Positions 1 to 64,000 of a stretch of DNA of 64,000 nucleotides are shown one piece after another. How positions within the stretch are numbered: position 1 is the stretch's first letter; each line of letters begins with the position of its first letter. The translations under genes were made by a program, and so were the position numbers. The stretch covers positions 2,728,001 through 2,792,000 of the forward strand of contig NZ_FNLM01000034.1 of the NCBI RefSeq assembly GCF_900105725.1, given 5' to 3'. Origin of the DNA: Gordonia westfalica (GTDB lineage Bacteria > Actinomycetota > Actinomycetes > Mycobacteriales > Mycobacteriaceae). The notes below the pieces were generated by a model that made no database searches, was not told the DNA's origin, and was given only the letters and a program-made list of their open reading frames with translations.

Positions 1-646
1 GGGTGGTGGTGAGCAGCGAGACGACGCCCGCCGGAACCCCCACCTCCAACAGCACCTGCACCAGGACATAGGACGCCAGCGGGGTGAGTTCGGACGGCTT
101 GATGATCACCGTGTTCCCGGCCGCCAGCGCGGGTGCGACCTTCCGGGCGACCATGGCGAACGGGAAGTTCCACGGCGTAATGAGCAGGCAGGGCCCCACC
201 GGCCGGGATTCGACGATGATGTCGGAGTTTCCGTCCGGCGCCTTTGTGATCCGTCCGCCCAGGCGTACGGCCTCCTCCGCGTACCACCGGAGATACTGTG
301 CGCCGTAGGCGACCTCGCCCTTGGCTTCCGCGAGGACCTTCCCCGTTTCGGCACAGATGATCACGGCGAGTTCATCGGCGATCTCGAGAATTCGCGCGTG
401 GGCGGTCATCAAGATGTCTGCGCGCCGGATCGGGCTCGTCGCCGACCAGTCGGCCATCGCGGCGGTCGCCACGTCGAGCGCGGCGAGAGCATCGGCCTCA
501 CCCGCGTCGGCGACCGTCGCGATCTCCTCGCCGGTCACCGGCGACGTGACCGCCAGCGTGCGCGCTCCCTCCGGATCGCGCCAGCTCCCCACGTGGATGC
601 CCGTCTCGAGATTCCTGAGCAGCTCACTACTCGCCCAACCCGCCAT
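1..646 (-). CDS. NAD(P)-dependent (succinate-)semialdehyde dehydrogenase, C-terminus beyond window
   Basis: The N-terminal 215 residues of an aldehyde dehydrogenase are visible, and the gene runs off the left edge of the window. It reads [12 protein letters not shown] at the start. The family's PWNFPFAM motif lies near residue 167, followed by the KPSE segment that contacts the cofactor. The general family reaction is NAD(P)-dependent oxidation of an aldehyde to an acid. The closest sub-family by eye is succinate-semialdehyde dehydrogenase (GabD type), but the catalytic Cys and Glu lie outside the window, so the substrate is uncertain. The ATG at 646 follows a purine-rich GGAGAG. A symmetric operator-like sequence sits just upstream at 662-683, suggesting control by a TetR-type repressor. 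Confidence 0.85.
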
Positions 647-661
647 CTGCGCCTCTCTCCT

Positions 662-683
662 ACTGTTCAACAGTACAACTGTT
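662..683. promoter_or_regulatory. Overlapping palindromic operator, TetR-family type
   Basis: Three half-sites alternate: ACTGTT (662-667), AACAGT (669-674) and ACTGTT (678-683). The first two form a perfect palindrome with a 1-base centre, and the last two form a second with a 3-base centre. The block lies 16 bases upstream of the dehydrogenase start codon, where a bound repressor would block transcription. Short palindromes of this shape are typical for TetR-family repressors; no regulator gene is in the window on this side. Confidence 0.55.
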
Positions 684-806
684 AATCGAATGCTACTGCA
701 GAGTCGGTGGATGCGCGCGCCGGATACGAAAGCGGCCTGAAGAAGGGTTGCCGGCGCGCCACAGAACGGACACTTCCCCACCGGAAGTGCCTGGCAGAAC
801 TCTGGT

Positions 807-2144
807 TCAGCGGATGGTCACGGCCTGTCCGGCCACCATGAGCACGACCTCGTCGGAGAGGCCGGCGATTCCGGCGTTGAGCCGGCCCAGCTCGTCACGG
901 AACAGCCGGCCCGACGCGGTGGCCGGGACGACGCCGCTGCCGACCTCGTTGCTGACGGCGACGACGGGCACCGCGCAGGCCCGCCACGCGACCAGCAGGT
1001 CGTCGACATCCGACCGGATGCCGTCGAGATCGCCGGTCTCCCAAGCACTGTGGTGGTCGATCCGCGCCGCCAGCCACGTCCCGAGACAATCGACGAGGAC
1101 CGGGTGGCGCGCCGACCGCAGGACTCCGGCGACATCGGTGTCCTCGACCGTCGTCCACGATTCCGGGCGTCGTCCACGGTGGAGTTCGACGCGCCGATCC
1201 CAGTCGGGATCGCCGGTCCGCGGCCCACCCGCGGCGACGTACACGACGTCGTCGATGCCGGCCAGCAGGCCTTCGGCATACCGCGACTTCCCCGACCTCG
1301 CCCCACCGGTGACGAAGGTCCGACGCTGCCCCGGCTTGCCCATCTCGAGCACCTCCCCGTCATGGCCCGGGCGCGCGCCCAGACCCCGAAGCCTCTCGCG
1401 CAGCGCGCCGACCGGCGGATTGTGATGTCCGAGATGAACGGCGACGACGTCCGTGGAGTCGACGATCGCACCGACCTCGCGCAGCGCCTCGACCATCGTC
1501 CCGAAACCCGCCAACCCGAGATGGCCGTCGGAGAGGTCCTCGCGATCACCGAAGGTCTCCTCCAGGAAGACCGCGTCGAACCCGGCGCCCGCGACCGCGT
1601 CGATCCGATCGCCCGGCCACACGCCGGTGTCGGTCGCCCACAGCAGCCGTGTGCCATCCGGCCCGGTGACGTCGTAGAGCACCGCGTCGCCCTCGCGAAA
1701 GACCTTGTGCTGCGCGGGAAGTACACGAACATCGAAGTCGCCGACAGGAAGCCGGGCACCCGCGGCAACCGGCGTGAACCGCACCGGACTGTCGGGCCCC
1801 ACCCACGGACGACACTGGTCGAGAGCATCGGCCGGGCCGATCAACTCCAGCTCACCCGCCCCCTCGACCCACGACCGGAACAACAACGACTGCGGAGCGA
1901 GGTGATCGGCGTGCGCATGGGTGATCAGCACATGCCGCACGCCGGCGAGGGAAACCCCCTGGCGCACTGCGGAACCCGGAGCGTCTGGGCCGAAGTCGAG
2001 CATCAGCACGTCGTCGACGAGTGCCGCGGTCTGCGCGCGGAAGTCCCGTCTGCGCCGCGCATCGGCACAGGACCCGCAGCGGCAGAACGCATTCGGCCAG
2101 CCATCGGCGGCACCGGTGCCGAGCAGCGTGATCCTCATCGTCAC
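807..2144 (-). CDS. Fusion of metallo-beta-lactamase-fold hydrolase and CobU (adenosylcobinamide kinase / guanylyltransferase)
   Basis: A 445-residue, two-domain protein. Residues about 1-265 are a metallo-beta-lactamase-fold hydrolase related to the PhnP/phosphodiesterase group, with the metal motif THAHADH near residue 74 and a cysteine pair CRCGSC near the N-terminus. Residues about 270-445 are CobU: P-loop GGARSGKS, then the CLGTWLA and SNEVG segments of the kinase/guanylyltransferase. CobU phosphorylates adenosylcobinamide and transfers GMP to it, a late step in cobalamin assembly and salvage. The start GTG at 2144 overlaps the stop of the upstream ABC ATPase by 4 bases, so this is the last gene of the btuFCD-like operon; an ATG at 2138 is an alternative start. 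The hydrolase domain's substrate is unknown; a cobamide intermediate or nucleotide loop precursor is inference from the fusion. Confidence 0.88.
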
Positions 2145-2926
2145 CGGTGTCCCGGGTCGCGCACGGGCAGCACCGCCGGTCCGTCGGGGCGGTCGAGGAC
2201 TTCCACTTTCGCCGCATAGACATCCCGAAGCCGTTCGGCGGTGAGGACTTCCGCGGGCGGACCGTCGGCCACGATCCGACCGTGGTCGAGGAGCACGAGT
2301 CGCTGCCCGTACTGGGCGGCCGATGTCAGGTCGTGCATCGCGGCGATGACCGTCAGCTCACTGGCCTCCCGCATGGAGTCGACGAGGTCGAGAACCTGCT
2401 GCTGGTGGCCGATGTCGAGGGCGCTGGTCGGTTCGTCGAGGAGCAGCACCCGCGGCTGCTGGGCCAGCGCACGGGCAAGCACCACCCGCTGCAGCTCACC
2501 ACCCGACAGCGCCGACGCGGCCCGGTTCGCGAACTCCTCGAGATCGAGGCGACCGATCACGTCGTCGACCACCTCACGGTCCGTGCGGGTCTCGCTGCCG
2601 AACCGGGCGATGTGCGGGGTGCGACCCAGGCCGATGAGCTCGCGTACCGACGTGCCCTCCGGGACGATCGGCCGCTGTGGCATCAGGGCCACCGCCCGCG
2701 CGATCTCGCGTCGGCGCGCGCGGCCGGGGTCGACCCCGGCGACGTCGATGCGTCCGGTCGAGGCCACCAGACCGGCGAGCGCATGGAGCAGCGTCGTCTT
2801 CCCGGAGCCGTTGGGGCCGACGAGGGACACCCAGGCGCCCGAACCGATCTCGAGGTCGACGTCGTGTAGGACCTCCACCCCGCCGCGGGAGGCACACACG
2901 CCGCGGCAGACGATCGCGGCGGTCAT
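2141..2926 (-). CDS. ABC transporter ATPase, BtuD/FecE type (cobamide import)
   Basis: A 261-residue ATP-binding subunit. It has Walker A GPNGSGKTT, the ABC signature LSGGELQR, Walker B VLLLDEPTSALD and a switch histidine in AAMHDLTSA. The Q-loop lies in ALMPQR. This arrangement is typical of the FecE/BtuD family, which powers uptake of siderophores or vitamin B12 with two permease subunits. I start it at ATG 2926 because that overlaps the permease stop (ATGA), and the upstream extension of the open frame reads as non-coding. Permease and binding-protein genes precede it and cobU follows, which favours cobalamin or cobinamide as substrate over iron. Confidence 0.88.
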   Translation of the reverse strand: MTAAIVCRGVCASRGGVEVLHDVDLEIGSGAWVSLVGPNGSGKTTLLHALAGLVASTGRIDVAGVDPGRARRREIARAVALMPQRPIVPEGTSVRELIGLGRTPHIARFGSETRTDREVVDDVIGRLDLEEFANRAASALSGGELQRVVLARALAQQPRVLLLDEPTSALDIGHQQQVLDLVDSMREASELTVIAAMHDLTSAAQYGQRLVLLDHGRIVADGPPAEVLTAERLRDVYAAKVEVLDRPDGPAVLPVRDPGHR

Positions 2927-3945
2927 ACGGAACTCCGGCTGCTGCGTCGGAGGACGACCAGGAAGAAGGGTGCACCGATGGCGGCGGTGACCACGCCGAT
3001 CGGCAGCTCGGACGGCGACATCGCGGTCCGGGCGACCACATCCGCGAGCACCAGGAAGGCCGCCCCCACCAGCAACGACAGCGGCAGCAACAGCCGATGC
3101 CCCGGGCCGACGAGAAGCCGCACGGCATGCGGGATCACGATGCCGACGAAGCCGATCAACCCGCTGACCGACACCACGGCCGCAGTGCCGAGCGTCGCGA
3201 TGCAGACGAGCAGCAGGCGCACGCGTTCGGGCCTGATCCCCAGACTCGACGCCTCGATGTCGCCGACCGCCATGACGTCGAGTGTGCGCCCGAACAGCAC
3301 GATGACGACGACGCACACGACGACGTACGGCAGCACGGTGATCACCTCGGACCAGCCGTCGGTGGACAGCCGGCCGAGCATCCAGTTGTAGACCTGCCGC
3401 AGGGTGTCGTCGTGCTGCTGCATGAGGAAGGTCTGGATGGCGTTCGCGAACGCCGCCACCGCGACGCCGGCGAGAATGATGACCACCTCGGTCCGGCCGC
3501 CGCCGACGGTCCGCCCGAGTGCATAGGTCGCGGCGACCGCCACGATGCCACCGATGAACGCCGCGGGCGGCAGGCCGATCGTGCCGGCCGCACCACCGAG
3601 GACGATCGCGACGGTCGCGCCGAGGCCCGCGCCGCTGGACACACCGAGCAGGTAGGGGTCGGCGAGCGGATTGCGGAAGACGCCCTGGTACGCGGCACCC
3701 GCGACGGCCAGCATCGCGCCGACCAGCGCGCCGAGCGCGACGCGCGGCATCCGCACCTCCCAGAGGATCGCCTGCTGGCGCGGTGTGAGACCCGACTCGA
3801 CGTCGACGAGCGGGAGTCGGTCGAGAAGGTCGAGCAGCACGCCCTTCGGGGTCAGGCCGGCCGGGCCGACGAGGACTGCGAGCAGACAAGCGCCCAGCAG
3901 CACCGCGACCGCCCCGCAGATGACCCCGACGTGACGGCTGGCCAT
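2923..3945 (-). CDS. FecCD-family ABC permease, BtuC type
   Basis: A 340-residue polytopic membrane protein of the FecCD/BtuC family. The N-terminus is a hydrophobic segment after MASRHVGVICG. The family-typical LWEVRMPRVALGALVGAMLA and GVFRNPLADPYLLG segments are present at about residues 65-110. The family usually forms ten membrane helices and works as a homodimer with the ATPase encoded downstream. The start ATG at 3945 gives the usual family length and leaves 1 base after the binding-protein gene. It overlaps the ATPase gene by 4 bases. With the adjacent cobU fusion, import of a cobamide or cobinamide across the cytoplasmic membrane is the likely role. Confidence 0.88.
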   Translation of the reverse strand: MASRHVGVICGAVAVLLGACLLAVLVGPAGLTPKGVLLDLLDRLPLVDVESGLTPRQQAILWEVRMPRVALGALVGAMLAVAGAAYQGVFRNPLADPYLLGVSSGAGLGATVAIVLGGAAGTIGLPPAAFIGGIVAVAATYALGRTVGGGRTEVVIILAGVAVAAFANAIQTFLMQQHDDTLRQVYNWMLGRLSTDGWSEVITVLPYVVVCVVVIVLFGRTLDVMAVGDIEASSLGIRPERVRLLLVCIATLGTAAVVSVSGLIGFVGIVIPHAVRLLVGPGHRLLLPLSLLVGAAFLVLADVVARTAMSPSELPIGVVTAAIGAPFFLVVLRRSSRSSV

Positions 3946-3946
3946 G

Positions 3947-4837
3947 TCAGTTCGAGGGTTGTCCGTCGACGCCGGAGACGATCCGCGCGATGTCGCGGAC
4001 CAGGTCGACGACGCGGGGACCCCAACGGCTCGCGATGTCCTCGTCGAGGACGTGGATCTGACCGTCGACGACCGCACGCAGCTCGTCCCAGCCGGCACGC
4101 GCGGCGACCTTCTCCGGCGTGACCCCACAGCATTGGGAGTCGGCGAGGAAGACGACCTCGGGATCGCTCTCGAGGATGAACTCGGGCGACAGCTGCGGAT
4201 AGCCGTTCTGCCCGGTCGCGATCGACCGCAGACCGAGCTGGCTGTAGATCTGGCCGAGGTAGGTGTCGTCGGTGACCGTGTAGTACGTGTCGTCGAGCTC
4301 GTGGAAGTAGGTCAGCGGAACCTCGCGCAGCGGCACGGTGCGGACGATCTGCTCGATCTCGTCACGCATCGAGACCACGAGATCATCGGCTGCCTCAGCA
4401 TGTCCGGTCGCGTCACCGACCTGCTTGATCTGCGTATACGTCTCGTCGAGGTTCGTCGCTGCCGGGATCTTCAGAACCTCGACGCCCACCCGGTCCAGGC
4501 CGGCGACGATGTCGTTGTTGTCGTCGGTGAGGACGACGAGATCGGGGTCGTGGGCGAGGATCGCCTCGAGATTCGGGGTGTAACCCGACAGCGCTGTTCG
4601 CGGTGCGTCGGCCGGGTGGTCCGACTGATCGTCGACGGCGACGACCTGATCACCGGCGCCGACCGCGAACAGCATCTCCGTGGCCGTCGGACTGATCGAC
4701 ACGATCCTCGACGGGGTGCCCGACGCCGCGGCGTCGTCGGACCCACTTCCCATGCCGCAGCCGGCGACCACGAGCAACATCGACAGCAGCGCGGCGGCCA
4801 CCGCCACACCACGGTTACGGATACACATTCTCACCAC
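3947..4837 (-). CDS. Cobamide-binding lipoprotein, BtuF type
   Basis: A 296-residue helical-backbone substrate-binding protein. It has a lipoprotein signal: basic MVRMCIRNR, a hydrophobic stretch, then lipobox VVAGC with Cys at about residue 27, so it should be anchored outside the membrane. The mature part opens with RIVSISPTATEMLFA and the NLEAILAHDPDLVV segment typical of BtuF/FecB proteins. It delivers the ligand to the BtuC-type permease downstream. The GTG at 4837 is chosen because GGAGG lies about 10 bases upstream; GTG 4834 and ATG 4828 are possible too. It is first in the operon, yet only about 35 bases separate it from the rplA terminator, and no cobalamin riboswitch is visible there. 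Confidence 0.85.
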   Translation of the reverse strand: MVRMCIRNRGVAVAAALLSMLLVVAGCGMGSGSDDAAASGTPSRIVSISPTATEMLFAVGAGDQVVAVDDQSDHPADAPRTALSGYTPNLEAILAHDPDLVVLTDDNNDIVAGLDRVGVEVLKIPAATNLDETYTQIKQVGDATGHAEAADDLVVSMRDEIEQIVRTVPLREVPLTYFHELDDTYYTVTDDTYLGQIYSQLGLRSIATGQNGYPQLSPEFILESDPEVVFLADSQCCGVTPEKVAARAGWDELRAVVDGQIHVLDEDIASRWGPRVVDLVRDIARIVSGVDGQPSN

Positions 4838-4872
4838 GAGCCACTGACCTCCGAAGAACTGGGGAGACAGAG

Positions 4873-4909
4873 CACGAGGGGCCCGGCATCGGATGCCGAG
4901 CCCCTCGTG
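4873..4909 (-). terminator. Terminator hairpin after rplA
   Basis: A 10-base stem CACGAGGGGC / GCCCCTCGTG (4873-4882 with 4900-4909) encloses a second stem GGCAT/ATGCC. It follows the rplA stop by about 36 bases on the minus strand and likely ends the rplK-rplA transcript. There is only a weak U-rich tail, as is common in actinobacteria. Confidence 0.7.
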
Positions 4910-4945
4910 GGTGTCTCTTGCTACGCGCGAGCGCCTACCACAGGA

Positions 4946-5662
4946 TCAGACCTGCGGGGCGTCGGCGAAGTTGCGGCTCACCTGCGGGTCGACCGGGATG
5001 CCCGGGCCCGTGGTGGTGGAGATGGTGACCTTCTTGATGTAGCGGCCCTTGGCTGCCGACGGCTTCGCACGCATGATCTCGTCGTACGCGGCGCCGTAGT
5101 TCTCGGCCAGCTTGGCCGGGTCGAACGAAGCCTTGCCGATGACGAAGTGCAGGTTGGCTGCCTTGTCGACGCGGAAGTTGATCTTGCCGCCCTTGATGTC
5201 GTTGACGGCCTTGGTGACGTCGGTGGTCACGGTGCCCGTCTTCGGGTTCGGCATCAGGCCGCGCGGTCCGAGGACACGCGCGATGCGGCCGACCTTGGCC
5301 ATCTGATCCGGGGTGGCGATCGCGGCGTCGAAGTCCAGCCAACCGCCCTGGATGCGCTCGATCAGGTCCTCGGCGCCGACCTCGTCGGCACCGGCGGCGG
5401 TGGCCTCGGCGGCCTTGTCGCCGGCGGCGAACACGATCACGCGGGCGGTCTTACCCGTGCCGTGCGGCAGGTTGACGGTGCCTCGAACCATCTGATCTGC
5501 CTTACGGGGGTCGACGCCCAGCCGCATCGCAACCTCAACGGTCGCGTCGGTGTTCTTCGACGAGGTTTCCTTGGCCAGCTCCACAGCCTCCAGCGGGCTG
5601 TACAGCTTGGACTTGTCGACCTTCTCGGCCGCGGCCGCGTAGGCCTTGCTCTTCTTGCTCAT
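4946..5662 (-). CDS. rplA: 50S ribosomal protein L1
   Basis: A 238-residue L1 protein of normal length. It begins [16 protein letters not shown]. It carries the L1 signature around [15 protein letters not shown] and ends with an [12 protein letters not shown] segment. L1 forms the mobile L1 stalk of the large subunit near the E site and in many bacteria represses its own operon. The ATG at 5662 is chosen over an in-frame start 7 codons upstream because it matches the conserved N-terminus. A purine-rich GGAGAAAG lies about 13 bases before it. It follows rplK and ends at the hairpin 4873-4909. Confidence 0.97.
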
Positions 5663-5739
5663 GGCTCTGTTCTTTCTCCGCACTCAATCGGCGGGGTGTG
5701 TGGTGCGGGCCGAGCCGGCCCTCCCACGAGATGAATGTG

Positions 5740-5772
5740 TTGGGTCTAGCCCTCGGTTGGGTCTAGCCCTCG
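5740..5772 (-). repeat. Tandem duplication at the rplK stop codon
   Basis: A 16-base sequence, TTGGGTCTAGCCCTCG, occurs twice with a period of 17 bases. The copy at 5757-5772 contains the rplK TAG stop and last codons; the copy at 5740-5755 repeats them downstream. It leaves rplK itself intact. Confidence 0.9.
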
Positions 5773-6197
5773 ACCGTGATGCCCATGGACCGAGCAGTAC
5801 CGGCGATGATCTTCGCGGCCTGGTCGATGTCGTTGGCGTTCAGGTCTTCGGCCTTGGTCTTGGCGATCTCACGGACCTGGTCCATGCTCACCTTGCCGAC
5901 CTTGTTGGTGTGGGGCTCGCCGGAGCCCTTCTGCAGGCCTGCGGCCTTGAGCAGGAGCTTTGCTGCCGGCGGGGTCTTCAACTTGAAGTCGAACGAGCGA
6001 TCTTCGTACACGAAGATCTCCACCGGGATGACGTTGCCACGCTGCGACTCGGTCGCCGCGTTGTACGCCTTGCAGAACTCCATGATGTTCACGCCGTGCT
6101 GACCGAGCGCCGGACCCACGGGCGGGGCCGGGTTGGCCGCGCCTGCCTGGATCTGGAGCTTGATGATCCCGGCGAGCTTCTTCTTCTTGGGAGGCAT
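5763..6197 (-). CDS. rplK: 50S ribosomal protein L11
   Basis: A 144-residue L11 of standard size, starting [16 protein letters not shown]. The N-terminal [18 protein letters not shown] loop, which contacts elongation factors and thiopeptide antibiotics, and the RNA-binding C-terminal domain are intact. L11 builds the GTPase-associated centre on 23S rRNA with L10. It lies between nusG and rplA, the normal order. The stop TAG at 5763-5765 lies inside a 17-base tandem duplication. Confidence 0.98.
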
Positions 6198-6292
6198 CCT
6201 TTTGTCCTTGCTTGTTTCCTTGCGAATTCACGCCCGCTGGAGACGTGAAAGTCTGTGTTTATCTGCCGTGCATCCGCTCTCCGCGGAGGGCG

Positions 6293-7141
6293 TCAGATCT
6301 TCTCGACCTGGTTGAACCCGAGCTCGACCGGAGTCTCGCGACCGAAGATCGAGACGAGCACCTTGACCTTGCGCTGCTCGGCGTTGACCTCGCTGATCGA
6401 CGCGGGAAGCGTGGCGAACGGGCCGTCCATGACGGTGACCGACTCGCCGACCTCGAAGTCGACCTCGATGACGTTCGACGCGGCGGCCGCAGCGGCCTCG
6501 ACACCCTCGGCGGCGGAACCGCGCTGGGCCGGCTTCTTGGCCTCGGCGCGCGGCATGAGGAACTGCAGCACCTCGTTGAGCGACAGCGGCGACGGCTTGC
6601 TGGTCATCCCGACGAAGCCGGTGACACCCGGGGTGTTGCGCACGGCGCCCCACGACTCGTCGTTGAGTTCCATGCGAACGAGGATGTAGCCCGGCAGCAC
6701 CTTGCGGTTGACCTTCTTGGGCTGGCCGTTCTTGATCTCGGTGACCTCTTCGGTCGGAACCTCGACCTGGAAGATGTAGTCGCCGACGTCGAGGTTCTGC
6801 ACGCGGGTCTCGAGATTGGCCTTGACCTTGTTCTCGTAGCCGGCGTAGCTGTGGATCACGTACCAGTCGCCGGGAGCGCGTCGCAGCTGCTTGCGCAGCT
6901 CCTCGACCGGATCGACCTCTTCCTCAGGGGCTTCTTCGACGGCCTCGTCAGAGGCATCGGCGTCTTCGGAGTCGACGTCGGTCGCGGGAGCCTCGTCGCC
7001 CTCGGCGGCCGCCTCGACGTCGGTGTCACCGGCCTCGTCGACTGCAGCCTCGTCGACCTCGTCGGTCACGGCCGCGTCGACGTCGGTGTCAGCCACCTCG
7101 ACGGCGTCGGTCGATGCGAGTTCGTTCTCCGGGGTGCTCAC
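6293..7141 (-). CDS. nusG: Transcription termination/antitermination factor NusG with long acidic N-terminus
   Basis: A 282-residue NusG. The first about 85 residues are an Asp/Glu/Ala-rich, low-complexity extension (runs such as [20 protein letters not shown]). Then come the NGN domain from about residue 90 ([34 protein letters not shown]) and a KOW domain at the C-terminus ([15 protein letters not shown]). NusG binds RNA polymerase and Rho and couples transcription to translation through S10. E. coli NusG is 181 residues; acidic N-terminal extensions occur in mycobacterial relatives, but this one is long. It lies between secE and rplK. Confidence 0.97.
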
Positions 7142-7208
7142 TGCAGCCCACGCTCCTTATGGTTCATCTCCGGTCGGCTCCCGCTCGCCCGGCCACCCAC
7201 CGCGTGGG

Positions 7209-7688
7209 TCAGCCGAACAACCAGAGGACGCCCTTGGCAAAGGCCAGGTCGAGGCCGGAGATGAACGCGGTCATCACGATGACGAACACGAGCACGACGA
7301 TCGTGTACGTGATCATCTCGCGCCGCGTCGGCCAGATGACCTTCTTCAGCTCGGCGACGACCTGCGTGAGGAACAACCAGATCCGAACGAACGGATTCCG
7401 GCTCTCCTCAGCAGACGCCTTTTTCTTCTTCTTGCGTTCCTTGACGGCTACCGCCGACCCCGTGCCGGAGTCGGTGTCTCCGTCGGTTCCGGATGCACCG
7501 GTTGACGAGCGACGTCCACGAGCCGAGCGCTTGCCGGACGGACGCAGCTCCTTCGCGGCGCCGGTCGACGTCTCGTCGTCCGCACCGCCGGTTGCCTCGT
7601 CGCGACCGTCGAGCTCAGCCGCTGCCGAATCGGCCGCAGAACCCTCAGCGGCTTCTTTGGCGCGGGCGGCCCGATCTCGCTTGCTCAA
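7209..7688 (-). CDS. secE: Preprotein translocase subunit SecE with long N-terminal extension
   Basis: A 159-residue SecE. The conserved part starts near residue 98: FVRIWLFLTQVVAELKKVIWPTRREM, an amphipathic helix that lies on the membrane, followed by one transmembrane helix (TYTIVVLVFVIVMTAFISGL). Preceding it is a roughly 95-residue hydrophilic, Ala/Ser/Asp-rich extension ending in KERKKKKKASAEES. SecE clamps SecY in the Sec translocon and is essential. It sits downstream of tRNA-Trp and upstream of nusG, the usual actinobacterial order. The function of the extension is not known to me. Confidence 0.96.
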   Translation of the reverse strand: MSKRDRAARAKEAAEGSAADSAAAELDGRDEATGGADDETSTGAAKELRPSGKRSARGRRSSTGASGTDGDTDSGTGSAVAVKERKKKKKASAEESRNPFVRIWLFLTQVVAELKKVIWPTRREMITYTIVVLVFVIVMTAFISGLDLAFAKGVLWLFG

Positions 7689-7727
7689 CTTCGCGGTCCT
7701 CTCGTCAACGTGTGCCCTTCACCAGGG

Positions 7728-7800
<73 letters not shown>

Positions 7801-8561
7801 TTGCGACTTCCCCACCGAGGTGGTTCCGCTGCCGTCTCATCGATCCCGGCCTCGCGACCGGTACCGGCGTTTCACCGCCGACAAAACCAACGCGCCACCC
7901 TACTGGGTAGCGCGCAAGTCTGAATCAATCAGACACTTCAGTGTAGATCACCGGGGCTGTGGACCCAAAACGCGCTCCATCTGCTCCCATCGACGACCGT
8001 ACACGGTGCACGTCCGCCCAAGTCCCGTGACGGGCGTTTCGCACCCCGGAACGTTGTCGACGGTCGACGACATCAGGCCGCGACCTGCAGAAATGGCGGC
8101 GATGGCGGGGCACGGACACGCTGGTCTCCCCGGTCGTACCCGGATGACACGGCGGGTGTTCCGCGTCACCGCGCCACGCCGGAGGACCGGCGTCGACACG
8201 CTCCGGCGCCTGACGAAATGAAGTCGCACGCGACTTCAGTCGGGATCTGCGACATCGGCCGAGGTCGCGCGACCCGATCGATGTCGCACGCGACTTCGAT
8301 CTGGGTCCGGCAGGCACTCGACGTGCCGATCGCGGCCGCCGCGGAGAAGGCGATGGAGTTGGAACCCGACTACACCCTGAAGGCGTATCCCGTTGCGCTG
8401 CAGGGAATCTACGGCGAGCAGCGGCAGAACATCGACGCCGACACACCTGCGCGGCCAGGGCCGGATGCTGGTATTCGACACCGGCCCTCGTGCCAACACC
8501 ACCGCTTCTCGGCCCGGCGACGCCGACGCCGTGAGACGCAATCTCGGACACTACGTCGAGA
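7801..8561. other. Intergenic region without a confident gene
   Basis: About 760 bases between tRNA-Trp and the hadAB terminator. Open frames here overlap each other and match no family I know. It contains two copies of a small palindrome (8220-8237, 8280-8297) and a possible gene remnant (8305-8578). In mycobacteria hadC would lie in this interval; I see no hadC here. Confidence 0.7.
8220..8297. repeat. Two copies of an 18-base palindromic repeat
   Basis: GAAGTCGCACGCGACTTC at 8220-8237 is a stem GAAGTCG/CGACTTC with loop CACG. The copy at 8280-8297 differs by one base (GATGTCG in the left arm). Between them lies another short palindrome, GGTCGCGCGACC. They look like intergenic REP-type units. 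Confidence 0.75.
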
Positions 8562-8578
8562 ACACCGACGGCGGCGAC
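8305..8578 (+). pseudogene. Possible frameshifted gene remnant, family not recognised
   Basis: From 8305 a frame reads ALDVPIAAAAEKAMELEPDY and onward with strongly coding-like, G/C-ending codons up to about 8450. There a one-base shift moves the coding-like pattern to another frame (GRMLVFDTGPRANTT onward), which runs into the hadAB terminator. No start codon or ribosome site fits. It could be the decayed 3' part of a gene or a coincidence of high GC. I do not recognise the product. Confidence 0.25.
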
Positions 8579-8602
8579 CACAGAGGTCGCCGCCGTCGGT
8601 GT
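8562..8602 (-). terminator. Terminator after hadAB
   Basis: A perfect 18-base stem (8562-8579 with 8585-8602) with a 5-base loop ACAGA, 9 bases after the hadAB stop on the minus strand. There is no strong U tract, so it is of the actinobacterial type. Confidence 0.8.
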
Positions 8603-8611
8603 GTTCGGATG

Positions 8612-9709
8612 TCAGTTGAACTGGACGACCACCGTGGCACGGCCGAAGATCCGGCGATCGTCCTGCTTCGCGGTGATCGCGATCGTGCCGCGTCGGGTCT
8701 CCGGGTCGAGCGACTTGACCTTGCCGGTGAAGTCGACGGCGGCGCTGTTGTCGGCCGGGACGTACACCGGGCTGGTGAAGCGCACGTTGTACTCGCAGAA
8801 GGCGGCCGGATCGCCGATGAACTCGGAGACGAAGCTGGCGCCGAGGCCCATCGTCTGCATTCCGTGGGCGACCACGTCATCCATTCCGGCCGCGTTGATC
8901 ACGTGGTCGGAGAAGTGGATCGGGTTCGGGTCGCCGGCGACACCGGCGTAGTTGGACAGATTGCCCCGGGTGAGGAAGTACCGCTTGGCGGGCAGTTCCT
9001 GACCGACCGACAGGGTGTCGAAGTTCACCGCCGCGTACGCGTCGGGCGACTTGGTCGGATCGGGCAGCTCGTAGCGGCCGGCCGGTGCCTTGACGGTGTG
9101 GCCGGGATCGCCGATCGCGTCGATCTTCATCATCACGTGATCGAGGGAGGCCTCGAGCTCGGGGTCGACGTCCATGCCGGGCCGCGCGGCCAGCGACGTC
9201 CAGGTCGTCATGACCGGCTCGTTGTGCTGGTTCCAGATGACGTTCTTGGTGACCATCAGGTCGATCATCTCGGGGCTGCTGACGTGACGGAACGACTCGA
9301 GCGAGACGTCGCAGATCAGCCGGTCCCCGACCTTCATCGGCCGGTGGTAGACAAGGCGCTGATCGGTCTGCATGATCTGCCACATGTCGTAGCCGGTGAT
9401 CACGTCCTCGAACAGCTTGCGCTGCGCGATGATGCCCAGGACGGAGACGTAGGTGGGAGCGGCGATCAGGGTGTCGTGACCGAACTCGCGGGCGCCTTCC
9501 TCACTCCAGTGGGTGGGGTGCGCGTCCTGCACGGCCATCGCGTGCTTGCGGACCTCTTCGCGGCCGATCTCGTAGTAGTCGTCGACGGTGTAGTGGAAGC
9601 CGACGAGCGACTGGGTGTGCGCGGCGATCTCCTCGGGGGTGAGCTTCACACCGCCGTTCCTCGACTCGGCGATCCGCTCCTGGAGGTCTGTTCCACTCGC
9701 GTCTGACAT
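8612..9709 (-). CDS. Fused (3R)-hydroxyacyl-ACP dehydratase HadA/HadB
   Basis: A 365-residue protein with two hot-dog domains. Residues about 15-190 resemble HadA (FAS1-type MaoC N-terminal domain: VGFHYTVDDYYEIGREEV and the QTDQRLVYHRPMKVGDRL strand region). Residues about 215-365 resemble HadB, with the hydratase motif AGDPNPIHFSD (catalytic Asp and His) and GMQTMGLGASFV. In M. tuberculosis HadA and HadB are separate subunits that dehydrate 3-hydroxyacyl-ACP in the FAS-II cycle that elongates meromycolates. Here one polypeptide replaces the heterodimer. The location between rpmG and tRNA-Trp is the conserved had locus; hadC is missing from it. ATG 9709 is chosen as the start. Confidence 0.93.
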   Translation of the reverse strand: MSDASGTDLQERIAESRNGGVKLTPEEIAAHTQSLVGFHYTVDDYYEIGREEVRKHAMAVQDAHPTHWSEEGAREFGHDTLIAAPTYVSVLGIIAQRKLFEDVITGYDMWQIMQTDQRLVYHRPMKVGDRLICDVSLESFRHVSSPEMIDLMVTKNVIWNQHNEPVMTTWTSLAARPGMDVDPELEASLDHVMMKIDAIGDPGHTVKAPAGRYELPDPTKSPDAYAAVNFDTLSVGQELPAKRYFLTRGNLSNYAGVAGDPNPIHFSDHVINAAGMDDVVAHGMQTMGLGASFVSEFIGDPAAFCEYNVRFTSPVYVPADNSAAVDFTGKVKSLDPETRRGTIAITAKQDDRRIFGRATVVVQFN

Positions 9710-9870
9710 GTGACTACTGCTCCCTTCGCATGACCGATCGGGAGGGGCCCGATCGGACTACGTGGGCCGTCATCGACGACCCACCCGCGCCGCGCTGCGC
9801 GTGTTGTCTCGTTGAGTTTATTTAGTTTTGCGAAGCACCTTGCGCCGGGCGACTAACGGCCCGCCAACAA

Positions 9871-9902
9871 GCAAAACGAGCCGCCTCTTCGCAGAGGCAG
9901 CC
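9871..9902 (-). terminator. Intrinsic terminator after rpmG
   Basis: Stem AGCCGCCTCT (9879-9888) pairs with AGAGGCAGCC (9893-9902, one or two wobble pairs) around loop TCGC. On the minus strand it is followed by CGTTTTGC. It lies 40 bases after the rpmG stop. Confidence 0.8.
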
Positions 9903-9942
9903 CGTGTGCTGGTTCTTGTACCGGAATCGCCGACAGGCGTGT

Positions 9943-10110
9943 CTAGCGCGATTCCTTGTGCGCCTGATGCTTGCCGCAGTTCGGGCAGAACTTCTTGATC
10001 TCGAGGCGATCGGGATCGTTGCGGCGGTTCTTCTTGGTGATGTAGTTACGGTGCTTGCACACCTCGCATGCCAAGGTGATCTTGGGGCGAACATCTGTTG
10101 AGGAGGCCAC
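9943..10110 (-). CDS. rpmG: 50S ribosomal protein L33, zinc-binding form
   Basis: A 55-residue L33 that starts at GTG 10110 (reads [17 protein letters not shown]). It has two Cys pairs, CEVC and CPNC, so it is the zinc-binding (C+) form rather than the zinc-free paralog made under zinc starvation. The ribosome site GAAGG lies 7 bases upstream. L33 sits near the E site of the large subunit. It lies between tRNA-Met and hadAB, as in mycobacteria. Confidence 0.96.
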
Positions 10111-10203
10111 TTGATTGCCTTCTTTCGGGTGGTACGTGGTCGGGTTCGGCAGTTCCCTCAGGGCTTGCGACCCTTGCGCTCGGTTCCGGTCGGACCCGAT
10201 GTG

Positions 10204-10277
10204 TAGCGGTGGAGGGACTCGATCCCTCGACCTCACGATTATGAGTCGTGCGCTCTAACCAGCTGAGCTACACCGCC
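10204..10277 (-). tRNA. tRNA-Met (anticodon CAT)
   Basis: A 74-nt minus-strand cloverleaf. The acceptor GGCGGTG/CACCGCT has a G-U first pair and an A discriminator. The anticodon arm is CACGACTCATAATCGTG and the T-loop is TCGAGTC. It looks like the elongator Met tRNA of mycobacteria, in the same position before rpmG. CCA is not encoded. Confidence 0.95.
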
Positions 10278-10299
10278 CCGCGGACTTTGTCGTCCAGCG

Positions 10300-10372
10300 A
10301 GCCCCCTGACGGAATCGAACCGTCGACCTTTTCCTTACCATGGAAACGCTCTGCCGACTGAGCTAAGGGGGC
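10300..10372 (-). tRNA. tRNA-Thr (anticodon GGT)
   Basis: A 73-nt minus-strand cloverleaf. The acceptor GCCCCCT/AGGGGGC is fully paired with a T discriminator. The anticodon stem TTTCC/GGAAA encloses ATGGTAA, giving anticodon GGT. It lies 22 bases upstream of tRNA-Met and is probably co-transcribed with it. Confidence 0.96.
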
Positions 10373-10489
10373 GTGCCCCGAGCATCGCTGCTCGAGGGCC
10401 TTAACGAGGTTACACACTCATGTCCGTGCTAGACAAATCGCAGGTCAGCGACCGTCTTTTTGCAGTTTTCATGAACGTCGACCACGTCG

Positions 10490-10570
10490 TGGCAGGTATA
10501 GGATTCGAACCTATGTAGCTTGCGCGACGGATTTACAATCCGCTCCCTTTGGCCGCTCGGGCAACCTGCC
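10490..10570 (-). tRNA. tRNA-Tyr (anticodon GTA)
   Basis: An 81-nt class II tRNA with a long variable arm on the minus strand. The acceptor is GGCAGGT/ACCTGCC with an A discriminator. The anticodon stem GCGGATTGTAAATCCGT gives GTA. The T-arm holds GGTTCGAATCC. Confidence 0.96.
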
Positions 10571-10885
10571 GTGCTGCTCTGACGGCCGTCGTGACGGTCG
10601 TTGGAACAACGCGGTGAAGAATACAACGAACCATACGTCCGCATGCAAACCGGCTGGTCAGCGCGACAGTTTTGGCAGGTCGCCGAGAACCCGCCGCACC
10701 CCTCTGCCGGTCGAGCCACGCCCCTCTGCCGGTTGAGCCACGCCCCTCTGCCGGTTGAGCCCCGTCCTTCTGCCGGTTGAGCCACGTCCTTCTGCCGGTT
10801 GAGCCCCGTCCTTCTGCCGGTTGAGCCACGTCGAAACCCCGCCACGAGCCCGATCGTGCCGAGGCGATGACATAACCTGTCGGAC
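10571..10885. other. Intergenic region between tRNA-Tyr and yajQ
   Basis: This 315-base gap separates divergent units. It holds the six-copy 22-base tandem repeat at 10699-10830 and presumably the promoters of tRNA-Tyr and yajQ. I see no gene; the proline/arginine-rich frames across the repeat are products of the repeat itself. Confidence 0.8.
10699..10830. repeat. Six-copy 22-base tandem repeat
   Basis: Six head-to-tail units of 22 bases with consensus YCCYTCTGCCGGTTGAGCCMCG. Units 1-3 begin CCCCTC and units 4-6 begin TCCTTC; unit 1 has GGTCGAGCC. The array ends in GTCGAAACCCC at 10830-10840. On the minus strand this reads as GGGGTTTCGAC followed by repeats of GTGGCTCAACCGGCAGAAGG. That wording is related to the array at 12460-12632. 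The size suggests a variable-number tandem repeat. Confidence 0.95.
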
Positions 10886-11377
10886 ATGGCTGATTCATCG
10901 TTCGACGTGGTTAGCAAGATCGACCGCCAGGAGGTCGACAACGCCCTCAACCAGGCCGCCAAGGAACTGTCGCAGCGCTACGACTTCCGTGGCACCAACA
11001 CCGGTATCGAGTGGTCCGGCGAGGAGACGATCGTGATCACCTCCGACGCCGAGGAGCGCGCGCAGGCCGGCCTCGAGGTGTTCAAGGAGAAACTGATCCG
11101 TCGCGACATCTCGCTGAAGGCGTTCGACGCCGGCGATGTCGTCGGGTCGGGCAAGACGTTCAAGATCAGCGGCAACCTGGTCCAGGGCATCGACTCCGAA
11201 CACGCGAAGAAGATCTCCAAGAAGATCCGCGACGAGGGCCCGAAGGGCGTCAAGGCGCAGATCCAGGGCGACGAGCTGCGCGTCTCGAGCAAGAAGCGCG
11301 ACGACCTCCAGGCCGTGATCGCGCTGCTCAAGGGCGAGGATTTCGGCATCGCCCTGCAGTTCGTCAACTACCGCTGA
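10886..11377 (+). CDS. YajQ-family nucleotide-binding protein
   Basis: A 163-residue protein matching the YajQ/DUF520 family end to end: [20 protein letters not shown] at the start, RYDFRGT, the [18 protein letters not shown] segment and the C-terminal [11 protein letters not shown]. The family has two ferredoxin-like domains and binds nucleic acid or nucleotides; a Xanthomonas member binds cyclic-di-GMP. The gene has its own promoter region and ends at a strong hairpin at 11391. The M. tuberculosis counterpart is Rv0566c, close to htpX there too. Two c-di-GMP enzymes lie 15 kb away, but any link is speculation. Confidence 0.95.
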
Positions 11378-11390
11378 CCCTCGCGACACC

Positions 11391-11424
11391 CATCCCCGCC
11401 CGCGCGACCTGCCGGGCGGGGATG
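11391..11424 (+). terminator. Terminator after yajQ
   Basis: A perfect 12-base stem CATCCCCGCCCG/CGGGCGGGGATG around a 10-base loop, 14 bases past the yajQ stop. Confidence 0.8.
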
Positions 11425-11497
11425 TGTCGCTTCACCCCCACCGAGCCGCGACGCCCGGCAGCGGTGAAATGTGTGCAAGATCGCAGAGCAGGCAGTC

Positions 11498-11526
11498 GGA
11501 AACCCAAACGCTTGCTGCGTCGTTTG
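11498..11526 (+). promoter_or_regulatory. Predicted stress (ECF sigma, SigE/SigH-like) promoter of htpX
   Basis: GGAAAC (11498-11503), a 17-base spacer, then CGTTTG (11521-11526), about 53 bases before the htpX start. This matches the GGAA / CGTT pattern of actinobacterial extracytoplasmic sigma factors. M. tuberculosis htpX (Rv0563) belongs to the SigE regulon as I recall it, which supports the call. Confidence 0.5.
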
Positions 11527-11579
11527 AATGAACGAGGCGCCCTCCCCCGATTCCGGCGCCCGACAGACGAGGAACCCCG

Positions 11580-12437
11580 ATGAATCTCAACGGATTGAAG
11601 ACCGCTGCCCTGCTGGGTGTGATGTCGGCGATCATCGTCGGAATCGGTGCACTGTTCCAGAGTCCCCTGATCCTGTGGGGCTCGGTGATCGTCGCCGTCG
11701 GCATGAACGCCTACGTGTACTTCAACAGCGCCAAGATGTCGCTGAAGGCGATGCACGCACAGCCGGTCACCGAGCTGCAGGCGCCCGTCATCTATCGGAT
11801 CGTGCGTGAACTGGCGACCGCCGCCCACCAGCCGATGCCGGCGCTCTACATCTCCCCCACCGAATCCCCCAACGCCTTCGCGACGGGCCGCAACCCGAAG
11901 AACGCCGCCGTGTGCTGCACGACGGGCATCCTGCAGCTGCTCGACGAGCGGGAGCTGCGGGCGGTGCTCGGCCACGAGCTGTCACACGTCTACAACCGCG
12001 ACATCCTGATCAGCTCGATCGCCGGCGCGATGGCCGCGGTCATCAGCGGTCTGGCCAACTTCGCGATGTTCATGGGCGCGTTCGGCGGCCGCGGCAACGG
12101 TCCCAATCCGCTCGCGATGCTCCTCATCGCATTCCTGGGCCCCATCTCGGCCACGCTGGTGAAGATGGCCGTCTCGCGTTCCCGCGAGTTCCAGGCCGAC
12201 GAATCAGGTGCCGAGCTGACCGGCGATCCCCTCGCGCTCGCGTCGGCGCTGGCGAAGATCTCCGGCGGCGTCCAGGCTGCTCCGCTGCCGCCGCAGCCCG
12301 ACATCGCCGCGCAGTCGCACATGATGATCGAGAGCCCGTTCCGGGCCGGCGACCGGATGGCGAAGATGTTCTCCACGCACCCGCCGACCGCCGAACGCAT
12401 CCGGCGGCTCCAGGAGATGGCTCGCAACGGGCGCTGA
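11580..12437 (+). CDS. htpX: Membrane zinc metalloprotease HtpX
   Basis: A 285-residue M48B protease of normal length. Two membrane helices lie at about residues 8-50 and two more around 140-190. The zinc motif HELSH is at about residue 138 and the third ligand Glu is in [10 protein letters not shown] at about residue 203. HtpX sits in the cytoplasmic membrane with its active site facing the cytoplasm and degrades damaged membrane proteins, complementing FtsH. ATG 11580 starts the conserved [16 protein letters not shown] predicted stress promoter lies upstream, and a repeat array separates it from the convergent polyprenyl synthase. Confidence 0.96.
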
Positions 12438-12459
12438 CCTCGATACGCGGCGTCCCCCC

Positions 12460-12632
12460 GCCGGCTGAGCCGGTACCGAGCGCAGCGAGGCACGCCCCCT
12501 GCCGGCTGAGCCGGTACCGAGCGCAGCGAGGCACGCCCCCTGCCGGCTGAGCCGGTACCGAGCGCAGCGAGGCACCGCGTCGAAGCCCCGCACCTACCGC
12601 CGGCTGAGCCGGTACTGAGCGCAGCGAGGCAC
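12460..12632. repeat. Four-copy repeat array between htpX and polyprenyl synthase
   Basis: A 34-base core (GCCGGCTGAGCCGGTACCGA, then GCGCAGCGAGGCAC) occurs at 12460, 12501, 12542 and 12599. The first three have a period of 41 bases and the last 57. The core holds the inverted repeat CCGGCTGAGCCGG. The last two copies are followed by CGCGTCGAAGCCCC, close to the GTCGAAACCCC flank of the array at 10699-10830. So both arrays probably belong to one repeat family. It lies between convergent genes. Confidence 0.93.
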
Positions 12633-12646
12633 CGCGTCGAAGCCCC

Positions 12647-13663
12647 CTACCCGACGCGGTCGATCGTGTAGTCGACCAACGACGACAACGCCTTGTGGGC
12701 CGGGGTCTCCGGCAGTTCGGCGAGCATCGCGTGGGCCTCGTCGGCGAAGCTCTGCAGCTTGGCCCGCGCGGCGGCCATACCGGCCGACGAGCCGAGCAAC
12801 TCGAGTGCCTCGGCGACCTCGGCGTCGTCGGTGAGCGGGCGTGATCCGCCGTCGGCACCGACGAGCAGCTCGAGCAACCGCGCCGACGTGGCGTCGTCGC
12901 CGGTGAGTGCGTAGAGGACCGGCAGGGTGTGGACGCCCTCGCGCAGGTCGGTGCCCGGGGTCTTGCCCGACTCCACCGAGACCGAGCTGATGTCGATGAT
13001 GTCGTCGGAGACCTGGAAGGCGACGCCCACGATGTCGCCGATCTTGGAGAGACGCTCGATGTCGTCGGAGGTCGCGCCGGAGGCCATCGCGCCGAAGCGG
13101 GCGGCGGCGGCGATCAGCGAGCCGGTCTTCTCCCACACCACCTGCAGGTAGTGGTCGATGGGATCGGCGCCGGGCTTGACGCCGACGGTCTCCCGCATCT
13201 GGCCGGTGACGAGTTCGGCGAAGGTCTCGGCGATGATGCGCACCGCATCGGGACCCAGCGTCGACACCAGGCGCGAGGCGCGGGCGAACAGGAAGTCGCC
13301 GGAGAGGATGGCGATGCTGTTGGTCCAGCGGGCGTTGGCGCTCGGGGCGCCGCGGCGCATCGAGGCCTCGTCCATCACGTCGTCGTGGTAGAGCGTCGCG
13401 AGGTGGATCATCTCCACCACGGTGGCCGAGGTGATCACGTCGTCCGACTCGGGCCGCGGCCCGAACTGCGAGGCCAGGATGGCGAACATCGGCCGGAACC
13501 GCTTGCCGCCGGCCTTGGCCAGGTGGGTCGCGGCCTCGGTCATGACGTCGTCCCCGGATGAGAGCTCACTCAGCAGCAGGTCTTCGACCTTCTGCAACGA
13601 GGAGCGCACCGTGTCGGCGAACTCATCCGATACCAGGTCCAACCCGGCGAATGTGGACTTCAC
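12647..13663 (-). CDS. Long-chain polyprenyl diphosphate synthase (menaquinone side chain; GrcC1-like)
   Basis: A 338-residue trans-isoprenyl diphosphate synthase. The first Asp-rich motif is in LYHDDVMDEASMRRG (about residue 90) and the second is in FQVSDDIIDISS (about residue 215). A GGKRFRPM segment near residue 52 binds isopentenyl diphosphate. It builds the all-trans prenyl chain attached by MenA to make demethylmenaquinone. It lies in the menJ/menG neighbourhood at the place of M. tuberculosis grcC1 (Rv0562). I use GTG 13663 (GGGGCGG about 8 bases upstream); the frame can extend to a TTG at 13696. It is transcribed divergently from menJ. Confidence 0.9.
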   Translation of the reverse strand: MKSTFAGLDLVSDEFADTVRSSLQKVEDLLLSELSSGDDVMTEAATHLAKAGGKRFRPMFAILASQFGPRPESDDVITSATVVEMIHLATLYHDDVMDEASMRRGAPSANARWTNSIAILSGDFLFARASRLVSTLGPDAVRIIAETFAELVTGQMRETVGVKPGADPIDHYLQVVWEKTGSLIAAAARFGAMASGATSDDIERLSKIGDIVGVAFQVSDDIIDISSVSVESGKTPGTDLREGVHTLPVLYALTGDDATSARLLELLVGADGGSRPLTDDAEVAEALELLGSSAGMAAARAKLQSFADEAHAMLAELPETPAHKALSSLVDYTIDRVG

Positions 13664-13784
13664 AGCTATGCCGCCCCATCTCGTCTGATCCGGCAAATAT
13701 GCGGTGGGCGGATGCCCGAGTGTCCTCGTCGCCCCACCTTGCCTGCCGAGCCTATCGGGTCAGGGCAACGGACATACTGTTCGG

Positions 13785-15059
13785 GTGAGCGCTGAGAAAA
13801 CGACGCCCCCGGATGCCACCTCCTTCCCCGACCACGCGGACGTGTTGGTGGTCGGCGCCGGACCGGGCGGGTCGGCGGCCGCCGCGCATGCCGCTGCTGC
13901 CGGTCGCGAGGTCGTCCTGGTCGACGCCGCGGTGTTCCCGCGCGACAAGACCTGCGGCGACGGACTCACCCCGCGCGCCATCGCCGAACTCGACGCACTC
14001 GGTCTGGGAACACTGGTGGCCGACCGGCCCCGCATCGACGGCCTGCTCCTCAACGGGTGGGGAGCCCGCCAGCAGGTCCGCTGGCCGTCGGGACGTTTCC
14101 CGGCGTACGGCAGCGCCGTGGCACGCACCGAGTTCGACGACGCGATCCGCGCGCACGCGGTGCGCACGGGCGCCCGAATGGTTCAGGGCGCCAAGGCCGT
14201 CGACGTCACGATGGACGGCGATCGGGTGGCCGCGGTGACGTTCTCCTCCGGCGGCGCCACGCACACCGTCCGCGTGGGCGACCTGATCGTCGCCGACGGC
14301 GTACGTTCCGGTCTGGGTAAATCCCTTGGCCGCGAATGGCATCGGGACACCGCATACGGCGTGGCCGCGCGCGCCTATGCACCCTCGGCGCGGGCCGATT
14401 CCCATTGGATGGGTTCGCACCTGGAGTTGCGTGGGCCCGACGGCGAACTCCTGCCCGGCTATGGCTGGGTGTTCCCGCTCGGCGGGGCGGGCGGCGGGCT
14501 GGTGAACGTCGGGGTCGGCGCACTCGCCATGTCGAAACGACCGGCGCACATGGCACTTCGGCCGATTCTCGAGCACTACGCCGCCATGGTCGGTGACGAG
14601 TGGGCACTCGACGGACCGCCGGTCCGGATCGCCTCGGCCCTGCTGCCGATGGGCGGTGCGGTGACCGGTGTCGCGGGCCGCAACTGGGTGTTGATCGGCG
14701 ACGCCGCCGCCTGCGTGAACCCGCTCAACGGCGAGGGCATCGACTACGCGATGGAGACCGCGCGCCTGGCCGTCGAACTCCTCGGCGCCGACGACTACAC
14801 CGACCGCTGGCGCGACATCCTCGTCGGCCACTACGGGCTCGCGTTCTCCGCCGCCCGACGCCTCGCCGGACTTCTCACGATGCCGCAGGCCGTGCCCACG
14901 CTCGGCCGCCCCGGCATCCGGTCGCCGCAGCTGATGTCGCTCGTCGTCCGCGTCATGGGCAACCTGATCACCGACGAGGACGCCGACCTCGTGGCCCGCG
15001 CCTGGCGGACCGTCGGCCGCATCTCCAGCCGCATCGATCCGCGGCCGCCGTTCGCCTGA
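13785..15059 (+). CDS. menJ: Menaquinone reductase MenJ (geranylgeranyl-reductase family flavoprotein)
   Basis: A 424-residue FAD-dependent reductase. The dinucleotide-binding motif VVGAGPGGSAAA is at about residue 24, followed by the CGDGLTPRAI signature. The second FAD motif, VLIGDAAACVNPLNGEGIDY, is near residue 305. MenJ reduces the beta-isoprene double bond of menaquinone-9 in mycobacteria (Rv0561c). GTG 13785 is chosen because the homologous region starts soon after it and the upstream residues look non-coding. A TACTGT box ends just before it, so the message may be nearly leaderless. It is divergent from the polyprenyl synthase gene and followed by a large nested hairpin. Confidence 0.92.
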   Translation: MSAEKTTPPDATSFPDHADVLVVGAGPGGSAAAAHAAAAGREVVLVDAAVFPRDKTCGDGLTPRAIAELDALGLGTLVADRPRIDGLLLNGWGARQQVRWPSGRFPAYGSAVARTEFDDAIRAHAVRTGARMVQGAKAVDVTMDGDRVAAVTFSSGGATHTVRVGDLIVADGVRSGLGKSLGREWHRDTAYGVAARAYAPSARADSHWMGSHLELRGPDGELLPGYGWVFPLGGAGGGLVNVGVGALAMSKRPAHMALRPILEHYAAMVGDEWALDGPPVRIASALLPMGGAVTGVAGRNWVLIGDAAACVNPLNGEGIDYAMETARLAVELLGADDYTDRWRDILVGHYGLAFSAARRLAGLLTMPQAVPTLGRPGIRSPQLMSLVVRVMGNLITDEDADLVARAWRTVGRISSRIDPRPPFA

Positions 15060-15072
15060 ACTGCCGCGTGCC

Positions 15073-15154
15073 CGCTTCCTTCCCGCGGTGCTGCCTCCCT
15101 CGCGCGGGCCCTACCCGACAAGCGCGAGGGAAACCGGCAGGCGGGAAGGAAGCG
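15073..15154 (+). terminator. Nested inverted repeat after menJ
   Basis: The outer arms CGCTTCCTTCCCGC (15073-15086) and GCGGGAAGGAAGCG (15141-15154) are perfectly complementary. Inside, CCCTCGCGC (15097-15105) pairs with GCGCGAGGG (15122-15130). The structure starts 14 bases after the menJ stop and likely terminates it. Confidence 0.7.
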
Positions 15155-15287
15155 CCCGCGCGGCAAATCTGCGACCTCTCCCCACCCGGGGTGCCCGAAG
15201 AGACATCGAGGCGGTATTGTTCCAACAGTGTGGCGCCCACCACACCCGTGCAACAATCATCACCACCGTCGACCCAGGAGATGGAAG

Positions 15288-16307
15288 ATGTCCACTGCAT
15301 CCACTCTCGCCACCCGCGCCAAGCACGCCGTCCAGAACCGGGTGGCACAGCGCTATCACCTGCGTGGCGACATCGATCGCATGGACGCCGACAACGACCC
15401 GACGGCCATCGCCCGGGCACTCGGCACCCAGGAGTTCCCCTGGGGCATCACCCAGGCCCTGAGCTTCGCGCTGTTCCGCACGTACGCGGTGCCGTCGATC
15501 GGCGACCTGCTGTACAAGACGAGCCAGTTCACCGAGTCGACGCAGAAGCGCTACGACGACACGGTCCTCCTGCTCGACGCCCCGATCGAGCACGGCGTGG
15601 ACAGCCCACTGGGTCGCGCCGGCATCCGCCGCATCAACCAGATGCACGGTATGTACGACATCTCCAACGGAGACTTCCTCTACGTGCTGGCGACCTTCGT
15701 GGTGTGCCCGGTCGAGTGGGTCAACGCCTACGAGTGGCGCAAGCTCACCAACCACGAGATCCGCGGACTCACGAACTACTACCGCCGCATCGGGCAGCTC
15801 ATGGGCATCAAGGACATCCCGGAGACCTACGCGGGCTTCAAACAGTTCTACGAGGACTACGAGACGGCCAACTTCGCCTTCAGTCCCGACGCCCTCGCCG
15901 TCGCGGACTCCACACTCGACTTGATGGGCACCTTCATGCCCTACAAGTTGCTCCCGCGCGCAGTGGTGCGCCGGATGTCGTTCGCGCTCATGGACGATCG
16001 CCTCCTCACCGCGTTCAAGTACCCGAAGCCGACCCTCGTCGAACGCATCCTGGTGCGCGGCGGCCTGAAGGCCCGCGGTCTCGCGATCCGGCTGTTCTTC
16101 CCGCCGCGGACCGAGCCGCTGTTCGGCCGCCAGACCAAGCAGATCCGCAGCTACCCCAACGGTTACCGCCTCGAGGAACTCGGCACCTTCAGTCCGGGTT
16201 GCCCGGTCCCGAAGGCCGAGAAGAGCTCTGCTGCAACGCCGCCCACCGGATGCCCGGTGCCGCATGACCTCCTCGCCGAGGAAGCACCGCAGGCTGCTGG
16301 TTCCTGA
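15288..16307 (+). CDS. MpaB-family (DUF2236) heme oxygenase-like protein
   Basis: A 339-residue protein of the oxygenase MpaB / latex-clearing-protein (DUF2236) family. Visible family features are the N-terminal RGDIDRMDADNDP region, LGQ-like GRAGIRRINQMHGMYDISN, and a helical core around YVLATFVVCPVEWVNAYEWR with histidines and arginines that could hold a heme b. The C-terminal 40 residues carry two GCPVP motifs (SPGCPVPKAEK and TGCPVPHD). Family members oxidise polyisoprenoids or multicyclic substrates; this one's substrate is unknown. ATG 15288 has AGGAG 7 bases upstream. It is convergent with menG across a dispersed repeat. Confidence 0.8.
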   Translation: MSTASTLATRAKHAVQNRVAQRYHLRGDIDRMDADNDPTAIARALGTQEFPWGITQALSFALFRTYAVPSIGDLLYKTSQFTESTQKRYDDTVLLLDAPIEHGVDSPLGRAGIRRINQMHGMYDISNGDFLYVLATFVVCPVEWVNAYEWRKLTNHEIRGLTNYYRRIGQLMGIKDIPETYAGFKQFYEDYETANFAFSPDALAVADSTLDLMGTFMPYKLLPRAVVRRMSFALMDDRLLTAFKYPKPTLVERILVRGGLKARGLAIRLFFPPRTEPLFGRQTKQIRSYPNGYRLEELGTFSPGCPVPKAEKSSAATPPTGCPVPHDLLAEEAPQAAGS

Positions 16308-16349
16308 TGCAAGGGAGCGACCAGGGCTGCTTCGCGGGCGGCCGTTCCC

Positions 16350-16455
16350 CTCGCTGCCTGAGGCGCGAGGAGCGCAAGCGACGAGCCTCGAAGGCCTGGT
16401 GAGATGACGTCGCCGACCCGTCGTGGCTCGCTTCGCTCGCCCTCAGGGAGCGAGG
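16350..16455. repeat. Dispersed inverted-repeat element, copy 1
   Basis: About 105 bases bounded by CTCGCTGCCTGAGG on the left and CCTCAGGGAGCGAG on the right. Internal arms such as GCGCAAGCGACGAGCC and GGCTCGCTTCGCTCGC are also complementary. The middle carries AAGGCCTGGTGAGATGACGT. A nearly identical element is at 34655-34760. Both copies lie between convergent genes, here mpaB and menG. Confidence 0.9.
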
Positions 16456-16491
16456 GGGTCACCGCCGCTCAACCTCAGGGAGCGGGGCGGA

Positions 16492-17199
16492 TCAGGCGCG
16501 CGCGGAGTGGATCGCCGCGATCCCGCCGGTCATGTTCTGCCAGCGCACCCGGTCGAATCCGGCCTCGCGGATGAGGTCGCCCAGCGCGAACTGGTCGGGC
16601 CAGGCCCGGATCGACTCGGCCAGATAGACATACGCGGCCGGGCTGCTCGACACCTTGGTCGCGACCGCGGGCAGCGCCTTCATCAGGTACTCCATGTACA
16701 CCGTGCGGAACGGCTTGAGAGTCGGCGTGGAGAACTCGCAGATCACCAGCCGCCCACCGGGTTTCAGCACACGACGCAGTTCGGCGAGCGCGGTCGGGAC
16801 GTCATTGACGTTGCGCAGGCCGAAGGAGATGGTGGCCGCGTCGAAGGAGTTGTCGGCGAACGGCAGCGACAGCGCGTCGGCTGCGACCTTGGGCACGTCG
16901 CGGTGCGCGCCGGCCTTCAGCATGCCGAGTGAGAAGTCGGCCGCCACGCAGTGCGCGCCCGACGAGGCGAGTTCGACGGTCGACACGGCCGTTCCCGCCG
17001 CCAGGTCGAGGACGATGTCCCCGGGGCGCAGATCGAGCGCCTTACGGGTCTTCTTGCGCCAGCCGCGATCCTGCCCGAAGGACAGCACCGTGTTGGTGAT
17101 GTCATAGCGTCGGGCGACGCCGTCGAACATCGCCGCGACCTCGGCCGGATCCTTCTCCAGACTTGCCCGCTGCGGTGGGTTCGCGCCCGTCGATGCCAT
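16492..17199 (-). CDS. menG: Demethylmenaquinone methyltransferase
   Basis: A 235-residue SAM-dependent methyltransferase of the UbiE/MenG family. The signature [20 protein letters not shown] lies near residue 30, motif I is [11 protein letters not shown] and the second UbiE signature, [10 protein letters not shown], is near residue 120. It methylates demethylmenaquinone to menaquinone, the last core step of the pathway. ATG 17199 starts [10 protein letters not shown]; the longer open frame upstream reads as non-coding. It lies between menJ and mgtA, as in M. tuberculosis (Rv0558). Confidence 0.95.
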
Positions 17200-17288
17200 G
17201 GGGGTCACGCTACCGCGCGCCGACGTCGCGACGGTCGTGAGGTACGCCGCACCGGCGACCCCCGGACGGTCCCGACGCTGCGGGCGCA

Positions 17289-18665
17289 GTGGATCATCGT
17301 CGAGTGAGCACAGCCCCATCTTCCGGACACCGCTCCGCAGGCCGCGACCACCGCATCCATCCCGCCTGGTGGGTGGCCGCGGTGGCCTTCCTCGCGCTGC
17401 TGGGTGCGGCCGGATTCCGGGCCGCGCCGGGTGCGCTGATGGTGCCGTTGCACCACGAGTTCGGGTGGTCGACCAGCGTGATGTCGCTGGCCGTGAGTAT
17501 CAACCTGCTCCTGTTCGGACTGATCGCGCCGTTCGCTGCGGCACTCATGGATCGCTTCGGGATGCGGCAGGTCATCTCCGCGGCACTGGTGCTCGTCGCC
17601 TGCGGCGCGGGCGGCAGCGTGTTCATGACGGCGTCGTGGCAGCTGCTGCTGTTCTGGGGTCTGCTCATCGGCACCGGAACCGGGTCGATGGCGCTCGTGC
17701 TCGCCGCGACCGTCTCCACGCGCTGGTTCGTCGAGCGACGGGGCCTGGTCATGGGCGTGCTCACCGCCGGGTCGGCGACCGGGCAGCTCATCATCCTGCC
17801 GCCCGTCGCGTCTCTCGCCGAGTCCACCGGCTGGCGCGCGGCCTCCCTGGTGATCGCGGCGGCCGCGCTGGTCGTCGTGCCGCTGGTGTGGGCCGTGATG
17901 CGCGACCACCCGTCCGACCGCGGCGTCCTCCCCTACGGCGCCGATCCGAACACCTACACGCCGCCCGCCGACGCCACCGGCGGCGCGTTCTCCCGCGCGC
18001 TGGAAGCCCTGGCGTTCGCGTCGCGGTCGTGGTCGTTCTGGGCGCTCGCGATCGCCTTCGCGATCTGCGGGGCGACGACCAACGGACTCATCGGCATCCA
18101 CTTCATCCCGTCGGCGCACGACCACGGCATGCCGACGACCGTCGCCGCCGGACTGCTCGCCGCGGTCGGCGTCTTCGACATCGCCGGCACCATCGCCTCC
18201 GGCTGGCTGACCGACAGATTCGATCCCCGCAAGCTGCTCGTCGCCTACTACGGTTTCCGTGGAGTGAGCCTCCTCCTGCTCCCGTGGCTGCTGTCGGAGA
18301 CCGTCCACCCGAGCATGATCATGTTCGTGGTGATCTACGGACTCGACTGGGTCGCGACCGTGCCGCCCACCGCAGCCCTGTGCCGGGAACTGTTCGGTCA
18401 ACGAGGGACCATCGTGTTCGGCTGGGTGTTCGCGTCCCATCAGGTCGGCGCCGCGGCGGCGGCCATCGGTGCCGGCGCCATCCGCGACTCCTTCGGCACC
18501 TACACCTACGCGTGGTGGGGCGGCGCCGTGCTGTGCGTCATCGCGGCCGCATTGTCGTTCGTCGTCGGAACGCGCCGGCGCGCGGACAGCCCCGACGCAC
18601 TCGGCGACGATCAGGCAGGCCGGTCGAACTCGGCCGCGACGCCGGCACCGGTCACCGACCGGTAG
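17289..18665 (+). CDS. MFS transporter, monocarboxylate-type
   Basis: A 458-residue major-facilitator protein with about 12 membrane helices. It resembles the oxalate/monocarboxylate transporter group: MDRFGMRQV between helices 2 and 3, [21 protein letters not shown] in helix 4-5, and [13 protein letters not shown] between helices 8 and 9. A hydrophilic tail of about 35 residues ends it. The transported compound is unknown. GTG 17289 is used; GTG 17304 is an alternative start. It is divergent from menG and overlaps the convergent mannosyltransferase gene by 55 bases at its 3' end. Confidence 0.88.
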
Positions 18666-19765
18666 TGCCCGACGAGTTCCGCACACACCGCGGGCCACGT
18701 CCGTGACCGCACCGCCTGCCCCGCAGCCCGGCCGAACGCCGCGCGCACCGCGTCGTCGTGCAGGGAATGGACGATCGAGGGCAGCGTGTCCTCGAATCGC
18801 CCGACGTCGAGCAGGTATCCGGTACGGAACGGCGACACCAGATCTCGGGGCCCGCCGGCGTCGGGCGCGATGACCGGCAGTGCACTGGCCATCGCCTCCT
18901 GGATCGTCTGACAGAACGTCTCGTGTTCGCCGGCGTGCACGAAGACGTCGAACGAGGCGTACGCGCAGGCCAGTGATTCGCCGCGGAGTTCGCCGGTGAA
19001 CACCGCGTCCGGCATGAGCCGTTCCAGTCGCGCGCGTTCGGGACCGTCGCCGACGATCACCAGCCGCACCAGCGGGTCCCCGGCCAGGCCGGCCAGCCGC
19101 TCGACGTGCTTCTCCGGCGCCAGTCGCCCGACGAACCCGCAGACCAGCGCATCCTCACGATCGTGGAGCCACCCGGTCCGCAGCGCATCGCTCCGCCGGT
19201 CAGGCGAGAACAGGCCGAGGTCGACGCCGCGCCCCCACCGCCGGAGTCGCGGCACCCCGCGCGCGGCGAGGGCGGTCATGGTCTCGCTCGACGGCGCCAG
19301 GGTCAGATCGCACATCTCGTGCAGCCGGCGGGTGTATCGCCACGCCACCTTCTCGACCGCGCCGAGCTTGTACGACGCCGCGAACCCGGCGACGTCGGTC
19401 TGGAAGACCGCGACCGTCGGCACGCCCAGCGCTCGGGCCGCCGCTGCGCCCGCCGCCCCGACCACGAACGGCGACGCGAGGTGGACGACGTCGGGCGCGA
19501 AGTCGCGCAGCGCGCGGTACAACAGCGGTGACGGCACGCCGACCGGCAACGACGTCACCCGCGGCACCCGCACCGACGGCAGCAGGTGCACCGGCGTCGA
19601 ACGCCCGACCATCCGCGGCCCGCTCGGCGCACCCCGCGGCGTGTCCGGGGCGATGACGACCACCTCATGACCGGTGGACTCCAGATGCTCGACGACCCGC
19701 AGGACGGAGTTGACCACCCCGTTCATCTGCGGAAGGAAGCTCTCGGCGACGATCGCGACGCGCAT
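18611..19765 (-). CDS. mgtA: GDP-mannose-dependent alpha-mannosyltransferase, MgtA-like
   Basis: A 384-residue GT4, GT-B-fold glycosyltransferase. The N-terminal acceptor domain starts MRVAIVAESFLPQMNGVVNS. The C-terminal donor domain shows CGFVGRLAPEKHVE, LVIVGDGPERARLE and the EX7E region HAGEHETFCQTIQEAMASALP. In M. tuberculosis the syntenic Rv0557 (MgtA) mannosylates a glucuronic-acid-containing glycolipid of the cell envelope. ATG 19765 is chosen because the first conserved strand begins right there. The gene sits between menG and a DUF3592 gene, as in mycobacteria. Confidence 0.88.
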   Translation of the reverse strand: MRVAIVAESFLPQMNGVVNSVLRVVEHLESTGHEVVVIAPDTPRGAPSGPRMVGRSTPVHLLPSVRVPRVTSLPVGVPSPLLYRALRDFAPDVVHLASPFVVGAAGAAAARALGVPTVAVFQTDVAGFAASYKLGAVEKVAWRYTRRLHEMCDLTLAPSSETMTALAARGVPRLRRWGRGVDLGLFSPDRRSDALRTGWLHDREDALVCGFVGRLAPEKHVERLAGLAGDPLVRLVIVGDGPERARLERLMPDAVFTGELRGESLACAYASFDVFVHAGEHETFCQTIQEAMASALPVIAPDAGGPRDLVSPFRTGYLLDVGRFEDTLPSIVHSLHDDAVRAAFGRAAGQAVRSRTWPAVCAELVGHYRSVTGAGVAAEFDRPA

Positions 19766-19809
19766 GGCCCGACCCTGCTCTCCCCGTCTGGCGCCCGCAG
19801 GAGTTCGGC

Positions 19810-20511
19810 GTGACACGACGCGCAACACCCGGTGAATTCCCGGCACCGGGTTCCCGACGACCCGCCCACGCGGTCGTCGTGCACAGTGGACGTGTGCCCG
19901 ACACGGACCTACTGCTGCTGAGCCGGTGGCTCACGCCGGTACGCGACTTCCTCGTCCCCCGGGTCGGCGCCGGCGCCCGCATCGGTTTCATCCCGACCGC
20001 GTCGTCGATCTACCCCGACCAGGCCTGGCTCGACCTCGACCGCGCCGCGCTGCGAGAGCAGGGATTCGAGGTCGTCGACGTCGATCCGGAACTCGTCCCG
20101 GCGGCCACGTTCACCCGGGCGCTCGGCGAGATCGATGCGGTGTTCGTCTCGGGCGGCAACGTCTTCCATCTGCTCGGCGCGCTCCGCCACGCGGGCGCCG
20201 ACCGCCCTCTCGTCGACGCGGTCCGCCTGGGTCTGCCCTACATCGGGGTCAGTGCCGGGGCGGCCGTCACCGGCCCCGACATCGGACCTCTCGCGTTGCT
20301 CGACGACCCAGCCGAAGCCGCACCCCTGACCTCGACCGTCGGACTCGAACTCATCGAAGTCACGGTCGTGCCGCATGCGGAGGGAACCGTCGGCGGGCGC
20401 GGACGGATCGACCGGACGCGACAGGAGTTCGCCGACCATCCGCTGCACTTCCTGCGCGACGACGAGGCCCTCGTGATCTCCGGAGGGACCATGACGGTCA
20501 TCGCGGGCTGA
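19810..20511 (+). CDS. Peptidase S51 family protein (dipeptidase E-like)
   Basis: A 233-residue protein of the class-I glutamine-amidotransferase-like S51 family. It shows DAVFVSGGNVFHLL near residue 115 and the nucleophile elbow IGVSAGAAVTGPD (Ser at about 150); a His lies in VVPHAEG near 193. Dipeptidase E cleaves Asp-X dipeptides; related proteins include cyanophycinases. GTG 19810 has an excellent AGGAG 7 bases upstream. The conserved part (DLLLLSRW) begins only after residue 30, so GTG 19894 is an alternative. The 3' end overlaps the convergent DUF3592 gene by 14 bases. Confidence 0.82.
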   Translation: MTRRATPGEFPAPGSRRPAHAVVVHSGRVPDTDLLLLSRWLTPVRDFLVPRVGAGARIGFIPTASSIYPDQAWLDLDRAALREQGFEVVDVDPELVPAATFTRALGEIDAVFVSGGNVFHLLGALRHAGADRPLVDAVRLGLPYIGVSAGAAVTGPDIGPLALLDDPAEAAPLTSTVGLELIEVTVVPHAEGTVGGRGRIDRTRQEFADHPLHFLRDDEALVISGGTMTVIAG

Positions 20512-21040
20512 GCGACTCCTCGCCGACCGCGTCATCCGCGGCGTCGTCGGCGCTCCCGGCCTCGTCGGAGTTCCCGGTTTCGTCGGCGTCCTGGACATCG
20601 TCGGAGTTCGCGGCATTCCGGCGGGTCATGCGCCGGCTGAACTCCGCGACCCCGACCATAAGCAGGCCGACGACCACCCAGCCCACGACTGCGACGGACA
20701 GCCCGGGGATGATCGAGAGCATCGCGGTGCGTCCGGTCGGGCGCGCGAGATCCGGGTTGTACGCGGCATATTCGACGCTGATCCGTTGTCCCTCGCTGAG
20801 CTCGGTGGGATACAGCAGGCCGAAGCGCGGACTGTGGAACGAGCCGTCGGGGGTCTGGAAGTCGACCGCGGCGTGCAGCGCGTCCACCGAGACGACCTCG
20901 GCCATCACGGTGGCCTTGCTGGACTCGATCGCCGAGTCGTTCTTGAAGCACCCGGCGACCAGTGACAGCGCCATCGCGGTGATGGTCAGCCCGACGACGA
21001 GCAGTCCGAGCTGCACGCGTCGCTGGATCACCGGATTCAT
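20498..21040 (-). CDS. DUF3592-type membrane protein (Rv0556-like)
   Basis: A 180-residue membrane protein. It has one hydrophobic segment at about residues 10-30 that ends LSLVAGC, a possible lipobox, then an extracellular beta-rich segment (SHFYSPR-like SFHSPRFGLLYPTELSEGQRI), a second helix (SVAVVGWVVVGLLMVGVAEF) and an acidic Asp/Glu-rich tail. This layout fits the DUF3592 family, and the gene occupies the place of Rv0556 between mgtA and menD. Function is unknown. Confidence 0.8.
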   Translation of the reverse strand: MNPVIQRRVQLGLLVVGLTITAMALSLVAGCFKNDSAIESSKATVMAEVVSVDALHAAVDFQTPDGSFHSPRFGLLYPTELSEGQRISVEYAAYNPDLARPTGRTAMLSIIPGLSVAVVGWVVVGLLMVGVAEFSRRMTRRNAANSDDVQDADETGNSDEAGSADDAADDAVGEESLSPR

Positions 21041-21093
21041 GCCGTTCAGGGTAACCGGCCGCCCTGCCGGGGACACCGACCGCCGTCGCGCGG

Positions 21094-22782
21094 CTAGTTC
21101 GCCGACCCTCGCAGTCGGGCCGCGATCGCCCCGTGCACCGACCGCAACCGCTCCCGATCGGTGGCCACCTCGACGACCTCGATCCCGCCGGCGGCCGGTT
21201 CCTCGGCCAGCACTGCGCGCAGGTCGTCGACGTCCACCCGCCGGTGCGGGATGTGGAACCCGGCGCACATCGACGCGATGTCGGTGCGGTGCGGGGTTCC
21301 GAAGACGCGTTCGTAGGCGCCCGCGTACTGCCCGGTGTTGTACCGCGGGTCGCCCTGTTCGAGCAGTCCGAAGATCCCGCCGCCGTCGTCGTTCGCCACG
21401 ACGATCCGCAGCGAATCGGGCCGCGGTTCGCCGGGTCCGATGACCAAGCCGGTGGCGTCGTGGACGAAGGTCAGGTCGCCCATGAGGGCGATGGTCCGGG
21501 CCCCGGGCCGCTCATGGTCGAGGGCCAGAGCAGCGCCGATGGCCGTCGAGTTGGTCCCGTCGATCCCGGCGACACCGCGGTTGGACAGCACGCGCACGCC
21601 CTCGGCGACCCGCCCGGCGAGCGCGATGTCGCGGATCGGGTTCGACGCCCCGACGACGAGTTGGTCACCGGGCGCCATCGCGGCGCTGACGGCGCGGGCG
21701 ACGTGCAGTCCCGTGGTCGGACCGGGCTCGTCGAGTTCCGCCTCGACCGCGCCGGCCACTCGCTCCTGGACCGCGGCGCATTCCTTGAGCCAGTCCTCCC
21801 GCGGTTCGCCGACGACCTCGATGCGCGTGCCGGTCGCGTAGACATTGCCCGAGACGTCGGGCCAGCGGGGACCGGTGGTGAGCGCGTAGACCCGCACCTC
21901 CGGATCGGCCAGCAGCCGCGAGACCCCGCGATGCAGGGTCGGCCGACCGCAGATGATCGCCTGGCGCGGCCGCAGCGAGTCGAGGGCCAGCGGGTGCAGC
22001 GGGGTCGCCGGATGCGGCGCGGTCGGTTCGGCGACCGTCGGCACACCGGCAAGCGCGGGATGCTCGCCGGAGCCGTGCCCGGACACCACCACGGTGTCCA
22101 GCGACAGGTCGATGGGCAGCGGGACGTCGAGCTTGCCGACCGGCGCCTGCGTCCACGGAAGGCCTCCGGGACGGCCCGCGAAGGAGCCCAGATCATCGTC
22201 CCCGACCTCGTCCGGGTCGGGAACCAGCGGCTCGCGCAGCGGGATGTCGAACTGGACCGGGCCGGCGTTGCCGGTGCGCGCACCGCGTGCGGCGGCGAGC
22301 ACGCGTCCGACGGCCGACCGCCACTGGCTGTTGGTGTCGAGGTCCTGCTCGGCGAGACCGAGACTGATGGCGGCACGCACCTGGGTGCCGAAGATGCCGA
22401 ACTGCTCGACCGTCTGGTTGGCGCCCGATCCCAGCAGTTCATAGGGCCGGTTGGCGCTGATCACCACGAGCGGCACCCGTGCGTAGTTGGCCTCGAAGAC
22501 CGCCGGACCCATGTTCGCCACGGCGGTGCCGCTGGTCATGACGATCGGCACCGGCTCCTTCGACGACACCGCCAGTCCCAGTGCCAGGTACCCCGCCGAC
22601 CGCTCGTCGATGCGGACGTGCAGCCGGAGCCGGCCCGCGGTGTCGGCGGCGTGCAGCGCGAAGGCCAGCGGCGCGTTCCGGGAGCCCGGGCACAGCACGG
22701 CCTCCTGCACGCCGCCCCGGATCAGCTCGTCGACGATGACCCGCGCCTGAAGCGTCGAGGGATTCGGACCCGGTCGATTCAT
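21094..22782 (-). CDS. menD: SEPHCHC synthase MenD
   Basis: A 562-residue thiamine-diphosphate enzyme: 2-succinyl-5-enolpyruvyl-6-hydroxy-3-cyclohexene-1-carboxylate synthase, which commits isochorismate to menaquinone. Visible are [15 protein letters not shown] near residue 30, [13 protein letters not shown] with the activating Glu, [15 protein letters not shown], and the ThDP motif [13 protein letters not shown] to [16 protein letters not shown] near residues 430-465. Length is normal. menB lies 11 kb downstream; other early men genes (menF, menE, menC) are not in the window. Confidence 0.96.
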
Positions 22783-22844
22783 TCCTCAAGCCTAGGGACT
22801 CGAACTCGCCTCCGATGCGCCGGGAGCGGCGTTACGCTGGTCAC

Positions 22845-23462
22845 GTGGGATTCTATGACGACCGCGTCGTCCCGCATCTGGTCCACCTGGCGTGCGGGAT
22901 GTCCGCCCTGACACCGCTGCGGGAACGCGCCTGCGCCCCGCTGAGCGGGCGGATGCTCGAGGTCGGTTTCGGCTCGGGTCTCAATGTCGGGCTCTATCCC
23001 GATACGGTCACCGAGGTCGCGGCGGTCGAGCCCTCCGACGTCGGCTGGCGGATGGCCGCCGATCGGGTCGCCGGGTCGTCGGTCCCGATCGAGCGCTCCG
23101 GGCTCGACGGCCAGAAACTGCCGTTCGACGACGAGTCCTTCGACACCGCCTTGTCGACGTTCACGCTGTGCACGATCCCCGACCTGCGCGCGGCCCTCAC
23201 CGAGATCCGCCGTGTCCTGCGTCCGGGCGGCACCCTCGGCTTCCTCGAACACGGTCTCGCGCCCGACGAGAAGGTACGTCGCTGGCAGCACCGCCTCGAG
23301 CCGATCCAGAAGCGCCTCGTCGGCGGCTGTCACCTGACCCGTGACGTACGAGCCGAACTGACGGCGGCCGGTTTCACACTCGGCACCGTCGACGCGTTCT
23401 ATCAGCCGGGGGTTCCGAAACCCCATGGCGCACTGAGCCTGGGCACCGCGCAGCCCGCCTGA
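22845..23462 (+). CDS. Class I SAM-dependent methyltransferase
   Basis: A 205-residue methyltransferase of the Methyltransf_11/UbiE-like type. It starts GFYDDRVVPHLVHLACGM. Motif I is MLEVGFGSGLNVGLY, motif II-like LPFDDESFDTALSTFTLCTI, and a post-motif RRVLRPGGTLGFLEHG. Substrate is unknown; the adjacent men genes do not settle it. GTG 22845 fits the family's usual start; the frame is open back to 22815. Divergent from menD with 62 bases between. Confidence 0.85.
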   Translation: MGFYDDRVVPHLVHLACGMSALTPLRERACAPLSGRMLEVGFGSGLNVGLYPDTVTEVAAVEPSDVGWRMAADRVAGSSVPIERSGLDGQKLPFDDESFDTALSTFTLCTIPDLRAALTEIRRVLRPGGTLGFLEHGLAPDEKVRRWQHRLEPIQKRLVGGCHLTRDVRAELTAAGFTLGTVDAFYQPGVPKPHGALSLGTAQPA

Positions 23463-23526
23463 CCGCGCCCGGGATCCTCCCGGCCTCGCGCCGCACCCGC
23501 CTGGGTGCTGCCCTACTGTGGGCACA

Positions 23527-24606
23527 ATGCGTCGCTGGACACTGCTGGCCCTTCTGACCGCGGCCGCGACGCTGATCCTGGAACTGTTCGACGTCGACGC
23601 GGCGGCCTTGTTCGCCGGTCTCGCCGTCGCCGGCCTGCTGGCCATCGCCGGCCGGGCACCCCGGCGCCGCGTCTCCGACGACGACCCCGACGCCCCGATC
23701 GTGCCGCGCTGGGCCTTCGTCTCGTCCCAGGGTGTGCTCGGTGTCTACATCGGCACGATGGCCGAACCGGAAACGGTGAGCGGACTGGGGTCGTCGTGGT
23801 TCCCGGTCCTGGTGATCGGCATCGCGACCCTGGCCATCTCCGTCATCTGCGGCGCGCTGCTCGGGCTGCATCGCGACGTCGACCCGCTCACCGGGTCACT
23901 CGCACTCGTGGCGGGCGGCGCCTCCGGCCTGGTCGCGCTCACCCGCGAGTTCGGCGGCGACGAACGGATGGTCGCGGTCATCCAGTACCTGCGGGTCGCG
24001 CTGGTCACCGTCACCATCCCGCTCGTGGCGTCTCTCGTCTTCGGCGCCGGAGAAGGCGCGATCGAGATCGTCCCGGCGTCCTGGACCGATCAGGCGTGGG
24101 GACTGTTGTTGCTCGCGGTGTGTCTGGGAGTGGGCATCCCCGTGGGACGGCTTCTCCGTCTCCCGGCCGCCGGTCTGCTCGGCCCGCTCGCACTGTCGAC
24201 CGCCGCCGAACTCACCGGCATCGCCGGCGACGCCGCGGTCTCCCCGATCCTGCTCACCGTGGCCTACGCGCTGATCGGCTGGCAGGCCGGGCTCGGCTTC
24301 ACCATGGAGCGCCTGCGGGCGATCGGACGCGTCCTGCCCCACGCGCTCGCCCTCATCCTCGCCATCGGCGTCGGCTGCGCCCTGCTCGGTGTCGCATTGT
24401 CGGCATGGACCGGCGAGTCGATGTTCGACTGCTATCTCGCGACCACCCCCGGCGGCATCTACGCCGTCCTGGCAGCGGCCACCGGCGCGGGAGGCAACGT
24501 CGCCTTCGTCGTCGCGGCCCAGATCCTGCGGGTGCTGCTCATGCTCTTCGTGGCGCCGTTCGCCGCCCGGGCCGCGTCCCGACGAGGCGGCGGACGGCGC
24601 AACTGA
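23527..24606 (+). CDS. AbrB-family membrane protein (putative transporter/regulator)
   Basis: A 359-residue protein with about ten hydrophobic helices in two similar halves, matching the AbrB membrane duplication family (not the AbrB DNA-binding protein). Landmarks are GLGSSWFPVLVIGIATL, GGASGLVALTREFGGDERMVAVIQYLRV and, in the second half, CYLATTPGGIYAVLAAATGAGGNVAFVVAAQ. The repeated GG(A/I) plus D/E-rich pattern of the two halves is clear. Its substrate is not established. ATG 23527 is chosen, three codons inside a GTG. It ends just before a 22-base palindrome. Confidence 0.82.
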   Translation: MRRWTLLALLTAAATLILELFDVDAAALFAGLAVAGLLAIAGRAPRRRVSDDDPDAPIVPRWAFVSSQGVLGVYIGTMAEPETVSGLGSSWFPVLVIGIATLAISVICGALLGLHRDVDPLTGSLALVAGGASGLVALTREFGGDERMVAVIQYLRVALVTVTIPLVASLVFGAGEGAIEIVPASWTDQAWGLLLLAVCLGVGIPVGRLLRLPAAGLLGPLALSTAAELTGIAGDAAVSPILLTVAYALIGWQAGLGFTMERLRAIGRVLPHALALILAIGVGCALLGVALSAWTGESMFDCYLATTPGGIYAVLAAATGAGGNVAFVVAAQILRVLLMLFVAPFAARAASRRGGGRRN

Positions 24607-24608
24607 CT

Positions 24609-24630
24609 CTCCGGTCACATGTGACCGGAG
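24609..24630. promoter_or_regulatory. Perfect 22-base palindrome
   Basis: CTCCGGTCACA followed directly by its exact reverse complement TGTGACCGGAG. It lies 2 bases after the AbrB-family stop and 20 bases before the next start codon. No U tract follows. It could be a repressor operator for the downstream dehydrogenase-like gene, or a short terminator hairpin for the upstream gene. Confidence 0.65.
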
Positions 24631-24650
24631 TCCCACGTAAGGTCGGAGAG

Positions 24651-25952
24651 ATGAGCGGGGAATCCAACACCGAAACATCCGAGAACACATCCGCAGCCGG
24701 CTCGCACGGCCGCGAGTTCGACGTCGTCGTCTACGGTGCCACCGGCTTCGTGGGTGAGATCACCGCGCGTTATCTCGCCGACCACGCCCCCATCGGCACC
24801 AAGGTCGCGCTCGCCGGCCGCAACGAGTCCAAGCTCGCGCAGGTCCGCGACCGTCTGCCCCTGCGGGCCCACGACTGGCCGCTGATCGTCGCCGACTCCA
24901 ACTCGCCGGCCGCGCTCGACGCGATGGTCGCCCGCACGCAGGTCGTCTGCACCACGGTGGGCCCCTACCTCAAGTACGGCGAGGCGCTCGTGGTCGCGGC
25001 CGCCACCGCGGGGACCGACTACGTCGATCTCACCGGCGAGGTCCCGTTCGTCCGCTACTCCATCGACAAGGCGCATGACACCGCCGTCGCGTCGGGTGCG
25101 CGGATCGTCCACTCCTGCGGATTCGATTCCGTCCCGTCCGACATCACCACCTACGCGCTCTACAAGAAGGTCACCGAGGACGCGGCCGGTGAGATGACCG
25201 ACACCACCCTCGTGGTGAAGTCGATGCGCGGCGGCCTGTCCGGCGGCACCATCGACTCGATGCGGGTCATCGCCGACGAGGCCAAGAACTCGCAGAGCCG
25301 ACGCCTGATGCTCAATCCGCAGGCCCTGTCCAGCGGCCCCGGCGAGATCCCCCGGGCGGGCCTGTCCGACGAGCCGAGCGACCTGTCGATCATCAGCGCC
25401 AAGAAGGTCGACCCGTCGCTGCGCGGAACTCTCGCGCCGTTCTTCATGGCGGCCCACAACACCCGGATCGTGCGGCGGTCGAATGTCTTGCTGGACAACG
25501 CTTACGGCTCGAACTTCCACTACGCGGAGACGATGAACGTGGGTGGCGTGCCGGCCGTGTCGACCCTCGCCGCCGGTGCGGTCGCCGTGGGCACCGGCGT
25601 CTTCATGGGTGCCATGAGCTTCGGCCCCACCCGCCGCCTCCTCGACCGCGCCCTCCCGAAACCGGGCGACGGACCCAGCGAGAAGTCCCGCAACAGTGGG
25701 TATTTCGTGGTCGAGACGTTCACCCGGACCAGCACCGGCCGACGCTACCGGTCGCAGATGCGCGCCCAGGGCGACCCCGGCTACAAGGCGACCGCGGTCA
25801 TGCTCGCCGAGAGCGCACTCGCGCTCGCACTCGACCGCGATCGCCTCCCGTCCCGAGCCGGTGTCCTGACAACAGCCGCCGCCATGGGCGACGCCCTCAT
25901 CGACCGCCTCCGCGACGCCGGATTCACCATCGACGCAACCGAACTCGGCTGA
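24651..25952 (+). CDS. Saccharopine-dehydrogenase-family protein (trans-acting enoyl reductase-like)
   Basis: A 433-residue protein with an N-terminal NAD(P)-binding Rossmann fold (FDVVVYGATGFVGEITARYL at about residue 23). It continues with TTVGPYLKYGEALVVAAATAGTDYVDLTGE and HSCGFDSVPSD, the pattern of the mycobacterial Rv2449c/Rv2953 group. Rv2953 is a trans-acting enoyl reductase for phthiocerol and phenolphthiocerol polyketides; Rv2449c is uncharacterised. No polyketide synthase is nearby, so an Rv2449c-type role is more likely. ATG 24651 follows GGAGAG. The palindrome at 24609-24630 may control it. Confidence 0.82.
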   Translation: MSGESNTETSENTSAAGSHGREFDVVVYGATGFVGEITARYLADHAPIGTKVALAGRNESKLAQVRDRLPLRAHDWPLIVADSNSPAALDAMVARTQVVCTTVGPYLKYGEALVVAAATAGTDYVDLTGEVPFVRYSIDKAHDTAVASGARIVHSCGFDSVPSDITTYALYKKVTEDAAGEMTDTTLVVKSMRGGLSGGTIDSMRVIADEAKNSQSRRLMLNPQALSSGPGEIPRAGLSDEPSDLSIISAKKVDPSLRGTLAPFFMAAHNTRIVRRSNVLLDNAYGSNFHYAETMNVGGVPAVSTLAAGAVAVGTGVFMGAMSFGPTRRLLDRALPKPGDGPSEKSRNSGYFVVETFTRTSTGRRYRSQMRAQGDPGYKATAVMLAESALALALDRDRLPSRAGVLTTAAAMGDALIDRLRDAGFTIDATELG

Positions 25953-25983
25953 TTCGAGCGGCCGCCGCCGCTCCGGAAAAAAT

Positions 25984-26010
25984 CTGGCACTCTCGGTCGG
26001 AGAGTGCTAG
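25984..26010 (+). promoter_or_regulatory. CIRCE operator (HrcA site) of hsp20
   Basis: CTGGCACTC, nine bases, GAGTGCTAG (25984-25992, 26002-26010). It differs from the consensus TTAGCACTC-N9-GAGTGCTAA at a few outer bases only. It lies about 100 bases before the Hsp20 start, just upstream of a -10-like TATCTT at 26031. HrcA should repress the gene until heat stress. Confidence 0.88.
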
Positions 26011-26109
26011 ACGAGCGCGGGATCCGGTGCTATCTTCGGTGTCAGTACAGCGTTGAGCTGCTCGCCGGACGAGTGGCGAGCAGCCTTGTGAGACAGGAGG
26101 TGAAGTGCT

Positions 26110-26556
26110 GTGCTGCGTTTCGATCCCTTTTCCGACATGGATGCCTGGGCCCGGGGGATGCTGACCGGTTCGGCTGCCGGGACCGCGCGTACACCGAAGT
26201 TCATGCCCTTGGACCTCTACAAGGTCGAGGATCACTACGTGCTCATCGCCGACCTACCCGGAGCGGACCCGGGCTCGATCGACGTGAGCGTCGACAACGG
26301 CGTACTCACGCTGTCCGCCCAGCGGAGCACCCCGTCCGACGAGGGCGTCCAGTGGCTCGCCAGCGAGCGGTTCTCCGGAACCTATCGACGCCAACTCACG
26401 CTCGGCGACTCCATCGACAGCGCCGGCATCTCCGCCCGCTACGACAACGGCGTGCTCACCGTGACCATCCCGGTGGCCGAGAAGGCCAAGCCGCGTCGGA
26501 TCGAGGTGGAGAGCACCGGCAGTCCGCAGGCCATCGAGACCGGAACCGTCACGTAG
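26110..26556 (+). CDS. Small heat shock protein, Hsp20 family
   Basis: A 148-residue alpha-crystallin-type chaperone. A short N-terminal arm (LRFDPFSDMDAWARG) is followed by the alpha-crystallin domain from about residue 32 (FMPLDLYKVEDHYVLIADLPG) to the strand ARYDNGVLTVTIPVAEKAKPRRI. Such proteins form oligomers that hold unfolding proteins in the cytoplasm without ATP. GTG 26110 has a near-perfect AGGAGGTGAA site. The CIRCE element upstream predicts HrcA control. It ends at a bidirectional terminator. Confidence 0.94.
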   Translation: MLRFDPFSDMDAWARGMLTGSAAGTARTPKFMPLDLYKVEDHYVLIADLPGADPGSIDVSVDNGVLTLSAQRSTPSDEGVQWLASERFSGTYRRQLTLGDSIDSAGISARYDNGVLTVTIPVAEKAKPRRIEVESTGSPQAIETGTVT

Positions 26557-26601
26557 TCCGAAATCCCTCTCCCGCAACATCATCGGGAGGACACATCAAA
26601 T

Positions 26602-26633
26602 CGGCCGGTTCGCCGGGGACGGCGAACCGGCCG
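26602..26633. terminator. Bidirectional terminator between hsp20 and EAL gene
   Basis: A perfect 13-base stem CGGCCGGTTCGCC / GGCGAACCGGCCG around loop GGGGAC, between two convergent genes. Confidence 0.8.
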
Positions 26634-26661
26634 GTTGGTCTGCAGAAGCCTGACGACCGGG

Positions 26662-27846
26662 CTACCTGCCGGCCCACGTGGCGAGCGGCTGCGGCCGACC
26701 GAAGAAGAAGCCCTGCGCATAGTCGAAGCCGAGCTCGGTGAGGACCCCGAGCACGTCGTCGCTCTCGATGCCCTCGGCCACCATCCGCAGACCGGTGGCC
26801 GCCGCCATCTCCGAGATCGCCCGCACCACAGCACGATCGGAATGACTGTGGACGAGTTGGGCGATCAGCGTGCGATCGACCTTCAGGACGTCGACGGGCA
26901 GATCCCGCACATATCGGAGGGCGGAGAAACCGGCACCGAGATCGTCGACGCAGATCGTGCACCCGAGATCGTGCAGCGCGTTGACGGTGCGGGCCGCGGA
27001 GGTCTCGAGCCGGATGACCTGGTCCTCTCGGACCTCTATCCAGACCCGGGCCGGATCGACGCCGTGGTCGCGGATCAGGCCGTCGAGGAAGCAAGCGAGA
27101 CCGTCGTCGGACAGCTGCTGCGCGGAGAGGTTGAGGGAGACGAAGGCCTCCTCCCCGGCGAGGTCGGAGATGTCGGTGGCCAGATCCCGGATGGCCTCCC
27201 CGATCGCGTGCCGGCCGATCGGCGCGAGGAGCGAGATACCCTCGGCCACAGCGAGAAACGCGTCGGGAGACAGCACTCCTGATTCGGTGTGCCACCGCAG
27301 GAGCGACTCGTACCCGACCACCCGCCGGTCCGGCATCGCGACGATCGGCTGGTAGAAGACCGAGAAGTCCCGCTCGACCGACCGGGTGAGCCACGCCGCG
27401 AGGTCGACCTCCGCACTGATCTGCCGCACCATGCTCGAACGTGCGAACTCGACGTGCACCCGCCGGGTGAGGGCGACACACAGGGCGGCGTCGGCGTGCC
27501 GCACCAGATCCGCCTCATCGCAGACCGACTCGAGGTCGGCGCCGACGGCGACGCCCATGCAGACATCGAGGAATCCGCTGCGGTCCCCGTCGCTGACGGT
27601 GTGCGCACCCAGTTTCCGGCGGGCAGCGTCGATCAGGGCATCGTGACCACCGTCCTCCGACGACAGGGAGATCAGCCAGTGCAGGTCCGACCGGCGCTCG
27701 AACCGGGCGCGCGGACTGATCGGCATCAGGACCTGCTCGACGAACAGTTCGGCGATCGATACGGCCGCCCCATGCCCATAGGCGACGACAGCACGGTGAT
27801 AGGGGTCGACCGAGACCGCGATCACCGTTGCACCGCGGTTCAACAC
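26662..27846 (-). CDS. c-di-GMP phosphodiesterase (EAL domain) with degenerate GGDEF-like N-terminus
   Basis: About 394 residues. The EAL domain covers the C-terminal 255 residues: YESLLRW (ESL for EAL, catalytic Glu kept), SLNLSAQQL, DDLGAGFSALRYVRDLPVDVLKVDR, EGIES and the final FFFGRPQP. The metal-binding Glu and Asp residues are present, so it should hydrolyse c-di-GMP to pGpG. The N-terminal part looks like the tail of a degenerate GGDEF domain (LVRHADAALCVALTR) without the GGDEF motif. I use GTG 27846 because the extension towards 27969 (TTG) reads as non-coding. It faces away from the GGDEF gene at 28376. The M. tuberculosis counterpart is Rv1357c. Confidence 0.88.
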   Translation of the reverse strand: MLNRGATVIAVSVDPYHRAVVAYGHGAAVSIAELFVEQVLMPISPRARFERRSDLHWLISLSSEDGGHDALIDAARRKLGAHTVSDGDRSGFLDVCMGVAVGADLESVCDEADLVRHADAALCVALTRRVHVEFARSSMVRQISAEVDLAAWLTRSVERDFSVFYQPIVAMPDRRVVGYESLLRWHTESGVLSPDAFLAVAEGISLLAPIGRHAIGEAIRDLATDISDLAGEEAFVSLNLSAQQLSDDGLACFLDGLIRDHGVDPARVWIEVREDQVIRLETSAARTVNALHDLGCTICVDDLGAGFSALRYVRDLPVDVLKVDRTLIAQLVHSHSDRAVVRAISEMAAATGLRMVAEGIESDDVLGVLTELGFDYAQGFFFGRPQPLATWAGR

Positions 27847-28375
27847 TCCGTCATCTGTTCTCGTCCGATCCCCCGACCGCGGCCCGGTCGCCACGCCCTC
27901 TTGTGGGCGAGACTTTACTCGTCGAGACCCCCGTTCGGCACTGCGCGACGCGGCCAGGAGTCTCCACAAATCATCGGATTCGGCCTGACGAATCGACCGT
28001 TTCGGTTAGTGTCGGCAATCACGACGCCGCGCGCCACCCCTGGGTCGGAACGTATAATTCGGCCTCGGTATCCGATGACCTCCGGCGTCGCTTGACTATT
28101 ATCCGATTCGGCCGAGCCCGGCGCCGATCTCGCACAGTGGGACAGCGAGGGACACGAGGTGACCAATTCCCGACGCCACGCAACCACATTTGCTTTTCAT
28201 CTCATCACCGAATCAATTAGAGAGGCTAGGAAACGACTGGTACGGTTGACCCGAGTCCTGGGTGCGACGCCACTCAGGATTCGTTAGTTCAAGTTACGAT
28301 TTCGTTCTCGTAAATCATCTTCGGAGTTCCCGTGGCCGCTTGCGCGGCCATACCGACGGAAAGCGGTCCCGGCGT
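27847..28375. promoter_or_regulatory. Divergent control region between EAL and GGDEF genes
   Basis: About 530 bases without a convincing gene. It is clearly richer in A and T than its surroundings, especially 27960-28330. A TATAAT box on the plus strand is at 28053-28058 and a TTGACT at 28092. It must hold the promoters of two opposing c-di-GMP enzymes. I compared it by eye with the GEMM c-di-GMP riboswitch and saw no match. Confidence 0.5.
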
Positions 28376-29557
28376 ATGGCCTTGATCAGGAATGTGATGC
28401 GCCGCTACGACGCGCGCTCCATGGCAACGCTGATCAGCACCGGTGGCGTTCTCCCCCTTCCTCTCATCGCCGTGCTCGCACCCGACACCGTGGAACCCGG
28501 GAAGATGGGCCTCCTGATGGCCATCTGGTCGTTCATCGCCCTGGTGTTCGCCGTGACCGCACTGCGTCGCCGGCTGACGGACCGGGAATTCGCGGTCCTC
28601 GGCGGACTCGGGATCGCCGGGATCGGCGGTACGTCGCTCATCCTCGCCAACCCCCTGGCCGCTGCGCTCGTGCTGGCCATCGTGGCGGCGATCCCGGCCA
28701 TCGGCGCGATCACCGCGTCCACCCGGCTGATCCTCTCTCACCTGGCGATCGCCATCGCATGCGCGGCCGCCGTGCTCTTGAACCTCGCGGACTCGGGTCC
28801 TACGTTCCTGATCAGTTTCGGCGCGTTGTTCGGGATCATCATCGTGCCGGTGTTCCTGGTGGTGGCGCTGCGCAAGTCCATGGAGGCCGTTCTCGATCAG
28901 CAGACCAGGCTGTGCGGAATCGACCCGCTGACCGGCCTGCTCAACCGTCGCGGATTCCTCATCCGGGCCTCGCAGCTGTTGTCGGCTGCGCGCTCGTCCA
29001 CCGGACGGATCGGCATCCTGCTGCTCGACGTCGATCACTTCAAGCGGATCAACGACGAGTACGGTCACCTGGCCGGGGACGGCGTCCTCCTCTCCGCGTC
29101 CGCAGCGATCCGCGAACACGCTCCGGTCGGCTCGGAGGTGTGCCGATACGGCGGCGAGGAGTTCCTGATGTTCCACGTCGTCCACGACGAGGACGAACTG
29201 TGGCTCTGCGCCGAACGCCTCCGCGCCGCGGTGGCCGCGACCGCGCCGGTGACGGTGAGTGTCGGAGGTGTCTGCGCACCGTTGGTGTCCTCACGCGGCG
29301 GCGAGGCCCGCTCCACCGACGACGTCATCGGAAACCTGCTGGGCCAGGCCGACGAGTGCGTGTACCGGGCCAAGGAGTGCGGCCGCGACACCACGGTCAT
29401 CGACTCGATCGGCCCGGTCATCTGGAACGACGGAACGCTGAGCGTCCACGCGGCCGAGGATCCGCCGGCGTCACCGCCGTCGGCGAGCCTGTACGAGGTG
29501 TTCTACCAGCGTCCGGGGGACTTCGAGGAGATGGACACCCGCCCGGGGAGGCTCTGA
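28376..29557 (+). CDS. Membrane-bound diguanylate cyclase (GGDEF domain)
   Basis: A 393-residue protein. The N-terminal about 165 residues form roughly six membrane helices (from ATLISTGGVLPLPLIAVLA to FGIIIVPVFLVVAL). The GGDEF domain starts at DPLTGLLNRRGF (about residue 183) and has LLDVDHFKRINDEYGH and the active signature YGGEEF (about residue 260). It should make c-di-GMP from two GTP. There is no EAL domain, unlike Rv1354c of M. tuberculosis. ATG 28376 gives a sensible membrane N-terminus; the frame is open upstream. It is divergent from the EAL gene and overlaps the convergent next gene by 55 bases. Confidence 0.9.
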   Translation: MALIRNVMRRYDARSMATLISTGGVLPLPLIAVLAPDTVEPGKMGLLMAIWSFIALVFAVTALRRRLTDREFAVLGGLGIAGIGGTSLILANPLAAALVLAIVAAIPAIGAITASTRLILSHLAIAIACAAAVLLNLADSGPTFLISFGALFGIIIVPVFLVVALRKSMEAVLDQQTRLCGIDPLTGLLNRRGFLIRASQLLSAARSSTGRIGILLLDVDHFKRINDEYGHLAGDGVLLSASAAIREHAPVGSEVCRYGGEEFLMFHVVHDEDELWLCAERLRAAVAATAPVTVSVGGVCAPLVSSRGGEARSTDDVIGNLLGQADECVYRAKECGRDTTVIDSIGPVIWNDGTLSVHAAEDPPASPPSASLYEVFYQRPGDFEEMDTRPGRL

Positions 29558-30264
29558 GCATGCCCCGGCGATTGCAGGATGTCGGCTTCCATACGCATCC
29601 GGCGCCAGGTCTCCTCGGTGGTGTGTTCCTGGAGGCGGACGAGATCCCACCACATCAGGCGCGTGCGGTAGCGCTCGTCGGGGAACGGCGTCGGCGGCAC
29701 GGACTCGTCGACGCGTCCACCACCCGACTGCCAGCGCCGCAGCACGTGATCGGCCGCAGTGGCCATCATGTGGTCGGTGCCCGACATCTCCATGATGACC
29801 AGTCCCAGCCGGGACAGCTGTCCGGCCACGGACCTCGCGATGGGCGAGCGCTCGTCGACCCAGGCCGTCTTGACCTCGACGATCCCGCCCGCCAGCCGCT
29901 CTTCGATGGCGTTGACGAGTTGCACCTGACCGGGCTGCCCGGCCCACTCGACGAGGGCGTGCGACTGCGCCGCGGCATTGAACCGCGGCTGAACGCGCAG
30001 ACCTCCGCGGACCTGGTCGGTCTCGTCGAGGACAGCGAAGAACAGCGCCGTTCCCGCACCCGAGGAGACCTCGTCGTAGTCGAGTGCCGCCGCACAGCCG
30101 TGCCGTTCGTATGACGCCGCGGCACCGGCCAGATACCGGTCCCACAGGTCCCTCTCGCGCCGCGGGCTGGCCGCGATGACCGTGTACTCCGTACCGGCCT
30201 CCCGGGCGGTGGCCCGAAGCATGCCGGTCTTGACCACTTCACTGGCGGTTTTCGTCGTATTCAT
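29503..30264 (-). CDS. Uncharacterised protein, Rv1356c-position; possible GNAT/acyltransferase-like fold
   Basis: A 253-residue soluble protein with no motif I can name with confidence. A central block reads TALFFAVLDETDQVRGGLRV, then a segment with alternating strands and helices (VEVKTAWVDERSPIARSVAG, LGLVIMEMSGTDHM) and a C-terminal MWWDLVRLQEHT. The strand-turn-helix order recalls N-acyl amino acid synthase or autoinducer-synthase type acyltransferases, but that is a weak fold guess. It is divergent from the ThiF-nitroreductase gene (174 bases apart), the same pairing as Rv1356c and Rv1355c. ATG 30264 starts MNTTKTASEV. Confidence 0.7.
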   Translation of the reverse strand: MNTTKTASEVVKTGMLRATAREAGTEYTVIAASPRRERDLWDRYLAGAAASYERHGCAAALDYDEVSSGAGTALFFAVLDETDQVRGGLRVQPRFNAAAQSHALVEWAGQPGQVQLVNAIEERLAGGIVEVKTAWVDERSPIARSVAGQLSRLGLVIMEMSGTDHMMATAADHVLRRWQSGGGRVDESVPPTPFPDERYRTRLMWWDLVRLQEHTTEETWRRMRMEADILQSPGHAQSLPGRVSISSKSPGRW

Positions 30265-30438
30265 CGCAGTATTGTGCCTTCCAGAAAATTAGGAATTCGT
30301 TGCGAGATCTCCCCTGACCCCGCGTGTTATGTTGCCACAGGAACGTTTTTGTGCGGGGCGACAAGCTATCTTCCGGTCGGAGAATCTGCGCTAATCGGCC
30401 CAGTTGGCGACGCCGAGTCCAGTAAGTCACGATGAGGT

Positions 30439-32556
30439 ATGCCCTCCGCGCCGACCACTGCCGCCATCCTGTACTCCGAGTCCGAAGTACCCGTTTCCCT
30501 CTTCGCCGACGACACGATCGACAGAGCGGACCTGACGGATCAGACCACGCGCGCACTCGATGAGATCCTCCCTCCGGTCGACCCAGCTCTCCGAGCCGAA
30601 AAACCTCGATTCGCGTACTATTCGTGGCGCAGATCGCTGATAAAGATCCCCGGACCGGGATCTTTTCGTCGACTTCGGCTAGACCGCAACCGGCATAAGC
30701 TGACTGCTGCGGACCTCGATACCGCCGCGAATCTGCGCATCGGCATCGTCGGCCTGAGCGTGGGTCATGCCATCGCACTCACCCTGGCCCTCGAAGGATT
30801 GGCCGGAGAATTGCGACTGGCCGATTTTGACGACCTCGAACTGACCAATATGAATCGAATTCCGGCCACATTGCTGGATATCTCCGCAAACAAGGCTGTC
30901 GTCGCTTCTCGTCGAATTTCGGAAATCGACCCCTACCTGAAGACGACTGTTTTCACAGAAGGCATAACCACGGAGAACATCGACGAATTCCTCGACGGAC
31001 TCGACCTCGTCGTCGAAGAGTGTGACTCATTCGACGTGAAGGTGCTGGTGCGGCACCGCTGTCGCGAACTGGGAATTCCGGTGCTGATGGAGACGAGTGA
31101 CGGCGGAACCCTCGACGTGGAGCGATTCGACCTCGAACCGGGTCGCCCGCTGTTCCACGGCCTCGCCGGAGACCTCCGCATCGAGGACCTCGTGGGCCTC
31201 GACCGCGCACACCTCACCCCGCTGGCCGTCAAGGTCCTCGAGCCCGCCAGGGTCACCGCGTCGATGGCGGCCTCCGCGATCGAACTCGGACACACGGTCA
31301 CGGCATGGCCGCAGCTGGCCGGCGACGTACTGCTCGGCGGCGCGACGGTCGCCGCCGCGGTCCGCCGCCTCGTCCAGGGCAGGCCGCTGCCGTCCGGGCG
31401 CGTGCGCTTCGACCGCGACACCTGGCTCGACGGGCTCACCGATCCCCGCGGCGAATCCGCCGGTGGTTCCCGCGGCGAATCCGCCGGTGCCGCCGAGTCG
31501 TTCGCGCGCCGGGAGATCCCGGTCGAGGAGATGTCCGACCTCGAACTGATCACGCACGCTGCGTCGCGTGCCCCGTCGGCGGGCAACCAGCAGCCGTGGC
31601 GGATCAGTGTCGACGACGACACCGTCACGATCGCCCTCGACCGGTCGCGCACCTCGGCGCTCGACGTCGGGCACCGCGCCTCGGCGGTGGCGGTGGGCGC
31701 CGCCCTCCACAACGCCCGAGTCGCGGCCGCCAGTCGTGGCGTGCTCGACGACATCGAGATCGTCGGGGACGACCAGACGGTGCTCGGACGTGTCCGGCTC
31801 AAGGGGGTCGGTGCGGGAGTACGTGCTCCCGAGTACGAACGCGACCTCCGGGCCCTGCTCGCGCGGAGCACCCGACGCGGCCCCGGCGACGGTTCGCCTC
31901 TCGGCGACGACGACCTGATCCGCCTCACCGATGTCGCCGACACCGAGGCCACCCGACTCGTACCGCTGGCCGATCGCACGGGCCTCGCGACCTTCGCCTC
32001 GATCTCCGACCGCTCCGACCGGGCGCGCTTCCTGACCCCCGAACTGCACCGCGAGATGTTCGCCGAACTCACCGCCGACCCCACCGCGGGCGCCGGGATC
32101 GACATCGCCTCCCTCGATCTGCCGCCGGCCATGGCCGGGATGATCGACGTGCTCCGGCGGGCCGACGTGATGTCCCTACTCGACGAATGGGGCGGTGGCG
32201 CCGCACTGGGTGCGGACGCGGCGGCCCGGGTCCGCACGGCGTCGGGAATCCTGCTCCTGGTCCAGCGTGGGCGGACACCGGCCGACTACCTGCGGGCCGG
32301 GCTCGTCGTCCAGCAGCTCTGGACGACCGCCGAACAACTCGGCTACGCCGTGCACCCCATGACGCCGGCGTTCCTGTACGCCCTCGACGAGGCGACCGCG
32401 CGCACGCTGTCGAAGAACCAGGGCGATCTCCTCGCCGCTCTGCGCCGTGAGATGGACGAGTTGTGCCCGGTCGCCGACGACGAAGCCGTCACCATCGCGC
32501 TGCGTGTGTCCCGCTCGGACAAGCCGGTCGTGCGCAGCCGACGACTGGCCCCCTGA
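30439..32556 (+). CDS. ThiF/E1-like adenylyltransferase fused to nitroreductase domain (MoeY, Rv1355c-like)
   Basis: A 705-residue two-domain protein. Residues about 50-330 are an E1-like ThiF/MoeB domain: IGIVGLSVGHAIALTLALEG (ATP-binding loop), DFDDLELTNMNRIPA (Arg and Asp of the adenylation site) and the Lys in ISANKAVVASRR. No Cys-x-x-Cys zinc pairs were seen. A short repeated linker (SRGESAG twice) leads to a nitroreductase domain, residues about 355-705, with RAPSAGNQQPWRISV for FMN binding. It is named MoeY in M. tuberculosis, but the domain content suggests adenylation plus flavin redox chemistry on a peptide or metabolite, not molybdopterin work. An internal hairpin at 30642 is notable. 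It ends one base before the convergent thioesterase stop. Confidence 0.88.
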   Translation: MPSAPTTAAILYSESEVPVSLFADDTIDRADLTDQTTRALDEILPPVDPALRAEKPRFAYYSWRRSLIKIPGPGSFRRLRLDRNRHKLTAADLDTAANLRIGIVGLSVGHAIALTLALEGLAGELRLADFDDLELTNMNRIPATLLDISANKAVVASRRISEIDPYLKTTVFTEGITTENIDEFLDGLDLVVEECDSFDVKVLVRHRCRELGIPVLMETSDGGTLDVERFDLEPGRPLFHGLAGDLRIEDLVGLDRAHLTPLAVKVLEPARVTASMAASAIELGHTVTAWPQLAGDVLLGGATVAAAVRRLVQGRPLPSGRVRFDRDTWLDGLTDPRGESAGGSRGESAGAAESFARREIPVEEMSDLELITHAASRAPSAGNQQPWRISVDDDTVTIALDRSRTSALDVGHRASAVAVGAALHNARVAAASRGVLDDIEIVGDDQTVLGRVRLKGVGAGVRAPEYERDLRALLARSTRRGPGDGSPLGDDDLIRLTDVADTEATRLVPLADRTGLATFASISDRSDRARFLTPELHREMFAELTADPTAGAGIDIASLDLPPAMAGMIDVLRRADVMSLLDEWGGGAALGADAAARVRTASGILLLVQRGRTPADYLRAGLVVQQLWTTAEQLGYAVHPMTPAFLYALDEATARTLSKNQGDLLAALRREMDELCPVADDEAVTIALRVSRSDKPVVRSRRLAP
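30642..30666 (+). promoter_or_regulatory. Terminator-like hairpin inside the ThiF-nitroreductase gene
   Basis: AAAGATCCC, loop CGGACC, GGGATCTTT, then one more T (nine-pair stem) about 200 bases into the gene. In this GC-rich genome such an A/T-closed hairpin with a T tail is rare and resembles an intrinsic terminator or attenuator. It is within translated sequence (residues about 69-76), so it may be coincidental. Confidence 0.4.
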
Positions 32557-33207
32557 TCAGGCCTGGCCGGGATTGAGCTTGATGAACAGCGCGTCCATCT
32601 CGGCGCACAGCCGGTCACCGTCGTGCATGGTGCCCTTGATGAAGACCTTGCGTCCCTCGATCCGCTCCGCCCAGGCACGCACGCGCAGCGTCGTGTTGAG
32701 CGGGGTGATCGAGCGGTACTGCACGTTCAGGTAGGCGGTACGGCTGACGGCCTGCACCGCGACCGCCGACGCGAAACCGCCGATGTCGTCGAAGGCCACC
32801 GCGATGTGCCCGCCGTGGGCGGCGTTGTTGCCGCCGAGATGGAAGTCGCGGAACACCAGGTCGGCGACGACGGCGTCGTCGGTGACCTCGACCACCTCAT
32901 AGGGCGGGAGGGTGAGATTGCCGCGCGACGGCAGGTCGATGCGGGTTCCGGCCGGCGAATGCCACTCGTCGATGCGGACCTTCGCGAGCCGCTCGTTGAC
33001 GGCGGTCAGGTGCTCGATGAGTTCGTCGACGAGCTCGTCGTCGGGACAGGCATAGCGCGCGTTGTCCATGAGCAGGCGCACCTGTTCGCTGAACTCGCCG
33101 TACCGGGGGCCGCCGCGTTCGGTGGTGATGGCCGTATGGGCCCGGAAGCCACCCTCATGCGGGTCTTCCTCGACGGTCTCCACGGCACGGTCGTTCGCTT
33201 CACTCAC
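32557..33207 (-). CDS. Hot-dog fold thioesterase (PaaI-like)
   Basis: A 216-residue protein with a single hot-dog domain in its C-terminal half: FRDFHLGGNNAAHGGHIAVAFDDIGG, where the HGG turn and Asp are the thioesterase family landmarks, followed by YLNVQYRSITPLNTTLRVRA. It would hydrolyse an acyl-CoA thioester. The menB gene nearby makes DHNA-CoA, whose thioester must be cleaved before MenA acts, so a DHNA-CoA thioesterase role is possible but unproven. It stops one base from the convergent ThiF gene. ATG 33207. Confidence 0.82.
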   Translation of the reverse strand: MSEANDRAVETVEEDPHEGGFRAHTAITTERGGPRYGEFSEQVRLLMDNARYACPDDELVDELIEHLTAVNERLAKVRIDEWHSPAGTRIDLPSRGNLTLPPYEVVEVTDDAVVADLVFRDFHLGGNNAAHGGHIAVAFDDIGGFASAVAVQAVSRTAYLNVQYRSITPLNTTLRVRAWAERIEGRKVFIKGTMHDGDRLCAEMDALFIKLNPGQA

Positions 33208-33232
33208 CGGTCAACCGTATAAGAAGACCCAT

Positions 33233-33484
33233 TCAGTGGCCGGACTGGTGCTCCCCGCCGCCGGCCGAACGGTGCCGATCGGGACGACGGTGTGAGTCGA
33301 GATCGACACACGCCCCGTGGCCGACGAGGCCCCGTGGCGAGCCCGGCACGAAGTCGGGGACACCGCGTGGCCCGCGCTCCTTCTCATCCCGGATTTTCAC
33401 CGCCCGCCCCACGATGACGGCGACGACCGCGGCCAGCACACACCAGCCAACCGCGACGACGATAATCCACCCCCAGGTGTTCAT
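33233..33484 (-). CDS. Small membrane protein of unknown function
   Basis: 83 residues. One transmembrane helix (WGWIIVVAVGWCVLAAVVAVIVG) follows a three-residue start, then a charged, Gly/Pro/His-rich cytoplasmic tail. It matches no family I can name. It lies between the thioesterase gene, 25 bases downstream of it on the same strand, and divergent menB. Confidence 0.55.
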   Translation of the reverse strand: MNTWGWIIVVAVGWCVLAAVVAVIVGRAVKIRDEKERGPRGVPDFVPGSPRGLVGHGACVDLDSHRRPDRHRSAGGGEHQSGH

Positions 33485-33641
33485 GGGTCCATGAAAGCAT
33501 TGCGAACTGGGAATTTGCTGAAATTCCTCAACATATGTTCCCCGCCGATCTTCGTTTCACCAGGTCATTTGTCCCAGGTCCCCGTGTCGGGCTCCCCGTG
33601 CCGCCGAACAGACCCTCGCCCGTGGTCACTACTCTGAGCGC

Positions 33642-34613
33642 ATGAGCGCGACCGACGAGACCCAGACCGCCGCCCAGCCGTTCGATCCGGCCCAGTGGGC
33701 GCAGGTGCCCGGATTCGTCGGCCTCACCGACATCACCTACCACCGCCACGTGGGCGAGGGTCGCGAGAACGGCATCGTGCGAGTGGCCTTCGACCGGCCG
33801 GAGGTCCGCAACGCCTTCCGGCCGCACACCGTCGACGAGCTCTACCGGGTACTCGACCACGCACGCCGCTCCCCCGACGTCGGCACGATCCTGCTGACCG
33901 GCAACGGCCCGAGCCCCAAGGACGGCGGCTGGGCCTTCTGCAGCGGCGGCGACCAGCGCATCCGCGGACGTTCCGGGTACCAGTACGCGACCAGCCACGA
34001 TTCTGATGTCGTGAGCGCGGGCTCCGAGTCCGTCGACGAGGCCCGGGTGAAGGCCGAGGGCGGGCGACTCCACATCCTCGAGGTCCAGCGACTCATCCGC
34101 ACCATGCCGAAGGTGGTCATCGCGGTGGTCAACGGATGGGCCGCCGGCGGCGGCCACTCGCTGCACGTCGTGTGCGACCTGACCCTCGCCTCCGCCGAAC
34201 ACGCCCGGTTCAAGCAGACCGACGCCGATGTGGGCTCCTTCGACGCCGGATACGGCAGCGCCTACCTCGCCAAGCAGGTCGGCCAGAAGTTCGCCCGCGA
34301 GATCTTCTTCCTCGGTGAGGCCTACGACGCGGAGACCATGCACCGCATGGGAGCGGTCAACCGCGTCGCCGCGCACGCCGACCTGGAGAACACCGCCATC
34401 GAGTGGGCCCGCAAGATCAACGGCAAGTCACCGACCGCGCAGCGCATGCTGAAGTTCGCGTTCAACCTCACCGACGACGGGCTCATGGGACAGCAGGTGT
34501 TCGCCGGCGAGGCGACCCGCCTGGCCTACATGACCGACGAGGCCGTCGAGGGCCGGGATGCGTTTCTGGAGAAGCGCGATCCCCGCTGGGACGACTACCC
34601 CTACTACTACTGA
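33642..34613 (+). CDS. menB: 1,4-dihydroxy-2-naphthoyl-CoA synthase
   Basis: A 323-residue crotonase-fold enzyme that closes the second ring of menaquinone, turning o-succinylbenzoyl-CoA into DHNA-CoA. Visible are VRVAFDRPEVRNAFRPHTVDEL, CSGGDQRIRGRSGYQY (oxyanion loop), VNGWAAGGGHSLHVVCDLTLAS, the QTDADVGSFDAGYGSAYLA catalytic loop with Asp and Tyr, and the C-terminal RDPRWDDYPYYY. Length is slightly longer than E. coli MenB because of an N-terminal lead, as in actinobacteria. ATG 33642. The stop codon lies inside a 38-base tandem duplication. Confidence 0.97.
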   Translation: MSATDETQTAAQPFDPAQWAQVPGFVGLTDITYHRHVGEGRENGIVRVAFDRPEVRNAFRPHTVDELYRVLDHARRSPDVGTILLTGNGPSPKDGGWAFCSGGDQRIRGRSGYQYATSHDSDVVSAGSESVDEARVKAEGGRLHILEVQRLIRTMPKVVIAVVNGWAAGGGHSLHVVCDLTLASAEHARFKQTDADVGSFDAGYGSAYLAKQVGQKFAREIFFLGEAYDAETMHRMGAVNRVAAHADLENTAIEWARKINGKSPTAQRMLKFAFNLTDDGLMGQQVFAGEATRLAYMTDEAVEGRDAFLEKRDPRWDDYPYYY

Positions 34614-34683
34614 TCACTCGCTGCCTGAGGTGCGAGGAGCGCAAGTACTGATCACTCGCTGCCTGAGGTGCGAGGAGCGCAAG
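34608..34683. repeat. 38-base tandem duplication at the menB stop
   Basis: TACTGATCACTCGCTGCCTG and the next 18 bases occur twice in direct succession (34608-34645 and 34646-34683). The first copy includes the last codon and stop of menB. The second copy forms the left edge of the dispersed inverted-repeat element. Confidence 0.93.
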
Positions 34684-34760
34684 CGACGAGCCACGAAGGC
34701 CTGGTGAGACGACGTCGCCGCCCTTCGTGGCTCGCTTCGCTCGCACCTCAGGGAGCGGGG
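34655..34760. repeat. Dispersed inverted-repeat element, copy 2
   Basis: Close copy of 16350-16455: left end CTCGCTGCCTGAGGTGCGAG, right end CTCGCACCTCAGGGAGCG, with inner arms CGACGAGCCACGAAGG / CCTTCGTGGCTCGCTTCG. It lies between convergent menB and the DUF4012 gene, so as RNA either transcript would form a long hairpin. No open frame or target-site duplication is seen. Confidence 0.9.
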
Positions 34761-34785
34761 GTCCCGCACCGCGGCACCGTCACTC

Positions 34786-34885
34786 TTGCGGTCCGCACGC
34801 GGGCACCATCACTCCCGCGGCCCGCACGCGGGCACGTCACTCCCGCGGGCACGTCACTCCCGCGGCCCGCACGCGGGCACGTCGA
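34786..34885. repeat. GC-rich tandem repeats over the 3' end of the DUF4012 gene
   Basis: Near-copies of a roughly 28-base unit (CACTCCCGCGGCCCGCACGC then GGGCACGT) occur about three times, some shortened, spanning the stop codon at 34854. The last full copy encodes the protein's final residues; the others are duplicates beyond the stop. Confidence 0.8.
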
Positions 34886-36617
34886 CGGTGACGGTCGGAT
34901 CGTCGACCAGCGGCTGCACCGGCACGTCGGCCTCGCCGAACGCGGCGGTCGGCTCGTCGATCTTCAGCGTGACCGTGGCGCTCTGTCCCGGTCCGATCCC
35001 GACGCGGGTCGAGTAGTACGGCCGCCCGTGCAAGGTCTGCTCGACGTAGAAGGCGCCGGCGTCGCCGAGGGTCATCTCCTTGAGGACCGCACCCTTGGTG
35101 GCGAGGAACTCCACGTTGGCCAGGTTGGTGCCCTTGTCCACCGTCAGTTCGGTGCCGAGACCGCCCGCGACGTAGTCGGTGAGCCCCGTCTCGTCGAGGG
35201 TGTTGGTCAGGGTGACGGTGATGGTGCTCTCCCGGGTGTCGCCACTGCAATCGCCTGCGGTGTACTCGATCTCGCGGCGCAGGTAGTAGTCGAGCTTGCT
35301 GCCCGAGGCGTTGCCGATCGCCACCTGGAGATACGGCGAGTCGGTGTCGGAGATCTGGTGGCCGAGCTTGGTGGTCTCGAGGATCTCCTGTTCGGCGGGC
35401 GTGGTGCTGTAGATCATGATCCGGCGCTCGTGGACGCCGCGTCCGAGCGCCTCGAGCAGCGACCGGGTGCTGCCGCCCGAGGTGATCATCTTCTTGACGA
35501 CGGCCTGGGAGATGGACTGCAGGTACGCCTTTCGTGCCTCGTTGTCGTCGGCGAATCGCTGATAGGAGGTCGACAGCGTGATGGGGACGACGTTGTCGCC
35601 GGTGATCCTCTCCCCGCCGGGCAGCGTCACCGGCCCGGCGGCGTCGAGTACGTACTTCAGCGCGATCGGGTCGAGGGCGATGGCGCCGTCGAGCCGCTGA
35701 CCGGTCTGGGCCTGCCAGTTGGCCAGCCAGATCTTGGCGGCGTCGGGGAAGTGCGCGGACAGGTTCCCGTTCCGGAAGTCGGTGTACGGCTTGTAGTAGG
35801 AGTAGATCGAGTCGTACTCCGCCCCCAGGTTGATCTTCGGCGTCGCCGGGTCGCGGAACTCCGAATTGGCCCCCAGCTCCGGAACCGTCACGCGCCCACC
35901 GGTCGCGTTGAGCAACCCGAAGCCGCCTACGAGACCGCCGGTTCCGCGCGCTTCCGACGGTGTCTGGAAGGCCAGGAAGTAGTTGCGCGGTCCCTCCGAA
36001 CCCAGCATCGGCGGAATGAGCTGCGCGGCGATGTCGGTCGCGACGAGCGTGGACTCGGCTGCATCTACCTGTTCGGCGAGTTGGGTTCTCGCGTCGGCGA
36101 CGACGCCGAGCCAGCTCGGATCGATCGACGCCACCTGGCCGGCCACCTCGGTCGAGCGTTCGGCGACCTCGGCGAGCGCCGGCTGCGCCTCCCGGAGCAG
36201 CTTGAGGTTGACGGTGTTCCCCGTCCGCAGCCGATCCGGGTTCAGCACGCCGGCGAGGTCGGCGGCCGGGAGGAGTACCTCGGAGGAGAGCGCTTCGACG
36301 GCGTCGCTCATCTGTTGCACCGACTCGAGCGGCGACCCGATCCCCGGGATCGCGGCCACCGCCGACCAGATGAAGCCGTGGGACTTCTCGGACGCGGCCT
36401 GCGCACTGTCGGCGGCCGCCGTGGCGGCCTGGGCGGCGCCGGCCTGATCACCGTCGAGCATCAGGGTTCGCGCACGCGAGGCGTCGGTCCGCACCGACTC
36501 CAGATCGCCCTTGACCTTCAGCGCCGAGTACGCGAGCCACGCGACGCACGCGGCGACGAGCACCACGATCACGGCGACGATCTGGACCGCCCGGTTTCCG
36601 GCGATGCGGCGGATCAT
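34854..36617 (-). CDS. DUF4012 domain membrane-anchored protein
   Basis: A 587-residue protein with one N-terminal transmembrane helix (IVAVIVVLVAACVAWLAYSAL at about residues 12-32) and a large outside part. A helical stretch (residues 40-190) precedes the DUF4012 core: NYFLAFQTPSEARGTGGLVGGFGLLNA near residue 215 and RLDGAIALDPIALKYVLDAAG. DUF4012 proteins are often found in actinobacterial and other exopolysaccharide loci, but their activity is unknown to me. ATG 36617 overlaps the phosphatase stop by 4 bases, so it is last in the NRPS-phosphatase-DUF4012 run. Its 3' end overlaps GC-rich tandem repeats. Confidence 0.85.
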   Translation of the reverse strand: MIRRIAGNRAVQIVAVIVVLVAACVAWLAYSALKVKGDLESVRTDASRARTLMLDGDQAGAAQAATAAADSAQAASEKSHGFIWSAVAAIPGIGSPLESVQQMSDAVEALSSEVLLPAADLAGVLNPDRLRTGNTVNLKLLREAQPALAEVAERSTEVAGQVASIDPSWLGVVADARTQLAEQVDAAESTLVATDIAAQLIPPMLGSEGPRNYFLAFQTPSEARGTGGLVGGFGLLNATGGRVTVPELGANSEFRDPATPKINLGAEYDSIYSYYKPYTDFRNGNLSAHFPDAAKIWLANWQAQTGQRLDGAIALDPIALKYVLDAAGPVTLPGGERITGDNVVPITLSTSYQRFADDNEARKAYLQSISQAVVKKMITSGGSTRSLLEALGRGVHERRIMIYSTTPAEQEILETTKLGHQISDTDSPYLQVAIGNASGSKLDYYLRREIEYTAGDCSGDTRESTITVTLTNTLDETGLTDYVAGGLGTELTVDKGTNLANVEFLATKGAVLKEMTLGDAGAFYVEQTLHGRPYYSTRVGIGPGQSATVTLKIDEPTAAFGEADVPVQPLVDDPTVTVDVPACGPRE

Positions 36618-37225
36618 CGGCTCTCCCCTGTCGTCTCGGTGATGTGCTGTGCCGCCAGCCATCCGGCGACGGTCTCGACCTTCGGCTCGATCTCGGCGAA
36701 GACGCGGTCGAAGTCCTCACGCGGCCGGCCCATCGGGTCGACGATGTCGAGGAGCGACGAGTTGGGATCGATGCGACCCCGCCCCGCCATGATCGCTGCG
36801 AGGGTGCCGCTCTCGTCCGGGGCGCCGGACTCCGCCAGCGCGGCGAACTCGGTGAGCGTGAACACGCGCTTCCAGCGCGCGGGTGCCATCTGCTGGGCGG
36901 CCGCGCGGTGCTCGCGGCTCATGCACAGCACGATGTCGGCCTGGGCCAGCATCGGCGGCCGCAGGTACCGGGACTCGAAACCCGCTGCGTCGTAGCCGTG
37001 TTCGGTGAGGACGGCGGCCGAGTGCGGATGGATCGGCTGACCGTTGAGTGCCCCGGTACCGGCGCTGCTCGAGGTGACGGCGAGCTCCGTCCCGTCCGCC
37101 CGCATGCGGTCGGCCAGGCCGGCCAGCACGCGTTCACCGATCGGTGAGCGGCAGATGTTGCCCGTACAGACGAACAGGATCGACAGCCCCGTCGACGTCG
37201 CGTCCCGGTCGGTTCCGGTCACCAT
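36614..37225 (-). CDS. Low-molecular-weight protein tyrosine phosphatase
   Basis: A 203-residue LMW-PTP. The active-site loop VCTGNICRSP (Cys and Arg of CX5R) is at about residue 19, and the general-acid loop DPMGRP is near residue 163. Proteins of the Wzb/Etp kind dephosphorylate tyrosine kinases that control chain length in capsule and EPS export; no such kinase is seen here. The gene starts at ATG 37225, 7 bases inside the end of the NRPS gene, and overlaps DUF4012 by 4 bases, so all three should be translated from one message. Confidence 0.92.
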   Translation of the reverse strand: MVTGTDRDATSTGLSILFVCTGNICRSPIGERVLAGLADRMRADGTELAVTSSSAGTGALNGQPIHPHSAAVLTEHGYDAAGFESRYLRPPMLAQADIVLCMSREHRAAAQQMAPARWKRVFTLTEFAALAESGAPDESGTLAAIMAGRGRIDPNSSLLDIVDPMGRPREDFDRVFAEIEPKVETVAGWLAAQHITETTGESR

Positions 37226-40200
37226 TCCTCCTCGATTCTCCTGGCCAGCCGACGCATCACGTCGGGGTCTCCCAATTGCGCGTGTGTCACTCCGGCGGGC
37301 AACACTTCCACCGCCGGTGTCTCGGTCCCGGCCTCGTTCCGGACCGCCCGCCCCCAGCTCTCAACATCCGGATTGTCCTCGGCGGCAACGTAGATCACCT
37401 TACCGACGGGCACCGGACGCAGTTCGTAGGACCGCGCCGCGGCCGCCAGGGTCCGGGAACGATCTTCGAATCGCCGCAGGGCCTGCGGGTCGTGTCGTTC
37501 GGCCGCGGCCCGGAGCGGGTGGTCCTCGCCGAGGAGTTCGTCGTCGGCGACGCCCTGCAGGTCCTCTGGGGTCCGGGGGTCGAGCACCATCAGCACCGCG
37601 ACCCGCTCCCCGGTCTCGACGAGCTGCCGGCTCATCTCGTGCGCGATGATGCCGCCGAGCGACCAGCCGACAAGGTGGTACGGCCCGACCGGCTGACGTG
37701 CCCGGACCGCCGCGACGTGCAGGGCCGCGATCTCCGGCAGGGTCGTGGGCAGTGGGCGGTCGGCGACCACCAGTTCGGGCAGTTGTAGGCCGTACGCGAC
37801 GGCCGTGTCCAGTGATGCACCGAGGGCACGGAACGGTTCGGCGATCCCCGCGGCGGTGTGCACGCACCACACCACCGGGGCGCCGGATTCCGCGGTATCG
37901 GCATCCACATCCGACAAGGGCACCACGCGGTGATCGACGCCGGTGCCCTCACCCGAGGACATGGCCTCGACCACGCGGGCCACCTCGGCCGGCGTGCGGT
38001 GGGTGAACAGGTCCGCGACCTCCACGACGATCCCGGTGCGGCGTGAGAGTTCGTCGCGCAGCTGCACCAGCGCCAGGGAGTTGCCGCCCATCCCGAAGAA
38101 GTCGTCGTCCATCCCCGGCCCGTGTTCGCCCGGCGTGTCGCCCAGCACCGCCAGGAACGCTTCGCGCACCGTCCTTTCCGTGGATGTCTCGGGTTCGCGG
38201 GTCGATTCCGACCACACCGGCTCGGGCAGCCGCCGATGATCGATCTTGCCCGCCCCGCTCAGCGGCAGTTCGGCCATCTCGACGATCCGGCCGGGCACCA
38301 TGTGCCGCGGCAGCAGCGCGCGGCAGGCGTCGGCGAGCCGGTCGGCGGGCACCGCGGAGACCACGTACGAGACCAGTGCGGGACCGGCCGGTCCCGGCCG
38401 CAGCACCGTGACCGATCGCCGGGCCCCGGCGCCCACCAGCACGGCGTCGATCTCGGCGGGCTCGACGCGCTGGCCGCGGATCTTCATCTGGCGGTCGGCG
38501 CGTCCGACGTAGACGAGCTCGCCGGTCCCACGATCCCACCGCACGAGGTCGCCGGTCCGGTAGCGGCGACGCCCGTCGTTCCCGGCCACGAAGGTCGCGG
38601 CGGTCAGCGCCCGGTCCCCGAGATAGCCACGGGCGACACCGGTTCCGCTCACGTAGAGTTCGCCGACGACGCCGGGCGGCACGTGCCGCAGCCGGGTGTC
38701 GAGGACCTCGGCGCCGATCCCGGGACGCGGGTGACCCAGCCGCACCGGTTCGCCCGGACGGTAGGCGCTGGTGGACACCGTCACGGTCGTCTCGGTCGGG
38801 CCGTAGATGTTCAGCACCTGAGCCCGCTCCGACCACGCCGCCGCCAGGTCCGCCGGCAGCGCCTCCCCGCCGATGTAGACCAGCCGCACCGACGTGATCG
38901 ACTCCGGCTGCATGGTCCGCATCACCGACGGGGTCGCGGTGAACACGCTGACCCCGGTGCGGTCGAGGAACCCGGCGAGTTCGCGACCACCGACGATCTC
39001 GGGTGGCACGACCACGAGCGTCGCCCCCGTCGCCAGCGGCAGCAGCATGTCGTGGAACGTCGCGTCGAAGCCGGGGCTGATCGCCATTCCCACGCGGTCG
39101 CCGGACTCCACATCGCCGAGCGCGGCGACGCGATGCACGCCACGGTGGGTGACGCCGACGATGTTCGGCGTGCCGGTGGTGCCCGACGTCGTGATGACGT
39201 AGGCGAGCGAGTCCGGTGAGACGCGCGTGATCGGTTCCGACGCAACGGGTCCCGACGGCTGCGCGGGAATGTCACCGGGACCGATCGCGGTCGCCCGCGC
39301 CCCGTCGACCACGTGGTCGATCCGGGCCGCCGGATAGGTGACGTCGACGGGGACGCACACCCCGCCGATGCGGCTCACCGCCCAGATGGCGACCACCGAT
39401 TCGATCGAGCGCGGGACCACGACCGCCACCGCATCGCCCGCGCCGAGACCGCGGGCGCGGAACGCGCGCGCCGTCTCCGACACCCAGGCGTCGAACTCGA
39501 GGTGGGTGAGGGTCCGGGTGCCGTCGGCGATCGCCGGACGCCGGCCGTGCGACGCCACCGCCTCGGCGAACAGATCGGCGAGCAGGGGTTCGGTCCCGGT
39601 GGGCGCGTTGACCCGTGCACGGCCGGTGAGGAATTCGCGTTCGGCCCCGGTGAGCGGTTCGATGGCGGCGACGCGTCTCGCCGGGTCTCCCGTCACCGCC
39701 GCGACGGCGGCCACCAGACGTTCACCGAGACCGCGGATCACGTTCTCGTCGAACAGATCCCGCGCGTGATGGAGTTGCAGACGCCAGGTGTCCCCGGAAC
39801 GGACGGCGACGACGTGCACGTCGAACTCGCTGTGCGAATCCATCGCGGTGCGCGGCGCACCTGGTTCCGGTGAGGCACCGCCCGGCTCGATCCCGGCGGC
39901 CTCGACCACCGAGAAGGCGACCTGTACGAGCGGGTGGCGCCCGGGCACTCGAGGTGGATCGACGAGCGCGACGACGTCGTCGAAGGCGATGGCAGCGTGG
40001 TCCAGGGCGGCGAGGTCGGCGTCCCGGACGGTCTCGATGAGCCCACCCACCGTCAGGCCGGCGGTCAGCCGCGTGCGCAGGACGACCGTCGAGATCAGCA
40101 TCCCGACCGTTCCGGCGCTGTCCTCGTCGCGGCGCATCGAGGCCGGCGTCGCCACCGCGATGTCGTCGACTCCGGTCTGGGCCGCGAGCGCGAGTGCGGT

Positions 40201-43200
40201 GGCGGCGTGAAGCACGTGGAAATCGCTGGCCTGCGCACGGCGGGCCGCCGACGAGATCGATCGGGCGACGGTGTCGTCGACCGCGAACTCGACGACCGAC
40301 GTACGCAGGTCGCGGGCGGGCGGGCGGTGCCCCACGAGGTCGAGCTCCCCGCCGTATCCGTCGAGGGCCACCCCCCAGTAACGGAGCAGTTCGGCGCGCG
40401 AACCCTGTTCCTCGGCGACCATCCGTCGCGCGAGGACGTCGAAGCCGACCGGTTTCCCGTCGAGCGTCTCACCGGCCAGGAGCGCGATGAGTTCCCGTTC
40501 GACGATGGCCGCCGATTCGCCGTCGATCGCGATGTGGTGGGCGACGAGCACCACCGCGACGGGCACGGGGTCGACCGCCTCGGCGGTGTCGACTGCATCG
40601 CCGCGGCCCTCCGACAGCAACCACACCCGAACCGGCGGATCCCCGGCGAGATCGAACGGCGCGGAGAACTCGTCGGCGATCGTCGTTCCGGTCAATGCGG
40701 AGGAGTCGAGATGCCGTATCGGCGGCCGCCATCCGTCGACGACCTGCTGCCGCGGACCGTCGGGCGTGGCCAGGTAGCGGGTACGCAGCGCCGGGTGGCG
40801 ATCGACGAGCGAGTCGAGTGCGCCGGCCACATCGGCGTTCGTCACCCCGGCCGGCACGCCGACGACGACCGGGACCGAGTAGATCGGGACCGGCCCGAGC
40901 ATCTGGGCCCCGACCCACATGCGGCGCTGCGTCGGTGCCAGCGGGATCGCCACGGACGGGCCGTCCGGGATCTCGTCGGTGAGAGCGGCAGGCGCACGGG
41001 AGGTGTCGGCCGTATCGGCGGCGGCCAGTGCGGACACCGCGGCCGCGAGCGCCACGGGTGTCGGGTGCTCGAACAGCACGCGCGTCGGCACCCGGATGCC
41101 GAGGTGGCGTCCCAGTGCGGAGGTCACCCTGGTGGCCGACAACGAGGTACCGCCGAGAGCGAAGAAGTCGTCGGACTCCGCGAGGGCATCCGAGACCTCG
41201 AGCACCTCGGCCATGACCGCGCCGACGCGCGCGACGAGGTCGGCCGTGGCGAGGTCAAGCGTTTCGGGTTCGCCTGCGTGCGTCACGGTTTCGGCCGCCC
41301 TGGGCTCATGCGCGACGAACCCGTCGGCGTCGACGGTCGCCGCGACGATCGGGAACGGGTTCCCGACGTCACCCAGGCCGCGCAGCAGGGTCGTGTACTC
41401 GTCGAGCAACGTCTGCGCCACACCGTCCGGGATCTCTCCGGAGTGCACCAGCTTGACGTGCAGTTCGTCATCGCTCTCCGCGAGGACCACCTCGATGTCG
41501 TACTTCGCGTCGACGGTCGAGGTCGCCTCGGTGATCAGCGAGGCCACCGCACCGGCCAGGACGACCTCACCGGACGCCTGGGGAACGACCTCCTGGCTGA
41601 CGAGCAACACCGAGATCAGCGGGTCGGCGCCGTCGCGGGCCGCGGGGCGGACCGCTCGGACTACGTCCTCATACGGGACGTCGCCATGTGCCAGCGCGGC
41701 CAGCGCGACGTCGCGTACCCGCTCGACGGCCTCCCGGACCGGCGTGTCGGGCCGGAGACTCGTGCGCAGCGCGACGGTGTTGACGAACATACCAACCACC
41801 GGCTCCCACTCGGCGGCCGAACGCCCGTGCACCGGCACGCCGATCAGGACGTCCCAGTGGCCGGTCAGCTGACCGAGGGTCGCCGCGAGGGCCGCGTGCG
41901 CAACCTGGAACACCGTCGCCGACAACGCTTTCGCGGTCTGATGGATCGCGGGGGCCGGGACGGACGCGGTGATCCGACCGGTGACCCCGGCGCCATCGGC
42001 GTCACGGCGGCCGGGTAACCGGAGCGGTTCCGGAGCGTCGGCGAGAGTCGCTGTCCAGTAGCGGATCTGGCGCGCATAGGGGCTGTCCCGATCGGAGGGG
42101 TCGCCGAGGCGTGCCATCTGCCACTGCGTGAAGTCGGCGTAGGTGAACGCCTCGTCGGCCGCCACCGCCAGCCGCTCGCCGTCGTACGCCCGCATCAGGT
42201 CGGCGAGCAGCACCCGGATCGACCAGCCGTCGATCGCGATGTGGTGGAGCACCGCCGCCAGGTAGAGGTCCGGGTTCTCGGAGGCGATGCCCTCGGGTGT
42301 GTCCGCCTCGAAGACCGCCGCACGGAATCCGGGCTCGTTCTCGAGATCGAACGGCGCCCGCAGATACTCGGTCACCTGCTGACGGAGTACAGCGCCGACG
42401 TCTCCGTCCCCGACCTCGACCTCGACCAGGCGATGTGTCAGCACCGGGCTGCGGTGTTCGACCCGCCGCTGCACCGGCCCGGCCGGCGAGTCCGGGTAGA
42501 CGGTCCGCAGCACCGCGTGGGCCCCGACCACCTCGTCGACTGCCTTGCGCAGCCGGGCGAGGTCGACGCGCCCGCGGATCCGCATGACCACGGGCACGTG
42601 GTACGCGGTCGAGGTCGGGTCGAAATGGTGGTGAATCCACATGCGGCGCTGCGGATATGCCAGCGGCAAGGGGTCCGGGACGGGTAGTCTCGCCGGCGCC
42701 GGCGACTGCGCGGAGTAGGTCTCGGAGGTCCGGGAGACCAGGACCTCGACGCGCCGCGCCAGTTCGCCGATCGTCCGCGCTTCGAACAGCAGGCGCGCAG
42801 CGATGTCGGCTCCGGCGGAGGCGGACAGCCTCGAGGTGACCTGGGTGGCCGACAGCGAGGTGCCGCCGTCGGCGAAGAAATCGGAGTCCGCGTCGAAGCT
42901 CTCGACGGGCCGGTCGAGGACCTCCGCCCACACCGACGCGATGAGCAGCTCGACCTCCCCCGTCAGCGCGCGGCCGGCCGTGGCCGCACCCGGGGCACCG
43001 GTCGCGCCGAAGTCCGGCGCGGGCAGGGACGCGACGTCGATCTTGCCGTTGCGGCCGAGCGGCAGTTCCGCGACCTCGACGAAGGCACTCGGGATCATGG
43101 TGCGCGGCAATACATGTGACAGCTGCGAGGCGAGGTCGTCGATGCGGGGTCCGGCATCGGGCTCGCCGACGACCCAGGAGACCAGGACCTTCTCGCCGGC

Positions 43201-46200
43201 GGCGGTGGCGCGGGCCGCGGTCACCGAGGTGGCGACGCCGGACAGCCGGGACAGCGCCGCGTCGATCTCCGCGGGTTCGAGGCGGACGCCCCGGATCTTG
43301 ACCTGGTCGTCGGTGCGGCCGTGGATCACGAAGGTCCCGTCTCCGCGCCGATGCACCAGGTCTCCGGTCCGATACATCCGTGTGCCCGCCCGACCGGCGA
43401 CGAAGGCGCTCGCGGTCGCGCGTGGATCGTCGAGATACCCACGCGCCAGGCAGTTCCCGGAGAGATAGAGTTCACCGACCGTGTGGTCCGGAACCGGGTG
43501 CAACCCGGCGTCGAGGACCTGCATGGCCACGCCGTCGAGCGGCCGCCCGATGTGTACCGCACCCGAGGCACCGTGGGCGTAGCGCGCACTGCTCACCGCC
43601 ACGGTCGCCTCGGTCGGACCGTACTCGTTGCTGAGGGTGCCGGATCTCGTCCACTCGCGGATGAGGCCGGCGCCGAGCGGTTCACCGCCGACCGCGACGT
43701 GCCGCACGCGGGGCAGGTCGCCGGGGCGCAACGTCGCGAGCACCGACGGGGTCGTGAGCAGGACCGTCACACCCGCGTCGTGGACGAGGTCGGCGAGTTC
43801 GTCCGCCGCGATGACGTCGGGCGGACACACGATCATCGTCGCACCGGCGATCCGCGGCGGCAGAATGCCCATCAGGTGGGCGTCGAAACCCGTTGCGTAC
43901 GTGTGCAGGACCCGGTCGTCGGCCGCCAGACCCAACCGGCAGACGGTGTCGCGGGCCCATCCCGCCAGTCCGCGATGGGTGACCGCGACGCCCTTGGGCA
44001 CACCCGTCGTGCCGGAGGTGAACGTGATGTAGGCGACGTCGTCCAGCATCACGGCCCGCACCCGTTCCGTGTCGTCGAACGGCGGCACCTCCGACGGCAA
44101 TCCGGCGAACAGGTCGTCGAGAGCGAGGACCGCGGCACCGGCGGGGTCGATCCCGGCAGGGTCGATCCCGGCGAGCGTGAGCACCACCGTCGGGCGGCAC
44201 CGGCCGAGGATCGAGCGTCGGCGCCCGGCCGGGTCGGCGGGGTCGACGTTGACGAACGCCGCGCCCGCACGGGCGATCGCGACGGTCGCGACGACGCCGT
44301 ACACCGACCTCGGCAGCATGCCGACGACCACGTCCCCGGCGCCCACACCGCGCTCGATCAGCACGCGCGCCAGGTACGTCGACAACCGGTCGAAGTCGTC
44401 CTCGGTGATCTCGGTTCCGAATCCCGGTATCCGATGACGGGGGTCGACGACCGCGATGTCGGACGGGGATGCGTCATGCGACGTGACCAACGCGTCGAAG
44501 ATCTCCGGCTCGAACTGCGCCGTCGCCGTCTCCCCGACCGCCGGGGCCATCAGCGACCGCACCGGTTCTGCGGGTGCGAGAACGCCGCGCCGTAGTGTCT
44601 CGACGACCAGGTCGCACAGGGCTTCCAGCCGGTCCGAGGTCGCGACGGAATCGGTACAGGACATGGTCAGATGCAGAGCGCCGGCATGCCGGTACATCGA
44701 GACGTCGATGCCGAAGAGCGGGATTCCCAGCACTCCCGAGGCGGCGTTGCCGACCTCCCCGGAGGGGAACTCGGCTTCCACCCATTCGACGATCGCGTCC
44801 GGCACCGCACCGAAGGACACCTCGAACAGCGGGGTGCCGGCCCCGGCGCGGCCGGGGTCGGCGATCTCGGAGATCTCGGTGAGCGGCAGATCGGCATGGG
44901 AGAAGGCGCCGAGGTCCACCGCCGTCACCCGCGACAGGAGTTCGCCGAAGGAGAGTTCCGCGTCGATCGGCGTGTGCAGCGGCACCGCACGCGCGAACAG
45001 GCCCGGCACACCGACGAGGCCCGGGTCGAGACGACCGGACAGCGCGGTACCGATGGTCACCACCCCGGCCCCCGACTGCCGGGCCAGCACGGCGGCGAGC
45101 GCGGTGTGCGCGGCGATGAACGGGGTCGACGACCGGTCGACCGTCAGCGCATCCAGCGACGCGGTGACGGTCTCGTCGAGACGGCCGTGCGCACGGTGCA
45201 CGATCGTCTGTCCGGGTGCCGCAACGGTGTGCGCCTGCAGGTTCACCTCGGGCAGCCGGAGCTGCTCGACCGGCCGGACGAACGCCGCACGCCAGAACGA
45301 CGCGAGTTCGGACCGCCTCGACTCCAGCGTCTCGGCACGCCACACGGAGTACCGCCGGTAGTCGGTTCCGCTCGACGGCAGCGTCGCTCCCGAGAGAGCG
45401 GTGTCGAGTTCGCCGGCCAGGATCGCGAAGGACTCCCCGTCGGCGGCGATGTGGTGGATCACCCCGAGAAGCCAGGTGGTTCCGTCGATCTCGACGATCC
45501 GGACCCGCCACGGGAGCGAGACGGCGAGGTCGATGGGCGCGGCCATCGCCGCGAGCACGGCGGTCGCATCCTGCGTGGCGACGTCCGGGCCGGCCGAATC
45601 GAGCTCGGATTCCAGATGGGCGAGAACGGCGGCGTCGTCCCACCGGCGCTGTACCGGGACCTGTTGGCGCATCGGGAATCCGGTGCACAGCGCGTCGTGT
45701 CGCGTCACGATCGCCGCCAGCGCGCGTCGCGCGTCGCCGGGTTCCGCATCGATCGGCAATGACAGCGGGAGGAGGTAGCCGGTGAAGTCCGGTTCGGTCC
45801 GCCACCGCAACCACACGTCCATCTGTTCCGGTGTGAGCGGGAGATCCGCGGGGATCTCGCGGTCGTCGCCCGACAGGGACACCCGCGATGGAACGAATGG
45901 TGTCCCCGGTGTGGCCAGCCGCGCAGCCAGTTCCGCGACGGTCGGGTACTCGAAGACGTCGCCGACCTCGACGCGGTATCCCATCCCGGCGAGCGTGGCG
46001 GCCAGACGCGCCGCCGAGAGCGAGGTGCCACCGGCGGCGAAGAAGTTCGTGTCGGCGCCGAGGTGACCGGCGTCCTCACCGATGACCGCACGGATCGCCG
46101 ACGCGACCGTCTCCTCGATCGGGCCGAGCGCCCGTCCGACCGGCGGGGCGGTGTCGGCGATGCTCGCGAAGAGCTTGTCGCGGTCGATCTTCCCGGTCCC

Positions 46201-49200
46201 GGTCATCGGCCAGCCGTCGACGATCGTGGCCCGGGACGGCACGGCGTGAGCCGGCAACCGGGTCGCGCAGTCGGCCAGGATCGACGCCTCGTCGAGGTCG
46301 TCCAGGACGTCGAAGTCGGCGAGGCCGTCCTCGGTCACGAAGGCCAGCAGGTGCTCGTCGCCCGCCCGTCGGCCCGGTCGTACCAGGACGCGCGCATCGC
46401 CCACGCCCGGTATCGCGCGCAGAGCCGAGACGATCTCACCGAGTTCCACACGGTGGCCGCGGATCTGGACCTGGTCGTCGTTGCGGCCGAGGTAGGCGAA
46501 ACGACCCGGAGCGACCTCGCGGACGCGGTCGCCGGTGCGGTACATCCGCCGGCCGCTACCCGACGGGTCCGCGACGAATCGGGTCGCGGTGAGACCCGGT
46601 GCGTTGAGGTAGCCGAGCGCGACCTGCTCGCCGGCGAGATACAGTTCGCCGGCCGCACCGGTCGGCACCGGCCGCAGGCGCCGGTCCAGCACCATCGCGC
46701 CGACGCCGTCGAACGGGGTGCCGATGATGCTGCGTTCGTCGTCGAGGTCGACGTCGGCGGCGGTGAGCACGACGGTCGTCTCGGTGATGCCGTACATGTT
46801 GACCAGGCGGGTGCGGGGATGCTCGGCCGCCCAGGCGCGCAACGTGTTCGGCGCGAGGGTCTCACCGCCGAAGACGACGGCCCGCAGTGACGTCAGTTCC
46901 GGCGCGGCCGGGGCCCCCGCCGCTCTGGTGGTCGTCGCCAGGTCGACGATTCCGCTGAACGCGGTCGGGGTCTGCGACAGGATCGTGATCCCGTGCCGGT
47001 CGATCACCGCGGCGAGAGCACGGGGATCCCGCACGGTCGCATGGTCCACGACGACCACGCTGCCCCCGGATGCGAGCGCACCCAGGATCTCCCAGACCGA
47101 GAAGTCGAAGGCGTAGGAGTGCACCCAGGCCCAGACGTCCTGCGCCGACGCGTCGACGAGATCGAGTCCCGCCCCCATCAGAGCGGCCACGTTCTGCCGG
47201 GTCACCACCACGGCCTTCGGCAGGCCGGTGGAACCGGAGGTGTGGATGACATACGCGGCGCCCGGCATCGTCTGCGCGCGTTGATGACCCACCCCGGCCG
47301 TCACCTGGAGACGGCTGTCGACGATCGCGGCCGGGGCGGTCCCGGCAAGGATCAGGTCGATGCGCGCCTGCGGATGGTCCGGATCGATCGGAACATAGAC
47401 CGCGTCGGCGAGGAGGGTCCCGACGATCGCCACCACGGTGTCCGCGCGTCGGTCCATGAGCAGTGCCACGCGGTCGCCGGGCCGCACCCCGAACTCCCGC
47501 AGGTGCGCCGCCAGCGCGCGCGCCCGGTCCACGAGAGTGCGATAGTCGAGCGTCTCCTCACCGGCGATGACCGCGGTCGCCTCGGGGGCCGCGGAGGCGT
47601 GGCGGAGAAGGGCGCGGACGGGGTCGACGCAGGCGGTCCGGCGGCTGCCCGGATCGGCGACCGGCCCCGGCGACAGGCATTCGGCGATCAACGTGCCCGG
47701 TGCCGAGGCGCCCAGAGCCGCAACGGCCTCGACGAACCTGTCGAGCAGCCGACCGGCCGACGCCACATCGACTCGGTGCTCGGCGATCGTCAGAGTGACG
47801 GACAGCCCGTTCCCGTCGTCGATCACGGTGAATTCCAACGCGGTTCGCGCCTCGCCGGTGCGCAACGTCTCCCCGCCGGCGAAGACCGTCGAGGCGACGA
47901 GATCGGGTGCCGTCGCATGGTATGCGAAGATGACGTCGGACAGTCCGGTCGGTCCGGTGTCGGCGAACGTGACGGCCGTGCCGAGATCGCGGCCGGCGCC
48001 CGCGAGCGCTTCGGCGATCGAGGTCTGGCGAGCGCCGGTCACCCGCACCGGCACCGTCTCGACGAACATGCCGACGGGGCGGAGTTCCTCGCTGGTGAAC
48101 CGGCCCGACACCGGCATCGACAGCACGACGTCGTCGGAGTCGGTGAACTCGGCTAGGGTTGCCGAGAGTGCCACGCACAGAAGCGTGTTGACGGTGGTGC
48201 CGCTCTCTCGCGCTCGCGCGGACGCGGCATCGGTGACCGCACGATCGATCCGGCGGCTCGTGTGGACCGCGGGTCCGGCGGTGAGCCCGGACGCCGCGGG
48301 ATCGCCCACCGGCGGTTCGGGCAGTGCGAGACGTTCCGGGGCATCGCGGAGGAACCGGGTCCAGAAGACCTCTGCAGCAGCCCTGTTCGCAGTTGTGGTC
48401 GCTGTCGCAGTCGCAGGGCCGGATGGTCGTGCTTCCAGGACCTCACTGAACGCGACCGCTTCGGTCTCCCAGACGGGTTCCGCACCGGCCGCGCGCGCAC
48501 GGACGGCGTGGGCGAAGTCCTCCAGCACGATGTGCAGCGACCATTCGTCGACGGCGATGTGATGGGCGACGAGAACCAGTTCGACGGCCTCGCGGGTCTC
48601 GTCGAGTACCGCTCGCCACGGGACCCCGGTCCGCAGGTCGAACGGCGCCGACACGGCGAGATCGACGCCCGCCGGGTTCAGGGTCGCGCTGGTGATCGGT
48701 GCGGCAGCGGCAGATTCGGCCCGGCCGCGAACCCGTGCGACCGGCTCCCCGTCGACCTCCGGGTACACGGTCCGCAGTGCCTCGTGCCGGGTGGCCACGT
48801 CGACCAGGGCGGCTCGAGCGGCGTCGGCGGAGATGTGTTCGGCGAGCGTGAGACGCACGGGCAGGTGATACACCGTCGCACGAGGGTCGGCGCGGTTGAG
48901 CAGCCAGATCTCCTGCTGGGCGCGGGTCGGCCGATAGGAGACGACGCCGCCGGTGGATGTCGTCCGCCTCGGGACGGCTGCGTCGATGACCGCGGCGAGC
49001 TCGCCGAGTGTCGTCACCGCCGCCAGGTCGCGCATGTCGACCACCACGCGCAGCCTGCTGCCGAGGTGGGTACCGAGCTGCATGAATCCCAGTGAGGTGG
49101 CGCCCAGTCGGACGAGTTCGTCGTCCATCGACGGACGCGATACGCCCAGCACCTCGGTCACCGCGTCGGCGACCGCCACCTCGGTGGCCGTCATCGGCGG

Positions 49201-52095
49201 CCGATACGTTGCCGGTGGCTCGCGTACCTCCGCGATCAGTCCGGCCGCCGCATGCCGGTCGACGTTGCCGGTCGCATCGGTCGGCAACTCGTCGAGGATC
49301 ACCACGCGGCGGGGTCGGGTCGATGCGGGCACCTCGCCGTCCACCCGGCGCCGGACAGCGGCCCGGACCCGCTGGTGGTCGGCGTCGTCGGTGCCGCAGA
49401 CGACGCCGACGTCGAGTCCGCCCGAGGTCGCCACCGTGACCGCGTACCCGACACCGGCGACCTGTCCCGCCGCCCGGTCGAGTGCCGCGAGATCGATCCG
49501 CACGCCGCCGAGGGTCACCACATCGCCTGCGCGGTGGTCGATCACCAACATGGCAGTGCCCGGGTCGAAGTGGCCGCGGTCGCCGGTGTGCAGCATCCGT
49601 GTTCCCCGGTCCCACGGGCACGCCACGAGGGTGGCCGCGGTGCCGACCGGGTCGTCGGCGACGCCCCGGATCACCTGCGGACCGGTCACATAGACGTCGC
49701 CCGTGATCCCGGCCGGAACCGGCCGCAGCCAACGGTCCAGAACGGCGATCTCGGTGCCGGGACGCGGTGCACCACTGGGCAATCGGTGGTCGACGGCGGC
49801 ATCGGGGGCGATCCGCCGGTTCGCCGTCACCGGACCGAACGCGCCGCGCGGACAGTACGGCGCCGACACCTCGCGACCGAAGGCCAGGCGCACCAGAGCG
49901 GCCGGCGCGATGTCCTCCCCCGCCACCAGGAGCGAGGTCATCGGCCCCTGCTTGTCGAGCCCCGGGACATCTTCCGGCGTGGCGATCACGTGTGTGACCG
50001 ACGCGGTGTCCGCACCGGGCACGACGAGCCGCAGGCCGTGCGCGGCCGCCGCGATGATCTCCAGATGGGCGGCCGACGACCCGGCGTCAGCGTCGAAGAG
50101 GAGGCGGCCGTACACGAGATCGGTCGACCGGTCGTCGAACAGTCCGGTGGCGATCAGCGCGGCCACCGCGCACTGGGGCACCGCAACGGTCGTGGCGACC
50201 CCGGAATCGGATTCCGTGATCGCGAGATGGCAGGCGATGTCCTCGGATTCGGGTGGACGGACCGGCGCTGCGGAGGCCTCGAGCCCATCGAGGTCCGTGA
50301 GTGTCAGGAGGCGCGGACCCGAGTCCGACGCCGGGGCGTCCTCGGACTGTGCGGCGATGACGAGCGCGGGACGTGCGCTCACCGGCAGCGTCGCGACGGC
50401 CGCACGCGGCGCGATCGGATCGAGCAGGACGAGTGCGGCACCGCTCACCCCCACCGCCCACCACGCGGTCAGCCGGTCGACGCCCGGCGGCAACGCAATA
50501 CCCACCACGGCCCCCGGAGCCGCGCCGGCGGTTCGGAGTCGGGCAGCGAGATCCACTGCGCGGCCGTGTAACCGGTCGAACGTGAGCGGTCGGGTGCGGG
50601 GCTCGTCGATCACCGGCCCGTGCGCGTGACGCGCGGCCGCGGCGGCGAGCGCCTCGGGCACGGTGGCCGGCACGGACCCGAGGGCTGCGCCGCGGACCAC
50701 CGCCACCGGGTCGGCGAGCGGGAGATCGTCGATGCGGGTGTCCGGCGCTTGCACAAGAGCATCGGCGAAGGTGCGCAGCATCGCGAGGAACTGTCGATGA
50801 TGCTCGGCGACCTCGGCGTCGTCGTAGCGATTGGGGTTGGCCTCCACCCCGATCATCAGCACCGAGTCCCGGTCCTCGCCGGCGACCGGGACGATGTTGA
50901 TCGTCAGATCCTCGGCGGGGCCGACCGTGAGTATGTGGAAGGTGCCGTGCGCCTCTCCGCAGGGGAACTCGCGCTGGAAGAGCATGAGATTGAGCATCGG
51001 ACCGGACCGCTCCTGCGCCGCGGTGCGCCGTACGCGTCCGCTGGTCTCGTCGGCGGCGACATCGGCCCAGATGTCCTCGCCGCGGTAACGCTGGTGCCGC
51101 AGCGCGCCGAGGAGTGCCGCCTGTGTGGTGGCCAGCGCATCGGCGACCGACGCCTCCCCCGCGACGCCGGTACGCAACGGAACCACATTCGAGACGGGCA
51201 GCGGCGTCGAGCGGAGCGCAGCGGTGGTGCGCGCGGCCACCGGGAACTGGAAGATCACCTCGTCGCCCTCGGCCGCGGCTCGGGACAGGTAGGCCGAGAA
51301 CGCGGCGACGATGACGTTCGGAAGGATCGTCGAACGCACCTCGGCCGCGCGGCGGAGCGCATCCATCGTGCCCGCGTCCACAGGCGCGTGGACGCGCCGC
51401 GACACCGCGTCGGGCTCGCCGCGCCGATGGGCGAGCGACGCGGGGATTCCCACCCCGGCCATGGCCTGTCGCCAGTGACTCCGGTCGGTGTCGAAGCGTC
51501 GCGATGCGCGGTACTCGTCGTCGGCGCGCGCAGGCAGATCGAGGTCCACCGGTTTGACGGCCGGAGGCGTGCCGCCGGTCACCGCGGCGTGATAGGCGGC
51601 GATCGCCTCGACCATGCGGTCCTTGCCGCCCACCCCGTCCGAGAGCAGGTGGTGGCCGCGGTTGTAGACGAAGAACTTCTCGTCGCCGAGTCGGAAGAGA
51701 CAGCCGCGGGCGGTGCGGTCGACCCGGGGGTCCAGTGGTCGCGCACAGTCTTCGCGCATGATCGCCTCGGCGGCCGCCCGCGGGTCCGGGCGATCCCGAA
51801 GATCGACGACGTCGGCCCAGTAGTGCAGCGACGGGTCGTAGACGCCCACCAGCCCGTCGTCGGTGTCCTCGAACCTCAGCTGGGTGAACCGGGCGCGACG
51901 CACCACCTCGCTGGTCACGCGGAGGAAGAGTTCGACGTCGATCGGCCCGTCGATCTCGACGTACTGCGCGACGTTGATCGGCACATCCGGTGCCGCCTGC
52001 TGGGTGAACCACAGCGCTCGTTGCGCGGCACTGAGCCGGAATCGTCGGACGATTCCGGCAGTGGGGGTCTCGGGCGGCGGGATCGGGTCGCTCAT
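37219..52095 (-). CDS. Giant non-ribosomal peptide synthetase (C-A*-T, C-A-T, C-A-T, C-T, C-A-T-TE)
   Basis: A 4958-residue synthetase. By motif, approximate residues: C1 15-460 (HHLLSDG), A1 467-975, T1 Ser 998; C2 1053-1480 (HHIAVDE), A2 1488-1995, T2 Ser 2022; C3 2083-2520 (HHIAADG), A3 2532-3045, T3 Ser 3077; C4 3143-3590 (HHIAIDG), T4 Ser 3648; C5 3715-4140 (HHIAIDG), A5 4150-4640, T5 Ser 4670; thioesterase 4725-4958 (GWSLGG, VTHAQ). A1 lacks the TSGTTG loop, the YGPTE box and the A10 lysine and looks dead. Module 4 has no A domain. My reading of the specificity residues is DFWSVGMVV for A2 (Thr-like), DAMLAGEVA for A3 and DAHTYGIVT for A5 (no assignment). C1 resembles acyl-starter condensation domains. 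No epimerase domain or mbtH gene is seen. It sits amid glycan genes. Confidence 0.95.
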   Translation of the reverse strand: MSDPIPPPETPTAGIVRRFRLSAAQRALWFTQQAAPDVPINVAQYVEIDGPIDVELFLRVTSEVVRRARFTQLRFEDTDDGLVGVYDPSLHYWADVVDLRDRPDPRAAAEAIMREDCARPLDPRVDRTARGCLFRLGDEKFFVYNRGHHLLSDGVGGKDRMVEAIAAYHAAVTGGTPPAVKPVDLDLPARADDEYRASRRFDTDRSHWRQAMAGVGIPASLAHRRGEPDAVSRRVHAPVDAGTMDALRRAAEVRSTILPNVIVAAFSAYLSRAAAEGDEVIFQFPVAARTTAALRSTPLPVSNVVPLRTGVAGEASVADALATTQAALLGALRHQRYRGEDIWADVAADETSGRVRRTAAQERSGPMLNLMLFQREFPCGEAHGTFHILTVGPAEDLTINIVPVAGEDRDSVLMIGVEANPNRYDDAEVAEHHRQFLAMLRTFADALVQAPDTRIDDLPLADPVAVVRGAALGSVPATVPEALAAAAARHAHGPVIDEPRTRPLTFDRLHGRAVDLAARLRTAGAAPGAVVGIALPPGVDRLTAWWAVGVSGAALVLLDPIAPRAAVATLPVSARPALVIAAQSEDAPASDSGPRLLTLTDLDGLEASAAPVRPPESEDIACHLAITESDSGVATTVAVPQCAVAALIATGLFDDRSTDLVYGRLLFDADAGSSAAHLEIIAAAAHGLRLVVPGADTASVTHVIATPEDVPGLDKQGPMTSLLVAGEDIAPAALVRLAFGREVSAPYCPRGAFGPVTANRRIAPDAAVDHRLPSGAPRPGTEIAVLDRWLRPVPAGITGDVYVTGPQVIRGVADDPVGTAATLVACPWDRGTRMLHTGDRGHFDPGTAMLVIDHRAGDVVTLGGVRIDLAALDRAAGQVAGVGYAVTVATSGGLDVGVVCGTDDADHQRVRAAVRRRVDGEVPASTRPRRVVILDELPTDATGNVDRHAAAGLIAEVREPPATYRPPMTATEVAVADAVTEVLGVSRPSMDDELVRLGATSLGFMQLGTHLGSRLRVVVDMRDLAAVTTLGELAAVIDAAVPRRTTSTGGVVSYRPTRAQQEIWLLNRADPRATVYHLPVRLTLAEHISADAARAALVDVATRHEALRTVYPEVDGEPVARVRGRAESAAAAPITSATLNPAGVDLAVSAPFDLRTGVPWRAVLDETREAVELVLVAHHIAVDEWSLHIVLEDFAHAVRARAAGAEPVWETEAVAFSEVLEARPSGPATATATTTANRAAAEVFWTRFLRDAPERLALPEPPVGDPAASGLTAGPAVHTSRRIDRAVTDAASARARESGTTVNTLLCVALSATLAEFTDSDDVVLSMPVSGRFTSEELRPVGMFVETVPVRVTGARQTSIAEALAGAGRDLGTAVTFADTGPTGLSDVIFAYHATAPDLVASTVFAGGETLRTGEARTALEFTVIDDGNGLSVTLTIAEHRVDVASAGRLLDRFVEAVAALGASAPGTLIAECLSPGPVADPGSRRTACVDPVRALLRHASAAPEATAVIAGEETLDYRTLVDRARALAAHLREFGVRPGDRVALLMDRRADTVVAIVGTLLADAVYVPIDPDHPQARIDLILAGTAPAAIVDSRLQVTAGVGHQRAQTMPGAAYVIHTSGSTGLPKAVVVTRQNVAALMGAGLDLVDASAQDVWAWVHSYAFDFSVWEILGALASGGSVVVVDHATVRDPRALAAVIDRHGITILSQTPTAFSGIVDLATTTRAAGAPAAPELTSLRAVVFGGETLAPNTLRAWAAEHPRTRLVNMYGITETTVVLTAADVDLDDERSIIGTPFDGVGAMVLDRRLRPVPTGAAGELYLAGEQVALGYLNAPGLTATRFVADPSGSGRRMYRTGDRVREVAPGRFAYLGRNDDQVQIRGHRVELGEIVSALRAIPGVGDARVLVRPGRRAGDEHLLAFVTEDGLADFDVLDDLDEASILADCATRLPAHAVPSRATIVDGWPMTGTGKIDRDKLFASIADTAPPVGRALGPIEETVASAIRAVIGEDAGHLGADTNFFAAGGTSLSAARLAATLAGMGYRVEVGDVFEYPTVAELAARLATPGTPFVPSRVSLSGDDREIPADLPLTPEQMDVWLRWRTEPDFTGYLLPLSLPIDAEPGDARRALAAIVTRHDALCTGFPMRQQVPVQRRWDDAAVLAHLESELDSAGPDVATQDATAVLAAMAAPIDLAVSLPWRVRIVEIDGTTWLLGVIHHIAADGESFAILAGELDTALSGATLPSSGTDYRRYSVWRAETLESRRSELASFWRAAFVRPVEQLRLPEVNLQAHTVAAPGQTIVHRAHGRLDETVTASLDALTVDRSSTPFIAAHTALAAVLARQSGAGVVTIGTALSGRLDPGLVGVPGLFARAVPLHTPIDAELSFGELLSRVTAVDLGAFSHADLPLTEISEIADPGRAGAGTPLFEVSFGAVPDAIVEWVEAEFPSGEVGNAASGVLGIPLFGIDVSMYRHAGALHLTMSCTDSVATSDRLEALCDLVVETLRRGVLAPAEPVRSLMAPAVGETATAQFEPEIFDALVTSHDASPSDIAVVDPRHRIPGFGTEITEDDFDRLSTYLARVLIERGVGAGDVVVGMLPRSVYGVVATVAIARAGAAFVNVDPADPAGRRRSILGRCRPTVVLTLAGIDPAGIDPAGAAVLALDDLFAGLPSEVPPFDDTERVRAVMLDDVAYITFTSGTTGVPKGVAVTHRGLAGWARDTVCRLGLAADDRVLHTYATGFDAHLMGILPPRIAGATMIVCPPDVIAADELADLVHDAGVTVLLTTPSVLATLRPGDLPRVRHVAVGGEPLGAGLIREWTRSGTLSNEYGPTEATVAVSSARYAHGASGAVHIGRPLDGVAMQVLDAGLHPVPDHTVGELYLSGNCLARGYLDDPRATASAFVAGRAGTRMYRTGDLVHRRGDGTFVIHGRTDDQVKIRGVRLEPAEIDAALSRLSGVATSVTAARATAAGEKVLVSWVVGEPDAGPRIDDLASQLSHVLPRTMIPSAFVEVAELPLGRNGKIDVASLPAPDFGATGAPGAATAGRALTGEVELLIASVWAEVLDRPVESFDADSDFFADGGTSLSATQVTSRLSASAGADIAARLLFEARTIGELARRVEVLVSRTSETYSAQSPAPARLPVPDPLPLAYPQRRMWIHHHFDPTSTAYHVPVVMRIRGRVDLARLRKAVDEVVGAHAVLRTVYPDSPAGPVQRRVEHRSPVLTHRLVEVEVGDGDVGAVLRQQVTEYLRAPFDLENEPGFRAAVFEADTPEGIASENPDLYLAAVLHHIAIDGWSIRVLLADLMRAYDGERLAVAADEAFTYADFTQWQMARLGDPSDRDSPYARQIRYWTATLADAPEPLRLPGRRDADGAGVTGRITASVPAPAIHQTAKALSATVFQVAHAALAATLGQLTGHWDVLIGVPVHGRSAAEWEPVVGMFVNTVALRTSLRPDTPVREAVERVRDVALAALAHGDVPYEDVVRAVRPAARDGADPLISVLLVSQEVVPQASGEVVLAGAVASLITEATSTVDAKYDIEVVLAESDDELHVKLVHSGEIPDGVAQTLLDEYTTLLRGLGDVGNPFPIVAATVDADGFVAHEPRAAETVTHAGEPETLDLATADLVARVGAVMAEVLEVSDALAESDDFFALGGTSLSATRVTSALGRHLGIRVPTRVLFEHPTPVALAAAVSALAAADTADTSRAPAALTDEIPDGPSVAIPLAPTQRRMWVGAQMLGPVPIYSVPVVVGVPAGVTNADVAGALDSLVDRHPALRTRYLATPDGPRQQVVDGWRPPIRHLDSSALTGTTIADEFSAPFDLAGDPPVRVWLLSEGRGDAVDTAEAVDPVPVAVVLVAHHIAIDGESAAIVERELIALLAGETLDGKPVGFDVLARRMVAEEQGSRAELLRYWGVALDGYGGELDLVGHRPPARDLRTSVVEFAVDDTVARSISSAARRAQASDFHVLHAATALALAAQTGVDDIAVATPASMRRDEDSAGTVGMLISTVVLRTRLTAGLTVGGLIETVRDADLAALDHAAIAFDDVVALVDPPRVPGRHPLVQVAFSVVEAAGIEPGGASPEPGAPRTAMDSHSEFDVHVVAVRSGDTWRLQLHHARDLFDENVIRGLGERLVAAVAAVTGDPARRVAAIEPLTGAEREFLTGRARVNAPTGTEPLLADLFAEAVASHGRRPAIADGTRTLTHLEFDAWVSETARAFRARGLGAGDAVAVVVPRSIESVVAIWAVSRIGGVCVPVDVTYPAARIDHVVDGARATAIGPGDIPAQPSGPVASEPITRVSPDSLAYVITTSGTTGTPNIVGVTHRGVHRVAALGDVESGDRVGMAISPGFDATFHDMLLPLATGATLVVVPPEIVGGRELAGFLDRTGVSVFTATPSVMRTMQPESITSVRLVYIGGEALPADLAAAWSERAQVLNIYGPTETTVTVSTSAYRPGEPVRLGHPRPGIGAEVLDTRLRHVPPGVVGELYVSGTGVARGYLGDRALTAATFVAGNDGRRRYRTGDLVRWDRGTGELVYVGRADRQMKIRGQRVEPAEIDAVLVGAGARRSVTVLRPGPAGPALVSYVVSAVPADRLADACRALLPRHMVPGRIVEMAELPLSGAGKIDHRRLPEPVWSESTREPETSTERTVREAFLAVLGDTPGEHGPGMDDDFFGMGGNSLALVQLRDELSRRTGIVVEVADLFTHRTPAEVARVVEAMSSGEGTGVDHRVVPLSDVDADTAESGAPVVWCVHTAAGIAEPFRALGASLDTAVAYGLQLPELVVADRPLPTTLPEIAALHVAAVRARQPVGPYHLVGWSLGGIIAHEMSRQLVETGERVAVLMVLDPRTPEDLQGVADDELLGEDHPLRAAAERHDPQALRRFEDRSRTLAAAARSYELRPVPVGKVIYVAAEDNPDVESWGRAVRNEAGTETPAVEVLPAGVTHAQLGDPDVMRRLARRIEEEW

Positions 52096-52861
52096 GGCCG
52101 GCCCGCCCGTCGCTCACCCGGTCCGTGGGACCAGGAACTCATGGGGCACGCCGGCCGTCTGATCCCCCCGGCCCGCACAGCGGTGCCATCACCGAAATCC
52201 GGGGGCCCCGTATCCCCGAAAACGAATCAACAAATCTGGAATTCTCGAAGAGGAATCCTAATCGCGAGGTGGACATGGCCCGAATGGGCATGTCCCTGGA
52301 GAAGATCGGCGTCGCCGGAGAATTCGTCGTCAGCGGATTCAGCACGGCGGCTTCCAGCATGAGGGAATTCAGCACGGTGGAATTCAACGCCCTGCCTCAC
52401 CACTCACCATGCGCCGTCCTCGTCACGTCCGACCGCTGTCACCTGTACGCCAGAACCGGCCGTGACCACAGCGGCACGCCGGGTCCTGTCGGCACCGTCT
52501 TCTCCAGCAACCGCCTGACACAAAACGTCCTTGCCGATCACCGTCTCCGGTGCCATCATCCGAGCATACAATCGCCGGAATGACCTCGGTCACACCAGTG
52601 TGCCGTAGGCGAATGCCGTTGGATCACCGCGCGGATAGCCAAGAGCCTATGGGACGGGTTGATGCCTCACAACTCGGGGGGACCCCGGGATAATCGGCAA
52701 ACGACCCGATATCGCCGAATCAACCAGATGCCAATCACGTGAGCACGCAAAAACAATTCACCATTTCGCTTGATTCACTTTCTCGTAAGCGTGGCAAACT
52801 GTTGCGAAAATCGGGCAGACGGCTGTCGGCCATTCGAGCGACACCACTCCATCCGCTGACG
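52096..52861. promoter_or_regulatory. Upstream region of the NRPS gene
   Basis: About 766 bases without a convincing gene, with lower GC than the surroundings (especially 52190-52400 and 52690-52830). It must carry the NRPS promoter if the gene is not read from the glycosyltransferase operon. A short direct repeat, AATTCAGCACGG, occurs near 52337 and 52370. Two plus-strand open frames here have no family match and no good start. Confidence 0.5.
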
Positions 52862-54007
52862 TCAATGGTCGACCGGAACCGGCCCCCGACTCAGAAGTGT
52901 TTCGACGGCCTGATGGGGAATGCGCTGCTCCCACCGTTCCGCATTCGCCTCGAAAATCCGCGCGCCCTCTTTCCGCGCCAGATCGGCGTCGAGCAGAAAC
53001 GCGCGCGCACGTTCGACGAACTCGTCGGGATCGTCGTAGGCCGTCAGCCCGAAGACCGGTTCGAGTGAACCGATGGCGGCGGTGGTGCCCACCACGGGCA
53101 GACCACGGCCGGCGGCGTCGAGGAGTTTCACCCGGACCCCGCCCCCGGTCCGGATGGGGGCGACGAGCGCACGGCAGGTGCCGAGGAACGCGTCGAGGTC
53201 CTCCACGAAGCCGATGTCACGGACGCCGTCGGGCAGCGGCGGCGGTGTCGCGCCCGGTTTGGGTGCGCCGACGATGCACAGCTCGGCGTCCGAGATGCCC
53301 TGCGCGATGCGCGGCCACAGGCGGAGGATCTCCAGGAAGCCCTCCTGATTCGGCGGCCAGTCCCGGGTTCCCATGAACACCAGTCGCGGTACATCGGCAT
53401 CGGCGCCGGCGCGCGTCCCGGGCGGCAGGGTGAGATCGATCCAGCGGGCACTCGAGCACCCGCGCTCCCGGTAGAACTGCGCCTCCTCGAGGTCGTAGGT
53501 GCCGATCGCCGACGCGCTGCGCGCCACCCGGAGTTCATCGGACAGGATGCGCTTCGCCTCGAGGATCCCCGGCACTCCGCGCGTGAGCCGCCACACCAGG
53601 GATTCCGAGTTGACCGTGTTGATCACCAGTTCGCTGCGATCCACCTGCGTCGAGCGCAGGTACGACTCGGCCATGTACGAGTGCTCCGCGAGGAAGACGT
53701 CACCGTCGAGGTCGTCGAGGGTGCGGACCAGGTCGTCGGTGTCGAACCGGACGTGGCACACGCTCCGCCGGGTCCGCACGCTGTTGCCGATCAGCGCCGG
53801 GAGTCGCACAGGCGGCTTCGGCACCCGGATCACCCTGCCGTCGGCCGAGATCCGCGGAGCGTCGCCGGTGGCGAGATGGTTGGAGAGACACACGGCCCGT
53901 AGGTCGAACGATTCCGCCGCGATGTCGAAGATCACCCGGGCCAGGGCCACGTCGCCGCCGTGGTCGTGTTCGATGTCCTTGGCCATCATGAACGTCACCG
54001 TCGTCAT
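52862..54007 (-). CDS. GT4-type glycosyltransferase
   Basis: A 381-residue GT-B glycosyltransferase. The N-terminal half starts MTTVTFMMAKDIEHDHGGDV; the donor half shows LVFMGTRDWPPNQEGFLEIL, AELCIVGAPKPG and the GFVEDLDAFLGTCRALVAPI block with GGGVRVKLLDAAGRGLPVVG, typical of the Glyco_trans_1_4 group. Donor and acceptor sugars are unknown. ATG 54007 has GAGG just upstream; a GTG at 54016 would overlap the flippase stop. It is the last gene of a tightly packed five-gene run. Confidence 0.85.
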   Translation of the reverse strand: MTTVTFMMAKDIEHDHGGDVALARVIFDIAAESFDLRAVCLSNHLATGDAPRISADGRVIRVPKPPVRLPALIGNSVRTRRSVCHVRFDTDDLVRTLDDLDGDVFLAEHSYMAESYLRSTQVDRSELVINTVNSESLVWRLTRGVPGILEAKRILSDELRVARSASAIGTYDLEEAQFYRERGCSSARWIDLTLPPGTRAGADADVPRLVFMGTRDWPPNQEGFLEILRLWPRIAQGISDAELCIVGAPKPGATPPPLPDGVRDIGFVEDLDAFLGTCRALVAPIRTGGGVRVKLLDAAGRGLPVVGTTAAIGSLEPVFGLTAYDDPDEFVERARAFLLDADLARKEGARIFEANAERWEQRIPHQAVETLLSRGPVPVDH

Positions 54008-54012
54008 ACGCC

Positions 54013-55227
54013 TCACCCCTGTCTTGCGGTTTCGTCTTCTCCGGTGACGAGCCCTTCGGGCCGCACCGACCGAACATAGATCGCGAACAGGATCGCGTCG
54101 GTGACCACCGACGCGGTCGCCGCTCCCACCGCACCGAAAACTGCCAGCGCGCAGACCAACCCGAGCTTGACCGGGACCAGTACGGCGGCCGCGGCGCTAC
54201 GTACCACATCGCGTCGCTGCACATAGAGCACCGTCGTCAGCACGTTGTTCATCACACGCAGTGCGACGAACAACGAGATCACCACCAGCGCCCAGGCGAG
54301 CTCGGATGAGTACGGGGTGGCGAGCAGGACGAACCCGGCCACCATCACCAGCGCCGAGGTCGCGACCGCCATGATCACCACATGTTTCACCGGCGGACCC
54401 GCGGTGACCGCGCCACCGGCGGCACGCAACTGCTCGTGGTAGGTCCCGGCGAGCGACATCCCGACCTGGCCGGCCGCCCAGCCGACCGTGCTCGCGATCG
54501 CGAAGTACCCCGCCACATCGGAATCGGTCACCGCTCCCAGCAGCAGGATGTCGCCCTGCATGTAGAGCGCGTTCGCGAGATGCTCCCCGAACAGGATCGC
54601 GATCAGGCGAACCGAGCCGGGGACGCCCGGGCGGGTACGCGGGACAAGCGTCGCGGCGTACACGGCGATGACGAGATACGGTGCGAGATAACAGAAACTC
54701 GCCGTCTCGAGATCTGCCGACGGTACGAACTGCAGGTAGCCGACGGCCATTGCGATGCTCGCGACCTGCCGCGTGGTGTCGAATCGCATCACCCGATCGG
54801 GGTGGCCGTCGCGCAGCGCGCGGCTCTTGACCGCGTTGAACGCGATCTCACCACCCGCGACGATCAGGGCGAACCACACCAGATACGGCGCAGCCACACA
54901 CAACGCACCCACGACCATCAGACCGAGCCCCAACAGGATTCGCGTCACCCGCTCCGCCGCGAACGCATCCTCCGCCTCGCGGATGGCCCGCACGGCGAAC
55001 GGATTGTCCAGGGGCGCCGCGATGATCGCGCCGAGCGCGAAGGCCATCGCGTACTGCCCGTAGGCGCCGATGCCGAGATGAAAGGTGAGGGCGATGGTCC
55101 AGCCCAGACCCGCGGCTCGTCCGCCGTAGGTCCACCCGGCAGCGACGAGCGCCTTGACCAGGTTGCGTCGGTCGTCGACCGGGGCCGCCTTCTCCTCGGT
55201 GTCGGTCGCGCCGCTCAGGCCCGACAC
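54013..55227 (-). CDS. Polysaccharide flippase (Wzx/MATE-like)
   Basis: A 404-residue membrane protein with about 10-12 helices (for example WTIALTFHLGIGAYGQYAMA and VISLFVALRVMNNVLTTVLY). It resembles the oligosaccharide flippase / polysaccharide biosynthesis family, which moves lipid-linked repeat units across the membrane. The start GTG 55227 lies within the end of the preceding glycosyltransferase gene (13-base overlap). Its place among three glycosyltransferases supports the call. Confidence 0.82.
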   Translation of the reverse strand: MSGLSGATDTEEKAAPVDDRRNLVKALVAAGWTYGGRAAGLGWTIALTFHLGIGAYGQYAMAFALGAIIAAPLDNPFAVRAIREAEDAFAAERVTRILLGLGLMVVGALCVAAPYLVWFALIVAGGEIAFNAVKSRALRDGHPDRVMRFDTTRQVASIAMAVGYLQFVPSADLETASFCYLAPYLVIAVYAATLVPRTRPGVPGSVRLIAILFGEHLANALYMQGDILLLGAVTDSDVAGYFAIASTVGWAAGQVGMSLAGTYHEQLRAAGGAVTAGPPVKHVVIMAVATSALVMVAGFVLLATPYSSELAWALVVISLFVALRVMNNVLTTVLYVQRRDVVRSAAAAVLVPVKLGLVCALAVFGAVGAATASVVTDAILFAIYVRSVRPEGLVTGEDETARQG

Positions 55228-56381
55228 AGCGACCTCGCCCAGGTCTCGAGGTAACCGCCGACGACCTCGTCGGGTTCGCGCACCTCGCGCATCGCCTTCA
55301 GCGCCTCGGCCATCTCGGACAGGCGGTCTCGGGATTCGACGAGATCCGCGGCGGCCTTCGCCAACTCACCCACCGTCTCGTCTTCGGTGCGTCCGTCGTC
55401 GTCGACGACGCGAACGCCGCCTTCGGCCCGGAGCTCACCGAGCGCACCATGACCGGTGCACACGACCGGGGTGAGATGTGCGATCGCGTCGGTGACGACA
55501 CTCGAACCGGGGAACGCCTCGCCGTAGGGACTGCGCGCACCGTAGGGCACGATGAGTGCCCGGATGGAGGAGAAATAGGCGGGAAGGTCCGCGTCGTCGA
55601 CGCCGCCCAGGATCTCCACACCGTCGATGGCGGGCAACGCTTCGGTCCCGCGGCCGGCGATCCGGATGACGATGTCGTCGGGAAGCAGACCCCGGAGTCG
55701 TTCGACGTGCTCGAAACCCTTTCCGCGGTAGACCAGTCCGAACAGTCCGACCGCTTTCGGCCGGTCCGGGGCGGACACCACCTCACCGCGGCTCCACACC
55801 GGCATGTGGGCATGCCGCACCGTCGTGTCCGGATAGGCACGGAGCAGCGATCGGACCCCGGCATCGCTCATGGCGAAGAGCGTGCGAGATCCGGCCACCC
55901 TCCGCTCGACCGCACGGGAGAGCGTCCGGAGCGGGAAATGCACGGCGTGGTTGAGCAGCTTGCGCTGCTCGAGGAACGCGACGCGCCCCGGCCACCAGAC
56001 GAGCCCGGGCGGATCGTGGACGGTCGCACTCACCAGGACATCACGTCGGCGACGTTCGAGTCCGGCCGTGGGCCAGAAGGATTCGACCGAGCCGCCGGAG
56101 AACTCACCGTGCACGACGACCGGACGGCCGTCCGCGGTGTCGATGAGCTCGATGATCGCCCGCCGCCGAGCGCGCAGTTCGGCAACCGTGTCGGTTCCCG
56201 GCCGCGGGTGCCGGACCTCGTGGAAGTCCGCGACACGAGGGCGCAGCATGCCCGCGAACACCTCCGAATAGGCGCCGACTCCGCCGGCAGCCCTCTCGGC
56301 GGCGACGTAGATCAGACGAACCCCGTCCAGGTCCGTCGCCCCCGGCTTCCCGACCGGCCCTGCTGCCATCTGTCCGGCCAT
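55215..56381 (-). CDS. GT4-type glycosyltransferase
   Basis: A 388-residue GT-B glycosyltransferase. After a short lead, [20 protein letters not shown] forms the first strand and loop; VVHGEFSGGS and a VHDP motif follow. The donor domain shows KAVGLFGLVYRGKGFEHVE, IVIRIAGRG and PYGEAFPGSSVVTDAIAHLTPVV in the place of the EX7E motif. Sugar specificity is unknown. ATG 56381 overlaps the acetyltransferase stop by one base pair of codons (ATGA), and its end overlaps the flippase start, so it is translationally coupled on both sides. Confidence 0.84.
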   Translation of the reverse strand: MAGQMAAGPVGKPGATDLDGVRLIYVAAERAAGGVGAYSEVFAGMLRPRVADFHEVRHPRPGTDTVAELRARRRAIIELIDTADGRPVVVHGEFSGGSVESFWPTAGLERRRRDVLVSATVHDPPGLVWWPGRVAFLEQRKLLNHAVHFPLRTLSRAVERRVAGSRTLFAMSDAGVRSLLRAYPDTTVRHAHMPVWSRGEVVSAPDRPKAVGLFGLVYRGKGFEHVERLRGLLPDDIVIRIAGRGTEALPAIDGVEILGGVDDADLPAYFSSIRALIVPYGARSPYGEAFPGSSVVTDAIAHLTPVVCTGHGALGELRAEGGVRVVDDDGRTEDETVGELAKAAADLVESRDRLSEMAEALKAMREVREPDEVVGGYLETWARSLCRA

Positions 56382-57019
56382 CAGTAGAAGAGCGGCCGGT
56401 ACTTCGGCCGGTAACGCAACGCCGACTCGGGTCGCTTGGAGATCGTCTTGGCCGGCACACCGCCGACGATGTCGAGATCGTCGACGTCCCTGCTGACGAG
56501 CGCGCACGCGGCGACCACGGCACCCCGTCCGATGCTCACTCCGCTCACGACGGTGGCGCGGCTGGCGATCCACGCGTGGTCACCGATGTACACCGGCTCG
56601 AGAATCGCCTCGAACTCCGGACTCGCCGGGTCGTGCTTTCCGGCGATGATCTGGGTGTCACTCGCGATCACCACGTTGTCACCGATGCAGATGCCCGATC
56701 GTGCGTCGAACAGGACGCGGAACCCGATGGAGCACGCCTCGCCGATCCGGATCTGATCGATGTCGAAGACCTGACAGCCGCGCAGGATCGAGGTGTCCTT
56801 ACCGATCTTCGCGCCGAACGCGCGGAGGAATCCCTGCCGGACGGTATGAGACGGGATGTAGGTGATGATGTTGTTGTACAGCAGGATTCCGACACGGTTC
56901 TTCGCCTTGGCGATCGTCGAGATCTCGGTGAAGGTGTACCGGGGGTGGAAATCCGCGCGCTGCGGAACCGTCGGTCCGGCTGGTCCCGCCGCCGGCGGTG
57001 TCGTCATTTCGGTACTCAC
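56381..57019 (-). CDS. Left-handed beta-helix acyltransferase (maltose/galactoside O-acetyltransferase type)
   Basis: A 212-residue hexapeptide-repeat acyltransferase. A helical lead (YTFTEISTIAKAKNRVGILLYNNI) precedes the repeats: KIGKDTSILRGCQVF, IRIGEACSIGFRVLFDARSG, ICIGDNVVIASDTQI with catalytic His in IIAGKHDPAS, and ARATVVSGVSIGRGAVVAACALVSRDV. Related enzymes O-acetylate sugars with acetyl-CoA, and here it probably decorates the glycan. GTG 57019 overlaps the upstream glycosyltransferase stop by 4 bases (GTGA). Confidence 0.88.
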   Translation of the reverse strand: MSTEMTTPPAAGPAGPTVPQRADFHPRYTFTEISTIAKAKNRVGILLYNNIITYIPSHTVRQGFLRAFGAKIGKDTSILRGCQVFDIDQIRIGEACSIGFRVLFDARSGICIGDNVVIASDTQIIAGKHDPASPEFEAILEPVYIGDHAWIASRATVVSGVSIGRGAVVAACALVSRDVDDLDIVGGVPAKTISKRPESALRYRPKYRPLFY

Positions 57020-58158
57020 GTTCGCTCCGCTCCTCTCGCGACCACTGCCTCGGACACGAGGTTCTTGATCTCCTTGATGAATGTCTCCTCGCCGAAGCGG
57101 GCGACGTGCGCCTTGATCTGTTCGGCATCCCATTCGCGCGTGGCGATCTCGGCGACGGCGGCCCGGATGCTCCTCGGGTCGGGTGCGTCGAAGAACACTC
57201 CGTTGACGCCTTCGGCGATGGTGTCGAGGAAACCACCCCAGCGCAGTACGGCGCACGGTTTGCCCCGCATGCCGCCCTCCAGTGGGGTCAGTCCGTAGTC
57301 CTCGTAGCTGGCCGCGACCACTGCGGTACAGTTGTCGTACAACCAGCCCATCTCGGCATCGGTGAGGTCGCTCAGCATGGTCACGTTCTCGGGCTTGGTT
57401 GCGCGCAACCGCTCCGCCTCGGGCCCGCGACCCACGACCACCAGATGATCGTCCGTACCACGGAAGGCGTCGATCACCGCGTCGACGTTCTTGTACGCCA
57501 GCAGGCGTGAGACACACAGATGGAACGGGCGTACCGGAATCCCGGCGGGCGCATCCGCCATCCCGGACGGCGCGAGGGGCGGGAGCACCGGTGCCGAGAC
57601 CACCGTCGAATCGAGGCCGTACGTCGCCTCGATGCGGTCGCGGACCGCACTCGAGATCGCCAGGTAGCGGTCGCACTCGTGCGCGGCCGCCCGGTCCCAG
57701 CGGCGTAGGGCCGGCCCGAGCAGTCGGATCGCGAGTTTCTTGACCGTACTGGAGGACTCACCGAGGTAGACATCGGTCTGATAGAGCCAGCGCGCCGGCG
57801 AGTAGCAGTAGACCAGCTTGTACCCGGAGGTGTCGAAGCCGTGCGCCCAGCCGCTCGAACTCACCACCACGATGTCGGCGTCGATGCGCATCCGCGAGGC
57901 TGCAAACGGCAGTACCGGCAGGGCCGACCGGTGGTCGGTACGCAGTGCCGCAACACGATTCACCGGTGAGGTGATGATCGTCTTGTCCCGGAACTCCTCA
58001 TAGGTCTGATCCGGCTCGTACAAGAGCGTGTAGATAGGGGCGTCCGGAAACGCCCTGCTGAGGGACAGGACGACCTTCTCCGCCCCGCCCCGCTGGGTCA
58101 GATAGTCGTGGGCGATCGCCACTCTCGGCATCTTCTCCACGACGAGCCCAGCATCCAT
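57016..58158 (-). CDS. GT4-type glycosyltransferase (mannosyltransferase WbaZ-like)
   Basis: About 380 residues. It opens PRVAIAHDYLTQRGGAEKVV, the classic start of this GT4 subgroup, followed by YCYSPARWLYQTD and the donor domain FHLCVSRLLAYKNVDAVIDA, HLVVVGRGPEAERL and ASYEDYGLTPLEGGMRGKP (EX7E-like). Similar proteins transfer mannose or related sugars in O-antigen and EPS assembly. Start choice is uncertain: 58158, 58131 (closest to the conserved N-terminus) and GTG 58167 are all possible. It heads the five-gene glycan operon on the minus strand. Confidence 0.85.
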   Translation of the reverse strand: MDAGLVVEKMPRVAIAHDYLTQRGGAEKVVLSLSRAFPDAPIYTLLYEPDQTYEEFRDKTIITSPVNRVAALRTDHRSALPVLPFAASRMRIDADIVVVSSSGWAHGFDTSGYKLVYCYSPARWLYQTDVYLGESSSTVKKLAIRLLGPALRRWDRAAAHECDRYLAISSAVRDRIEATYGLDSTVVSAPVLPPLAPSGMADAPAGIPVRPFHLCVSRLLAYKNVDAVIDAFRGTDDHLVVVGRGPEAERLRATKPENVTMLSDLTDAEMGWLYDNCTAVVAASYEDYGLTPLEGGMRGKPCAVLRWGGFLDTIAEGVNGVFFDAPDPRSIRAAVAEIATREWDAEQIKAHVARFGEETFIKEIKNLVSEAVVARGAERT

Positions 58159-58278
58159 CATGTGCACCAAAGAACCACTTCTCCCCCGACGAATTTCGAG
58201 AAGAATTCTCGTGAATGACGAGTGCACGCACTCGCGCGGACCCCGATGTCCGCTCGAAAGGAGATCGTAATGTGGAAA

Positions 58279-58334
58279 CGCCCGCTCCGCGCGGCGTGCT
58301 CGCGATATGTGAGCTCGCCGACGCGGAACGGGCG
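58279..58334 (-). terminator. Hairpin between glycoside hydrolase and glycosyltransferase genes
   Basis: CGCCCGCTCCGCG (58279-58291) pairs with CGCGGAACGGGCG (58322-58334) with one mismatch. It follows the glycoside hydrolase stop by 28 bases on the minus strand and probably separates it from the downstream operon. Confidence 0.6.
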
Positions 58335-58362
58335 TGAGAATGTGCCACGGACAGTGGCGGTG

Positions 58363-59490
58363 TCAGACCGCTCCCAGGACGCTTGCCGCGTACTTCGGAG
58401 TCCAGTCGTGTTTGTAGATGGCACCGAAATTCTGTTCGCGATCGGCCAGATTGGTACCGGTGTCCCGGATGCTGTAGATGAACGTCGGGCCGACGAATCC
58501 CGCCGAGACGGCGAAGCCCATCACATCGGTGATCTGTTTGGCCTGTTCCCATTCCGAGACCGCGTCGGCCGCCGTGCCGGTGGGAGCGCCGAGTTCGGTG
58601 AACCAGATCTTCTTCGCGCCGTCCCCGCGCGCGATCATCAGGTTGCGCACCGCCGGGATGTCGGTGACGGCGTTCTCCGGGTTGGCGTACAGGCCGCCGG
58701 GGAAGACGTACGGGTGCATCGCGAGCGCGTCGAAGCTGCCCTTGGCGCCGGCGTTGTACATGGCGGTGACGAAGTTCGGCGGCGAGTTCCAGCCGCCGGA
58801 ACGCGCCAGACCTGCAGCGATGACGGTCGAACCCCACTGCGCCGACTTGATAGTGCTGTAGGCGGCCTTCAGGAGGGAGGTGTACCGGGCGGCGTCGACC
58901 GTCCACCCGAAGAAGATGGGCAGATTCGGCTCATTCCAGATCTGGTAGTTCGTGACCTTGCTTCCGTACCGCGCGATGAATTTCTTCAAGAAGGCGCTCA
59001 GGTCGGAATTGTTCGTCGGCGGGGCGGTGAAGAAGGTTCCGGCCGGCCGGGACCAGGGCGGCGACGACACCACATTCGCGAGGACCTTGAGCCCGCGGGC
59101 ACGCGCCGCATTGATGATCCGGTCCGGTGTGGACCAGTTGTAGGAGTTCTTGGCCGCCTCGATCGAGTTCCAGTCGACCGTGACCCGCAGCCAGGTCGCC
59201 TTGGTCCGCTTCACCGCGTCGAGTTCGCGGCCGAGGTCGGCATCGTTGAGCCACAACAGTCCTGAGCCGCCGGCGAAGCCGAACCCGGCCGTGGTGACGG
59301 GGACCGCCGCCTCGGTGGGGCCGGCCGCGCTTCCGGAACCCAACCAGCCCGGGGAGGAAGGGGCGGAGCTCGCGGATCCGGCGACACTTCCACCGATCGC
59401 GAGTCCGAGCACCAGAGAGATGCTCACCACAAAGGCAGAGAGTAAATGGGTTCTCGATAGGCGGAAATGCCGGGGTGATCGTATTCTCAT
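58363..59490 (-). CDS. Secreted glycoside hydrolase (cellulase/GH39-like clan A)
   Basis: A 375-residue exported protein. A signal segment (LLSAFVVSISLVLGLAIGGSVAG at about residues 16-38) and a Ser/Gly/Pro-rich linker precede a TIM-barrel hydrolase. Acid/base Glu is in YQIWNEPNLP (about residue 172) and the likely nucleophile Glu is in WFTELGAPTG near residue 298, the clan GH-A arrangement. It would cut a beta-linked glycan outside the cell, perhaps the product of this locus. ATG 59490 is chosen; 59526 is an upstream option. It is divergent from the gmd genes. Confidence 0.86.
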   Translation of the reverse strand: MRIRSPRHFRLSRTHLLSAFVVSISLVLGLAIGGSVAGSASSAPSSPGWLGSGSAAGPTEAAVPVTTAGFGFAGGSGLLWLNDADLGRELDAVKRTKATWLRVTVDWNSIEAAKNSYNWSTPDRIINAARARGLKVLANVVSSPPWSRPAGTFFTAPPTNNSDLSAFLKKFIARYGSKVTNYQIWNEPNLPIFFGWTVDAARYTSLLKAAYSTIKSAQWGSTVIAAGLARSGGWNSPPNFVTAMYNAGAKGSFDALAMHPYVFPGGLYANPENAVTDIPAVRNLMIARGDGAKKIWFTELGAPTGTAADAVSEWEQAKQITDVMGFAVSAGFVGPTFIYSIRDTGTNLADREQNFGAIYKHDWTPKYAASVLGAV

Positions 59491-59651
59491 GGCGCAGAGA
59501 GTACCGCCAAGTTCGGGGACCCACATGGGTGGCGGGATCCGGACGAGGCTGTGCTCGCAGCTTTACATGCATCTGGTCGGGGAATCAGTGCGTGTTCGAA
59601 AGTCGGTGAAACGACACGGATGTCGTTCGCCTCGCGCTGGGAGAATTGTCG

Positions 59652-60647
59652 ATGAAATCTGCATTGATCACCGGTATCACCGGACAGGACGGCCTCTACC
59701 TCGCCGAACTCCTGCATTCGAAGGGTTACCGGGTCGTGGGACTCGTTCGGGGACAGAACAACCCGAAGGCCGCGCGCCTCGCCGAGTCGCATCCGTACGT
59801 CGACATCGTCAGCGGGAATCTGCTCGATCTGTCGAGCCTGATGCGGGCCATGACCTATGCGAATCCGGATGAGGTCTACAACCTCGGTGCCGTCTCGTTC
59901 GTCGCCTACTCGTGGCAGAACGCCCGACTGACGAGCGACGTGACCGGTACGGGCGTACTGAACATGCTCGAAGCGGTTCGTCTGCACCAGGATACGACCG
60001 GCAGGGACATCCGGTACTACCAGGCGTCGAGCTCCGAGATGTTCGGCAAGGTGCAGGAGGTACCCCAGCGCGAGTCGACGCTGCTGTGGCCGCGTTCGCC
60101 GTACGGTGTGAGCAAGGTCTTCGGCCACTACATGACCATCAACTACCGCGAGTCCTACGGCATGCACGCCAGCTCCGGAATCCTGTTCAACCACGAGTCG
60201 CCGCGTCGGGGCCCGGAGTTCGTGACCCGCAAGGTCACCCAGGCCGTCGCCCGCATCGCACTCGGCACCGACGACTCGATCGCACTGGGAAACCTGGATG
60301 CACAGCGCGACTGGGGCTTTGCCGGCGACTACGTCCGCGCCATGTGGATGATGCTGCAGCAGGACATCGCCGACGACTACGTCATCTCCACCGGCGAGAC
60401 ACACTCCATCCGTGAGTTGCTCGACGTCGCGTTCAAGGTCGTGGGCATCGACGACTGGGAGCATCTCGTCCGCATCGACCCCCGCTTCTTCCGCCCCGCC
60501 GAGGTCGATCTCCTCATCGGCGACAGCACCAAGGCCCGTGAACTCCTCGGCTGGAAGCCCGCGGTCGGCTTCACCGAGCTGATCACGATGATGGTCGAGG
60601 CAGATCTCGACATCGAATCGAAGAAGCTGGCCGGCAAGGTCGCATGA
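59652..60647 (+). CDS. gmd: GDP-mannose 4,6-dehydratase
   Basis: A 331-residue short-chain dehydrogenase of the GMD family. NADP loop [39 protein letters not shown], the YGVSK catalytic Tyr/Lys, [18 protein letters not shown] and [16 protein letters not shown] are all intact. It converts GDP-mannose to GDP-4-keto-6-deoxy-mannose, precursor of GDP-rhamnose, fucose or 6-deoxytalose. ATG 59652 has GGGAG 7 bases upstream; a TTG at 59646 is less likely. It overlaps the next gene by 4 bases. Confidence 0.94.
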
Positions 60648-61633
60648 CCCCGCCACGTGCCCTTGTCACCGGCGCGAACGGGCAGGACGGGCACCTGCTG
60701 ATCGAGGAATTGGTCACGAGGGGTTGGGATGTCATCGCCTTGGTACGACCCGGCCGCGCGGTGGGTCGTGCGTCCGGTGGCAACGTGGTGATGAGCCCGG
60801 TCGACCTCGCCGACCCGGAATCGACGCGCCGCGTGATCACCGACCACGCCCCCGATCACATCTTCCACCTCGGCGCCGTGTCCTCGGTGTCGGAGAGCTG
60901 GCATGATCCGCTGACCACCGCCCGGGTGACCGCGATGTCGACCGTCGCGATACTCGAGGCGGCGTCGGCGCTCGACGACCTGGGCCAGCGCGTCCACGTC
61001 GTGAACGCCTCCAGCGCCGAGATCTTCGCCGGTTCGACGACCACCCCCCAGGACGAGACCACGCCGATCGCCCCGGCGTCGCCCTACGGGGCGGCGAAGG
61101 CGTACGGCCACACCATGGCCGGGGTTGCGAGATCGAAAGGACTGGAGGTGGCCAACGCCATCCTCTACCCGCACGAATCCCCCTTGCGCTCCACCCGTTT
61201 CGTCACCCGGAAGATCACCGCCGGCGTGGCCGCGATCGCGGCCGGGAGCACCGAACCACTTGTGTTGGGCAACCTCGACGCGCGTCGCGACTGGGGGTGG
61301 GCAGGGGACCACGTGTCCGCCATGATCACCCTCGCCGAGAACCGGGCGAACGACGACTACGTGATCGCGACCGGCGAATCCCACAGCGTCGGAGAGTTTG
61401 TCGCGACCGCTTTCGAGGTGGCCGGTATCTCGTCGTGGGAACACCTCGTGACCACCGATCCGTCCTTCGTGCGTCCGGCGGATGGCGTCGACCTCGTGGG
61501 TGATCCCCGCAAGATCGGCGACGAGTTCGGCTGGCGGCCGACGACCAGGTTCGCGGAAGTGGTCGAGGCAATGGTCCGGCACGACCTCGCTCTTGTGGGC
61601 GCGGACGAATCCCGGCGGGCGGCAATCGCATGA
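60644..61633 (+). CDS. Second GDP-mannose 4,6-dehydratase-type SDR enzyme
   Basis: A 329-residue paralog of the preceding enzyme. It keeps [51 protein letters not shown] and [18 protein letters not shown] plus [16 protein letters not shown], so it is nearer to GMD than to the 4-reductase RMD. Whether it is a second dehydratase, the partner 4-reductase or a dehydratase for another nucleotide sugar cannot be read from sequence. It overlaps its neighbours by 4 bases at both ends, so the three plus-strand genes form one operon. Confidence 0.88.
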
Positions 61634-63156
61634 CCTCGGCTCGCGACACGATCCCGGCGGATTCGGGGTCGGGGTTCCCGGGCGGATCACGACGCCTGAT
61701 CGCCTTGCGCCGTAGGCAATCACGATCGCGATCATGGGTTCCGCGGTACACCAGAGCTCTCTGGTGCACCGATCTGGTCGTCGTGGTCGCCTCGGTGGCC
61801 CTGGCCCAGCGGCTCCGGTTCGGCCCCAGCGGTTCTCTCCATTCGGCCGCCGCGGTCCACATCCCGTCGATTCTCGTGTCCGCGGCACTGATCGTCGTCT
61901 GGATGGCCGCCCTCGCCGCCTTCCAGACCTACGACCGGCGGATCTTCGGCTCCGGCCCCCAGGAGTACAGCCGGGTCGTCACCGCATGCTTCGCGGTCTT
62001 CGGCGGACTGGCCATCGTCGACCTCCTCGGCGGACTGAACATCGCGCGGGGGTACCTGGCGCTCGCCCTCCCGATGGGGACCATCACCTTGTTGCTGGGC
62101 CGGAACGTATTCCGGCGGCTCCTCGCACGGGCGAGAATCTCCGGCAGGCATCGTGAGTCGGTGCTGATGGTCGGCGGTGTCGAGTCGGTCCGGCCGACCG
62201 TTCGGCGCCTGGCGGCCGCGGCCCCGCTCGGGTACCAGGTCGTCGGCGCCTGCCTGCCGCCCGGGCATCGTGGCACCCACGCGGAGATCGACGTCGACGG
62301 CGCGGCGGTCCCGGTCCTCGGAGATTTCGACGACGTCCTCGCCGCCGTCGGGGCGTCGGGTGCGACCACGGTGGCCGTCACCTCGGCCGATGCCCTCGGG
62401 CACCAGGCGATGCAGGACCTGTCCTGGAACCTGCACGGACTCGACGTCGACATGGTCGTCGCGCCCGGCGTCACAGACGTCACCGGCCCACGGATGATGC
62501 TGCGGCCGGTGGCCGGTTTGCCACTGCTGCACATCGATCACCCGCGCTACGAGGCGGCGACCCGATTCCGCAAGGCCGCTCTCGATCGCTGCGGTGCAGC
62601 GCTTCTCCTTCTCGCACTGTCCCCCGTCTTCCTGATCGTCGGCGTCGCGGTGGTCGTCGACTCCGGCTTCCCGGTCTTCTACCGCGCCGACCGGGTCGGA
62701 CTGGGGAACAAGAACTTCCGCATGTGGAAGTTCCGGTCCATGGTCATCGGCGCAGACCGGATGCGCGGCGGTCTCGGCGACCGCGACGACGGCGCCGGCC
62801 TGCTGTTCAAGGTTCACGACGATCCGCGGGTCACCCGGGTCGGCAAGGTGATCCGCGCCTACAGCCTCGACGAGCTCCCCCAGCTCTTCAACGTCCTGAC
62901 CGGGCAGATGAGTCTGGTCGGGCCGCGCCCGCCGCTGCCCGAGGAGGTGGAGAAGTACGACGGCCGGGTCGCACGGCGGATGCTCGTCAAACCCGGCATG
63001 ACCGGGCTGTGGCAGGTCTCCGGACGATCCGACCTCTCCTGGGAGGAGTCGGTCCGGCTGGACCTGTCCTACGTCGAGAACTGGACCATCATGCAGGATC
63101 TGACGATCCTGTGGCGCACCGCCCGAGCTGTGGTTGCGAAGGACGGCGCCTACTGA
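61630..63156 (+). CDS. Polyprenyl-phosphate sugar-1-phosphate transferase (WbaP/CpsE type)
   Basis: A 508-residue membrane enzyme of the polyisoprenyl-phosphate hexose-1-phosphate transferase family. Residues 45-170 hold about four membrane helices, 175-310 a CoA-binding-like domain ([14 protein letters not shown]), and after one more helix ([21 protein letters not shown]) comes the catalytic domain: [53 protein letters not shown] and [14 protein letters not shown]. It loads the first sugar phosphate onto undecaprenyl or decaprenyl phosphate to start the glycan. Overlaps the previous gene by 4 bases; ends before a strong terminator. Confidence 0.94.
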
Positions 63157-63183
63157 GCCCCGGGCACCCCCGCATCCCGGCAG

Positions 63184-63246
63184 GATCGCCACTTCGGACC
63201 GGAATCGCGCGCTCCACCAAGCGATTCCGAGACCGAAGTGGCGATC
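63184..63246. terminator. Bidirectional terminator with nested stems
   Basis: A 14-base perfect outer stem GATCGCCACTTCGG / CCGAAGTGGCGATC (63184-63197, 63233-63246) and an inner stem GGAATCGC / GCGATTCC (63201-63208, 63221-63228). It lies between convergent genes and overlaps the stop codon of the esterase gene. Confidence 0.88.
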
Positions 63247-64000
63247 ACTCGCTGTGGGAAGGGCCGGCGAGATCCCGATAGGCCTCGAACATCGCGCGTC
63301 CGAGCTCGCGCTGCCCGGCGGAGTTGTAGTGGATCGTCTCCCCCGGGTTGTGCATGCCGTCCGGTCCCGGCACGTGTGCGCACGCCGAGTGCCGGTCGGG
63401 TGTGGTGGCGTGCACCGCGGCGATGTCCGGATACTTCGGGTGTCCGGTCGCGATCTCCTCGGGCACCATCTGGCCGAGGATGAACGGTACCTCGCCGAAA
63501 TTGTCTCGGAGACCGATGATCAGCGCGTCCAGGCGATCCCGGTAGACGTCGGGCGGCGTCAGCGGGACGTCGCTCTCGCCCTGGTGCCACAGGATCGCGG
63601 CGAGCCGGGAACCGCTGCCGGCGGCCGCGAGGGCATTGCCGATCTGCCGTACGGCGAGGTCGTACAGATTGACGCGCGCAGTGCGGTTCGCCGGATCCCA
63701 GCTGTAGCCGTTCTTCTGATGGAACGACGTGTCGCCGCGAGCCGACGGGACCAGCAGCACTGCCTCACCGGTGTGGTCGGCCAGCAGGGAACCGAACGTC
63801 GTCGCGAATCCGGCCCCGGCACCGGGGATCTCGTGGAGCAATGGGTCCTCGGCCTGCAGTATCCGTCCGCGCCGCCGGCCGCATCCCGGCCACTGGTGGA
63901 CCCGCCGATCCGGCTGGACGGGAAGTGCACCGACCCCGGACATTCCGGCACCATGCGCATTCGACTGCCCGAGAACCGCGACGACCGAGTAGCGATCGGC
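63245..64000 (-). CDS. SGNH / sialate-O-acetylesterase-like esterase, N-terminus beyond window
   Basis: The C-terminal 251 residues of an esterase that continues past the right edge. The first visible residues read VVAVLGQSNAHGAG, the GQSN nucleophile block of the SASA (carbohydrate esterase 6-like) family. WHQGESD follows near the middle, and a late DGMHNPGETIHYNSAGQREL supplies the catalytic His region. Enzymes of this fold remove acetyl groups from sugars. It is convergent with the sugar transferase gene, and an acetyltransferase is in the same locus, so glycan de-acetylation is a reasonable guess. Signal sequence status cannot be seen. Confidence 0.85.
   Translation of the reverse strand, partial: ADRYSVVAVLGQSNAHGAGMSGVGALPVQPDRRVHQWPGCGRRRGRILQAEDPLLHEIPGAGAGFATTFGSLLADHTGEAVLLVPSARGDTSFHQKNGYSWDPANRTARVNLYDLAVRQIGNALAAAGSGSRLAAILWHQGESDVPLTPPDVYRDRLDALIIGLRDNFGEVPFILGQMVPEEIATGHPKYPDIAAVHATTPDRHSACAHVPGPDGMHNPGETIHYNSAGQRELGRAMFEAYRDLAGPSHSE

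Follow-up and report, generated by a model that had tools for sequence, protein, structure and literature searches.

A nonribosomal peptide synthetase gene recurrently linked to polysaccharide-type genes in Gordonia and related genera

Introduction

Nonribosomal peptide synthetase (NRPS) genes are classed with secondary-metabolite clusters, polysaccharide loci with the genes of the cell surface. Both kinds of gene meet in the mycobacterial glycopeptidolipid (GPL) loci (mps1/mps2, gplH and the gtf genes), in which NRPS, glycosyltransferase and acetyltransferase genes lie together in one envelope locus. The product has an N-acylated peptide core that ends in an amino alcohol, a terminal reductase taking the place of a thioesterase (TE), and the loci carry an MmpL transporter. 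To our knowledge, GPL loci contain no genes for a polyprenyl glycosylphosphotransferase (PGT) or for Wzc-like, Wzb, Wzy-like or DUF4012 proteins. According to the accessible text of PMC3537567, every known GPL cluster has an mbtH-like gene together with its NRPS genes.

Three further kinds of locus share features with the one described here. Wzx/Wzy-dependent capsule and exopolysaccharide loci, regulated by Wzc and Wzb, have the same glycan-type genes. In the capsule locus of Bifidobacterium longum 105-A, a DUF4012 gene lies between the genes for the priming transferase and wzz, and the gene table in the accessible part of the paper lists no NRPS (PMC5412050). The rhodococcal lipopeptide gene cluster families come from the same bacterial family and have a large NRPS with a starter condensation (C) domain; the accessible text on them mentions neither "polysaccharide" nor DUF4012, and it does not tie its "Saccharide-2" family with menaquinone genes to an NRPS (PMC5550956). 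A 2025 survey of Rhodococcus exopolysaccharides reports, in its accessible part, that none of its strains had exopolysaccharide genes connected with a biosynthetic gene cluster (PMC12298843). No description of a linkage between an NRPS and a polysaccharide locus was found in the literature searched, mostly outside subscription journals and including the accessible portions of PMC11433410, PMC3848822 and PMC6362181. Here we describe such a linkage and show that, within a single large family of bacteria, both kinds of gene often form one recurring unit.

Results and Discussion

Domain organization of the NRPS

The window, that is, the whole 64,000-nt stretch of DNA analysed, sits in a 6.4-Mb Gordonia genome; over its N-terminal part, the NRPS of the window shares 98% identity with a G. 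westfalica protein. As originally predicted, it contains a 15-kb NRPS gene whose stop is overlapped by a Wzb-like phosphatase gene (7 nt), which in turn overlaps a DUF4012 gene (4 nt, the start methionine being at 36617). Pfam found five Condensation, four AMP-binding and five PP-binding domains and a Thioesterase in the NRPS, and together with our own HMM map gave the order C1-A1*-T1-C2-A2-T2-C3-A3-T3-C4-T4-C5-A5-T5-TE (Table 1). In a tree of 121 C domains, all 20 N-terminal ones, including two from NRPSs without DUF4012 linkage, formed one clade (support 1.0) separate from the internal C domains. C1 looks like a member of the starter (acylating) class, domains of which acylate the first residue.

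Table 1. Features of the locus within the window.
Feature	Position	Strand	Basis
DUF4012 protein	34854..36617	-	PF13196, 147.7 bits; hydropathy; alignment
Wzb-like low-molecular-weight protein tyrosine phosphatase	36614..37225	-	LMWPc, 99 bits; loop CTGNICRS present
NRPS	37219..52095	-	4958 aa, ATG start; Pfam, own HMM map, Gordonia orthologs
TE, terminal thioesterase, GWSLG	37222..37908	-	Pfam Thioesterase, 84.2 bits
A5, code DAHTYGIVTK	38191..39594	-	protein sequence
C4-T4, elongation module without A domain	41011..42669	-	HMM map and C-domain tree
A3, code DAMLAGEVAK (by eye; last seven letters also by script)	42991..44523	-	protein sequence
A2, code DFWSVGMVVK (by eye)	46141..47619	-	protein sequence
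A1*, degenerate adenylation domain	49249..50652	-	HMM score, motif scan
C1, N-terminal condensation domain, motif HHLLSDG	50686..52041	-	C-domain tree; motif from HMM map
GTa, GT4-type glycosyltransferase	52862..54016	-	Pfam
Multi-pass membrane protein, 404 aa, flippase by position	54013..55227	-	hydropathy and place
GTb, GT4-type glycosyltransferase	55215..56381	-	weak Pfam scores
WcaF-like hexapeptide O-acetyltransferase	56381..57007	-	sequence matches
GTc, GT4-type glycosyltransferase	57016..58161	-	Pfam
Glycosidase-like protein (GH5/GH39)	58363..59430	-	Pfam; hydrophobic N-terminus
GDP-mannose 4,6-dehydratase (Gmd)	59646..60647	+	PF16363, 405 bits; TIGR01472, 408.9 (cut-off 415)
Second Gmd-type sugar-nucleotide enzyme	60644..61633	+	profile matches
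PGT (WbaP/WcaJ type), initiating enzyme	61630..63156	+	TIGR03025, 402.4 bits (cut-off 295.55)
SASA carbohydrate esterase, extends past window edge	63245..64000	-	profile matches

For A2 and A3 the codes were taken from the sequence by eye. The first letters returned by the script were unreliable, its pattern having caught wrong positions, and for many A domains it returned no code. The A2 code is threonine-like and reads as Thr; the PDB chains matching the A2 stretch include ObiF1 and CytC1, whose adenylation specificity is for Thr. By motif scan, A1 has no A3, A5 or A8 core and carries N in place of K in A10, and it scored 121 bits with an adenylation HMM trained without it, against 739-812 for A2, A3 and A5. 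The T1 domain that follows retains its carrier serine (GATSL). Across Gordonia, A1 scores 308-321 bits in G034, G046 and G038, is degenerate in the group of the window and is reduced to remnants of ~110 aa in G018, G051, G025 and G055, a series that indicates decay of this domain. The 13 C domains of the module that has no A domain (nine from Gordonia, two from Williamsia and two from genus g10) form one clade with support 1.0, and modules 1 and 4 both retain the C motif and the carrier serine.

The lost A1 cores, the A1 remnants and the calling of the NRPS as two ORFs in two of the 11 closest Gordonia genomes (G015 and G035) would fit an NRPS that is losing its function in this lineage, so that a degenerate A1 and an A-less module yield no product. 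We regard this as highly improbable, given that the NRPS of the window has kept intact A2, A3, A5, T and TE motifs, that the gene is a single open frame in the other nine genomes, that the A-less module has been inherited across three genera and that, in the G018 group, C1 is the best kept stretch of the first 1050 NRPS residues. The intact motifs and the inherited A-less module therefore indicate a loss confined to A1.

Genes surrounding the NRPS

Hydropathy analysis gave the DUF4012 protein one N-terminal transmembrane segment, and its large remaining part is taken to face outward. Wzb and DUF4012 form a single polypeptide in two Gordonia genomes (G011 and G032) and in seven database proteins listed, one of which, P0022, is possibly that of G011 itself. 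The DUF4012 profile had no match in the PDB up to E 1, and its comparison with the LytR-CpsA-Psr ligases (PF03816), represented by a single sequence and run with a positive control that gave no output, returned an hhalign probability of 2%. As regards presence only, DUF4012 was found across the order in 89 of 249 genomes and 22 of 68 genera, and at E 1e-40 in 128 of the 301 genomes of the family.

A gap of 766 bp (52096-52861), in which a promoter search returned one weak site on the opposite strand, separates the NRPS from the glycan operon. The three GT4 enzymes and the acetyltransferase expected there are present, while the predicted flippase is so named by hydropathy and place: this protein had no Pfam match up to E 5, two of its orthologs had none up to E 1, and a Williamsia homolog had only an unrelated match of 11.3 bits. 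The proteins at the same position in G018 and G041 score 26.4 and 28.2 bits with Polysacc_synt (cut-off 28.2), and the window protein has no significant similarity to those of G018 or G032. The glycosidase-like protein is probably secreted, judging from its N-terminus. Divergent from the operon, the genes for the two anticipated Gmd-type enzymes and the WbaP-type transferase lie on the plus strand, the last scoring well above its cut-off as the initiating sugar transferase of a Wzx/Wzy-type locus.

Beyond the window the locus extends to ~73000 (window coordinate), with genes for three LIP-family lipases, an Acyl_transf_3 protein, a Wzz/AAA (Wzc-like) protein and a Wzy_C-like protein. The Wzc-like protein scores 28.0 for Wzz (cut-off 25.5) and 20.1 for AAA_31, below the cut-off of 27, and the Wzy_C-like protein reaches 30.9 bits, below the cut-off of 31.7. 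The lipase and Acyl_transf_3 genes lie on the minus strand, with the SASA esterase at one side and the Wzc-like gene at the other (L089:2147-7832); by their predicted families, they would represent an unusual lipid or ester chemistry for a polysaccharide locus.

Comparison with described systems

The locus thus resembles GPL loci in its NRPS, glycosyltransferase and acetyltransferase genes, and an N-acylated peptide core is presumed for it as well. Unlike them, it has a single NRPS gene with a Thioesterase at the C terminus, and it has PGT, Wzc-like, Wzb, Wzy-like and DUF4012 genes. No MbtH gene was found near the NRPS, the three matches in the genome being all on contig C36 and none on C34, and none of the 17 MMPL matches in the genome lies between C34:2.17 and 4.34 Mb. 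No epimerisation domain was seen in the NRPS domain maps, which contained no separate model for it. Its identification as a GPL locus was therefore rejected, MbtH and MmpL genes being absent nearby and the NRPS ending in a TE, so that the likeness to GPL loci drawn in the original prediction fails on defining features.

With Wzx/Wzy-dependent loci the locus shares the PGT, the GT4 set, WcaF, Gmd, Wzb and, as candidates, the Wzc-like and Wzy_C-like proteins, and it differs from them by a modular NRPS placed between the glycosyltransferase genes (or Wzc) and Wzb/DUF4012. The rhodococcal lipopeptide families could include some of the loci described below.

Conservation within Gordonia

The NRPS family was present in 22 of 59 Gordonia genomes, positives being those with at least 428 bits against a C1-A1-T1 query (the next best match, a paralog, had 367). 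In counts per genome or locus, uncorrected for shared ancestry, DUF4012 occurred in all 22 NRPS-positive genomes and in three of the 37 others (P = 2.6e-13); 25 of 27 DUF4012 matches were used, leaving out G017 (E 7e-4) and a remnant in G029. The original prediction had proposed that the NRPS should co-occur with the sugar transferase and the flippase. At the genome level this was borne out for the PGT (21/22 versus 15/37, P = 1.9e-5). The flippase type of the window, in 6/22 versus 5/37 genomes (P = 0.30), does not track the NRPS and was discarded as a marker.

The order NRPS-Wzb-DUF4012 was fixed in the closest 11 Gordonia genomes, and menB adjoins the three genes in 10 of them (in G056 one gene lies between; G015 has another gene there). 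Of the 21 genomes that could be assessed, 14 have glycan genes beside the NRPS, a count that omits G046 (22.6-kb contig), includes G003 despite its halves lying on two contigs and rests for G031 on match coordinates only. The glycan cassette of the window itself adjoins the NRPS in G000, G003 (across the two contigs), G005 and G015. A more distant Gordonia group has the NRPS within fuller glycan loci: in G018 (probably G. insulae) the order is PGT-Ugd-Gmd-epimerase-GT-WcaF-GT-WcaF-Wzx-Wzc-NRPS-Wzb-DUF4012, with Wzx just below the Pfam cut-off. Gene calls outside the window were made with a simple codon-score caller and blastp/tblastn labels, so missed or unlabelled genes are likely.

In the remaining seven assessable genomes (G026, G035, G047, G021, G039, G056 and G022), 16 glycan queries found no match over ~20 kb upstream of the NRPS save for a relic in G026, and a Pfam search of the ten genes upstream in G056 returned no glycan type (luciferase-like, PHO4, DUF3349, AMP-ligase and others). 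Relatives with the NRPS and no adjacent glycan genes, which the original prediction had held to speak against the link, are thus found, and all seven still retain Wzb and DUF4012. The relic in G026 (probably G. namibiensis) is a GTa fragment of 45 codons (68%) that adjoins the NRPS; loss is therefore the simpler reading there, and the piece suggests that the glycan genes were lost.

These seven loci count against an NRPS dedicated to the polysaccharide, as do the failure of the flippase type to track the NRPS and the 766-bp gap. The seven loci are in line with the main rival, in which the product of the NRPS is a free, biosurfactant-like lipopeptide, secreted or at the cell surface, that shares only regulation and export timing with the polysaccharide, any glycosylation being on the lipopeptide, as in GPLs. 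A starter-class C1 and a TE fit such a released product, a pair of ABC-2 exporter genes separates DUF4012 from the NRPS in G046, and most rhodococcal NRPS products are predicted lipopeptides in the accessible text of Ceniceros et al. 2017 (PMC5550956). We consider a free or glycosylated lipopeptide possible but unlikely, because the constant partners of the NRPS are of polysaccharide type and neither an MbtH nor an MMPL gene lies near the locus of the window.

A third explanation is that polysaccharide and NRPS genes were both inserted at a hot spot beside menB with no functional link. The locus lies near menB in Gordonia and Williamsia, and glycan genes differ strongly among species, as in capsule switching loci. 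Such a hot spot is improbable given the Wzb-DUF4012 fusions and the joint decay in G. paraffinivorans (L088), where only pieces of NRPS, Wzb and DUF4012 remain beside a full-length menB and the next gene. The 5-kb zones on either side of 10 C-domain blocks cover only ~1.6% of the genome of the window, the chance level for an NRPS neighbour, and the DUF4012 adjacency persists with opposite gene order in other genera, in whose windows no menB was labelled.

The linkage in other genera

In Williamsia (g18) and genus g10, the NRPS has ~5900 to 6170 aa (two ORFs in G192). DUF4012 lies directly downstream of it in all seven loci and Wzc directly upstream in six (not in G075), and each of the seven has PGT, Ugd, Gmd or epimerase genes in the NRPS stretch.

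We then considered 38 DUF4012 loci from 35 genomes of 12 other genera, picked for spread across genera with known coordinates. Two genomes in which NRPS adjacency was known beforehand (G240 and G321) were set apart, and G231 and G247, also adjacent, are not included. In 20-kb windows, a large NRPS lay beside DUF4012 in 25 of the 38 loci, set against the chance level of ~1.6%, and in six of the 12 genera: g6 (3/5), g9 (4/4), g23 (9/9), g26 (1/2), g27 (7/8) and g28 (1/1), of which we take g23 and g27 to be Rhodococcus; g2, g15, g17, g20, g29 and g31 together gave 0/9. One small ORF separates DUF4012 from the NRPS in G293, and the DUF4012 of G191 was placed from the coordinates of another search. 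Since the linkage recurs over many genera, the link between NRPS and polysaccharide genes, which the original prediction had based on proximity in a single genome, now extends beyond it. The Rhodococcus genomes examined here suggest, from their gene content, that the 2025 survey's finding does not hold for them.

Among the 13 loci without an NRPS, nine show Wzc, Wzb or PGT, two only Ugd or Gmd and two (G190 and G072) none of these; DUF4012 thus works without an NRPS, which counts against an NRPS dedicated to the glycan system. So does the finding that only nine of the 25 NRPS windows (G093, G293, G066, G129, G263, G270, G174, G085 and G301b) gave a glycan match of at least 40% identity, the rest giving weaker or no labelled matches; a 20-kb window covers one far side and half the length of the NRPS, and glycosyltransferases of foreign types would go unlabelled.

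Six NRPSs of the Rhodococcus type were read through and have 3 to 8 modules. Wzc is the next gene in four of them (with one gene between in G293), followed by Wzb in G185 and G066; the Wzc of G270 is above the Pfam cut-offs for both Wzz and AAA_31. G085 has Wzb but no Wzc nearby and G137 has neither, and the lack of Wzc right after the NRPS in these two is a further point against a dedicated NRPS. In the Rhodococcus type the gene order is opposite to that in Gordonia, DUF4012 being divergent from the NRPS start, except in G083, whose NRPS lies upstream in the same orientation. When the N-terminal C domains were placed in a midpoint-rooted tree, this separated a Gordonia/Williamsia/g10 type (47 tips, support 1.0) from a Rhodococcus type (11 tips, 0.976), the two being parted by NRPSs without known DUF4012 linkage, with deeper node supports of 0.57 to 0.91; this split rests on one domain, and domains shuffle. 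That two gene arrangements have the same partners argues for function. A free lipopeptide needs neither Wzc nor Wzb beside its NRPS, yet these genes are seen with both NRPS types.

All six of these Rhodococcus-type proteins, of 3 to 8 modules, have a penultimate A code ending in LAGA[VI]VK, and the last A code was legible in only one of the six. A penultimate code that stays constant while the length varies would be expected if the peptide were attached by that end.

A proposed role in polysaccharide synthesis

The constant partners of the NRPS are DUF4012, Wzb and, in many lineages, a Wzc-type co-polymerase/kinase. We therefore return to the explanation that we favour and judge fairly probable, that an extracellular-polysaccharide system has this NRPS as a dedicated component, the N-acylated peptide being joined to, or exported with, the glycan. 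Overall, the interpretation of the locus as first put forward is partly supported, a peptide-decorated polysaccharide being a possible product.

We infer the following steps. C1 would attach an acyl chain to the first residue, and the five modules would build a peptide of at most five residues. For three of these, the first being Thr, the module would use its own A domain to select the substrate; the T1 and T4 carriers would be charged by another A domain or skipped. The TE would then set the acyl-peptide free as a lipopeptide or transfer it to a sugar of the lipid-linked repeat unit. The WbaP/WcaJ-type enzyme would start the glycan, the GT4 enzymes extend it and WcaF acetylate it, after which it would be flipped and polymerised outside. 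The membrane-anchored, outward-facing DUF4012 protein may act there on the finished or growing product, and Wzb would set the phosphorylation state of Wzc.

More tentatively, and with some doubt on our part, many Mycobacteriaceae may make an undescribed class of polymer, an extracellular polysaccharide bearing a nonribosomal N-acylated oligopeptide on its repeat units or at the end of the chain, with either the NRPS thioesterase or DUF4012 making the bond. If so, the NRPS would set the peptide length, in keeping with the 3 to 8 modules seen, and such a polymer would explain the amphiphilic, oil-binding exopolysaccharides of Gordonia and Rhodococcus. As read from these genes, the locus suggests a cell coat that carries an undescribed peptide, probably with a fatty tail. 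The linkage gives a direct test of the role of the DUF4012 family and bears on the chemistry of the oil-binding surface polymers of hydrocarbon degraders.

Further observations

A second PGT gene (G000:C34:2625966-2627429), with Ugd and Wzc-like genes as neighbours, lies ~138 kb from the NRPS of the window, and second copies lie ~120-131 kb from the NRPS in G035, G021, G039 and G056. Where adjacent glycan genes are missing, such a distant copy may serve the NRPS.

One Gordonia genome (G032, L071-L074) has two NRPS-DUF4012 units ~15 kb apart, each with PGT and Wzc close by. Pfam identified genes for an ABC ATPase and an ABC-2 permease between DUF4012 and NRPS in G046 (L061:1773-3529), and an ATPase-like gene, so labelled by blast alone and with 29-31% identity to a window gene, follows DUF4012 in six of the seven g10/Williamsia loci (not in G075). 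These ABC-type genes possibly encode an exporter that is absent from the window.

Near the locus, an EAL and a GGDEF gene lie side by side (26662-29557) and occupy the same place in several Gordonia genomes with or without the glycan cassette. At 30439-32556, the window encodes an Rv1355c-family protein (ThiF and a nitroreductase-like part) that scores above its NCBIfam cut-off.
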